40,839 nucleotides of DNA from a virus, in the IMG/VR virus record IMGVR_UViG_3300043429_000548, positions 1-40,839 of that record. One strand, given 5' to 3'. The position numbers and the translations under genes are program-made. Under the pieces are notes generated by a model, which was given only the letters and a program-made list of their open reading frames with translations, was not told the origin of the DNA and searched no databases. Below are positions 1 through 40,839 of the stretch, piece by piece (position 1 is the first letter of the stretch; each line of letters begins with the position of its first letter).

Positions 1-1
1 G

Positions 2-163
2 GGCAAGATGCGCGGCGTGCTGTTGCTGTCGGACGAGACGCAAGGCGCGATGGTGACGATCAACTGCGACAACTTTGAGGCCATGGGCGTGATCCATACG
101 GTCGCCCCCATCATGCAGGAACGTACTATGCAGAACATGCCCACACCGGAGTTTATGAATTGA
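2..163 (+). CDS. C-terminal end of an unrecognised phage protein (5' truncated)
   Basis: The frame beginning at base 2 is open to a TGA at 161-163 and gives about 53 residues ending in PEFMN. The start lies outside the window. I do not recognise the family. The tail is rich in methionine and contains no catalytic or metal-binding motif that I can see. It is read in the same direction as the DNA polymerase, and its stop overlaps the polymerase start (TTGA at 160-163), so the two genes look translationally coupled and this gene probably belongs to the same replication operon. The GGAG that serves the polymerase lies within its last codons. Confidence 0.6.
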   Translation, partial: GKMRGVLLLSDETQGAMVTINCDNFEAMGVIHTVAPIMQERTMQNMPTPEFMN

Positions 164-2130
164 GCGCACCATTTGACCGCATCCTCACCGTCGACTTCGA
201 GACGCGCTGGGACAGCGCAGAGTACACATTGTCGAAGATGACCACGGAGGAATACATCCGTGACCCACGATTCAAGGCGTTCGGCTGCTGCTTCCACGAG
301 CTTGGCAGCGACGAGCCTGTTGTGTGGGTGGGCCATCGCCACCTGCCCAGCTACTTGGCCGACATCGACTGGAGCCGCACCGCTGTGCTGGCGCACAATG
401 CCCAGTTCGATGTCGCCATTCTGTCGTGGCGCTACGGCGTCAAGCCTGCCTTCATCTTCGACTCGCTGTCCATGGCGCGGGCCGTGCGTGGGGTGGAGGT
501 GGGCAACTCGCTGGCAAAGCTGGCCAAGGAGTTCGAGCTGCCCGAGAAGGGGCGTGCGGTGCACAGCACGGACGGCCTGCAAGAACTCAACGGCACCATC
601 GAGCGCGAGCTGGCCGAGTATTGCAAGCACGATGTGTTCTTGTGCGAAGAAGTTTTCAAGAGATTGAGCGTAGGCTACCCCAAGTCGGAGCTGCGCCTGA
701 TCGACATGACGCTGCGGATGTACACAAACCCGCTGCTCGAACTCGACAGCGAGATGTTGGAGGATGCGCTGACCGACGAGCGTGAGAAGCGCGAGGGCCT
801 GCTGCGCCGCATCGGTGTGGACGAGGCGGAGCTTGCGTCGAACAAACGCTTTGCGGAAATCCTCACCAGCTTCGGTGTCAGCGCGCCGATGAAGCGCAGC
901 AAGACCACCGGCAAGCAGACGCTGGCGCTGGCCAAGAACGATGCGCTGTTCCAAGCACTGCTCAACGGCGACAACGAGGACATCGCTGCACTGTGCGAGG
1001 CGCGGCTGAAGGTCAAGTCCACCACCGAGCGCACCCGTGCGCAACGTTTCCTCGACATCTCTAAGAGAGGCGCACTGCCCGTCCCCTTGAGCTACTACGG
1101 AGCGAAGTCTGGCCGCTGGACGGCATCCAAGGGCTCGGCCATCAACATGCAGAACCTCAAGCGCGGGTCGTTCCTGCGCAAGGCGATCATGGCCCCCGAG
1201 GGTCACATGATTGTGGTGGGTGACTTGTCGCAAATCGAGCCGCGTGTGCTGGCTTGGCTGTCCGACTACGAGGACATGCTGCTGATCTTCCGGCAGGGCG
1301 GCGACCCCTACGCTGCGTTCGGTTCGCAGATGTTCAACATCCCGGGCATGACCAAGGACTCACACCCTGACCTGCGCCAGTCGGCCAAGTCGGCGTTGCT
1401 CGGCTGTGGGTACGGGCTGGGGTGGGCGGCGTTTGCTGCACAACTTCTTGTGGGCTTCCTCGGTGCCCCGCCTGTGCGCTACGACAAAGCGTTTGCCAAG
1501 AAGCTGGGCGTCAACTCGCTCTACATCCAGAAGTTTTTGGACAATGCGGACAACTACAAGAAGCTGATGGAGATACCGCACACCTGCACCCTTGAGGAGC
1601 TGCTGATCCACTGCGTTGCGGCCAAGAAGATCATCGACATCTACCGCTCGACGGCGTGGCCGGTGGTGGCCTTTTGGGACTTGATGGGCAGCATGCTGAC
1701 CAGAGCCCTTGCAGGCGGCGAGGAGGTGGTGTATAAATGTCTCATCTTCCGCAAGGGGGAGATCGAGCTGCCCAACGGCATGCGTCTGCTGTACCCTGAT
1801 CTACGTCAGGTCAAGGACGAGGAGACCGGCCAGTTGCAGTGGGTGTACGGCGAGGATGCCACCAAGCTGTACCCGGGCAAGATCACCAACAACGTGACGC
1901 AGGCGCTGGCCCGCATCGTGATGACGGATGGGATGCTGCGAGTGGACAAGAAATTGCCAGTTGCAGGGACGGTGCACGACGAGCTGATCGCCATTGCACC
2001 GCAGGAGGAAGCTGAGAACGCGAAGACTTGGGTCTTGGCGCAGATGACGCTGCCTCCGAAGTACATGCCGGGGATTCCTCTGGCCGCTGACGGTGGCGTT
2101 CACCGTAGATACGGTCTCGCAAAGAACTGA
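160..2130 (+). CDS. polA-like: DNA polymerase I (family A) with 3'-5' exonuclease
   Basis: This is the replicative or gap-filling DNA polymerase of the phage, 656 residues. The N-terminal exonuclease has ExoI (VDFET, D12 and E14), ExoII (AHNAQFD) and ExoIII (YCKHD). The polymerase has motif A (GDLSQIEPR, catalytic D355), the O-helix motif B (R406 and K410 in RQSAKSALLGCGYG) and motif C (VHDE, D607). There is no 5'-3' exonuclease domain, as usual in phage PolA. The start is a TTG at 160 with GGAG eight bases upstream. The first ATG lies downstream of the ExoI motif and would destroy the exonuclease, so TTG is preferred. The residue aligned with E. coli F762 is leucine (L414). The gene heads the chain of replication genes that follows. 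Family assignment is secure. Confidence 0.95.
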   Translation: MSAPFDRILTVDFETRWDSAEYTLSKMTTEEYIRDPRFKAFGCCFHELGSDEPVVWVGHRHLPSYLADIDWSRTAVLAHNAQFDVAILSWRYGVKPAFIFDSLSMARAVRGVEVGNSLAKLAKEFELPEKGRAVHSTDGLQELNGTIERELAEYCKHDVFLCEEVFKRLSVGYPKSELRLIDMTLRMYTNPLLELDSEMLEDALTDEREKREGLLRRIGVDEAELASNKRFAEILTSFGVSAPMKRSKTTGKQTLALAKNDALFQALLNGDNEDIAALCEARLKVKSTTERTRAQRFLDISKRGALPVPLSYYGAKSGRWTASKGSAINMQNLKRGSFLRKAIMAPEGHMIVVGDLSQIEPRVLAWLSDYEDMLLIFRQGGDPYAAFGSQMFNIPGMTKDSHPDLRQSAKSALLGCGYGLGWAAFAAQLLVGFLGAPPVRYDKAFAKKLGVNSLYIQKFLDNADNYKKLMEIPHTCTLEELLIHCVAAKKIIDIYRSTAWPVVAFWDLMGSMLTRALAGGEEVVYKCLIFRKGEIELPNGMRLLYPDLRQVKDEETGQLQWVYGEDATKLYPGKITNNVTQALARIVMTDGMLRVDKKLPVAGTVHDELIAIAPQEEAENAKTWVLAQMTLPPKYMPGIPLAADGGVHRRYGLAKN

Positions 2131-2132
2131 AC

Positions 2133-2342
2133 ATGTTTGACCAGATCATTGATTACGCAATGCCTTTGATGAAAGCCGAGTCGGCGCTGAAGAACGCTTA
2201 CAGCCACCTTCTCCACAACGAATTTGAGAAAGCCTCCGTTGAGCTCATCAACGCAATCGTCGAAACCAAGATGGCCATCAACGCCGTCAATCACCTGAAG
2301 GAGAACAACCATGCAGCTACCCTCAACCATCAAGGTGGGTAA
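2133..2342 (+). CDS. small helical protein of unknown function
   Basis: A 69-residue protein starts two bases after the polymerase stop and overlaps the next gene by 32 bases. It is predicted to be almost wholly helical by eye (repeated AESALKNAYSH, FEKASVELINAIVE type segments) with no cysteines, signal peptide or membrane segment. The family is not recognised. Its place between the polymerase and the replication nucleases suggests an accessory replication or host-interaction role, but nothing in the sequence proves it. The strong AAGGAG of the next gene is embedded in its 3' end. Confidence 0.6.
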   Translation: MFDQIIDYAMPLMKAESALKNAYSHLLHNEFEKASVELINAIVETKMAINAVNHLKENNHAATLNHQGG

Positions 2343-2616
2343 ACGAAGCTACACCGTCAAGCAACCGCTTGCCATGCGCGGCACAGCGCAGCGCGGGCTG
2401 GTCGAGTACAGCAAGACCACCATCTCTGTCGCGCAATACTGCAACGTCACGAACCGCAAGTACCCGCCGAAGGAGCGCGGGGAAATCTTCTGGCACGAGC
2501 TGACGCACGCCATCTTGGCCGACATGAACAGCCCGCTCTACGACAACGAGGAGTTTGTGGAGGCGTTCTCAAAGAGGCTCAACGATGCAATCCACTCAGC
2601 CCGCTTCAACGCTTGA
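2311..2616 (+). CDS. mini zinc-metallopeptidase-like protein (HELTH)
   Basis: A 101-residue protein starts at an ATG with AAGGAG eight to nine bases upstream. Residues 62-66 read HELTH, a canonical HExxH zinc-binding/catalytic signature in the helical context WHELTHAIL. The acidic segment DNEEFVE (about 78-84), followed by a helix, could supply the third zinc ligand. The N-terminal half is a short strand-rich region (KVGKRSYTVKQ). The length is far below full SprT or thermolysin-type enzymes and closer to the minimal ImmA/IrrE-type fold. It may cleave a host or phage protein early in infection; substrate unknown. It sits in the replication module and overlaps both neighbours. Confidence 0.65.
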   Translation: MQLPSTIKVGKRSYTVKQPLAMRGTAQRGLVEYSKTTISVAQYCNVTNRKYPPKERGEIFWHELTHAILADMNSPLYDNEEFVEAFSKRLNDAIHSARFNA

Positions 2617-2794
2617 CGACGACGCCATCATCTCCCTGCTGCGCTTTGCGAACTGGGAGGTGCTGCAAGACCCGGAGGACCTTGACTGGTATATCCGACC
2701 GCCGTCGCAGACGTACATCGGCTGCTCGGCATTTAGCAATCTGCAAGACGCTCTGGAATACTTCTGCTTGTATCAACGAGTCTACAAAGAATGA
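2585..2794 (+). CDS. small acidic protein of unknown function
   Basis: The ATG at 2585 with AAGAGG upstream gives 69 residues; an in-frame upstream start at 2555 would add ten residues inside the previous gene and has no better ribosome site. The protein is acidic and rich in aromatic residues (FANWEVL, LDWYIRPP, ALEYFCLYQRVY), which suggests a small compact alpha/beta fold. No family is recognised and there is no metal or nucleotide motif. It overlaps the metallopeptidase-like gene upstream and shares ATGA with the nuclease gene downstream, so it is translated as part of the replication operon. Confidence 0.6.
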   Translation: MQSTQPASTLDDDAIISLLRFANWEVLQDPEDLDWYIRPPSQTYIGCSAFSNLQDALEYFCLYQRVYKE

Positions 2795-3456
2795 AAAAAC
2801 CCGCTTGGTCACACTCATCGCTCAAAGATTTCGAGGGCTGCGCTCGACGCTACCACGAGGTCAAGGTGCTCAAGAAGTACCCCTTCCAAGAGACCGACGC
2901 CACGCGCTACGGCAATCAGGTGCACGAGTCGCTTGAGCTGTACGTTCGTGATGGCAAACCCATCCCGCCCGAGCACGCGCAGTTCAAGGGCGTGGTCGAC
3001 AGCCTGCTCAAGAAGCCCGGGCGCAAGCTGGCCGAGTATGAGATGGCGCTGACTGCCGACCTCAAACCTGTTGGGTGGAAAGACCCCAGCGTCTGGGTGC
3101 GCGGCATCGCTGACTTGTTGATCGTTGATGACGACAACTTTACGGCGTGGGTCATTGACTACAAGACCGGCAACGACAAATACCCTGACCGAGACCAGCT
3201 TGTCCTGATGTCGATCATGGTGTTTGAACACTTCCCGCACATCCGCAAGGTCAACAGCGCGCTGCTGTTCATCGTCAAGAACAGCATGGTCAAGATGCAG
3301 ATGATGCGCGATGCCAAGGACGCGGCGTGGTGGCGCTACCGTGAGCGCACGGCCATGCTGGAGAACTGCTTCACCACCGACGTGTGGAACCCCAACCAAA
3401 CCCCGCTCTGCAAATGGTGCCAAGTCACCGGCTGCGAGTTCAACCCCAAGCACTGA
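2791..3456 (+). CDS. PD-(D/E)XK nuclease, Cas4/RecB-like, with probable Fe-S cluster
   Basis: This 221-residue protein matches the RecB/Cas4-type PD-(D/E)XK nuclease family. The motifs run in the expected order: GNQVHE (H45, E46), GIADLL (D108), then VIDYKTG (D123 and K125 of the D-x-K core). Cysteines C17, C207, C210 and C215 (FEGC near the start and CKWCQVTGC near the end) have the Cas4/AddB arrangement that holds a 4Fe-4S cluster clamping the two ends of the fold. Such enzymes cut or resect DNA ends, here probably in replication, recombination or host DNA breakdown. It stands alone without a RecB helicase; the SNF2 helicase two genes downstream may work with it. It starts in an ATGA overlap with the preceding gene. 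Confidence 0.85.
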   Translation: MKKPAWSHSSLKDFEGCARRYHEVKVLKKYPFQETDATRYGNQVHESLELYVRDGKPIPPEHAQFKGVVDSLLKKPGRKLAEYEMALTADLKPVGWKDPSVWVRGIADLLIVDDDNFTAWVIDYKTGNDKYPDRDQLVLMSIMVFEHFPHIRKVNSALLFIVKNSMVKMQMMRDAKDAAWWRYRERTAMLENCFTTDVWNPNQTPLCKWCQVTGCEFNPKH

Positions 3457-3466
3457 GGAGCACACC

Positions 3467-3727
3467 ATGCCCTACGCCAACATGAAAGACCGGGACACCT
3501 ACCCCGCATACGACCAGAAGCCCGAGGTCAAGAAGCGCCGTGCGGCACGCAACAAAGCCCGCGCCATGCTCATGCGCGAGGGCGTGGTCAAGAAGGGTGA
3601 CGGCAAAGACGTTGACCACAAGAAGCCGCTGTCCAAGGGCGGCACCACCACGCGCAGCAACCTGCGGGTCAAGAGCGCCAGCGCCAATCGCACGTACGAC
3701 CGCAACAAAGACCATTCGGTGAAGTGA
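3467..3727 (+). CDS. HNH-type nuclease-like small protein
   Basis: The ATG at 3467, with GAGGAG seven bases upstream, gives 86 residues; the frame is open further upstream but only over the end of the nuclease gene. The C-terminal half has an HNH pattern: DVDHKKPLSKGG (D50, H51), then N65 in SNLRV and N74 in ASANRTY, the usual spacing of short phage HNH proteins. There is no zinc-binding CxxC pair. The N-terminal half is very basic (KKRRAARNKARAML), fitting DNA binding. It probably nicks or cuts DNA in replication or packaging. Its stop overlaps the ATG of the next gene (TGATG). Confidence 0.8.
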   Translation: MPYANMKDRDTYPAYDQKPEVKKRRAARNKARAMLMREGVVKKGDGKDVDHKKPLSKGGTTTRSNLRVKSASANRTYDRNKDHSVK

Positions 3728-4044
3728 TGTCTAGCATTGCCCCAAACCTGTTTGCGAATCAGCCACCGCCCGTACTCAACCTCAATAGGAGCAAGGTGTA
3801 CCCGGCCCATACCGTAGAACCATTGATTCATCTACGCGATCTGGAGACGGAGGTGTTTGCCATACCGGTGAACACGCTCACAAACTTGTGGCTGGCAAAG
3901 TACGGCAACGAGTGGGTGGCGCTGGCTGACTTGCACGACGACGAGTTCTTCCACTACGCATACGCACGGCTGCGATCGCTTGGTCAGCTTGAGACGCACT
4001 TCCTGACCGACCGCGCCAAATACGTTTGCAGAAAGCCCCTGTAA
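3727..4044 (+). CDS. unknown protein in the replication operon
   Basis: A 105-residue protein is read from the ATG of a TGATG junction with the HNH gene; a GTG immediately before it would add one residue. The middle is strand-rich with LETEVFAIPVNTLTNLWLAKYG, and the end is DRAKYVCRKPL. I do not recognise the family, and no catalytic motif, signal or membrane segment is visible. The stop TAA shares its last base with the ATG of the helicase (TAATG), so it is probably translated together with that helicase and could be its partner; this is inference from position only. Confidence 0.6.
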   Translation: MSSIAPNLFANQPPPVLNLNRSKVYPAHTVEPLIHLRDLETEVFAIPVNTLTNLWLAKYGNEWVALADLHDDEFFHYAYARLRSLGQLETHFLTDRAKYVCRKPL

Positions 4045-5606
4045 TGCAGATCGTTGAGAACAAAGCGCTGATCCTGCGGACACGCAACCCGCACAAATAC
4101 AGCGTGATACCCAAGCACAAAGTGCTGTCAGAGAGCAATGGCACGTACGAGATCGCCGTCTACTGGGGTCTCGACGAAGCGCGAGTTCTGCGCAACCTTG
4201 GCGTCAAGCACGCGCCATCTCCAATCACCAAGCGGTACGACTGGCCCGGCAGGTTCACGCCGATGCAGCACCAAGTGGAGACCGCCAGTTTCCTCACGCT
4301 GTATCGCAGAGCCTTCTGCTTCAACGACCCGGGCACCGGCAAGACGCTCAGCGCCTTGTGGGCAGCGGACTACCTGATAAAGCGTGGAGATGTGCGGCGT
4401 GTGCTGATCCTGTGCCCGCTGTCGATCATGAAGTCGGCGTGGATGGATGACCTCAATCACAGCATCATCCACCGCTCAGCGGTCGTGTGTCACCACGCCA
4501 AGGCATCCCGGCGCATCGAGATGATCCAGCAGGACTACGAGTTCGTCATCGCCAACTACGACGGCTTGCCGCTGATCGCTCCAGAGATCATCAACGATGG
4601 GCGGTTCGATCTCATCATCGTTGACGAGGCCAACGCCTACAAGAACCCGAGCACACGGCGCTGGAAGGCGCTGGCCAGCATCATCAAGCCGACGACCTAC
4701 CTGTGGATGATGACGGGCACCCCGGCCTCGCAGTCGCCTGTGGATGCGTACGGCCTTGCCAAGCTGGTCAACCCCAACGGCGTGCCCAAGTTCTTCACAG
4801 CGTGGCGCGACAAGGTGATGAACAAAGTCACCATGTTCAAGTGGGCCCCCAAGACGGACGCCACGGCCACCGTGTTCTCGGCACTTCAGCCAGCAATACG
4901 TTTCACAAAAGCACAGTGCCTTGACCTGCCGCCTGTCGTGACGCTGACACGCGAGGTGCCGATGACGGCGCAGCAGAACAAGTACTACAAGATGCTCAAG
5001 GAGCAGTTGCTGGTGCGTGCTGCGGGCGAGACGATCAGCGCCGTGAACGCTGGCGTTGCGGTGAACAAGCTGCTGCAAATTTCCTGCGGTGCGGCCTACA
5101 CGGACGACAAGGAGGTGGTGGAGTTCGACGCTGCCCCGCGCCTTGGCGTGCTCGACGAGATTCTGGAGGAGACCAGCCGCAAGGTCATCATCTTCGCGCT
5201 GTTCCGCTCCAGCATCGACACCATCTTGCTGCACCTGCAAAAGCAAGGCGTGGTGGCCGACGCCATCCATGGCGATGTCTCAGCAACAAAGCGTGCCAAG
5301 ATCATCTCGGACTTCCAGACGCAGCCCAACCCTCGGGTGCTGGTCATGCAGCCCGCTGCCACGGCGCACGGCATCACGCTCACTGCGGCGGATACGGTGG
5401 TGTTCTACGGCCCGCTGATGAGCGTCGAGCAATACATCCAGTGCATTGCGCGGGCCGACCGCAAGGGGCAGGACTCGGACAAAGTGACGGTGGTGCACAT
5501 CGAGTCGAGCCCCATCGAGCGCAAGCTGTTCAAGGCCATGAGTACCAAAGTCAGCGACAACGCGCTGCTGGTCGGCCTGTTCGACAGCGAGATAAAAAAT
5601 TCTTGA
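4044..5606 (+). CDS. SNF2-family DEAD-like helicase/ATPase
   Basis: A 520-residue superfamily 2 ATPase of the SNF2 type. Walker A is NDPGTGKT (K100, T101), motif II is DEAN (D194, E195; SNF2 proteins usually have DEAH or DEAN-like variants), motif III is TGTPAS, and the second RecA lobe ends with GITLTAADTVVFYGP and the arginine-finger motif QCIARADRKGQ (466-476). The Q-like upstream segment FTPMQHQ is present. Such single-subunit phage SNF2 proteins translocate on double-stranded DNA and help replication or recombination. An in-frame TTG at 4026 would add six residues, but the ATG in the TAATG overlap with the previous gene is preferred. No nuclease domain is fused. Confidence 0.92.
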   Translation: MQIVENKALILRTRNPHKYSVIPKHKVLSESNGTYEIAVYWGLDEARVLRNLGVKHAPSPITKRYDWPGRFTPMQHQVETASFLTLYRRAFCFNDPGTGKTLSALWAADYLIKRGDVRRVLILCPLSIMKSAWMDDLNHSIIHRSAVVCHHAKASRRIEMIQQDYEFVIANYDGLPLIAPEIINDGRFDLIIVDEANAYKNPSTRRWKALASIIKPTTYLWMMTGTPASQSPVDAYGLAKLVNPNGVPKFFTAWRDKVMNKVTMFKWAPKTDATATVFSALQPAIRFTKAQCLDLPPVVTLTREVPMTAQQNKYYKMLKEQLLVRAAGETISAVNAGVAVNKLLQISCGAAYTDDKEVVEFDAAPRLGVLDEILEETSRKVIIFALFRSSIDTILLHLQKQGVVADAIHGDVSATKRAKIISDFQTQPNPRVLVMQPAATAHGITLTAADTVVFYGPLMSVEQYIQCIARADRKGQDSDKVTVVHIESSPIERKLFKAMSTKVSDNALLVGLFDSEIKNS

Positions 5607-5615
5607 AGAAAGGAG

Positions 5616-5643
5616 TTGCAATCCCAAAAATTCGCAGTAAGAT
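5616..5643 (+). promoter_or_regulatory. possible sigma70-like promoter
   Basis: In the 68-base gap after the helicase gene, TTGCAA (5616-5621) and TAAGAT (5638-5643) stand 16 bases apart, each matching four of six bases of the sigma70 consensus. The gap is AT-richer than its surroundings. It could give an extra start site for the abundant proteins that follow (coiled-coil protein and candidate ssDNA-binding protein). The match is weak, and the site may be chance. Confidence 0.25.
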
Positions 5644-5674
5644 GTCCAACCCTAGACAACAACGGAGAGCCTAG

Positions 5675-6133
5675 ATGACCAACGAACTGGACGACGAGCC
5701 GGTACAAGAAGATACCGAGCAGTCGCAAAAGCAAGATATGGCCGCGATCCCCATGGATAAGCTGGCCAAGGTATACCGCAAGATGCAGACGCGCATCCAA
5801 GAGTTGACCGCAGAGTACGACTCGAAGATCGAAGACATCAAGCGGCAGCAAGACGCCGTTAAGAACGCGCTCAAAGATCAGATGCTCGTCATGGGTGTCA
5901 GCTCTGTGCGTACCGACAACGGCACGGTGGTACTCTCGACCAAGACGAGATACCACACACAAGACTGGGACTCTTTCAAGGAGTTCGTCAAAGACCACGA
6001 CGCCATCGACCTGTTGGAGAAGCGTATTGCGCAGTCCAACATGGCGCAGTTTCTTGATGAGAACCCCGGCGTAGTGCCCCCCGGTCTGAACTCCAGCACG
6101 GAATACGCCATTTCCGTTCGCAAAGTAAAGTAA
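5675..6133 (+). CDS. Gp157-like coiled-coil protein
   Basis: A 152-residue protein with GGAGAG nine bases before its ATG. An acidic leader (residues 1-25) is followed by a long coiled coil (MDKLAKVYRKMQTRIQEL to about residue 70) and a small beta-rich C-terminal domain (VSSVRTDNGTVVLSTKTR ... STEYAISVRKVK). Coiled coil followed by a short domain ending in an SVRK strand is the arrangement of phage Gp157-type proteins, which occur next to single-strand-binding and recombination genes. Its place directly before the candidate ssDNA-binding protein agrees with this. Function is not established; a host-resistance role has been suggested for Gp157. The family call is by architecture only. Confidence 0.55.
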   Translation: MTNELDDEPVQEDTEQSQKQDMAAIPMDKLAKVYRKMQTRIQELTAEYDSKIEDIKRQQDAVKNALKDQMLVMGVSSVRTDNGTVVLSTKTRYHTQDWDSFKEFVKDHDAIDLLEKRIAQSNMAQFLDENPGVVPPGLNSSTEYAISVRKVK

Positions 6134-6148
6134 CCCAAGGAGAAAGTC

Positions 6149-7126
6149 ATGAGCAATGTAGCTCTGTTCAACCCTGCCCAAGTCCCCGATTTCGTCAAGC
6201 GCCGGGGCGGTCTGTCTGAAGTTGCCAAAGCGCTGGCTGGCGGTGCTGGTGGCGGCAAGCGCATCAGCATCAAGGGTGGCGTGTTCCGCCTCATCAACGG
6301 TGGCAAAGAAGTTGCAGCCATCGACGAGCGCCATCTGGACGTGGTGATCGTGAACGCCGCGCCCACCATGAACCGCGTGTTCTACCTCAAGAAGTACGAC
6401 AGTGAGGCTGCTCCCAGCGCCCCCGACTGCTGGTCGGCTGACGGCGAGACCCCGAGCCCGGACAGCGCCAACAAGCAGTCCAGCCGTTGCAGCGAGTGCG
6501 CGCAGAACATCGCCGGGTCGGGCCAAGGCAACAGCCGTGCCTGCCGCTACCAGCAACGTGTTGCTGTGGTGTTGGCCAACGATGTCGAGGGCGACGTGCT
6601 CCAGTTGGCGCTGCCCGCCACGTCGATCTTCGGCAAGGAAGAAGGCGACAACCGCCCGCTCAAGGCCTACGCCTCGTGGCTGGCCGCGCAGAACATCGAC
6701 CCCACCGATGTTGTCACCCGCATGCGCTTCGACACCAAGGCCGAGAGCCCGAAGCTGTTCTTCAAGGCCATGCGCTTCCTGACCGACGAGGAGTATGAGA
6801 CCGCGCAGACCCAAGGCAAGAGCGACGACGCCATCAAGGCGATCACCATGACGGTGGCCAAGATGGACAACGTGTCGGCTCCGGCACCGGTGGAAATCCC
6901 CGGCAAGCGCCCGGCCAAGGCTGTGCAGGAGGAGGTTGAGGAAGACGAAGCCCCTCCGCCCCCGCCCAAGGCCAAGAAGACCGCCAAGGCCAAAGCCGAG
7001 CCCGCGCCTGAGCCGGTCGAGGAAGCCGAGGAGCCGGTCGTGCGCAAGGAAGAAAAGAAGCCTTCCCCCGTGCCGCAGGGCAAGTCCAATCTCGCCGCCA
7101 TGGTCGACGACTGGGACGACGAGTAA
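6149..7126 (+). CDS. candidate ssDNA-binding protein with zinc ribbon and acidic tail
   Basis: A 325-residue protein with AAGGAGAAA before its ATG, so probably highly expressed. Residues about 35-80 are strand-rich and could be part of an OB-like core. C94, C114, C117 and C132 form a plausible zinc-binding set (CSEC pair). A long low-complexity linker of Pro, Lys, Glu and Ala (about 245-310) leads to a tail ending MVDDWDDE. A zinc site plus a flexible linker and an acidic, aromatic C-terminal tip is the layout of phage single-strand-binding proteins of the gp32 and gp2.5 kind, where the tip recruits polymerase and helicase. The genes around it are replication genes. The fold itself is not proven by sequence reading, so this remains a strong inference. 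Confidence 0.6.
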   Translation: MSNVALFNPAQVPDFVKRRGGLSEVAKALAGGAGGGKRISIKGGVFRLINGGKEVAAIDERHLDVVIVNAAPTMNRVFYLKKYDSEAAPSAPDCWSADGETPSPDSANKQSSRCSECAQNIAGSGQGNSRACRYQQRVAVVLANDVEGDVLQLALPATSIFGKEEGDNRPLKAYASWLAAQNIDPTDVVTRMRFDTKAESPKLFFKAMRFLTDEEYETAQTQGKSDDAIKAITMTVAKMDNVSAPAPVEIPGKRPAKAVQEEVEEDEAPPPPPKAKKTAKAKAEPAPEPVEEAEEPVVRKEEKKPSPVPQGKSNLAAMVDDWDDE

Positions 7127-7222
7127 GAAGTTCGGGCCGAAAGCGGATGCTGTGTAGAACCGTCACGGTCGTCGACGCACAGACGCAGCGAGTAGGCCCA
7201 CCCCTCAATCTAGGAGAAACAC

Positions 7223-7456
7223 ATGTACGAAATCGAAAAAGGTATCCCCCTGCCCACCAACACCCGCAACAGCAAGTACCCCTACAAGGACATGCAGGTC
7301 GGGGACTCGTTCTTGATCCCGTCCCATCCGGACGACGCGGCTGATCTGCTCAAGCGCATGCGCAACAGCATGTTCGCGGCGGGCAAGCGCCATGGCATCA
7401 AGCTGACCGCAGCCATCGACGACGAAGGCGGTGTGCGGGTCTGGCGTAAGGCTTAA
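7223..7456 (+). CDS. small DUF7303-like protein
   Basis: A 77-residue protein with AGGAGAAA upstream of its ATG. It has the recognisable order EKGIPLP, then YPYKDMQVGDSFLIP, a helix with ADLLKRMRNSM, and a final strand GGVRVWRK. This pattern is common in small phage proteins grouped (from memory) as DUF7303, with no known function. It may bind nucleic acid; the basic helix and GDSF turn are compatible with that but do not prove it. The 70-residue gene at 10796 shows the same pattern. The 96-base gap before this gene holds no other gene that I can support. Confidence 0.6.
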   Translation: MYEIEKGIPLPTNTRNSKYPYKDMQVGDSFLIPSHPDDAADLLKRMRNSMFAAGKRHGIKLTAAIDDEGGVRVWRKA

Positions 7457-7457
7457 G

Positions 7458-7492
7458 AAAGGTTACGGGGGCCCAGTGCCCCCGAACACATC
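7458..7492 (+). promoter_or_regulatory. hairpin between a Shine-Dalgarno-like site and the HTH start codon
   Basis: AAAGG at 7458-7462 is a Shine-Dalgarno-like site about 30 bases from the ATG at 7493, too far for normal initiation. Between them CGGGGGC (7466-7472) pairs perfectly with GCCCCCG (7478-7484) around a five-base loop. If the stem forms, the effective spacing falls to about 11 bases. No T-run follows, so it is not an intrinsic terminator. No other ribosome site is visible close to the ATG. The stem is seen directly; its role is inferred. Confidence 0.4.
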
Positions 7493-7771
7493 ATGGCGTA
7501 CTCTGACCAGATCAAGCTGACGGTGAAGACCTCCCCCAAGACGCTGGGCAATCAGCTCGGGCGCTGGGCGGTGCACCTCGACTTTCCTGTGACGAAGATT
7601 TCTGAGCTGACCGGTGTGTCCCGTCAGACAATCTACAACTGGTTTGCAGGCGGCGAAGTGTTCGTTGCGTACCGACCGTTGGTCACAAACCTCATCAAAA
7701 TTTTGCAGTCCTCGGGAACAGCCGAGGAGGCGTGGAGAAAAGCATGCAAGGAATTCGGCCTCAACAACTGA
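7493..7771 (+). CDS. small helix-turn-helix DNA-binding protein
   Basis: A 92-residue protein. Residues about 31-52 read VTKISELTGVSRQTIYNWFAG, a clear helix-turn-helix with the typical turn GVS and recognition helix RQTIYNWF. The N-terminal part may dimerise and the C-terminal part is a helix (AEEAWRKACKEFGL). It could regulate the early operon or act as a copy-control or anti-repressor-like factor, but no operator is obvious. It is not long enough for a classical cI repressor with a peptidase domain. The end overlaps the next small gene by 28 bases. The start has an unusual leader hairpin (7466-7484). Confidence 0.75.
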   Translation: MAYSDQIKLTVKTSPKTLGNQLGRWAVHLDFPVTKISELTGVSRQTIYNWFAGGEVFVAYRPLVTNLIKILQSSGTAEEAWRKACKEFGLNN

Positions 7772-7878
7772 CCGACGAAGAACTCGTCCGGTACGCCCGC
7801 TTGCTCACGCAGTTGCCGCCAGACTGGGCGGAGGAGCTGCTCAAGCGCTTTGAAGCAAAGCTCGACGACAATAAGTGA
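7744..7878 (+). CDS. 44-residue small protein overlapping the HTH gene
   Basis: The ATG at 7744 opens a 44-residue frame to TGA at 7876-7878, with GGAG and GAGG sites 8-20 bases upstream inside the HTH gene. The product is an amphipathic two-helix peptide with the phrase LTDEELVRYA and LPPDWAEELLKRFEAKL. This type of sequence is frequent in very small phage proteins. It fills the space between the HTH gene and the primase in a module otherwise without gaps, which supports it being real. No function can be assigned. Confidence 0.55.
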   Translation: MQGIRPQQLTDEELVRYARLLTQLPPDWAEELLKRFEAKLDDNK

Positions 7879-7890
7879 CCGGGGACCTGT

Positions 7891-10836
7891 ATGACACCGC
7901 TGGATTTTTTGGCGGCAGTTCTGCCTGCGCAGGGGCATGGCTATTACTGCGCGGTGGAGCTGAGCACAACAAGGAAGGAGCACAGGTTCGCGGAGGACTT
8001 GGCTGACCTTCAACCCTTCGTCACAAAATGGGACAGCGAGAACAAGGACATCTACTTTGCGCTGGCGACGTTCGAGACGATGCCCAAGCGCACGGCGGAA
8101 AACGCCCGCTTTCTGAAGTCTTTCTTCATCGACATGGACGGCTACGCCTCCAAGAAGGAAGCGGGTCTGGCGCTCCAGACGTTCCTCGACAAGAGCGGGC
8201 TGGGCGAGCTGGGCTCCCCATGGATCGTCAGTTCTGGCGGCGGTCTGCACGTTTACTGGCCGCTGACGCACGAGCTGCCAGTGGAGATTTGGAAACCTGT
8301 TGCAGAGAACTTGAAGCGTCTGTGCAAGCAGGAGGGGCTGGCCATCGACATGACGGTGACAGCCGACGCAGCGCGAGTGCTGCGCATACCGGGGACACGC
8401 AACCACAAGAAGAAGTACAACCTCCCCCGCAACGTCACCGTGCTGGCCACGGGTGACACCTTCGAGTTCTCCGCTCTCTCCCCGCTGATCCACGACAAGC
8501 TGCGCGCTGAGGATCACGCCCCCAAGTTCTCCGCCATCCCCGGCGTGCGCCCCACGCGCAGCCCCAACGCCACCCAGATCAAGCTCATGCAGAACAGCGT
8601 CACGCTGTTCGAGAACATCTACGACGCCACCACCAGCGGCCAAGGCTGCGCCCAGCTCAAGGCGTACATCGACAACCCCAAGGAAGATGGCCTTGAGCCG
8701 ATCTGGCGCGGCATGCTTTCATGGACGAAGGTGTGCGATGACGGCGACGAGTGGTCCTCGTGGCTGAGCGCCCTGCACCCATACCCTGAGTCGCGCATGC
8801 GACAGAAGCTGGCCGAGATCAAGGGGCCCTACCCCTGCGTCAAGATGGACAGCGAGAACCCGGGCATCTGCTCCAAGTGCCCGCACTTCGGCAAGATCAC
8901 CAACCCCCTGCGACTTGGGCGCGAGATCAAGACGGACAACGAGGAGCGCGACATCGTTGTGCCCCCGCCAAACGTCCCGGACACCTTTGAGGCCGAGGAG
9001 TTTGAGTTCGAGGAGGAGCCCGAAGCCATCGACGGGGAGACCCCCCATCAGGTTATCCGGCGTCCCAAGCCCCCGCGTGGGTTCAGCTACGGGCAGAACG
9101 GCGGCGTCTACTGCGACCGGATGACCGAGAACGATGACGGCACCAAGAGCAAGAAGCAGGTGCAGATTCTTCCCTACGACTTGTTTGTCGTTGACATGCT
9201 CAAGCAGGAGTCCGACCACCTTGTGCACCTCGTGGCCACCCGACCCGATGGCGTGAAGAACATCACCATGCCCAGCAAGTGCGTGGTGTCCAAGGATGAG
9301 ACGGTCAAGTTCTTGGCCAGCCAGAACGTCATTGCCAGCTACGGCAAGGGCAACGATGTGAACCTGTTCGACTACGTGCGGGCGTGTGTGGAGGAGGCCT
9401 CGCTCAACAAGAAGGCGATCGACGTGCCGCTCCAGTGCGGCTGGCAGAAGGACGGCTCGTTCGTCTACAACTACCGCGTGTTCACCAAGGACGGGCGCGA
9501 GATCACGGTGCCCATGCCGGGGCTGGAGAACATCAACAAGAACACCACCAGCAAGGGCACGCTCGACGGCTGGCGCAAGTTCTGGGACTTGATGATTGAG
9601 CGCCGGATGTACACCATGCTGGCCATGTGCCTCGACAGTTTCGGCTGCTCGCTGTACCAGTTCTCGGACTACGAGGGGTTTGTCTGGCACATCGGCTCCA
9701 CCGAGTCGGGCACCGGCAAGTCGCTCACGCTCAGCGCCAAGGCTGGCGTGTGGGGGCATCCGATCCATTACCGCACGGGCAAGGGCACCTCACCGGTGGC
9801 CATGCAGCAACGCGCTGGCCTGCTCAACAGCCTGCCGCTGCTGATCGACGAGATCACGTCCAAGCAACGCAACGATCTGGAGTGGGCACCGGCCTTCATC
9901 TTCGACCTCACCGAAGGTCAGGGCAAGGAGCGCATGGAGTCCGGCTCCAACAAAGAGCGCATCAACAACAGCGTGTGGAAGCTGTCGTGCACGATGACCT
10001 CGAACACCCACCTGACGGACTACATGTCGGGGGCACGCAAGCACAGCTCCAACGGTGAGCTGCTGCGCCTGCTGGAGTGGACGCCCAACCGCCCCTTGCA
10101 GTGGGACGCCGAGGAGCGCAAGGTTCTCAAGAACATCAAGCTCAACTACGGCGTGGCGGGGGAGGCATGGGTGCGCTGGATGGTCAAGAACCAAGACGTG
10201 TGCGCGGAGATGTGGCGCAGGGTGCACGAAAAGCTCAAGGTGACGCTGGAGTTCGACGATGACGAGCGGTACTGGCACACAGGCTGCACGGCCATCGTGT
10301 CCGCAGCCATCCTCTTGGGGCCGAACTACGCCAACATCCTGCGCGTGCCCATCAACGGCATCATCGAAGCGCTCAAGGAGTTGGTGACGCGGGCCAGAGG
10401 TGTCTTGCGGCGCAACGTGCGCACGGCTGAGGATGTGCTCAACGCCTATACCCGGGACAACTATGGCAGCTTCGTGGTGCTGTGGAAGACCGAGGCCAAG
10501 GGCCTGCTGGCAACGTGGGGCAACGGCGACACTGTGGACAAGTCGATCACGCGGGGCAAGGTCCTCGGGCGCATCGAGCACAACACGCTGACGCCGGGGT
10601 TCACGGAATACTTCATTGAGGAGCAGCTTCTCAAGCAGCACTGCGTGTCGATGAGCTTCGGGTACGCCGACTTCAAAGCGCAGCTCGAAGCGCAGTTCAA
10701 GGTGACCTACACCAAGAAGGACCTGCTGTCCAAGACCAACGGTCCGGGCATGCGCGTCAACGTCATGCACATCAGTCGCCGCTCTGAGGACATCAATGAA
10801 AGTGAACTACCCGTGGTCCAGCCTAAAGCCGGGTGA
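7891..10836 (+). CDS. primase-helicase: AEP-type primase fused to DUF927-like ATPase
   Basis: A 981-residue replication protein. Residues 1 to about 230 resemble an archaeo-eukaryotic (PrimPol-type) primase: FFIDMDG (metal ligands D81, D83), SSGGGLHVYW (S114-H120) and LRIPGTRNHK (R165). A cysteine cluster C316, C327, C330 with H332 may bind zinc. An acidic linker (about 365-395) leads to an ATPase of the DUF927 type, with Walker A GSTESGTGKS (K610) and Walker B LLIDEITS (D653, E654), probably a hexameric replicative helicase. The combination would prime and unwind DNA for the PolA enzyme. There is a GGGGA site before the ATG. The C-terminus overlaps the next small gene by 41 bases. Domain order is clear; the exact family of the helicase part is less so. 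Confidence 0.85.
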   Translation: MTPLDFLAAVLPAQGHGYYCAVELSTTRKEHRFAEDLADLQPFVTKWDSENKDIYFALATFETMPKRTAENARFLKSFFIDMDGYASKKEAGLALQTFLDKSGLGELGSPWIVSSGGGLHVYWPLTHELPVEIWKPVAENLKRLCKQEGLAIDMTVTADAARVLRIPGTRNHKKKYNLPRNVTVLATGDTFEFSALSPLIHDKLRAEDHAPKFSAIPGVRPTRSPNATQIKLMQNSVTLFENIYDATTSGQGCAQLKAYIDNPKEDGLEPIWRGMLSWTKVCDDGDEWSSWLSALHPYPESRMRQKLAEIKGPYPCVKMDSENPGICSKCPHFGKITNPLRLGREIKTDNEERDIVVPPPNVPDTFEAEEFEFEEEPEAIDGETPHQVIRRPKPPRGFSYGQNGGVYCDRMTENDDGTKSKKQVQILPYDLFVVDMLKQESDHLVHLVATRPDGVKNITMPSKCVVSKDETVKFLASQNVIASYGKGNDVNLFDYVRACVEEASLNKKAIDVPLQCGWQKDGSFVYNYRVFTKDGREITVPMPGLENINKNTTSKGTLDGWRKFWDLMIERRMYTMLAMCLDSFGCSLYQFSDYEGFVWHIGSTESGTGKSLTLSAKAGVWGHPIHYRTGKGTSPVAMQQRAGLLNSLPLLIDEITSKQRNDLEWAPAFIFDLTEGQGKERMESGSNKERINNSVWKLSCTMTSNTHLTDYMSGARKHSSNGELLRLLEWTPNRPLQWDAEERKVLKNIKLNYGVAGEAWVRWMVKNQDVCAEMWRRVHEKLKVTLEFDDDERYWHTGCTAIVSAAILLGPNYANILRVPINGIIEALKELVTRARGVLRRNVRTAEDVLNAYTRDNYGSFVVLWKTEAKGLLATWGNGDTVDKSITRGKVLGRIEHNTLTPGFTEYFIEEQLLKQHCVSMSFGYADFKAQLEAQFKVTYTKKDLLSKTNGPGMRVNVMHISRRSEDINESELPVVQPKAG

Positions 10837-11008
10837 GGGGTTCTTTGTTCCTGCGATCGACGTGGAGAAAGCCCGAGAGCTCGGGCTTCGCTCCGCAGTA
10901 GGACAGCGAGTGAGGGGCAAGGCCGTCATCTGCATCAAGGACGGCCTGCTCGGTGTGTGGTTCTTCAGGCCCCCTCCCTCTCCTCAAGCCTCCGCACAAC
11001 CTCCATGA
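10796..11008 (+). CDS. 70-residue DUF7303-like protein, last gene of the early operon
   Basis: The ATG at 10796 lies inside the primase gene with TGAGGA seven bases upstream. The 70-residue product reads KPGEGFFVP, a helix with EKARELGLRSAVGQRV, and a strand GLLGVWFFRP. This matches, segment by segment, the 77-residue protein encoded at 7223 (VGDSFLIP, helix, GGVRVWRK), so the two are probably distant paralogues. The proline-rich tail PPPSPQASAQPP lies where the gene overlaps the 3' end of the giant late gene on the other strand (10965-11008). Function unknown. Confidence 0.6.
   Translation: MKVNYPWSSLKPGEGFFVPAIDVEKARELGLRSAVGQRVRGKAVICIKDGLLGVWFFRPPPSPQASAQPP
10869..10888. terminator. candidate bidirectional terminator hairpin between the two operons
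   Basis: AAGCCCGA (10869-10876) and TCGGGCTT (10881-10888) are perfect inverted repeats around GAGC, a strong GC-rich stem. On the minus strand it lies about 77 bases past the stop of the giant late gene and is followed by TTTCT. On the plus strand only two T residues follow. It is embedded in the last plus-strand gene, exactly where the two convergent operons meet, so it could stop late transcripts and perhaps also early ones. Confidence 0.4.
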
Positions 11009-14000
11009 ATCGCCGGGCTGCTTGCAGCTTGGCGTCCTCCAGCGTGTCGATGCGCGCACGCTTGGCGTCCCCGGTCATGTCCGAGCGCTCCTGCACCCGT
11101 CGAATCTCGGTGTTGATGCGCCCGACAAGCTGACGGTACTGGCCTGCGGCAGTGGCTGCACCAAGCCGCGCCATGTTCTCTTGCTTGTACTCGGCGGCTT
11201 CCTCGCGCCGACCTTCCTTGAGCATGGTGCTCAGCGTGGTGCGTGCCTGCATGGCGTCTTCTGCCAGCCGTGCCACGGCTTCCGAGTCTGCGCCGCCAAT
11301 GCGTTTCTGGAACGCAGTGCCGATTAACGGCATGTCGCTCATGCGACCTGTCGGACGCTCACCTTTATCCGCGCCTGCAAACATCTCGTTGGCACCTGCG
11401 GCAATCGCCAGAGGCATCGACCCCAGATAGCCGCGCACCAAGTGCTCGATCTGCACAGGAGACAGCACCGGGAACGCCTCGCTGATGCGCTTGGCCAACT
11501 CGGTGGTGGTCGTGTTGTACCGCTGCTCGGTGTCGAGGTTCTTCATCCGCAGCGACTCGATCGGAGCGCCAGTCAGGAAGTTCTTGTTGGTGAACACCTC
11601 AAACGCAGGCTTGGCGATCTGCGGCACGCCCATCGACGTGTAGCCCGGGACCGATTGCAGGAACATGTCGCGCAGCGCGGTCATCTGGTCCTTCGTCCGA
11701 ACTTCCCCAACCATGCCGTCGACAGCAGCCACAGCCAGCGAGAAGAAGTAGCCCGCTTCGTACGGGATCGGCAGCTTGACCGGCTCGTCAACGCCCGGCA
11801 GGTGCAGGAAGAAGTTGGTGTACCGATCGCGCGGGCGAGCGTTCTTGTAGTACTCGTCGTCCTGCATGGCCATGGCGTACACAAGACCGAGGCTGACAAG
11901 GAACGCGGCGTTGGTGAAGAACTTCTTCTTGATCCGCTGCGACTCCTCGAACGGCATCTTGCCGGTGGCCGCTTTGTACAGCACGTTCAGGCCTTGAATC
12001 TGCGCGTTCAGGAACGGGATCAGGCGGTTAGCGTACTGCACGGTGGGCGACAAACCTCGCTTGTAGAAGTTCATCGACTCCATGGTCATCATGTCGGCCT
12101 CGACCTCAGACAGGCCGTTGGCAATCGCGTTGTCGTAGACCAGCGCCCGGGTAGCGGCATCAGCGCGCAACGCGGTGCGGTCCATCGCATCAAAGATTTT
12201 GCGGTACAGCGGAGCTTCGCGGTTCTGCACGATGCGGCGGGCCATGTCGCCAATGTCGTCCACATCTCCTGAGAAGATGTTGCTCTGAATCAGCCCTTTC
12301 TCCAACAGCTTTGCCTGCGTCGGGCTGTTGCCTGCCGACATGCGCACAAACTCACGGCCAGCCTTGGCAACAGCGCGCATGGGGCCGTAGTTCAGACCGC
12401 CAGTGAACGCTGCGGCCATCGGGTCGCGGAACAGCTGCCGGGCAATGTACATGGGCATGCGCGTCACGCCTGCGCGCAGCAGGTCCGACGCAGCACCAGC
12501 AAGCTTGAGGAACTCAGGCAGCGGCAGGTGCGCACCTTCAAGGCTCTTGACCAGCAGCTCAGACGGAACGCCTTCTGCCAGCGTGTCGCTGGTGTCGACG
12601 ATCACATGGCGCTTGCCGGTGTCGCTGGCGTCGTTGGGGTCAGGTTCTTGGTTGAACCGGATCACGTCCGCGCCAGAGCGACCGTCGCCCTTTTTGATGA
12701 CCATCTTCTTGGACGAACGACCGATCTCTTGCAGAGCGTACGCCACGTTGCGCGCAGCGTAGTTGGTCAGCGCCTTGTCCATCAGCAAGAACGTGTTGCG
12801 CGGGATGGCCTCGTCCAGAGGCAACAGCTTGGTCTCGCCGCCCTTGAGCTGGTTGAGATACGGCTGGCGGCGGATGTCGCCAATCGTAATCATGGTGTTG
12901 CCGCCAAACACCAGCTCGGCCATGCCGTTCTCGTTGACGCGATAGAACGGAACGTAGTCGCCGTCCTTGTTCAAGCGGGTGGCCTCGGCTTTGGTGATGG
13001 CCCCTGTGCTGGCCAGGAAGTCAATCAACCCCTTGTTGTAGGCGTTGTACTGGCGGCGCACATTCTCCAGCGCCTTCTTGAGCGGAGCGTCGGCATCAAC
13101 CTCGGCCAGCACGGCGTCGATCTCAGCGTCAGTGATGCCCAGCGCGCCGATGTCGAGCTTGCTCACACCCTTGTTCTTGGCGCGTTGCGCGACCATGTAC
13201 ATCTGCGCCACGGTTGCACGGCGCTTGGCATCGACCGGCAGCTCTGCGATTGCCTTAAACACGTCAGCAGCAGAATCACGGCCCGTCGTGCGCACGCCCG
13301 TCAGACCCTTGGCGTCTTTGTACAGCTCTGGCACACCGCTGCTCATCACCGAGTAGATGAGCGGCAGCTTCTGGTCAGCCTTGATAACGCTGTACATGCC
13401 CTGCGTGAACAGCTTGTCGTCGCCCATGCCCTTGGCACCGGCTTTGAGCGCTTCGCGGAGACCCGCACGCATATCGACGCCCTGCATCTCCGCTTCGAGC
13501 GCAATGTTCTTGCCGAGCTTTTCACGGAACGTCTTGGGCTTGCCAATCGTTTTGTCAGCCAGCGACTCCAGTGCGCTGGGGGCCCCACGCGAAAACAGCA
13601 GCCGCCCAGAACCTTCTCGTCCTTTGCCGGTTGCAGGTCCAACAGGCTCCAAGTTCACGCCAATGATTTCAGGAACTTGGTCGATATACGCGCGCTCTGT
13701 GTATTTACCTTCGGTATTTTGCTCAATAGCTTCGATGCCTGCTTCTTTCAAAAGGCGCACGGTCTCGTCAATACCGAGCTTATCGCGCATTGTGTAGAAC
13801 AGGCTGTTACCGGCCCACTTATTTATTTTGTCAACGGTATTTTTTGTGCTTTGCGAAGCGTACTTGCGCATGAGCGCATCAAGCTTGGGGCGCTCACCAA
13901 GCGTGTGCATTTCGTTCACGCCAAAAATTCTACTGAGCGGAATTGCGTCGAGCGTTCTGTACAAGTTGCCTTCGGACGGGCGTGTTTTGAGCCCGACAAT

Positions 14001-17000
14001 CTTGGCGGCGTCAAGCGCCTGCGCTGCGCGCAATTGACGCTTAGCTGTCGTGAGCTCGCGCTGCGCAGAAGCTGTGTCTTCGCCCTTACGCTGCTTGCGG
14101 TCAAGAGTTTTCTCTGCGTTTTCCACACCCTTAGAAAAACGCTCGATCAACAGAGGGATGTATTTTTTGACCGCAGCATTTTTTGTAGGGTCTAGCTCGC
14201 CGCCTGCCGACACATCTTGCAAGTACCGCGTGAGCAAATTGCTTTCAAATAGCGTTTGCATTTCGGATAAAGACAACTCGGACTTATCAGCACCAAGAAA
14301 TTTGCTGTCCATGGAGCGGTAGTCTTGGTACGTCTTACTTCCGTAACCTGACGCGTTGGCAGCTTTGCCAAAAGGAACCGCGTGCTGGTAGTACTCGGCG
14401 TATTTTTTGTCTGGCGTTACGTACGGACCTTTCCCAAGGTTGGTGCTCCCTTCAAACCGCTGCTCGTACGAACCTTCGCCCGCACCAGAAAATTTTGAGT
14501 CAAAAGCGGTGAAAGTAGCGTCTGTGCCGTGCCAAGTGCCGCGCAGCTCAAGTTGCGCAGCACCATACGCCATGTTTACAAGGTCGCCAGATGTAAGTTT
14601 GTCCGGATTGATCCCGTACTTTGCCAGCGCTTTACGAAGAACGTCAAGCACCATTCGCAGCCAGTTTCTAACAGGCCCGCCGTTTTTCATAGCACTGGCA
14701 GAGACGCCAGCTTTAACAGCTTCTTCTACGGCGTACGCCAAAAGCTCATCATCGTACTGGTCAACTGTTGTTTCAGCTGCTTCAGCGCGTGCAATCGCAC
14801 TTTTTGCAATACGGGACTCGATAGAGCCGTCGTTAAGTTTCGCCCATTTTTTGACAGCGCTAACAAGCTGTCCGTACTGAGCAGCGTTGAACAGATTGCG
14901 GAAACCAAGGTGCACACCTACTTCGTGCAACAAAACGCCGAGCTCTTCTCCTTTGCCGATATTGTCAGCAAACATAAAAACGCTGCCATTTTTCGGGTTG
15001 ACAAATGCTTTTGCATCTGTCGGAATGTTGGCGTTTTCGTAGTCGTACTTAAATCTGATGTCCGCAAAAAAATCAGCAACAGACTTAAGCAGCACAATGC
15101 GTTTTCCGGCAATACCTTTATCGCCAACAATTTTGTCAAGTGCTCTTTCCAAAGCCTCGACGGTTTGCCCACCAGTTTTTGGCGTACCGCGAGAAAACTC
15201 AAAAGTGTTGTCGTTGTCGAAGTCTTCATCAAACGACTCGGCAAGACTAGACCTCGGCGCTTTTGCAGTCATCTCCGTGCCAGACAGGTCAACGACCATG
15301 CCGCCGTTCTCGACAACGGCTTCGAGCTGCGCACGATCCGCAATCCGTTTGCCAAGGATGTCCAACACGCCCGGAAGTTCCTTGCGCAATTTGTTCAGCC
15401 GCGCAGCAGTGGCAGGCTGTACGCGGTCAGGACTCTGCGCAACCACGGCTTCGAGCTGCGCAATTTCCCGTTGGATGGTGTCGCGCTGACCGATCAGACG
15501 GTTCGTCTCTTCAAGCTGCGCCTGCAAGATTTGCTGCTGCGTGCGCTCAGCCATGGCGGCAAACTCTGCTTGCAACTGCTCCGTGGTCTTGGCGTCGTTC
15601 AAGCGCTTCACAAACGCGTTGGCTTCTGCCACAGCTTGCTCAGCCTTGGGCTGCTTGACATCTCGTTTCTCGACAACAGGCGTCTTCACAGTGCCCGTGT
15701 CAGCCTTGGTCTCCGCAGTGCCTGCGCGGAACTTGGCCGGAGCGGACGACTGAATGCGGGTGGCCTGCGAGACCTTGCCAAGCTGCTCAGGTTGAAGCTG
15801 TGAAATCTCCAGCAACACCTCGTTGATCTTGGTTTGCAGTTTGGCTCTTGCGTTTTTGTTGCCCGCTTTTTCGGCGGCATCGCGCTGCTTCTCCAAGTCA
15901 GCAAGCTTTGCGCGAGATTCCTTAAGCATCGCCACACGAGCTTGCGCTTCGTCAATCTGGATTTGCAGCTCTTGACCGGGCTTCTTGGCGCGCGCAGCCA
16001 CAAGCTTTTCAAGGGCTTCCTTGAGCTGCTGAACATTCGCTTTGGCTTCGTCAATCTGCGTTTGCAACGCCTGTTTAGGTTTCTTGGCAGGCATGTCGGC
16101 AAGCTTTCCAAGGTCTTCCCTAAGCGTCTTCAAACGCGCTCTCGCTTCGTCAAGCTGCGTTTGCAGAGCTTGTTCGGGCTTCTTGGCAATAATGTCGGAG
16201 ATTTTTTCGCCGGTCTGCGCGTCCGTGCGTCGAATGCCAAGACGGTTCGAGCGCTGGGCAACAAGTGATTGCAGCTCTTTCAGGTACTCGCGCCGACGTT
16301 TCTTGCGCTCTTTTTGCGTATCTTCAGACACAGGAGCGCCAGTCTCCGGGTCCGTTGTCTTCTTAATCAGCTCGTCCTGCTTCTCGATGTTGCGCTTGAG
16401 TTTCTCAATACGCTTGTCGATGCTTTCAGTGACAGCGGCAGCAACTTCAGGGTCGCTGGAGAAAACTCGCTCGGCTTTTTCAAGGGCCGCTGCTCGCTTG
16501 GCTTTGGTCTTCTGCAACTGCTCGCCGTAGGTACGCAACGTTGCAATCCGCGCATCTGTGTCAGCAATGTACTTCTTGAGTTTCTCCGCATCTGCGCCAA
16601 GCTTCTCCCGCACGTCACGCTCAGCGCCCTGCAAATTCTTTGTAATTTCGGTGAGCTTGTCCTGCGCAATCTTTTTGCGAACAGACAGCTCAGAGATGCC
16701 TTCGTCGTTTTCTGCAATATCTGCGTCGAGCTGCGCCTTGTCGTCGTTTGTGGCCTTGACCATCGCCAGCATCTCGCGGCGGTTCTCGAAGTCGATGCGC
16801 TCGCCGGGAATTGCTGCAAGCCTGTCAGCGCGGTCTTGAAAGTCCTCACGCTCTTTCTTGTTGCGCTGCTCTGCCGCAGAGCGCTCAGCAGGCACAGGCC
16901 CCATCGCCCATTTCTTGCCACCAATGCTGACCGTGCGCTCTTCCCCAGCGGCGGTGATCTCACCACGCTTCTGCTCGATCTGGCTGCGGATACCTGCGGC

Positions 17001-20000
17001 AGCGGCCCCCTCTTGCTCAGCCTCGATGTCGGCAAGCACCATCTCGCCTTCCGTGCCCTTGGTGGCATCTTTGGCCAGCGCGCGCGCCGTCTCGACTTCC
17101 TTCTTGGCTGCGGCAAGTTCTGGAGAAGCTGCACGACGCTGCTCCAGCGCCTGGGTCTCTTCCTGCACCGCCATGCCCGTGCGCAGCATGCCGCGAGCCG
17201 CGTTGTCCAGACGGCGCTCAACTGCAAGTTGTTGCTGCTGCAAAGCCAAGTCTTGGTCAATGAAGCGCACGATGGCCACCGACGGGACGTACGGCTTGAC
17301 CTGACGTTGCTGCTGTCGCAGCTCTGCAATCTGTTGGTAAATACGGCGGACAGTGCCAGAACCCTGGTCAGCCTCACCGCCAATAACCTGTTTGTTGGCG
17401 TCCAGCGCACGCTTGAGCTGCTCAGTCAGCGTCTGGATTTTGGTCTCGATTGCGTACGCGTCGGGGTTGCGCATGCGCTTGAGAGCTTCCAGCACTTTTG
17501 TCCGCGCATCGACAATACCGGGCAGCTTCTCGCCAATCGAACCCAGCTTGTTGCGGGCTTTGAGCAGCTCTGCTTTTGCCTTGGCAACCTCGTCTGCCGC
17601 TGCCACAAAGTTGTCGTGGCCTTTCACAAACTTTGCCGTATTGGCAGCAATGTTCTGGCTGATGCGGTCTGAGTCGGCGTTGGCTTGGTCGAACTGCGTT
17701 TGGTACTTTTCGTACTGCGTGTTGAGCGCATCAAGGTCTTTGCGCAACGCGGTCTCAACTTCGCCCAACTTGACCTCGGCGTCTCCGACAAGCTGCATGC
17801 CGACACGGCGCTCGCTGTCGCGCACGTTGGCCAACTGCGCTTTGCGTTGCTCAATAGCGGCACGGCGTTGGCCGACCGCTGCCAGTTTTTGCTCCAGCGC
17901 GCCAATGTCCTGCGTCATGCGCGAGACGGTGTCACGCGGCATACCCTGCGCAGCACGGGCGGCTTTGAGGTAGTCGCTGGCAAGATACCGATCAAAGTCC
18001 TCGAACGAGTCGAACACTTCGGCCTTTTGCTGCGGCGCGTACAGTTGCGCGCCGGTGGTTTGCAACGGGCCAACGTCTTGCGGAGAGACAAAGGTTGCCT
18101 TGCCGCCCTCAACTTGTGTCTGGGCCTGCGGGGCCACCGCTTCCGGCATCAGCTCCGCGCCAAGCTCTTGCTGCTGGCTGTTGTCGTACTTGCCTTCCTC
18201 GATAGCGGCAAGTTGCGCCTGCACGTCAGGGAGCAGGTTCTGCGCGGCTTGGGGCGACGTGGCTTTGCGGTTGAGCCAGTCACTGAACAGGTTCAGGCTT
18301 TCCGGCTGGTTCTGGATGGCACCGAAGTTGTCGATCACTTTTTGAAGAAGTGACTGTTCCTCGGGGGTGAAGTTGGTCAGCGTGTTGTCCCGGTTGCGCT
18401 TCTCGAACGCACGGTTGATTTGCGTGGCCAGCATCTGCGGCGACACAGTGCTCGGCACAGCCGTTCGCGTGAACGTCGGATTGGACGCGGTCGCCCCGCG
18501 CCACTTAGCGCTCAGGCTGTCGAGCGCATCCGTGATGTTGGGCATCTTGCCTTGCGCAGCTTGTTCCAGTGCAGGCAGCGCTTCTTGCTCGATCGCCGTA
18601 ATGGTCTCGGGCTTGAGGCCCGGACGGACCGTCTGAATTTCGTCGACCAGCGCGGCCACCACATCTTGCGGAGACACGCCTGCTTCAGGGTCGAACATGT
18701 TGCGCAGCGTGTCGTTGCGCTGCACCTGCGCTGCCTCCAATTTAGGCACGGAGCCCAGTTTGGTTTGCAGCTCGGCAGTCTCTGTCCCAAAATCCTTGCG
18801 GCTGGTGTCCTGCGCTTCGTCTGAGATTTCCTGCTGCATCTCGCGCAGGAGGTTCATCTCCTTTACGATCTGGCGCATTTGCGTCGTCGGACGTGCGCGT
18901 CGATCGGGCCTTGCGTTCTGGGCAAGGCGGGCGGCTTTGTACTGCTCGTTGAGCTCCGCCAGCTTCTGTGCAATAGCTTCTGCACTGCTGTACGACGGGC
19001 GGTTGATGACGCCAGAACCGGTCTGGCCAAACAGATCACCTTGGTCCACCGCTGTCGGCATGACCGACAGCTCCCTCGGCGCAGGGCCTTCAACCGGTGC
19101 GGGGGCTTCAGCCGGTGCAGGCGTGGCGGTCTGCACTTCGGGCGGCTTGGGCATGCTGGCCAGCGCCTCGGACAGTGCCTTGAGCACCTGCGTGTTCTTG
19201 CGCAGGTTCAGCCCCGGGATGCGGACTTGGTTGTCCACAAGCTGCTGCGCCATCTGCGGGTCAGCCATCAGGTACGGCACAAACATGGCCGGTTCCTGTA
19301 CGTTCAGCGCAGAGGCTTCTTCGGGCAGGTAGTTCTGCTCCACCATGATGCCAAGCTGCTGCGCGGCGTACTTCGCGGGGGCTTCGGCCTGTGCAGCCGC
19401 TTGCTGTTCCTGCGCTTGTTGCGCCAGAACAGCAGCCCGGTCTGGGGCCACCATCCAGTTGTCTTCGGTGCTGATGTCCTGCGCCTGACCTGCGGGGGCT
19501 TGGCCGGGCACGGTGCGCGTGCGCTCCAGCATGTAATCCATTGGCGACAGACCTGCCACACGCTGTTCTTCCAGCGCCCTGTCGAGCAGCCCGCTCTTTT
19601 TGAGCTGGTTGTACTCGGGGGCCAGCGCGTTGCGTTGCGATGCGTTCTCTTTGAGCTGCGCGTTGATCTCGCGGTTGAACGCCTTGTCGACAGCCTCTGT
19701 GGGGCTGTCCTTGGTGATCTTGCGAATCTGTTTTTGCAGCTCGATCTTTTGCTGCTCAAGCTGCGTGATCTGGTCGTTGACCTTCAGCGCATAGTCAGGC
19801 GTCTGCTTGTAGGCTTCTTCCTGCTGCCGTTCCTGCTCTTGTTGAGCAAGCGCGTCTTCACGAGCTTTGCGGCGGTCGGCAATGTCAGCTTCCTCGGCCT
19901 GCTCGCGGGCCTTGTATCGCTCGTACCCACGACCGACGGGGGAGCCAACACCAGCGAGCGCGGCACCACCGATGAAGCTGTCGATGTACTCTTTGCGGGC

Positions 20001-20813
20001 TTCGGGGTCCCCGATGCTCAGGCCTGCCTGCGCACGTTCGAGCACCTGCTGGAGCGTCTCGGTGACGCCCTCTCGGGTCATGGCACCGCCAGCGGTCTTG
20101 GCGTAGTCCGCCACGGCTTGGCGCACCGTCTGGTTGGCAATCGCACGGGCTTCCTGCGTGGTCAATTTCGAGCCGACCGAACCGAACAGCTTGCCCACAC
20201 CGGGCATCAGCGCCATGGCGGCAGTGTCGAGAAGAGCCTGCGGAGCGGCGGCTGCGGCAGCAGCGCCAAGGCTCGTGTCGGCAAGTTTGGTGCCCTCGGG
20301 CTCCATCTGACGGCCAAGGTTGGAGCCGACAAACTGGCCGTAGTTGGCCAAACCGGCAGCGCCAGCACCAACCAGTGCAGCGGCGGCAGGGGCCCCAACA
20401 CCGGTAGCAGCCAGCGCAGCGATACCACCAGCGGCAACAGGCGCGGCAATGTAGGGGATCGAGCCGCCAAAAGTCTCTGCGAGCTTTGTGAGAGGGGCTT
20501 CGGTCCAGCCTTTTTCGGTGGGGGTGAAGCGCTCTCGTGCGGCCTGCTGGCGCTCGCGGAAGTACTGCTCCGCAGCTTGCTCGTCCCCAAACCCAAGTTT
20601 CGCCGCCGTGAGGGCGGTCTGCCCCTTAAGCTCCTCAAACCCCGCCGCCGCTGCGGCTCTCGCGCCAGTTGTGTCGCGTTTGGGTTTGGGCTTCTCCGCG
20701 CTCTTGAATGCTTCCGGATACTTTTCGATGGCGGCTTGGCGTGCATCAGCTACCGTCTCGCCCTCCTTCATTTCAAAGTAACGACCATCAGGAAGCTGGA
20801 TGTATTGAGGCAT
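10965..20813 (-). CDS. giant 3282-residue polyvalent virion (ejection) protein
   Basis: This is the largest gene of the window and the last of the late operon. Residues 1-40 hold a short motif (IQLPDGRYFEMKEGE). About 115-180 and 280-300 are Ala/Gly-rich hydrophobic stretches that may insert into membrane. About 300-1850 is mostly charged coiled coil, including three 33-residue repeats. HEVGVH (1963-1968) is a peptidase-like HExxxH motif. From W2094 (WHGTD ... GKGPYVTPD) an ADP-ribosyltransferase-like domain begins, running to about 2400. From about 2450 to the end the sequence resembles the LPD38 large-polyvalent-protein domain (GDYVPFYR; DDEYYKNARPRDRYTNFF), with a hydrophobic segment near 2970. 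Such proteins are packed in the virion and injected with the DNA. I see no transglycosylase domain. The ribosome site is weak. The region 13650-15250 is AT-richer than the rest. Confidence 0.8.
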   Translation of the reverse strand: MPQYIQLPDGRYFEMKEGETVADARQAAIEKYPEAFKSAEKPKPKRDTTGARAAAAAGFEELKGQTALTAAKLGFGDEQAAEQYFRERQQAARERFTPTEKGWTEAPLTKLAETFGGSIPYIAAPVAAGGIAALAATGVGAPAAAALVGAGAAGLANYGQFVGSNLGRQMEPEGTKLADTSLGAAAAAAAPQALLDTAAMALMPGVGKLFGSVGSKLTTQEARAIANQTVRQAVADYAKTAGGAMTREGVTETLQQVLERAQAGLSIGDPEARKEYIDSFIGGAALAGVGSPVGRGYERYKAREQAEEADIADRRKAREDALAQQEQERQQEEAYKQTPDYALKVNDQITQLEQQKIELQKQIRKITKDSPTEAVDKAFNREINAQLKENASQRNALAPEYNQLKKSGLLDRALEEQRVAGLSPMDYMLERTRTVPGQAPAGQAQDISTEDNWMVAPDRAAVLAQQAQEQQAAAQAEAPAKYAAQQLGIMVEQNYLPEEASALNVQEPAMFVPYLMADPQMAQQLVDNQVRIPGLNLRKNTQVLKALSEALASMPKPPEVQTATPAPAEAPAPVEGPAPRELSVMPTAVDQGDLFGQTGSGVINRPSYSSAEAIAQKLAELNEQYKAARLAQNARPDRRARPTTQMRQIVKEMNLLREMQQEISDEAQDTSRKDFGTETAELQTKLGSVPKLEAAQVQRNDTLRNMFDPEAGVSPQDVVAALVDEIQTVRPGLKPETITAIEQEALPALEQAAQGKMPNITDALDSLSAKWRGATASNPTFTRTAVPSTVSPQMLATQINRAFEKRNRDNTLTNFTPEEQSLLQKVIDNFGAIQNQPESLNLFSDWLNRKATSPQAAQNLLPDVQAQLAAIEEGKYDNSQQQELGAELMPEAVAPQAQTQVEGGKATFVSPQDVGPLQTTGAQLYAPQQKAEVFDSFEDFDRYLASDYLKAARAAQGMPRDTVSRMTQDIGALEQKLAAVGQRRAAIEQRKAQLANVRDSERRVGMQLVGDAEVKLGEVETALRKDLDALNTQYEKYQTQFDQANADSDRISQNIAANTAKFVKGHDNFVAAADEVAKAKAELLKARNKLGSIGEKLPGIVDARTKVLEALKRMRNPDAYAIETKIQTLTEQLKRALDANKQVIGGEADQGSGTVRRIYQQIAELRQQQRQVKPYVPSVAIVRFIDQDLALQQQQLAVERRLDNAARGMLRTGMAVQEETQALEQRRAASPELAAAKKEVETARALAKDATKGTEGEMVLADIEAEQEGAAAAGIRSQIEQKRGEITAAGEERTVSIGGKKWAMGPVPAERSAAEQRNKKEREDFQDRADRLAAIPGERIDFENRREMLAMVKATNDDKAQLDADIAENDEGISELSVRKKIAQDKLTEITKNLQGAERDVREKLGADAEKLKKYIADTDARIATLRTYGEQLQKTKAKRAAALEKAERVFSSDPEVAAAVTESIDKRIEKLKRNIEKQDELIKKTTDPETGAPVSEDTQKERKKRRREYLKELQSLVAQRSNRLGIRRTDAQTGEKISDIIAKKPEQALQTQLDEARARLKTLREDLGKLADMPAKKPKQALQTQIDEAKANVQQLKEALEKLVAARAKKPGQELQIQIDEAQARVAMLKESRAKLADLEKQRDAAEKAGNKNARAKLQTKINEVLLEISQLQPEQLGKVSQATRIQSSAPAKFRAGTAETKADTGTVKTPVVEKRDVKQPKAEQAVAEANAFVKRLNDAKTTEQLQAEFAAMAERTQQQILQAQLEETNRLIGQRDTIQREIAQLEAVVAQSPDRVQPATAARLNKLRKELPGVLDILGKRIADRAQLEAVVENGGMVVDLSGTEMTAKAPRSSLAESFDEDFDNDNTFEFSRGTPKTGGQTVEALERALDKIVGDKGIAGKRIVLLKSVADFFADIRFKYDYENANIPTDAKAFVNPKNGSVFMFADNIGKGEELGVLLHEVGVHLGFRNLFNAAQYGQLVSAVKKWAKLNDGSIESRIAKSAIARAEAAETTVDQYDDELLAYAVEEAVKAGVSASAMKNGGPVRNWLRMVLDVLRKALAKYGINPDKLTSGDLVNMAYGAAQLELRGTWHGTDATFTAFDSKFSGAGEGSYEQRFEGSTNLGKGPYVTPDKKYAEYYQHAVPFGKAANASGYGSKTYQDYRSMDSKFLGADKSELSLSEMQTLFESNLLTRYLQDVSAGGELDPTKNAAVKKYIPLLIERFSKGVENAEKTLDRKQRKGEDTASAQRELTTAKRQLRAAQALDAAKIVGLKTRPSEGNLYRTLDAIPLSRIFGVNEMHTLGERPKLDALMRKYASQSTKNTVDKINKWAGNSLFYTMRDKLGIDETVRLLKEAGIEAIEQNTEGKYTERAYIDQVPEIIGVNLEPVGPATGKGREGSGRLLFSRGAPSALESLADKTIGKPKTFREKLGKNIALEAEMQGVDMRAGLREALKAGAKGMGDDKLFTQGMYSVIKADQKLPLIYSVMSSGVPELYKDAKGLTGVRTTGRDSAADVFKAIAELPVDAKRRATVAQMYMVAQRAKNKGVSKLDIGALGITDAEIDAVLAEVDADAPLKKALENVRRQYNAYNKGLIDFLASTGAITKAEATRLNKDGDYVPFYRVNENGMAELVFGGNTMITIGDIRRQPYLNQLKGGETKLLPLDEAIPRNTFLLMDKALTNYAARNVAYALQEIGRSSKKMVIKKGDGRSGADVIRFNQEPDPNDASDTGKRHVIVDTSDTLAEGVPSELLVKSLEGAHLPLPEFLKLAGAASDLLRAGVTRMPMYIARQLFRDPMAAAFTGGLNYGPMRAVAKAGREFVRMSAGNSPTQAKLLEKGLIQSNIFSGDVDDIGDMARRIVQNREAPLYRKIFDAMDRTALRADAATRALVYDNAIANGLSEVEADMMTMESMNFYKRGLSPTVQYANRLIPFLNAQIQGLNVLYKAATGKMPFEESQRIKKKFFTNAAFLVSLGLVYAMAMQDDEYYKNARPRDRYTNFFLHLPGVDEPVKLPIPYEAGYFFSLAVAAVDGMVGEVRTKDQMTALRDMFLQSVPGYTSMGVPQIAKPAFEVFTNKNFLTGAPIESLRMKNLDTEQRYNTTTTELAKRISEAFPVLSPVQIEHLVRGYLGSMPLAIAAGANEMFAGADKGERPTGRMSDMPLIGTAFQKRIGGADSEAVARLAEDAMQARTTLSTMLKEGRREEAAEYKQENMARLGAATAAGQYRQLVGRINTEIRRVQERSDMTGDAKRARIDTLEDAKLQAARRFMEVVRRLEEREGA
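15891..16187 (-). repeat. three 99-bp tandem repeats in the giant gene
   Basis: Three adjacent units begin with AKKP and contain QTQIDEA followed by an LKE-type heptad segment. Each is exactly 33 codons, so the units lie at 16187-16089, 16088-15990 and 15989-15891. The DNA copies are diverged, but the CTTCTTGGC-type core recurs at 99-base intervals. The unit is three hendecads long and extends the coiled coil. Confidence 0.8.
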
Positions 20814-20832
20814 GGTGGACTCGCAAATTGTG

Positions 20833-20851
20833 TCCGGCTGGCGAGGCCGGA
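20833..20851 (-). other. hairpin in the 62-base gap upstream of the giant gene
   Basis: TCCGGC (20833-20838) and GCCGGA (20846-20851) form a six-base stem with a seven-base loop between the stop of the 574-residue gene and the start of the giant gene. No convincing T-run follows on the minus strand, so it is not a clear terminator. It could protect or process the mRNA or be chance. Confidence 0.3.
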
Positions 20852-20875
20852 TTGGGAAACGCCTGTCAGATCATT

Positions 20876-22600
20876 TTACTGGCGCGGCGCAACTTCTGCA
20901 CCCTTTGGCAGACTGGATACTGGGCGCAGCGCACTTTGTGCGCGCGCCATTTGGTCAAGCAGGTCGCCCATCGTCATAGGGTCTTGTCCACGGTTTTCAC
21001 GCTTGCTGTTTTCCTCAACAAGCAGCTTAACCAGCGGCATGACAGATCTGTCTGCCGTAGCGTCAGACATGAGTTGCGTGGCCTTGAACGCGTCACCACC
21101 GGCTTTCTGCATGGCTGCGTTCCACAGCGCCAGCGCGGGAGCGTTGGCTGCTTTTGTTGCAGCAATCTGTGCGTTGGTGCGCTTGGTCTGCTCACCTTCG
21201 GTGTACTGCGTTTTGTACAGGTCGGAGACTTTACTGAACATGTCCTGCGCGTTCTTGGCCTTGACTCCGAACAGTATCTCGGCACCTTCGAGACCGTACT
21301 TCTCCGCATCCACACGGGCTTTGCGCAAGCTGGCTTCGGCGTCTTTGACCTCTTTGCGGTTCATGTCGCTGCGGTTCAGGCGCAGATCGTCCAGCGTATC
21401 CTTGGCCAGCTCAAGCCGCTCTTGTGCAGCGCGGATTTTCTCGATACCAGCAGCGTACTGCTCGGTGCCAACACGCGCACCTTTGCCGATCGCTTCACCC
21501 AGCGGACCGCGAGAGGACATGATGGCCAGACCGGCGTTGAGGAACGCCAGCCCTTTGTTCTCTTCGCCTTGCTTACCGAGCGCAGCTTCGCGGGCAGCAA
21601 TACGCTCGCCCCGGCCCTTGTACACATCGCCCTCGGCTGCTTGGCGCTCCATGATGCTGCGCAGGTTTTCCGTTTCGCCTTGCACCTGCACGTTGCCAAG
21701 CTGTTGTCGCCGCCCCATCAACTGCTTGCCTTGCTCGTCGATAGGAGCCATGTAACGTTGCTGCGCAGCGGCCAGCGTATCTTCGCTGTACGGAGTGGCC
21801 GGGCCTTGTTTCAACAGCGACGAAACGCCTGTGTTGTCGGCACTGGCTTTGGTACGGCTTTTACTGACATCAGCATCGTCGTCGGCAATTGGCGTCACGT
21901 TACGAGGGGGAATAAAGCGCGGGTCCTGTGCGGCGGGGATGCTTCCGCGACCAGCATTGCCTTTGTAGCCGGTATCAGGCGCAACGCCAAGCGACTCGCG
22001 CATGGCGTCTGTGACCGGTGTGTAGCTGGCTTTCGGGCTGCGGTCGTTGGGACTGCGCACGACATTTCGCAGCAAGTTGATTGGTGCCGCAGCAACATCC
22101 GCCACAACACCGGCAGGGTATGCCGCTGCAATCACGGCCTTCTCAACGTCAGAAAGCGGTTGTTTGCGGTTCAGCTTCTCCATGGCCGTCTGCAAAAGCT
22201 GACCACTTTCAAAGCCCTCAATGCTGTACATCGGGTCAGACAGCACGCTCCCCTGCGAGTTGTACCGCTCCACGTCGCCGCCGTCAGCGAACGCAACCAG
22301 ACCGCCAGCGGCCATGTTGTCGATGTTGGGCGTGGGCAACGTGCCGATCCCGACATCTTCCGGCAGTTGCTGGGGCTGCATGCTGGCCACCACTTGGTCG
22401 TTGACCTTGGGCTGCTGCATGGCCTGCTGCGGGTTGACCTGCGCCGACTGCCGCATGCGCTCGCGGCGGGTCTTCTCGTTGAGGATCAGACTCAGCGTGA
22501 TGGCGTCGTCTTTGTACTGCTGCGCCAACTGGGGCAGCATCTGGTCCGACATCGTGGAGAGCCGGTCGGCCAGCGTAGCGATTTGTCCCATGCCGTTCAT
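20876..22600 (-). CDS. 574-residue internal virion/ejection-type protein
   Basis: A 574-residue protein of the late operon with GGGGTAAG before its ATG; only three bases separate it from the upstream gene's stop. It has a helical N-terminus, a GGLVAFADGG motif near residues 98-107 that recurs in neighbouring virion proteins, a disordered Pro/Asp/Ser segment (about 180-280), and a long charged helical region (about 300-480, for example AAREAALGKQGEENKG and ERLELAKDTLDDLRLNRSD). No enzyme motif is seen. Its position between the giant polyvalent protein and the Q-rich protein suggests that it is one of the internal proteins released on ejection. This is inferred from context; I cannot name a family. 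Confidence 0.6.
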   Translation of the reverse strand: MNGMGQIATLADRLSTMSDQMLPQLAQQYKDDAITLSLILNEKTRRERMRQSAQVNPQQAMQQPKVNDQVVASMQPQQLPEDVGIGTLPTPNIDNMAAGGLVAFADGGDVERYNSQGSVLSDPMYSIEGFESGQLLQTAMEKLNRKQPLSDVEKAVIAAAYPAGVVADVAAAPINLLRNVVRSPNDRSPKASYTPVTDAMRESLGVAPDTGYKGNAGRGSIPAAQDPRFIPPRNVTPIADDDADVSKSRTKASADNTGVSSLLKQGPATPYSEDTLAAAQQRYMAPIDEQGKQLMGRRQQLGNVQVQGETENLRSIMERQAAEGDVYKGRGERIAAREAALGKQGEENKGLAFLNAGLAIMSSRGPLGEAIGKGARVGTEQYAAGIEKIRAAQERLELAKDTLDDLRLNRSDMNRKEVKDAEASLRKARVDAEKYGLEGAEILFGVKAKNAQDMFSKVSDLYKTQYTEGEQTKRTNAQIAATKAANAPALALWNAAMQKAGGDAFKATQLMSDATADRSVMPLVKLLVEENSKRENRGQDPMTMGDLLDQMARAQSALRPVSSLPKGAEVAPRQ

Positions 22601-22603
22601 GTC

Positions 22604-25600
22604 TTACCCCGTGATTTTCTGCAAGGCCAATTTTGCCAGACCACCGTCTTTTGGAACACGGCCACCCTTCTTGAACATGCCCAAGCGCGATGCGCCGTAC
22701 AGGGCCGTGCCAGCGCCAATCAGTTGGTTGGTCATGCTGGGCGCTTGGCCATAGATGGTCGCCGCCGACTGAGTCGTTGGCGTGCCGCGCAGCAGGTCCG
22801 ACATGAAGCCGAACTGCTTGTACGGGTAGTTCTGCCGGTTGAGGTAGTCCTGATAATCATTGTTGAGGATGTTCTGGACTTGGTTCTGCTGCTGCGTGCC
22901 AAGCTGGTTCTGCAAGTTGATGTTGCCAACGTTCTGGTTGTACAGCGTGTTGCCGAGCTGGCCGAGGTTGCCGTACCCGGTCATGCCAGCTTGCAGGCCT
23001 TGGAGGCCCAGACCCGCGCCGTACTGGTTCGCCTGCTCGTTGAGCTGGTTGGCTGCTTGGCCGTACTGCGCCATGTTGCCCGCAGCGCTCATCAGGTTGC
23101 CGTAGCCGAACTGGCGCGACTGCTCAGCCAGTTGCTGCGCTTGCAGACCGTACTGCTGGTTGGCCAACTGCGCTTGCAGGTTCTGGCCCGCGCCGAGGTT
23201 CTGCACGCCAAGCAGCGCGTTGAGGTTTTGCTGCCCAACGTTGAAGCCCATCGACTGGTTGGCAAGGTTCGCTTGCTGCGCCAACTGCGCGTTCTGAAGG
23301 TTGGCCTGCTGCCCAAACTGCCCCTGCTGAAGCCCGAACTGCCCGGCAAGCGCTTGGTTCGACAGACCAAACTGGTTCTGCGCGGCTTGGTTGGCTTGGT
23401 TGGCGGCTTGGTTGAACTGGCCTTGCTGGAGCCCGAACTGGCCCATGAGCGCTTGATTGGCAAGGTTCGACTGCTGCATGTTCGCAGCCGTCTGCATGTT
23501 GGCCTGCTGGCCAAACTGGCCTTGCTGGAGCCCGAACTGGCCCGCCAGCGCCTGATTGGCGAGGTTGACCTGCTGCTGATTGGCAGCGTTCTGGAGGTTG
23601 GTCTGCTGGCCGAACTGACCTTGCTGCAAGCCATACTGACCTTGCAGCGCTTGGTTGGAAGCGGCGGCTTGGTTCAGGTACTGGAGGTTGGCCAGACCCA
23701 TCTGCTGGCCAAACTGCCCCTGTTGCAGACCGTACTGACCTTGCAGCGCTTGGTTGGAGAGCGCAAACTGGTTCTGCGCGGTTTGGTTGGCCGCAGCAGC
23801 TTGGTTCTGCGCTTGCTGGTTGGCCAAGCCCATTTGCTGACCAAACTGGCCTTGCTGGAGACCGTACTGGCCAGCCAGCGCTTGGTTGGCGGCAGACGCT
23901 TGGTTCTGCGCTTGCTGATTGGCCAAGGCGGTTTGCTGGCTCATCTGACCTTGCTGGAGACCGAACTGGCTGCTCACGCCTTGGTTGGCAAGGTTGGCTT
24001 GCTGCTGCAACTGCGCGTTCTGGAGCGCCGTGTTGTAGCCCATGTTGGCGTTGAACTGCCCGGTCTGCATCCCGGCCTGCTGGTTGGCCAGCAGCGCCTG
24101 AAGCCCCGTGGCTTGGTTCAGCTGCTGCGCCTGCATGCCGGTCTGCGCGGCAAGACCCTGCGTCTGGAGGCCCGCGCTCAGGTTCTGGAGGTTAGCCTGT
24201 TGACGGTTGCCTTGGTTGGCCAGCGCCGCTTGCAGCGCCTGCTGGGCCGACATGCCCGAGGCTTGAAGGCGGTTGGCCTCGTTCTGCACCGCAGCTTGCT
24301 GCTGGTTGTTCAAGTTGGCCAGCGAGGTTTGCAGGCCAGTGTTGACGCCAAGCTGCTGCGCCTGCTGTTGCGAGGCGAGGTTCTGCTGACCCACAGTCAG
24401 ACCGGCCTGCTGGTTGGCCAGTGCGGCTTGCAGTGCGGCCTGCTGGTTCATGCCGGACGCTTGCAGTCGGTTTGCTTCGGTTTGAACCGCAGCTTGCTGG
24501 GCGTTCGTCAGGTTGGCCAAAGAGGTCTGGAGACCTGCGTTGACGTTGAGCTGCTGCGCAGCCTGCTGCGAAGCAAGGTTCTGCTGGCCGACGGTGAGGC
24601 CCGCTTGCTGGTTGGCCAGCGCTGCCTGCATGGCCGCTTGCTGGTTCATGCCCGACGCTTGCAGGCGGTTGGCTTCCTGCTGCACAGCCGCTTGCTGCTG
24701 GTTGTTCAGATTGGCCATGGCCGTCTGAAGTTCCGTCTGCGTGCGCAACTGCTGCGTGGCTTGCTGCGAAGCAAGGTTCTGCTGACCCACCGTGAGCCCG
24801 GCCTGCTGGTTGGCCTGCTGCGCAGCCAGACGCGCTTGCTGCTCGGTGTTGAACTGCGACTGGGCTTGGCCGTAAGCTTCCTGCAAGCCTTTGGCTTGGA
24901 TGTCCCCAAGTTGCGTAGCAAGATTGCGCTGGCGCTCGGCTTCGACCAGCGCCTGACGAGAGCCGCCAAACGCACCTGCCTTGACCGCAGCGGCCTGCTC
25001 GCCCATCTTCTGCATCTGCGACGAACGGGACGCTTCGCGCTTGGCGATGTCGACCACGTTCTGCATGTAGGGCGACATGTACGCTTGGGCAGAGCCGGGC
25101 TGGGCAAAACTCTGGGTGCTGACACGCTCAGCCGGGCCCATCTGGAAGTTCTGCAACTCCGGACGGTAATTTGTCTGCGCGGCTTGCAAAGCGCCGATAC
25201 CGACCTGCTGCGCGTCAACTTGCTGGGCAGGGCCCATTTGGAAAGCTTGGGCTCTAGGATCGTAACTGGTCTGCGCCGCGTTGATGGCGTTGGTGCCGAC
25301 TTGCTGCGCAGCAGCCCGCTCGGCCGGCCCCATCTGGAACGCTTGGATGTTGGGGTTGTACCCGGTCTGCGCGGCCTGAATGTCGCGGCTGGCCACATCG
25401 CGGCTGGCCACATCCGGAGCGGCCTGCATTGAGAGCTGCTGGAGGTCCGGGGCGTTGATGCGCTCACCGGTAACGCGGTCAAACCCGACTTGCCCCGGGC
25501 CTTGCATCTGCGCGGCCTGCACTTGCGGAGACGCACCCAACGACACGTCACGGGCCATCGCTGCACGCATCTCGGGAGAAGCGCCAAGCTGTGCAGCTTG

Positions 25601-26323
25601 CCCCATCTGGGCCTGCATGTTCTGCGCGTAGGCCGTCGGGGCGGGGCCAAGCTGTGCAGCCTGACCTGTCTGCGCCCGCATGCGGGGGGCCATACCAAGC
25701 TGCGCCGCATAAGCCTGCGCGGCCTGAGCCTGCGGCGTCAGACCTAGCTGAGCGGCTTGGGCTTGCACGCCCTGCGTCGTGGGGGCAGCGCCGAGCTGCG
25801 CTGCACGCATGTTGCGTGCGCGGGCCATCGGGGCCATGCCAAGCTGTGCAGCTTGCGCCTGAGCGCCTTGGATGTCCTGCGGACCTTGCATCTGGAAGTT
25901 TTGCAGGTACGGGCTGTTGACCTGATTGGCACTGAATTGCCCGCCTTGATACGGCGACGGGGCGCTATATTGGTTGCCGTACTGCGACGGCTGATATCCG
26001 TAGTTGCCAGCAGCTTGGGCAAGGCCGTACAACCCACCCGCCGCAGCCTGCGAGTACGGATCGTTACCTAGATTGCCCGCAGCCCCAAAGGCCTGCTGTT
26101 GCAACGGAGTGAACTGCGCCTGACGCTCGCCTTGATAGGGCTGATACTGGCGCAGGCCGGTGACAACCGGCATGCCGGTTGCGTCCATGATTGGGTTGCC
26201 CTGCTCATCCTGCGCATAGTTGTACATCGTCGACGCGTACTGGCCCAGCAGTTGCTGGGCGTACGGCGCGAGTTCCTGCGGAATCGAGGTCTGGTACTGC
26301 CGAATCTCTTGGGGGTCTGCCAT
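22604..26323 (-). CDS. 1239-residue Gln/Asn/Ala-rich hendecad-repeat virion protein
   Basis: An extremely repetitive protein. Residues 1-150 are Tyr/Gln/Pro-rich. About 157-260 hold six 16-residue repeats starting AAQLGxxP. About 316-400 hold 32-residue repeats with FQMGPAE. A conserved block follows (MSPYMQNVVDIAKRE ... AGAFGGSRQ, 416-470), familiar from many environmental phage virion proteins. Then come three 66-residue repeats (504-701) and seven copies of a GLQQGQF unit spaced by 33 or 44 residues (785-1027). All these lengths are multiples of 11, the hallmark of hendecad helices. The end carries GGRVPKDGG. There are almost no charges or cysteines in the repeats. It probably forms a long helical internal-core, tail-needle or ejection-conduit element; function is inferred from neighbours and periodicity. 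Confidence 0.65.
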   Translation of the reverse strand: MADPQEIRQYQTSIPQELAPYAQQLLGQYASTMYNYAQDEQGNPIMDATGMPVVTGLRQYQPYQGERQAQFTPLQQQAFGAAGNLGNDPYSQAAAGGLYGLAQAAGNYGYQPSQYGNQYSAPSPYQGGQFSANQVNSPYLQNFQMQGPQDIQGAQAQAAQLGMAPMARARNMRAAQLGAAPTTQGVQAQAAQLGLTPQAQAAQAYAAQLGMAPRMRAQTGQAAQLGPAPTAYAQNMQAQMGQAAQLGASPEMRAAMARDVSLGASPQVQAAQMQGPGQVGFDRVTGERINAPDLQQLSMQAAPDVASRDVASRDIQAAQTGYNPNIQAFQMGPAERAAAQQVGTNAINAAQTSYDPRAQAFQMGPAQQVDAQQVGIGALQAAQTNYRPELQNFQMGPAERVSTQSFAQPGSAQAYMSPYMQNVVDIAKREASRSSQMQKMGEQAAAVKAGAFGGSRQALVEAERQRNLATQLGDIQAKGLQEAYGQAQSQFNTEQQARLAAQQANQQAGLTVGQQNLASQQATQQLRTQTELQTAMANLNNQQQAAVQQEANRLQASGMNQQAAMQAALANQQAGLTVGQQNLASQQAAQQLNVNAGLQTSLANLTNAQQAAVQTEANRLQASGMNQQAALQAALANQQAGLTVGQQNLASQQQAQQLGVNTGLQTSLANLNNQQQAAVQNEANRLQASGMSAQQALQAALANQGNRQQANLQNLSAGLQTQGLAAQTGMQAQQLNQATGLQALLANQQAGMQTGQFNANMGYNTALQNAQLQQQANLANQGVSSQFGLQQGQMSQQTALANQQAQNQASAANQALAGQYGLQQGQFGQQMGLANQQAQNQAAAANQTAQNQFALSNQALQGQYGLQQGQFGQQMGLANLQYLNQAAASNQALQGQYGLQQGQFGQQTNLQNAANQQQVNLANQALAGQFGLQQGQFGQQANMQTAANMQQSNLANQALMGQFGLQQGQFNQAANQANQAAQNQFGLSNQALAGQFGLQQGQFGQQANLQNAQLAQQANLANQSMGFNVGQQNLNALLGVQNLGAGQNLQAQLANQQYGLQAQQLAEQSRQFGYGNLMSAAGNMAQYGQAANQLNEQANQYGAGLGLQGLQAGMTGYGNLGQLGNTLYNQNVGNINLQNQLGTQQQNQVQNILNNDYQDYLNRQNYPYKQFGFMSDLLRGTPTTQSAATIYGQAPSMTNQLIGAGTALYGASRLGMFKKGGRVPKDGGLAKLALQKITG
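23243..23971 (-). repeat. 99-bp repeat array (seven GLQQGQF units)
   Basis: Seven copies of the phrase GLQQGQF recur at 33-residue steps, with one step of 44 residues. In DNA this is a 99-bp array with one 132-bp step. The odd step is one extra hendecad (11 codons), which shows that the elementary unit is 33 bp. Confidence 0.85.
24221..24814 (-). repeat. three 198-bp tandem repeats
   Basis: Three 66-residue units start ANQQAGLTVGQQNLASQQ and end with QAAL. They are highly similar in protein and DNA (for example TTCTGCTG around 24579 and 24777, 198 bases apart). Each unit is six hendecads. Confidence 0.9.
25544..25855 (-). repeat. 48-bp repeats (AAQLGxxP, about six copies)
   Basis: Six 16-residue units share AAQLG followed by two variable residues and proline. 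One unit is extended to 21 residues. Immediately downstream in the protein (about 25127-25378) related 32-residue units carry FQMGPAE. The 16/32 periodicity differs from the 11/33/66 periodicity of the rest of the protein. Confidence 0.75.
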
Positions 26324-26332
26324 GATGTGTCC

Positions 26333-28621
26333 TTATCCTGCCAACACGCGGTCTGCCTTGACCGGACGCTGCTGGGTTGTCTTGCCGTGCGCCTGTTGGC
26401 GAATCTTGTCCATCATGCGGTAGAGCTTCTTGGTGCCACGGTTCACATCACCGCCGCCCAACCGAGCTACCGTTTCGGGGTCAATGTAGGCTTCGCCGTC
26501 GGCCACACGGGCACGGCGCTTGCCATCAATCATAGTCGGGATCGAGTCGCTCAGTCCATCCCCCGGGCCTTGGATCGGCGTGGCACCGCCACCAGCGTAC
26601 TGGCGCAACTGTTGATTGAGCGCAGCCAGACCAGCCTTGGTGCTGCCGTTGCCCATGGCGCTGACCACGTCAGCCGGAACCACGAACGCGTTGCTGCGCA
26701 TGCCGCCCTTGGCAAGCGCAACGATACCGCCATTACGGAAGTCACCAGAAGCGTCACCAGAAGCGTCACCAGAAGCGTCACCAGAAGCGTCACCAGCAGA
26801 AGCATCACCGACAGAAGCATCACCGACAGAGGAAACGCCAACATCCCCGACACTCATGCCACCGATGTCCCCGTTGGCTCCGCCGATGTCACCAGCAGGT
26901 GCACCTCCAGAAGGAGCTCCGCCACCAACATCCCCAATGCCAAGACCGCTGATGTCGCCGTTGGCACCGCCAATATCCCCAGCAGGTGCGCCGACAGAGC
27001 CCGCCCCGATACCTGTCGGCACCGACTCGACATCACCGGCCATACCAATCGGGCCTGCGATACCCTGATCTGCCGCAGCTTGCGAAGCCGCCGAAACGCC
27101 CGCAGCAACTGCCGACTCTTGCGATGCGCCACCAATTACGGCGTTGGCCGCTGTTTGTGAGGCAAGACCGGTAATAGCATCACCAAAACCCATCTGACCG
27201 ACGGTGTTGGCCGCAGCGGCTGCGGCAGCGGCGGCGTTGCCGCCAGTACCACCTGCCCCGGTGGTGGCGGTAGCACCCATAGCTTCGTTGGCCAGCGGGG
27301 AGTTGTCCACAATACTCGCCGCCGAGGCGCGCCCTTCTGGCGACAGCAAAGATGTAACCCCCGCGCCGGACTGGATTGCGGCCAAGGACTGGTTGCCAAA
27401 CGATGTGGCAGCATTGACTGCGTTACCAATCGACCCGCCGGGCACCAGTGCACCCAGAACTCCCGGAAGTGTCGGGATATTGAAGCCGGGCGACATGCCG
27501 TCCTGTAAACCAGTGGTGCCGGGAGCTTGTCCGCCTACTGCCGGTGGCGAACCTTCTTGGGCCACCCCTGCGCCGTCTGTACCGCCTGCTGCCGGTGCCG
27601 CAGGCGTAGGCGCGCTGGTCAGCTTGTATCGGCCTGTTGCGGGGTCCAGCGTGTAGGTCTTGTCCCCGACTTTGAGGGACTCGGCCCCCATCGACGGCTG
27701 CGCAGGCATAGGAGCCGGGGCAGGACGGCTTGACTGCGTTTTACCAAGCAGGTAGTCCATGGCGTTTTGTGATGCGCCAGACATGCCCTGCGAGCTGCGC
27801 CCGGTCGACTGGACCTGCGGAGTGAGCAGCTGCTGTTGTTGGGGCGACAGCCCGCGCAGAATTTTTTGCTGCACGTCTTCGACTTCACCGCCATCGGCCA
27901 TGCGGATTGCGTCAGCGCGAATCGGCGTGCCCGCCGTCATGCGGCCCGTTTCCGGGTCGTAGTTGTAGTACGGACGGATGTAGCCGGGCGCAGCCAGCGA
28001 GCTGGGCATCTGCGTTTTGGTGCTAACGGCTTGGTCGGCAAGGATCGGAGACGCAGCCATGTAGGCGTTTTGCAGCGTTTTGAGACCACCGCCCATACCT
28101 GCCAGCGCTTGGCTGGGGTTGCTGATCGCGGCCTGTGCGCCAGCACTGATCTTGTCCCACGGGCTGGCAGCGGCAAGTTTGCTGGCAACGGCTTGTTGGG
28201 CGGCTTCTTCACCAAGCCCCGCGCCTGCTGCCTGCGAGAGAGCGCCAGTACCCACGCTTGCCAGACCTTCACCAAGGTTGGAGCCGCCATACGCACCGAG
28301 GCCCGCCATGATGCCTTTCTCCAGACTGCCCGAGGCAAGCGCTGAGATGCCGCCGACGGTCAGTGCTGCGGTGCCCGCGCTCATGAGGCCAAAACCTGCC
28401 GGACCAAGCGCAAAACCGGCGATAGCCGGGAGCAGGTCTTTGAGTTTGAACGCTTCGGGCAGGCCCGTCTGCGGGTTGATTGTCAGGCCTTGGCCGTCTT
28501 TGGCCATCGCCAGTGCGTGCAGCCCGGCAACTTCTTGCGGGGCCATGTGGACGAGCATCGAGTCGCCACCACGCCCTTGGGACGCCATCGTGGCAGACCG
28601 GGGGGCAATAGGATAGTTCAT
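26333..28621 (-). CDS. 762-residue virion protein, Gly/Ala-rich
   Basis: A 762-residue protein with a GGCAGGA site before the ATG. The N-terminus (MLVHMAPQEVAGLHALA ... LTINPQTGLPEAF) is a pattern common in virion proteins of environmental phages. Residues 60-160 are strongly hydrophobic Ala/Gly/Leu (LPAIAGFALGPAGFGLM), suggesting membrane insertion on ejection. The middle is low complexity (Pro, Gly, Ser), followed by GDASGDAS repeats (about 600-628). GGEVEDV (about 250) and GGIVALAKGG (about 632) match the motif seen in the two following genes. The C-terminal 100 residues are a more ordered domain with YIDPETVARLGGGDVNRGTK. Probably an internal virion or ejection protein; no enzymatic motif is seen. 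Confidence 0.6.
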   Translation of the reverse strand: MNYPIAPRSATMASQGRGGDSMLVHMAPQEVAGLHALAMAKDGQGLTINPQTGLPEAFKLKDLLPAIAGFALGPAGFGLMSAGTAALTVGGISALASGSLEKGIMAGLGAYGGSNLGEGLASVGTGALSQAAGAGLGEEAAQQAVASKLAAASPWDKISAGAQAAISNPSQALAGMGGGLKTLQNAYMAASPILADQAVSTKTQMPSSLAAPGYIRPYYNYDPETGRMTAGTPIRADAIRMADGGEVEDVQQKILRGLSPQQQQLLTPQVQSTGRSSQGMSGASQNAMDYLLGKTQSSRPAPAPMPAQPSMGAESLKVGDKTYTLDPATGRYKLTSAPTPAAPAAGGTDGAGVAQEGSPPAVGGQAPGTTGLQDGMSPGFNIPTLPGVLGALVPGGSIGNAVNAATSFGNQSLAAIQSGAGVTSLLSPEGRASAASIVDNSPLANEAMGATATTGAGGTGGNAAAAAAAAANTVGQMGFGDAITGLASQTAANAVIGGASQESAVAAGVSAASQAAADQGIAGPIGMAGDVESVPTGIGAGSVGAPAGDIGGANGDISGLGIGDVGGGAPSGGAPAGDIGGANGDIGGMSVGDVGVSSVGDASVGDASAGDASGDASGDASGDASGDFRNGGIVALAKGGMRSNAFVVPADVVSAMGNGSTKAGLAALNQQLRQYAGGGATPIQGPGDGLSDSIPTMIDGKRRARVADGEAYIDPETVARLGGGDVNRGTKKLYRMMDKIRQQAHGKTTQQRPVKADRVLAG
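26741..26818 (-). repeat. 12-bp/15-bp minisatellite encoding GDAS repeats
   Basis: GTCACCAGAAGC is repeated perfectly four times (26741-26788), followed by two 15-bp variants (26789-26818). The product is a Gly-Asp-Ala-Ser string. Just to the right, an 87-bp direct repeat (copies beginning at 26864 and 26951) encodes GAPAGDIGGANGDI twice. Confidence 0.9.
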
Positions 28622-28655
28622 TCCTGCCTCGCGGAGAAAGGGTTGGAGGAGTCTA

Positions 28656-29294
28656 TCATGTCAAGACGTTCGAGACAAACGAAAGTGTGGCCACGACAGA
28701 CGGTATGGCAGGCATGGCAAACGGTGACGTTTGCGCAGCTGCGGCTTCAAAAGTAACCGACGTGTTGCTGACAGCAGCCCACATTTCGATCGTGTCGTTC
28801 GCTACGGCATCAACAAAGAAGTTGCACGCCGCAATAATGTATCCGGGCGTGCCGCCGTGGCTGGAGATTACGTCAAACTTACTACCGGTGCCCAAGACAT
28901 CCACATTGTTTTTGCGCAACCAAATCCACGCAGAGTGTATTTGCGTGTCAGTGTTCTTAAGCTGGACGCTGAACTGGTAGTTGTAGATGCCGGACTGCAA
29001 GACATGGATACCGTCCGTGCCGTCATTTTCCATCCCGTTCAGGTAGTCGTTCTGGTCGAACGTGATCTGCGTGGCGGTGTTGGCGGTGAACGTCTTGTTT
29101 GTGGTGCGCTGTACAGCCCCGTACGGATTGTTGAGGTACTCCCCACCGCGCACGCCCGCAAGCGCGGCAACGTTGCCGCCGAGCTGGTTGAAGTACAGAC
29201 GCAGCACATCGCTGTGCTGGCTGTGGTGGCGCTGCTCGTATGCGAGCGGTGCCTGCGGCAGGCGCGGTGGCGCTGGAACGACGAGGCGGGACAT
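28656..29294 (-). CDS. jelly-roll (C1q/TNF-like) virion protein
   Basis: A 212-residue protein starting three bases after the previous stop, with GGGAGG about 13 bases upstream. A Pro-rich N-terminus (about 1-30) is followed by a beta-rich domain, IHVLQSGIYNYQFSVQL, WIWLRKNNVDV, GGTPGYIIAACNFFVDAV and NDTIEMWAAVSNTSV, the succession of strands typical of C1q/TNF-like jelly rolls found in phage decoration and tail proteins. It is probably an external decoration, fibre or trimeric attachment component. It sits between the neck/stabilisation-like protein and the ejection proteins. The family assignment rests on strand pattern, not on an invariant motif. Confidence 0.6.
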   Translation of the reverse strand: MSRLVVPAPPRLPQAPLAYEQRHHSQHSDVLRLYFNQLGGNVAALAGVRGGEYLNNPYGAVQRTTNKTFTANTATQITFDQNDYLNGMENDGTDGIHVLQSGIYNYQFSVQLKNTDTQIHSAWIWLRKNNVDVLGTGSKFDVISSHGGTPGYIIAACNFFVDAVANDTIEMWAAVSNTSVTFEAAAAQTSPFAMPAIPSVVATLSFVSNVLT

Positions 29295-29297
29295 AGG

Positions 29298-31274
29298 TCA
29301 ACGCCTCCCGTCAGGCCGCACATCCATGCGCGGTACGCCGAGCTGCCACTGCACGCCGAGCATATTTGAGCTCACCTTGAACGCCATCTGGCGTCCTCGG
29401 ACACGGCAGTAGATGATCTGTGTGAACTGCTGCACGGTGTAGTTGCGCTGACTGCGGTAATCCTGCGTGCTGACCACATCAGGGCTGGCCGCAGCGCCGT
29501 AGTTCGAGCCGGGGTTCTGGCGCGGGCGCATGGTGAACATCACCTCGGGGTTGTTGACGTACGAGCCGTCAAACGTGATGTCGGGGATCATGCGCCAGAC
29601 GAACCCATAGTTATGGCCGTCACCAATGTCGAAATCGGCGGACTGCACGTACGACTCGATCGCCGTCGGCGGGTTGGTCGAACCGTCATCAACGCCGTTC
29701 TCATGGTACAGCAACAGGCCGTTGTAGCCCGCCGCCATCGGGTAGTCGCGCAGGGAGGAATCCAACCAAGCGGTTCGCCCCATTGTTCCGTACGCCCACG
29801 TCTGCTCCAAATAATTGAAGATGACGTACCGATCAATCGTGGTCGAGTTGGCAGAGCAGTAGAAGAACCAAATTTCGTTGAAGCCCTCATTTGTGCTGGC
29901 AAAAACTTGGAACTGCTGCTGGAGGTTGATGTCCCCAAAGATGTACTGACGCAGCGGGCAGTACAGGGTTTTCACCGTACCGTCGTACAGGTAGAACTTG
30001 TCGATGCCCATCCAATAGACCACGTTGGCGGCTGTGGCCGTCGCGTTGGGGCCCATGATGGAGATGTTGTCGCCAAGGATGTTGAAGCCCCAGACGTACG
30101 GCGGGCCAAGGTACTGCATCGAGTACAGCGCCGCATCGGTCCACACCAAAAGTTCTTGTCGAGACTGCAAGAAGCCGATGATGTTCGACCCGATACTCAG
30201 ACGGTAGCTGCCAGCCTGATTGGTCGGCAGCGGCTCCCAGACGGCGTAATCCTCTTGGTCAGACCAGCGCACCAACATCGGATCGAGCGCAGTGGGGTCT
30301 GCTGCCAGAGGGTCGTTGCAGCCAAACGCGATCACGAACCGCGAGCTGTCGGACACAGTGACGCCGTTGGCCACAGAGGGGCAGTACGTGTCAGTCAACC
30401 AGTACTGGACGCCGTTCTGTACATTGGTGTTGGTGCTGGAGAGCTGCTGGGCGCGTGTGAAGGACGACACACTGGCGTCGGGTGCCCACAGATATAGCGC
30501 TCCACCACGCGGGTTCATGATGAGCAAGTCGCCAAAATTCTTTTGGGTCCACAGGCGCATCTGAATGTCCACGCCAACGCCTGCTGGGACAGGTGACCCC
30601 CATCCGGTAAGCGTGCCCGCAGTATTTCCGCCCCAGCCGCCAGCACCCCAACCTACGCCAGTTGTGTAGATTTCGCTGCCTGTGTTGAGCTGGTACGTGA
30701 ACGTGGCTGAGCCTGTCGTGCCTGCACTGGTGGCAGGTGACGACACAACGATGGAGTACGTGTTGTTGCTGAGGTACGTGATCTGAAACTCACGGTTCAG
30801 TGCAGCGGCAGGGATGCCGTTGATGGCACCGCCAACGCCTGAGATGGTCACGAAATCGCCAGTGTTGGCCCCGTGGCCGGGGTCATTGACAACAACAGTT
30901 GTTGCCGTAGCGCCTGTGGTGGTCGTGAAGGCGTTCGACGCGACCGTGTTGACATCTCGAATGGGGGTGATGTCGTAGAAGTAGCCGCCAGATGTAGACT
31001 GAAGGTAGTACTTAAGGTTTGTGCCAAGCGCAAGGATGTTCAGTCCCGTGAGCGTGATCCAGTTCCACATCGAGCGGCACACGCCCCAGTACGAACCTGT
31101 TGGCGGTTGCAGTGTGGCCTCTGCCAAGCCAACGTCCTTGACCCACCCACCGAGCTTTTCAGGGTATCCCGAGCGGAAGCGCACCTTGTCCATCTCGAAC
31201 CAAGTGCCTTCGTTTGCCAGCGATGTGGATTCCCGGTTGACGCCGGGTTTGAATTTGAGTTGCTGAAGGGGCAT
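29298..31274 (-). CDS. large beta-rich virion protein, neck/stabilisation-like
   Basis: The ATG at 31274 gives 658 residues; a GTG at 31295 inside the lysozyme gene would add seven residues and is less likely. The N-terminus KFKPGVNRES ... VRFRSGYPEKLGGW is a pattern widely shared by podovirus virion proteins. The body is beta-rich with repeated Trp/Tyr blades (LNILALGTNLKYYLQ, LLVWTDAALYSMQYLG, YWMGIDKFYLYDGTVK), which suggests a beta-propeller. It is comparable to P22 gp10-type or tail-hub proteins that seal the portal after packaging, but that identity is tentative. Residues about 115-205 (ATTVVVNDPGHGANTGDFV) look like an inserted Ig-like or carbohydrate-binding domain. Confidence 0.6.
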   Translation of the reverse strand: MPLQQLKFKPGVNRESTSLANEGTWFEMDKVRFRSGYPEKLGGWVKDVGLAEATLQPPTGSYWGVCRSMWNWITLTGLNILALGTNLKYYLQSTSGGYFYDITPIRDVNTVASNAFTTTTGATATTVVVNDPGHGANTGDFVTISGVGGAINGIPAAALNREFQITYLSNNTYSIVVSSPATSAGTTGSATFTYQLNTGSEIYTTGVGWGAGGWGGNTAGTLTGWGSPVPAGVGVDIQMRLWTQKNFGDLLIMNPRGGALYLWAPDASVSSFTRAQQLSSTNTNVQNGVQYWLTDTYCPSVANGVTVSDSSRFVIAFGCNDPLAADPTALDPMLVRWSDQEDYAVWEPLPTNQAGSYRLSIGSNIIGFLQSRQELLVWTDAALYSMQYLGPPYVWGFNILGDNISIMGPNATATAANVVYWMGIDKFYLYDGTVKTLYCPLRQYIFGDINLQQQFQVFASTNEGFNEIWFFYCSANSTTIDRYVIFNYLEQTWAYGTMGRTAWLDSSLRDYPMAAGYNGLLLYHENGVDDGSTNPPTAIESYVQSADFDIGDGHNYGFVWRMIPDITFDGSYVNNPEVMFTMRPRQNPGSNYGAAASPDVVSTQDYRSQRNYTVQQFTQIIYCRVRGRQMAFKVSSNMLGVQWQLGVPRMDVRPDGRR

Positions 31275-31276
31275 GT

Positions 31277-31720
31277 TCAGTCCATCAAGAGGCACTCGGC
31301 CTGACGACGTTTAACCAATCCGGGCAGCACGCGACCGCCGCCCCTCGTCCAGAGCATGAGTTGCTCCTTTGCGCCTTCCCAGTCTTGAGCGTTGATTTTC
31401 CTACGCAACGTGCTGGTTTGCAACCTACCAACGCCAAGGTTGTATGCGAAGTCGACGATCGCATTGCAACGCCGCTCGTGGGTGGCAAGGATGGGGCACC
31501 AGCGCAGCACACCCGGTAGGTACGTGTGCTCAAGCTCTTGGCGCAGCATGCTGCTGGCCATGAACTCGTCGATCGGGGCGTCTTGCAGGGTAACTTTCTT
31601 GCCGCCCGGGTAGTAGGTGCTGCCGTACCCGATCGTCGGGATTCCGGCAGGGCACAGGTACGGCTTCGACCGGAAGCCCTCAAAGCGCTTGCACAGCTCT
31701 TCGGCCAGCGCCAAGTCCAT
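31277..31720 (-). CDS. endolysin, GH24 lysozyme
   Basis: A 147-residue lysozyme that cleaves the beta-1,4 glycosidic bond of peptidoglycan. From the ATG in the TGATG overlap with the holin gene the catalytic pattern is E14-x8-C23-x5-T29 (FEGFRSKPYLCPAGIPTIGYG region). In T4 lysozyme the middle residue is D20; here it is cysteine, a variant known in active phage GH24 enzymes. The fold continues with AIVDFAYNLGVG and the C-terminal GLVKRRQAECLL, the normal GH24 ending. There is no signal peptide or signal-anchor segment, so release needs the holin. A GTG one codon upstream is possible but unneeded. Confidence 0.93.
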   Translation of the reverse strand: MDLALAEELCKRFEGFRSKPYLCPAGIPTIGYGSTYYPGGKKVTLQDAPIDEFMASSMLRQELEHTYLPGVLRWCPILATHERRCNAIVDFAYNLGVGRLQTSTLRRKINAQDWEGAKEQLMLWTRGGGRVLPGLVKRRQAECLLMD

Positions 31721-32214
31721 CACAGCCCCCGCTGCTTGAGCGTGCGATCAAGGAACCAGTAGTTGATGGTGCCGGACAGCAACGCCGAGAAGTCGGGCGA
31801 CATCATGATCTTGAACACTTCAGCAGGCGGCAGGCCAGCAGCCCATGCGTTCCACGCAAACCAGACGTGGGCGAACGACCAGATGAACAGCACCCAGTAT
31901 GTGACCACCGGGCGCACCGAAGCGGACAGCTTTGCGGCCCAGCCACCAGCAGCCTTGGTCATCTCTGCCTGCTGTTTGATTGCGGCGTTGAAGGCGTCCA
32001 TGACACCCACGTCCACCGCAGCATCACGGGCCGCGCCAATCTCGGCCAGCTTCTGTTGGCCGCGCACCTTCTCCAGATCGCACTGCCGATCGAACATCGA
32101 CAGCTCATGCTGGCGCTCGTTCTTCTTGTCGAAGAATTTGAGCACTTCCGGGGCCAGCCGGAAGATGCCGCCAATCAGCCCGCCAAGGACGCCGCCACCG
32201 AGTAGTTCAAGCAT
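31720..32214 (-). CDS. holin, GTA-type 3TM family
   Basis: A 164-residue membrane protein. An N-terminal hydrophobic segment (LLGGGVLGGLIGGIF), a long charged helical middle (FDKKNERQHELS to about 95), then VRPVVTYWVLFIWSFAHVW and the third segment FSALLSGTINYWFL match the three-transmembrane holin family first seen in gene transfer agents. It would permeabilise the inner membrane so that the adjacent cytosolic lysozyme reaches the wall. The SVRPVVTYW signature and the overlap with the lysozyme support the call. No spanin gene is seen near it. Confidence 0.85.
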   Translation of the reverse strand: MLELLGGGVLGGLIGGIFRLAPEVLKFFDKKNERQHELSMFDRQCDLEKVRGQQKLAEIGAARDAAVDVGVMDAFNAAIKQQAEMTKAAGGWAAKLSASVRPVVTYWVLFIWSFAHVWFAWNAWAAGLPPAEVFKIMMSPDFSALLSGTINYWFLDRTLKQRGL

Positions 32215-32223
32215 GTCAGCTCC

Positions 32224-34254
32224 TTACGAAAGCGTCAGCGTTGTCGAGCGCGTCACACCGTCCGTGCCTTTGACGAAAATCTTGAGCTGCGTGTTGCTGG
32301 TCAGCTCGAACGTCATGGTGCTGTTGCTTGGCAGCGTGGGTGCGGTGCCGGACACTTTGGTCACAAAGTTCTGGTTGTTGTCCCAATACGCTTTCCAAGT
32401 ACCAGCGCCGTCGGACAGCACAACGTAGTTGTTGGCTACTGTCAATCCGCCAGTTTCTACCCCGTTAAAGCTGCCCAACATAGTAGCATTTGACAGGTTG
32501 CTCGTAACGGCCGTACCTGCGCTTGCACCAACAAGTGTACAGTTTTGAAGTGCGAGGCTGGAAAAAAATGTGTTTGCTGTACCGCCAATAACTACGTTCG
32601 AGCTGCCACTAGTGACGCCTGCCGCACTGTTTCTTCCAACAAATACGTTGTAGTCCCCTTCTGTAAAAGAGCCGCCAGACTGCCAGCCCAAAGCAGTATT
32701 TCCGGTAGTATTGCTTCTAAAGTTTCGCAACGCATACGTTCCAAAGGCGCAGTTTGCATCACCTGTTTTTGAGAACGCAACAAAGCGGTCACCACGAAAT
32801 GCTTGGTAACCAAAAGCTGTGTTTTGCGTGCCTGTCGCATATCGTGCTGCTTCGACGCCAACAGCTGTGTACTCACCACCGTTTGTGTTGACAACCGCAT
32901 TGTTACCTATTGCAACGTCGTTGTAAGAACTGCTGTCAAGCGTAGTTCCGACAGTATTGCCGATGAGAATTGCACCGGCGTTTGTGCTGCCGGTGTTCAA
33001 ACCGAGCTTTGTGGAGGTCGACGTTGTGGCCGTGATGTCGGACGAAAGCGTTCCGGTGCTGAACGTCAGGCCCGACCCGACCGTCACGTTGCTGAACCCG
33101 CCCGAACCGTTGCCATACAGAATCGACGTGCCCGAGGTAGAGGGCGCTGCGCTGATTGCCGTGCGGAAGTCTGCCGCAGTCAGCGCAGACACAGTGTTGT
33201 CCGCATTGAACCGGGGGAACGTCACCGCGCTGGGGTTCGTGAGCGTGAACAAATTGCCGCCGACAGTAGTGGCACCGAGCGAGGTTCGACCAGTTGCCGC
33301 GACCAAGTTTGTCGCACCGCCATCCCATTGCAAGCGCTGGGTATAAGCCGAGTCCCAGTTCGTTTGGCTGGCCGTGGTCGGGATCGAGTACCCGCTTTGC
33401 AAACTGATTGCCAGCGTCCCGGAAGTGGTGATGGGGCTCCCCGCCACCGTCAAGCCTGTCGGCGTGGTGAGCGCAACAGATGTCACCGACCCTGTGTTGG
33501 CACCAATTGCCGCACGGAACGTTGCTGCGTCCAGCGCAGACACGGTGTTGTCCGCGTTGAATCGAGGGAACGTGACCGCGCTGGGATTGGTCAGCGTGAA
33601 CATGTTGCCGCCAATCGTGGTGGCACCAAGACTTGTCCGTGCACCACTTGCCGTCGTCGCAGCAGTGCCACCCTGCGCAATTGAAAGCGCCGTCGTCAAA
33701 CCAGACAGCGACGTGATGTCCGAGTTGGCCCCGGAGGCGGCAGCACCAAGACTGGCGCGTGCACCAGAGGCCGTGGAAGCGCCCGTGCCGCCATCGGCAA
33801 CGGCAAGATCAGTGGTCAGCGTGATGGCCGGAAAATGGTTGTTCTGGACGGCAAAGTTTGTGCCGTCCGACCAGATCGTCATGGTCTTGCCTGCCGGAAC
33901 GGCAACACCCGTGCCCGCTGCCGTCGTGTTACCGATAACCGTCGAGTTGTACACCGTGGCTGTATAGCTGCTGGCGTTGTAGATGATGTACGTCTTTTCT
34001 GCCGGAGGGGCGTAGACGTTGAAGTTCGCCCCGGTGGTCGTGGTCAGCGCGATCACGGCGTTGCGCGACTCATCCGCCGCACCGTACAGCGCAGTGAGGG
34101 CTTGGTCAGCCGCAATAACTGCGACTGACGTGTACCCGGTAATACCGGCCTCGATCAGCGTGCCGAGGTTTGTGTTGGTCGTCGTGCCCCACGTACCGGC
34201 CTGATCGCCGGTCGTGATGAGTTCAATCCGAAGACTGGGGGAGTACGTGCTCAT
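32224..34254 (-). CDS. long tail fibre / receptor-binding protein
   Basis: A 676-residue fibre with AAGGA before its ATG. The N-terminus (SLRIELITTGDQAGTWGTTTNTNLG) is the conserved virion-attachment domain of many phage fibres. The shaft has GGTGASTASGARASLGA-type repeats and two copies of FTLTNPSAVTFPRFNADN. The distal part (about 425-620) has repeats such as NTAFGYQAF, NTALGWQSG and NVFVGRNSA, similar to the YadA-head left-handed beta-roll of trimeric adhesins. The end, LKIFVKGTDGVTRSTTL, shows no S74 chaperone motif. The distal repeats are AT-richer than the shaft, as expected for a host-range module acquired separately. Confidence 0.85.
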   Translation of the reverse strand: MSTYSPSLRIELITTGDQAGTWGTTTNTNLGTLIEAGITGYTSVAVIAADQALTALYGAADESRNAVIALTTTTGANFNVYAPPAEKTYIIYNASSYTATVYNSTVIGNTTAAGTGVAVPAGKTMTIWSDGTNFAVQNNHFPAITLTTDLAVADGGTGASTASGARASLGAAASGANSDITSLSGLTTALSIAQGGTAATTASGARTSLGATTIGGNMFTLTNPSAVTFPRFNADNTVSALDAATFRAAIGANTGSVTSVALTTPTGLTVAGSPITTSGTLAISLQSGYSIPTTASQTNWDSAYTQRLQWDGGATNLVAATGRTSLGATTVGGNLFTLTNPSAVTFPRFNADNTVSALTAADFRTAISAAPSTSGTSILYGNGSGGFSNVTVGSGLTFSTGTLSSDITATTSTSTKLGLNTGSTNAGAILIGNTVGTTLDSSSYNDVAIGNNAVVNTNGGEYTAVGVEAARYATGTQNTAFGYQAFRGDRFVAFSKTGDANCAFGTYALRNFRSNTTGNTALGWQSGGSFTEGDYNVFVGRNSAAGVTSGSSNVVIGGTANTFFSSLALQNCTLVGASAGTAVTSNLSNATMLGSFNGVETGGLTVANNYVVLSDGAGTWKAYWDNNQNFVTKVSGTAPTLPSNSTMTFELTSNTQLKIFVKGTDGVTRSTTLTLS
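33181..33634 (-). repeat. pair of about 103-bp direct repeats in the tail fibre
   Basis: The segments 33181-33283 and 33532-33634 are near-identical and lie 351 bp (117 codons) apart. Both begin CAGCGCAGAC and encode the FTLTNPSAVTFPRFNADN region. Recombination between them would delete 117 residues in frame. Confidence 0.85.
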
Positions 34255-34263
34255 GGTGAGTCC

Positions 34264-35532
34264 TTACAAGGTCGAGATGGGCGACCAAGGGTCGTCGTTG
34301 CCGGTATCAATCACAACCCATCCGGGGGTTTGTGCAGTTGCAAGATTTTGCCAGCCGGGCGTCTGGTTGTCATCAATGACGTTCCAGAGGAAGTTTCCAA
34401 CAAAAACACCTGTACCCGTCGACAGCTCTTGAATGCTGGAGATAAACACCGCGTTTGTATCGACCCGGTCTGTTGCAATCGCAGCGTCCGGAGCAACCGC
34501 GTTGTAAACGGAACCCGGCGCGTCAACCGCGTCAACAGCAACCGCAGTCTCCGACAAAGTGGCCAGAAACACGACTTTGCTGGAAGTGGTGTCAGTGATC
34601 GTCCCGCTCTCTTGGATGCGCACAGCCAGCAGGCGAAGCGCGGCAATAGCGTCCGTACCCGTTGCGGAATCTGCGTATCGCGCAACAAACACTGCGGCAG
34701 ATCGAACAGTCTCTGAAGCATTCGCTGTTTCAGCCACACGCGGTTTGTATATGCTTCCCGGGGCGTTAACGGTGTCGGTTACAGTGGCCGTTTCTGCCAA
34801 AGAAGCTGCCGCCCGGTGCAAGGCTGCAAACACGTCTGTGGCAACGCTGCTCTCCGAAACAAAGGCCCCCGCTAGATGCGCTGCACGCACCGTCTCTGTG
34901 CCGGTCGCCGCATCCAAAACAGTAGTGTAAAAAACAGTTTGCGTAGACACACTGTCGGTGCTTGTCGCGCTGTCTGCCACCTGTGTAAGAAATGTCTGTA
35001 CGGCTGTCTGCGTATCTGAAATAGTGGCGGTTTCAGAAACAGCTGCAGGATACAGCGGGACAGAAGAAACAATATCCGTTACGCTGCCATCCTCTACAAC
35101 GTACACAAATACTGTTGAAGTAACCGCCATCGAATCTGCTGCCGAAGCGGTTTCGCTAATACTGGCAACCGCACTAAAAGAAGTGGCCAAGCTGTCAGAA
35201 CCTGCCGCAGCTTCAGCAACAAAAGAAGCAAACGCAACAAAAGCAGACACACTATCAGTAGCGGACGCTGTTTCTGTTACAAGCGCTGCGATTCCCGCAG
35301 CCACGACGCTTGCAGCTATGCTGTCAGACGCGGTAGCAGTGTCAACAACATATGCAAAAACGGGCGATGTAACAGTGGCAGAAACTGAATCGGACGCAGT
35401 TGATGTTTCTGTTACGGTGCTTGTAATTGGCGCTGGGCCCGTTGCAATAAGCGCAAAATAGCCCGCACTTGTCTTCGAGGTCAGCGAGTATGCCCGCGAA
35501 CTCGTGTAGCCAAGTACGTCAAACAGGTTCAT
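34264..35532 (-). CDS. virion-associated protein with about seventeen 20-residue repeats
   Basis: A 422-residue protein. After an N-terminal domain (NLFDVLGYTSSRAYSLTSK, about 1-38) the sequence consists of about 17 near-uniform units of 20 residues with the consensus xETATATDSVSAxxxFxxxV, running to about residue 375. The C-terminal part has two TPGWQ/TPGWV motifs and ends DDPWSPISTL. No cysteine or enzymatic motif is seen. The pattern implies a beta-solenoid or stack of beta-hairpins. It lies between two receptor-binding genes and overlaps the preceding gene (ATGA), so it is probably a fibre shaft or adhesin. The middle is AT-richer than the ends. Family not recognised. Confidence 0.65.
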   Translation of the reverse strand: MNLFDVLGYTSSRAYSLTSKTSAGYFALIATGPAPITSTVTETSTASDSVSATVTSPVFAYVVDTATASDSIAASVVAAGIAALVTETASATDSVSAFVAFASFVAEAAAGSDSLATSFSAVASISETASAADSMAVTSTVFVYVVEDGSVTDIVSSVPLYPAAVSETATISDTQTAVQTFLTQVADSATSTDSVSTQTVFYTTVLDAATGTETVRAAHLAGAFVSESSVATDVFAALHRAAASLAETATVTDTVNAPGSIYKPRVAETANASETVRSAAVFVARYADSATGTDAIAALRLLAVRIQESGTITDTTSSKVVFLATLSETAVAVDAVDAPGSVYNAVAPDAAIATDRVDTNAVFISSIQELSTGTGVFVGNFLWNVIDDNQTPGWQNLATAQTPGWVVIDTGNDDPWSPISTL

Positions 35533-35795
35533 GCGTCGGTGCTGTCAGGCCATTTTTGTTTCATGGCGGCATATGCTTGCTGCCACAAATTCTGGTCACT
35601 GTACATATCAAAAGTGCCGTCGAGCATGTACAAAAGGTGCGGTGGCTCACCGCTTTCTGCACGCTGGGCAGTTTCGTACACTCCGACGGCTACCGTCAGG
35701 GTTGTCTTGTTTTTTGCAATTACGCTATCAGGGCGGCAATACTGCGACCTGTATGTGTAATTGACCTCAGAAACAATGTCAGTGATGATTGCCAT
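35529..35795 (-). CDS. 88-residue small protein of the tail-fibre block
   Basis: The ATG at 35795 with GAGGGT five bases upstream is preferred over an in-frame TTG at 35810. The product begins AIITDIVSEVNYTYRSQ and contains LTVAVGVYETA and LLYMLDGTFDMYSDQNLW. It is a compact soluble protein without known motif. Small proteins of this type commonly lie between phage fibre genes; it may be a fibre-assembly factor or connector, which is inference. It overlaps the next gene by four bases. Confidence 0.6.
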   Translation of the reverse strand: MAIITDIVSEVNYTYRSQYCRPDSVIAKNKTTLTVAVGVYETAQRAESGEPPHLLYMLDGTFDMYSDQNLWQQAYAAMKQKWPDSTDA

Positions 35796-35802
35796 AGCAC
35801 CC

Positions 35803-37671
35803 TCAAACAATAGTCAGATCGTCGAGCCAGAAAGATTTGACACCTTCGGTGAACCGCACCTTGATTGCCAAATACACTTCTTCGGTCTGCGTTGCCGTAA
35901 AAGACAAAGAAAACCCTGCCCATGCGTTGATGCACGCAGTCGTCATCGACTGGGAAACAACAGTCCCATACCTGTTCACAATCGACGCCACAGCGTTACC
36001 AGAAACAAATGTTGTTTGGTCTGTTCGGAGATACCCGGCAACCGTGTAGCTTGTGCCAGAAACAACCGGTATTTTTATGTTCTTCGTGGCCCATCCGGAA
36101 ATCCAGTACCCCGGAGTCACAATAGTGCCAAGGTATATCTTGATGCTCGGACCGGCTGTCCTGAAGAACGTTGCGTCAGTAGTAACCAGAGGAAACTGAG
36201 AGGCGCCAGCACCAAAGATTCCGTTCGGCACAGGGCCTGTAACACCCAAAAGCTCGTATGGTGCCGTTCCGTCTGCTTGCGTTACAAGCAGGTTTGCTGA
36301 TGCGAAGTACCAGTTTGGCTTGTTCGTCGTCGCATGGTAGCAGCTCAGCGCAAACACTGTTGGCGTTTCTTCGGACCCAGTCCATGTAAAATACGTAGAT
36401 GGCGCGCTAAAAAACGTGGCAGTAACGCTCATCGAATTTGTGAACGTTATTGCCGTTGTGTTTATCCTTGGCAAAGCCATTACAGGATACGCCGCATTTA
36501 TCGAACTGTTTGTTGCCGCCCATCTATATCCTGTTGTGGTTAGCACGCCACCATTTCCGACCAAAATAGGGTTTGTAATGTTAAGTGTGAACCCGCCAAG
36601 CTGTCCTGTAAGCGCGCTTGCGGGTCCGGGCGTATTATAAATATCAATTGTGCCAACGTTCCATGTCGAATACGCACCAACAGCGCTGGTTGCCGTTGCC
36701 GCCAACGTGTTGCTGCCAACAACACTAGCAGCCAAAACATAAGTTATGTTCGCTGTGCCGCTGTAAAAATTTGGGAATACCACCAAGCCTGTTGTGGTGT
36801 AGTAGTTAGTTACCGTAAGCGTGGAATCTATTGATAGCAGCCCTGTTGAAGGAGAGAAGGAAACGTGCTTGAAAGTAAAATTCAGATTTTTTGGCGTGTA
36901 CGAACCAGAAGATGTCGTGCTAGTATTAAACAAACACTGAGGCCCATATATCTGATTTAAGTTGAGCGTTAGTAGTGCATAGCAGTACAAAAACATCGAC
37001 GTAACCGTGGTATTGTTACCAAGGTAATGCGTGTGCGGTAGGTTTGCTGTGCTGTTCCTGTACGGAGACTCGTTTTGTGACGTACCTGCTTGTGTATCAA
37101 TGTACCAATTCGCAGTTGCCGATGTTGCTGTGGACCTGAGTAGACTTTTTGCGGTGCCGTCAGTTACGCGAACGCCATCGGCAACCCAGCCATCAGTAAC
37201 AGTGATACCGTCCCACGAATTGACTGCAATATCGCCCCACGTATAGATTGTGCCACCTGTTGCTGACGGCGTTGCAACTGCCGTATTTAGTTTACGTACA
37301 TTCAACGATACCGTCAAAGAGCTGGTTGAAACCGGTATTGGGAGTGTTGCTGATGTCGAAACTGTCAGCGTGTTTGTGGAAACTGCTTGAACGCGTGCAA
37401 ACGAGTCGTAGTCAGTAAAATACACAAAGTCGCCAACAACAAAATCAGCGCCAAGCCCACCCCCAGAAGTAATTGTGATTGTGTTTACGGCCGAGCGGGA
37501 TGCAACGTATGCCGTGGCCGTAAGTATTGAGGTCAGGTACTTGGCGACAATACGAAACTCATCCCCAGGATTCACAGACACGCCGCGAGTCGTACTACCA
37601 AAAGAAAATGGGGACGCCCACGTACCAGCGCCGTTGACGGTGGTGTAAGGGTCGATGTAATAGACGGCCAT
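35803..37671 (-). CDS. beta-rich adhesin/tail-spike-like protein with CBM-like end
   Basis: A 622-residue protein, Ser/Thr/Asn/Gly-rich, with GAGGTAA before its ATG. The N-terminus (VYYIDPYTTVNGAGTWASPF) is a typical attachment module of phage spikes. The centre (about 90-450) has many short strands and turns, compatible with a right-handed beta-helix (GTIYTWGDIAVNSWDGITV). The last 130 residues (SWATK-like start, GTSYTVAGYLRTD, LDDLTIV end) resemble a carbohydrate-binding jelly roll of the CBM4/9 type. No endosialidase or depolymerase active site is recognisable. It is AT-richer than most neighbours (hand count 27 G+C in 60 for 36781-36840). Probably recognises a surface polysaccharide. Confidence 0.6.
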   Translation of the reverse strand: MAVYYIDPYTTVNGAGTWASPFSFGSTTRGVSVNPGDEFRIVAKYLTSILTATAYVASRSAVNTITITSGGGLGADFVVGDFVYFTDYDSFARVQAVSTNTLTVSTSATLPIPVSTSSLTVSLNVRKLNTAVATPSATGGTIYTWGDIAVNSWDGITVTDGWVADGVRVTDGTAKSLLRSTATSATANWYIDTQAGTSQNESPYRNSTANLPHTHYLGNNTTVTSMFLYCYALLTLNLNQIYGPQCLFNTSTTSSGSYTPKNLNFTFKHVSFSPSTGLLSIDSTLTVTNYYTTTGLVVFPNFYSGTANITYVLAASVVGSNTLAATATSAVGAYSTWNVGTIDIYNTPGPASALTGQLGGFTLNITNPILVGNGGVLTTTGYRWAATNSSINAAYPVMALPRINTTAITFTNSMSVTATFFSAPSTYFTWTGSEETPTVFALSCYHATTNKPNWYFASANLLVTQADGTAPYELLGVTGPVPNGIFGAGASQFPLVTTDATFFRTAGPSIKIYLGTIVTPGYWISGWATKNIKIPVVSGTSYTVAGYLRTDQTTFVSGNAVASIVNRYGTVVSQSMTTACINAWAGFSLSFTATQTEEVYLAIKVRFTEGVKSFWLDDLTIV

Positions 37672-37681
37672 TGGTTACCTC

Positions 37682-37714
37682 AAAAGCAACAAGGCGGGGC
37701 CGCTACGCCCCACC
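37682..37714 (-). terminator. intrinsic terminator between the neck and fibre modules
   Basis: Read on the minus strand, GGTGGGGC and GCCCCGCC (37707-37714 with 37693-37700) form an eight-pair stem, one pair G-U, with a six-base loop, two bases after the stop of the gene at 37717. The run TTGTTGCTTTTG follows. This is a convincing rho-independent terminator, and it divides the late genes into two transcript blocks. Confidence 0.7.
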
Positions 37715-37716
37715 AA

Positions 37717-38295
37717 TTAACCAGCGAGGCTGAAAGTGTACGTCACGTTCAGCGTGTCGCCGCTGACAACCGCACGGTCGCCGGGGGACTGGAAGTCCGC
37801 AGCCGAGAACAGCGTGCCGGTGGTGCCGCCCTTGGTGTTGTTGCTGATGAGGAACGCGCCGCCGACCGTTGCCGTAGCGTTGATGCTAAACGAGGCCGGA
37901 GAGGCGCTGTTGGTCACGACCGAGGGGTTGGCAGTGGTGGCGGCGGCAAACGTTGCGGTGGGGCGCGTGGCGTTGCTGTACGGGGTGATTTCCGTCCAGC
38001 CAGCGTGCGACGAAGCGGTGTCGCCAGCAGCAGGCGTGTTCGAGGCACCCGCACCATACAAGCCCAAATACCACGTGGTGATTTGAGTCTCGGCGGCAAG
38101 TGCCGACCCGGCCATGTACTTCAGGCCAACGTTGACCACAAGGTTCTTCGACTCAACGGCCCACTTCAGGTTGCCGTCTTTGTCAAAACACTCGACCTTG
38201 AACCGGCCAGTGGCCGAGGCTTGTTCGGCGTTTTGGGTGCCAGCGATAAGGCCCGTCTGCACGGAGTCGTTGGCTTTTGCGCGTTCAATGGACAT
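37717..38295 (-). CDS. beta-rich virion protein
   Basis: A 192-residue protein with AAGGAG before its ATG. The N-terminal third is mostly charged (GRFKVECFDKDGNLKWAVESKNLVVNVGL), a pattern known from phage virion proteins; the rest is a beta-sandwich-like Ala/Thr/Ser-rich domain (WYLGLYGAG, AFLISNNTKGG, LNVTYTFSL). No enzyme motif. It follows the neck adaptor genes and ends at a terminator. Likely a decoration, tail or connector component; the role is not determined. Its C-terminal part resembles that of the 135-residue neighbour at 38305. Confidence 0.6.
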   Translation of the reverse strand: MSIERAKANDSVQTGLIAGTQNAEQASATGRFKVECFDKDGNLKWAVESKNLVVNVGLKYMAGSALAAETQITTWYLGLYGAGASNTPAAGDTASSHAGWTEITPYSNATRPTATFAAATTANPSVVTNSASPASFSINATATVGGAFLISNNTKGGTTGTLFSAADFQSPGDRAVVSGDTLNVTYTFSLAG

Positions 38296-38304
38296 GATTG
38301 CTCC

Positions 38305-38712
38305 TTATGCAATACGGATGATGGCGGAGGTCGCCGTGTTGGCGGGCATCTGCACCCGGAAAGTTGCTGTGGCGGTCTTGTCAGACCCAAAGTCGAGCAC
38401 AGCGATTGCAGTATCCCCAATGCTGGAATTGTAGATGAGTGCGGCCCGTGCCGTAAAGCTGGCCGGGTCCCACTCAACATCGTTGAAATCAACGAACGCC
38501 GTGGTGCCAGAGACCGTCACAGTGACGCCCGTCAGCACCTTGCCACCAGCGGTGTACCCGGTGCCAACAACCTCGTTGCTGGTGGTGTACACAAGCGTGG
38601 TGGGGCCTAGGTTGGCCTCGGCGGTGTAGAGGGCCATCTTGACGACGCCCTCTGTCAGATAGGCCAGCGCTGTCTGCTTGGCCTGCGTGGTCATGCTCTG
38701 TTCAATGGCCAT
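38305..38712 (-). CDS. beta-rich virion protein
   Basis: A 135-residue protein read from the ATG at 38712, one base after the stop of the preceding gene; an internal ATG at residue 7 is the alternative. A helical start (QAKQTALAYLTEGVVKMALY) is followed by strands (LVYTTSNEVVGTGYTAGGKVL, VDFNDVEWD, ARAALIYNS, AVLDFGSD). The general plan matches a small virion beta-sandwich. No catalytic or metal residues are seen. It sits between the neck adaptor and the 192-residue virion protein. Probably structural. Confidence 0.6.
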   Translation of the reverse strand: MAIEQSMTTQAKQTALAYLTEGVVKMALYTAEANLGPTTLVYTTSNEVVGTGYTAGGKVLTGVTVTVSGTTAFVDFNDVEWDPASFTARAALIYNSSIGDTAIAVLDFGSDKTATATFRVQMPANTATSAIIRIA

Positions 38713-38713
38713 C

Positions 38714-39379
38714 TCAGTTCACCGGTTGTCGGTACTGGCCAGAGCGGTATGCATCCTGCCGCTCCATACCATCGCCAAGACGTTTGGCCAGCGCCAGCGC
38801 TTCTTTGTACTTGCCGTCGTACAGTTGCATCATGTCGGTCTCGCCCTTCATGAACGTGTACGCCTCGACCAGCGTGCCGTACAGCAGCACCGAGTCGAAG
38901 TTGTCGCCCAACCACGTCGTACCCGCCGTCACGATCGACTCGGGGTAGTAGTAATAGTGCAGCTCGACGGTGTACGTGTTGTTCGGGGTCGGACCGAACA
39001 GAAACGACAGCTCGTTCGTGATGACGCCGCTTGCGACCGTCGGGCCGAACAGCGCGTAATACTTGGGGATGCCCGTGCTGGTAGGAGTGGGGTACGCCTG
39101 CCGGATGAAGTTCACGTCCTTGTTCAGAAGGAACTCGTACGCGCCATCCGTGTCCACGACTGCCATCGAGTAGACGGCCAAGAAATCTCCCGGGCACGAG
39201 AGGTACTTGTTGTTCGTCGAGGTCGTCCCCGTCACGTTCTTGCGCAGGGACGGGAACTGCACCGTGTTGTAGATGCGCTGCTCAGCCTGCTTCACAAACA
39301 GGGGGATGTTCGCAACGAACTCGCTTTCGTAGTTCTGCGTGTAGTCCTGAACGGCGGCTGACAACTCAGTGTAGTTCAT
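38714..39379 (-). CDS. neck adaptor protein (SU10-adaptor-like)
   Basis: A 221-residue protein with GAGGTGA before its ATG. MNYTELSAAVQDYTQNYESE, VANIPLFVKQAEQRIY, LRKNVTG, DFLAVYSMAV and KDVNFIRQAYP follow the order of the head-to-tail adaptor family of SU10-like podoviruses, and the C-terminal part is helical (LLYGTLVEAYTFMKGE). These proteins bind the portal and continue the neck channel. It helps to identify this phage as podovirus-like. The call rests on remembered family sequence features rather than an invariant motif. Confidence 0.7.
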   Translation of the reverse strand: MNYTELSAAVQDYTQNYESEFVANIPLFVKQAEQRIYNTVQFPSLRKNVTGTTSTNNKYLSCPGDFLAVYSMAVVDTDGAYEFLLNKDVNFIRQAYPTPTSTGIPKYYALFGPTVASGVITNELSFLFGPTPNNTYTVELHYYYYPESIVTAGTTWLGDNFDSVLLYGTLVEAYTFMKGETDMMQLYDGKYKEALALAKRLGDGMERQDAYRSGQYRQPVN

Positions 39380-39387
39380 CCATCACC

Positions 39388-39585
39388 TCAAGCCATCGGG
39401 CCTCGGGCAATCGTGCCCTTGGTTGCAGCACCGTTGCCACGCGTCTTGACGCCAGCAGTCTTGGTGCCCGGGTACTCGTTCGAGCGCTGGTTGGCCACCG
39501 AAATGTTGGCCTTGAGCGCTTCCTTGACGGGCATGACGCCGACGACCGGCGTTGCCACGGTGGTGGGTTGCTTGTAGGTGGCCAT
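39388..39585 (-). CDS. 65-residue virion-cluster protein
   Basis: A 65-residue basic protein with little secondary structure: TYKQPTTVATPVVGVMPVK, a helix EALKANISVANQRS, and a Gly/Lys/Arg-rich end (TRGNGAATKGTIARG). It lies one base from the next gene upstream in the operon. No family is known to me with certainty, though similar small basic proteins lie beside neck genes in related phages. Possibly a DNA-contacting or assembly peptide. Confidence 0.55.
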   Translation of the reverse strand: MATYKQPTTVATPVVGVMPVKEALKANISVANQRSNEYPGTKTAGVKTRGNGAATKGTIARGPMA

Positions 39586-39586
39586 C

Positions 39587-39748
39587 TCAGGCTCCCTTGC
39601 GGCCAGTGCTGCGCTGGTTCATGACCTTGGCCATGTTGCGACCGTACTTGAGCATGTCCGAGTTGGTCTTGCCACCGGCCTTGAAGGTCGGGGTCTTGCC
39701 CGGGTGCATACGCTGCTCGTGCTTGCGAACTGCTTTCTTTGCGTCCAT
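39587..39748 (-). CDS. 53-residue basic protein of the virion cluster
   Basis: Two ATGs follow each other at 39751 and 39748; AAGGAG lies three bases before the first and six before the second, so the second is preferred. The 53-residue product (DAKKAVRKHEQRMHPGK ... KYGRNMAKVMNQRS) is very basic with FKAGGKTNSDMLK. A longer frame open to 39802 has no ribosome site at its start. It probably binds DNA or an acidic virion partner; function not known. Confidence 0.6.
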   Translation of the reverse strand: MDAKKAVRKHEQRMHPGKTPTFKAGGKTNSDMLKYGRNMAKVMNQRSTGRKGA

Positions 39749-39758
39749 CATCGACTCC

Positions 39759-40148
39759 TTACGTCGTTGCAATCGTGACGGTGCCAACTTGCGAAACACC
39801 AACGAGGTAGTTTGGCGTCAGCACATCGTCGAAGAAGCTGGCACCACCAACCGGGTTCCAGCCCCACTGAATATCTCTCGAACCGCCCGTCAAATTGCCT
39901 GCTGCGTTGGGACCCGCCGTGATGTACGTGGTGTCCTTGCGAGGGTTTCTGACCGCTTGCGGATCGTACACCGGATACATGCCCAACTGCAACTGCGGCT
40001 GATCCGGGTCCCAGCAAGTCGGGCAGACCAAGAGGTTGTACGTCTTGGTCTTGATGATCTCTTTGCGCAGCGAGGTGAGCTTGAACTGAAAGCCGCAGCG
40101 GTCGCATACGGCAATCGAATTCTTCCCACTGGCAAACTGGTTTCCCAT
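39759..40148 (-). CDS. 129-residue protein with double CxxC zinc-ribbon motif
   Basis: The N-terminal half has CDRC (about 15-18) and CPTC (about 42-45), two CxxC pairs 23 residues apart, a small zinc ribbon. MGNQFASGKNSIAVCDRCG is a start seen in small proteins of many environmental phages. The C-terminal half is Gly/Asn-rich with WGWNPVGGASFFDD. It lies immediately after the truncated upstream gene (TGATG overlap). Its role is unknown; a structural zinc site in a neck or virion assembly protein is the simplest idea. Confidence 0.6.
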   Translation of the reverse strand: MGNQFASGKNSIAVCDRCGFQFKLTSLRKEIIKTKTYNLLVCPTCWDPDQPQLQLGMYPVYDPQAVRNPRKDTTYITAGPNAAGNLTGGSRDIQWGWNPVGGASFFDDVLTPNYLVGVSQVGTVTIATT

Positions 40149-40839
40149 CAGGTGCTGCTCCCGATGTACATCCGGCGCGGCACAAAGCGCACAGCGGCCT
40201 TCTCGCGGTCTTCCTCAGCCGCAAGCTGCCACGCCTCGTCGTACTGCGCCTTGAGCACTTCCAAACGGGCCTCTGCGCCGGGAATCTTGAGCGCCAAGTA
40301 GTAGGCCAGCCCGGCCACCATGCAGGGAATGAACCGGAAGGGCACATCCATGGTGTTCGTGCCGTTGCCAGCGTCGTCGATCCGGCGCATGCGCCAGTAC
40401 ACGAGCTGGTAGGTCGTCGAGTTGTCCGGCACCGGCCACACCGTAAAGCGCGGGGCCGATTGCAGGCGCTCGATCCAAATCTGGATGGGACGGCCTTGGG
40501 ACAGCTTGTTGGGGATCGTGGCGTAGGTCGAGACGCTGATGCGCGTGATGGTCAGGTCCGCCTGCGTGGAGGCCGAGCCAGCACCGGTGCGGATGACGTG
40601 CTCCAGCAGGTCCACCGTGTCCGCAGGAAGGTCGTACGTGGCCTGTCCGGCAGTCAGGGTCTGCGTGCCCTGCTCGAACGTCCACATGTTGACGCCACGG
40701 TTGGCCCAGTCAGCAAACAGCAAGTTCAGCGAACGGCGAGCGGTCTTGAGATCGTAGCCGGTGCGCAGCTCCGAACCGGCACGCTCGAACGCCTCCTCGA
40801 CCAGCTCGGTCAGGTCAAGGTTGAAAACGGCGGTTCCAG
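40148..40839 (-). CDS. virion/neck protein, N-terminus beyond the window
   Basis: The frame is open from the TGA at 40148 to the last base, about 229 codons; an internal ATG at 40723 is probably not the start because the coding sequence clearly continues upstream (TAVFNLDLTELVEEAFERAG, LRTGYDLKTARRSLNLLF). Mid-part has YDLPADTVDLLEHVIRTG and the end GAEARLEVLKAQYDEAWQLA. This order is typical of neck or head-tail joining proteins in environmental podophages; exact assignment uncertain. Only the C-terminal part is in the window. Confidence 0.65.
   Translation of the reverse strand, partial: GTAVFNLDLTELVEEAFERAGSELRTGYDLKTARRSLNLLFADWANRGVNMWTFEQGTQTLTAGQATYDLPADTVDLLEHVIRTGAGSASTQADLTITRISVSTYATIPNKLSQGRPIQIWIERLQSAPRFTVWPVPDNSTTYQLVYWRMRRIDDAGNGTNTMDVPFRFIPCMVAGLAYYLALKIPGAEARLEVLKAQYDEAWQLAAEEDREKAAVRFVPRRMYIGSST

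Follow-up and report, generated by a model that had tools for sequence, protein, structure and literature searches.

Exchange of zincin-like motif classes ahead of the LPD38 module in giant polyvalent-type proteins of a freshwater phage and its relatives

The window analysed here, a single contig of 40,839 bases from a freshwater virus infecting bacteria, raises the question of what a phage encodes in one gene of 3282 codons, and which parts of so large a product are kept and which are exchanged among relatives. The gene is a single open frame on the minus strand (10965–20813) with an ATG start and no internal stops, which bears out the uninterrupted gene described in a first-pass annotation of the same DNA; the strand, missing from that annotation, is added here. 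Related proteins of approximately 1.8–3.6 thousand residues come from dozens of contigs and, accordingly, the giant frame is not due to chance. Several unrelated domain activities can be recognized in one chain, namely LPD38, a zincin-like HExxxH domain and a probable ADP-ribosyltransferase (ART), and judged by this composition the product is a polyvalent protein in the sense of Iyer 2017 (PMC5512222), whose account of such proteins includes HEXXXH zincins, ARTs and LPD38. Because proteins of this kind have been known since then, the suggestion of the first-pass annotation that the gene represents an undescribed host-takeover or anti-defence system finds no support at the level of the class, as far as the class is outlined in that account. 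What appears to be new, against the open-access literature searched, is the slot in which classes of zincin are exchanged among relatives.

Genomic setting and constant parts of the giant protein

Replication genes, encoding DNA polymerase, helicase and primase, are carried on the plus strand, one of the products from this strand being a 981-aa primase/helicase-like protein (7891–10836; DUF927, E 1.3e-21). The minus strand holds a late block that ends with the giant gene and includes an SU10-type tail adaptor (38714–39379; PF24175, E 1.3e-23; phrog_2941), an endolysin (31277–31723) and a virion structural protein (29298–31295). By virtue of the adaptor, the giant gene can be assigned to the late structural genes of a short-tailed phage, with which it shares its strand. 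Two genes upstream of the giant gene on the same strand, encoding proteins of 574 aa (20876–22600) and 1239 aa (22604–26323), are conserved neighbours, kept at about 66 relative loci. The 1239-aa protein consists mostly of repeats rich in Gln, Asn, Ala and Gly (ANQALAGQYGLQQGQFGQQ and QAAQLG units, for example); Pfam gave no match for it and PHROG a marginal one only, and its homologues lie upstream of the giant gene at about 67 loci. The 762-aa Gly/Ala-rich protein encoded at 26333–28621 (minus strand) contains a GDASGDASGD run close to its C-terminus. Matches to PTS_IIA, Peptidase_M6 and other Pfam families with E >0.01 were dismissed as chance.

The giant protein begins with a conserved head (residues 1–40; 20694–20813, minus strand) with the pattern M..YI.LPDG....EGE....A...YPEAF, and one or the other of two similar forms of this head (LPDG... 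or APNG...) is found in 48 of the 50 relatives with complete 5′ ends. By analogy with P1 DarB, which is packaged into the capsid via its first 30 residues (PMC9024508), the head is a candidate capsid or ejection signal. Further along the chain, a Gly/Ala-rich hydrophobic stretch (residues 118–157; 20343–20462, minus strand), with a Kyte-Doolittle 19-mer maximum of 1.75 at residue 130, is a possible membrane-inserting part; it recurs near residues 120–135 in most relatives and is weaker in some. An ejection-like function of the N-terminal part is plausible. The region that follows (residues 301–1860; 15234–19913, minus strand) is charged, Ala/Gln-rich and helix-prone, with heptad periodicity concentrated at about residues 946–1470. 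The first-pass annotation had listed hydrophobic N-terminal segments and some 1500 residues of coiled coil: one such segment stands, the plural being generous, as the only other 19-mer above 1.5 lies at residue 2965, and the long charged region is real, the extent of its coiled coil having been overstated.

The opposite end of the chain is equally well defined. LPD38 (PF18857; residues 2986–3164; 11322–11858, minus strand) is identified with certainty by its Pfam match (E 2.8e-25; 90 bits versus a gathering cut-off of 27, full profile length), confirming the LPD38-like C-terminus suspected earlier. It sits at the tip of a conserved module that takes up the last 870 or so residues (2413–3282; 10968–13577, minus strand), is delineated by alignments, AF2 and BFVD and is common to many phage giant proteins, the Escherichia phages Pondi and PTXU04 being among its carriers. 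The AF2 model of this module, based on 44 relatives (pLDDT 72, pTM 0.64), has 69 counterparts in BFVD at E <= 1e-3, many of them named LPD or LPD38 proteins, and the fold check proposed for the LPD38 module, therefore, led to many phage polyvalent proteins. Since the best of these matches take in the greater part of the module, conservation reaches far beyond the 189 columns of the Pfam profile. Comparison of the module with the PDB gave no structure match and only chance-level matches by sequence, and profile comparison detected no similarity to C2 of the N4 virion RNA polymerase (vRNAP). Searches of bacterial genomes returned one distant MAG match for the module and none for the enzyme block ahead of it, and hence no host is proposed.

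The slot between the helical region and the C-terminal module

The slot contains a zincin-like domain (residues 1880–2088; 14550–15176, minus strand), supported by conservation, which carries the motif HEVGVH (residues 1963–1968; 14910–14927, minus strand). The motif and the acidic positions of the downstream DDELLAYAVEEA are conserved across 11 aligned relatives, so that an HEXXXH helix and a downstream conserved glutamate, as expected of the HEXXXH form of zincin-like metallopeptidases, are both present. Motif, conservation and the naming of an HEXXXH zincin class in PMC5512222 support a conserved zincin-like site at residue 1963, where the first-pass annotation had placed a peptidase-like part. 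The model of residues 1861–2412 reached a pLDDT of about 70 in the zincin part, left the ART part unmodelled and matched no PDB entry at E<=0.001, being too poor for the ART part to be weighed either way. Sequence searches of the PDB with the zincin and ART segments gave chance-level matches only, and profile comparison of the zincin segment with N4 C1 and C2 revealed no similarity.

In the window, the zincin-like domain is followed by a probable ART (residues 2089–2402; 13608–14549, minus strand), close to the start of which lies the WHGT motif (residues 2094–2097), conserved in relatives. H2095 and Y2131 are invariant in all 11 aligned sequences; the third catalytic residue is uncertain, the candidates being E2373 (D in type 2) and D2378. 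The latter had appeared invariant among five sequences and was withdrawn as such when 11 were considered, being D in most of them but replaced by N in L074 and by G in L038. Because the third catalytic residue is unsettled, the ART of the window may be inactive. The segment matches ART-PolyVal (PF18760; Tox-ART-HYD2 clade, with an H-Y-D active site) with 11.9 bits (E 0.39), below the gathering score of 31.2 bits, and is for this reason described as probably ART-like rather than filed under that family. The alignment of window-type (type 1) sequences matches that of type 2 (L058, L094, L098 and L088) over its full length with 98% probability (E 7e-14), and weak matches to ART-PolyVal are given by three of the four members of type 2 (best E 0.026). 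The slot of another relative, L067, matches ART-PolyVal above the gathering score (E 2.4e-28, 100 bits), and in a direct profile comparison between type 2 and L067 only the WHGT stretch was aligned. The WHGT region is, on this evidence, probably a divergent ART; of the ART-like domain claimed at the outset, the conserved motif and the probable assignment as an ART are retained, and the family match falls short of the threshold.

To place these domains in a wider context, relatives were gathered by two IMG/VR scans with the C-terminal module, 61 of which (window included) have enough upstream sequence. An HExxH or HExxxH motif is found upstream of the module in all 61, mostly at a distance of 120–500 residues (992 in L071). 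Three motif classes can be distinguished among the members, A (HEVG[VA]H), B (HE..GH) and C (HExxH), and what lies C-terminal to the zincin differs as well: there may be nothing, one of several sorts of ART, a module with RRTFLRG or a long module. On the FastTree phylogeny of the C-terminal module, there are at least 20 changes of zincin motif class and at least 7 changes in the presence of an ART. The classes are set by motif, with sequence-level homology shown among the members of class B; certain B and C members may be versions of a single lineage, in which case fewer exchanges would be counted. Searches for the combination of ART and zincin in isolated phages (tblastn) found none.

Two of the alternative contents deserve a brief description. 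The module after the class A zincin of L060 (8801–10000) contains a twin-arginine-like MSRRTFLRGAV sequence, with a weak match to Pfam TAT_signal (E 0.053), and modules of this type also follow class A zincins in L054, L055, L057, L072, L075 and L089. In L071 (6551–10000), a different module of about 800 residues, which includes SWCTGASVQTARG, comes after a class C zincin.

One replacement, which rests on a single contig, L008, can be traced at the DNA level. L008 aligns to window positions 971–19325 (about 18 kb) with 93.5–97.3% DNA identity (about 97%), and the zincin and ART block (13587–15223, minus strand) is the sole non-homologous stretch. The sequence in its place in L008 measures 677 bases, keeps to the reading frame and codes for a class B zincin, with no ART; both junctions are in frame and are found in no other contig, and identity between the L008 block and any other sampled block does not exceed 48%. 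No other gene of the 18 kb differs in kind and, consequently, no partner gene in this region was exchanged together with the block. Further pairs with 88–97% identical C-terminal modules also hold different blocks, homology resuming 3–13 residues upstream of the module in 6 of 10 pairs and up to about 55 residues upstream in the others. A local assembly fault in L008 is less likely, given the in-frame junctions, the divergent block and the similar behaviour of other pairs, and retains a residual probability. A separate length difference of 125 bases from L008 (16012–16136, minus strand) falls within repeated coil units (AKKP..ALQTQ.DEA..), the copy number of which seems to vary.

A carrier for host-acting enzymes or a self-processing chain

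The late same-strand position of the gene, the constant ends of the protein, the conserved motif, the repeated exchange and the virion-borne kin described in the literature lead us to favour, with some confidence, the reading that the giant is a virion-carried ejection protein of a podovirus-like phage, in which a constant carrier holds an exchangeable slot for host-acting enzymes. The kin include, besides P1 DarB, the DarB-like gp69 of the Bcep22-like podovirus JC1, a protein of 4515 aa with LPD38 at residues 4195–4401, which has been found in virions with 51 unique peptides (PMC9144972), and by analogy with both the window protein is probably carried in virions. The carrier would comprise the conserved head, the hydrophobic N-terminus, the long helical middle and the 870-residue LPD38 module, the head and hydrophobic N-terminus presumably serving packaging and membrane passage, whereas the slot between coil and C-terminal module would present the zincin-like metallopeptidase and, in the window, the ART. 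We infer that the protein is taken up into the head and ejected along with the DNA, and that the slot enzymes are active and modify host proteins at once, aiding establishment or blunting defence. The contents of the slot would, as we propose, be swapped as a cassette owing to differences among hosts in targets or counter-measures. If the slot indeed holds effectors, its contents amount to a catalogue of early host-modifying enzymes.

The edges of the slot bear on a different job for the zincin, which could replace or supplement the favoured one and agrees with it as to the ART. In the window, the block is flanked by FEFSRG (residues 1871–1876; 15186–15203, minus strand) and LLFSRG (residues 2405–2410; 13584–13601, minus strand). 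FSRG before and FS[RK] after the block are found in 20 of 20 class A blocks and in 0 of 39 others; none of 24 class B blocks has FSRG or FS[RK], but [FYL]R[TV] precedes the block in 19 and [FYLR]R[TSKV] follows it in 22, and FSRG is absent from all 15 class C blocks, all these counts being descriptive and not a significance test, since the patterns were chosen after viewing the sequences and the members are related. Over whole proteins, FSRG occurs at a rate of 0.018 per 100 residues. The codons of the motif vary at both edges, so that it is the peptide that is conserved, and a DNA-level recombination seam as the source of the repeats was rejected.

One might suppose, then, that the zincin is a self-processing peptidase which cleaves at both flanking motifs, FSR-G/K in class A and [FY]R[T/S] in class B, either in the head or after ejection, and frees the zincin and ART from the coil and the C-terminal module. 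We regard this as a tentative proposal, less likely than not. The right-hand motif tracks the zincin class even where the adjoining module differs, be it the ART of the window, the RRTFLRG-containing module of L060 or the canonical ART of L067, where a class B zincin goes with a block ending in YRSK; nothing else hints as clearly at the motif being read by the zincin. Common descent of the block, with motif and zincin co-inherited as one unit, is, however, a simpler explanation of the same match. Autoprocessing was proposed by Iyer 2017, but the same account, as far as it covers this case, has the N4 vRNAP, also zincin-bearing, packaged uncut (PMC5512222). Moreover, self-processing alone offers no reason for so many exchanges, and FSR does not qualify as a general linker of phage giants, being absent in most of five more distant ones, with Vibrio phage 1.232.O as one possible case.

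More speculative still is the generalization that LPD38 giants hold a dedicated exchange slot for a self-excising peptidase cassette with an optional effector, framed by its own cut sites. Were this so, any cassette would fit the same carrier and free itself, a modular design of phage protein delivery that would resemble polymorphic toxins, except for being internal and cutting itself. We are aware of no description of the exchange slot and its edge motifs in the open-access literature searched. Finally, that the protein is only a structural or ejection component, with zincin and ART as degenerate relics turned over by neutral recombination between related phages, is improbable, since, although the candidate third ART residue varies (D2378 in L074 and L038) and the ART-PolyVal match is below threshold, neutral decay would have lost the HExxH/HExxxH motif kept in 61 of 61 members despite exchange between classes, as well as the ART H and Y invariant in 11 of 11.

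Comparison with known systems

Among known systems, the carrier with host-acting slot enzymes that we favour can be compared, first, with N4 gp50, the vRNAP (PMC12633501), which likewise is the last gene of the late block, encodes about 3500 aa with a membrane-related N-terminus and proceeds from cargo to a zincin-motif domain and a large helical C-terminal part. Unlike gp50, the window protein has no polymerase, Pfam and PHROGs scans of the window having found no RNA polymerase domain of the N4-like (Schitoviridae) type, and shows no profile similarity to N4 C1 or C2. T4 Alt offers a further functional parallel as a virion-carried ART that hits the host at once, as outlined in PMC5512222, but is of the R-S-E type, without a fused zincin or LPD38. 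Like the window protein, JC1 gp69 is a giant late product of a podovirus with LPD38 close to its C-terminus; it differs in its transglycosylase, methylase/helicase and LPD3 parts, and a slot with zincin and ART is not reported for it (PMC9144972). There is also the parallel with the polyvalent proteins of phages and plasmids as a class, large multidomain chains of tailed phages with zincin-like MPTases (the HEXXXH form included), ARTs and LPD38, the general scheme of which includes self-processing or host targeting by the MPTase (PMC5512222). Zincin domains are very common in polyvalent proteins, and whether they act on their own chain or on host proteins is a question that has stood since 2017, and the always-present peptidase, the class swaps in near-identical phages and the matching edge motifs render it testable on one purified fragment. 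In the scheme as set out in PMC5512222, a fixed slot before the LPD38 module and class-specific edge motifs are not described, and the ART of the window protein is divergent.
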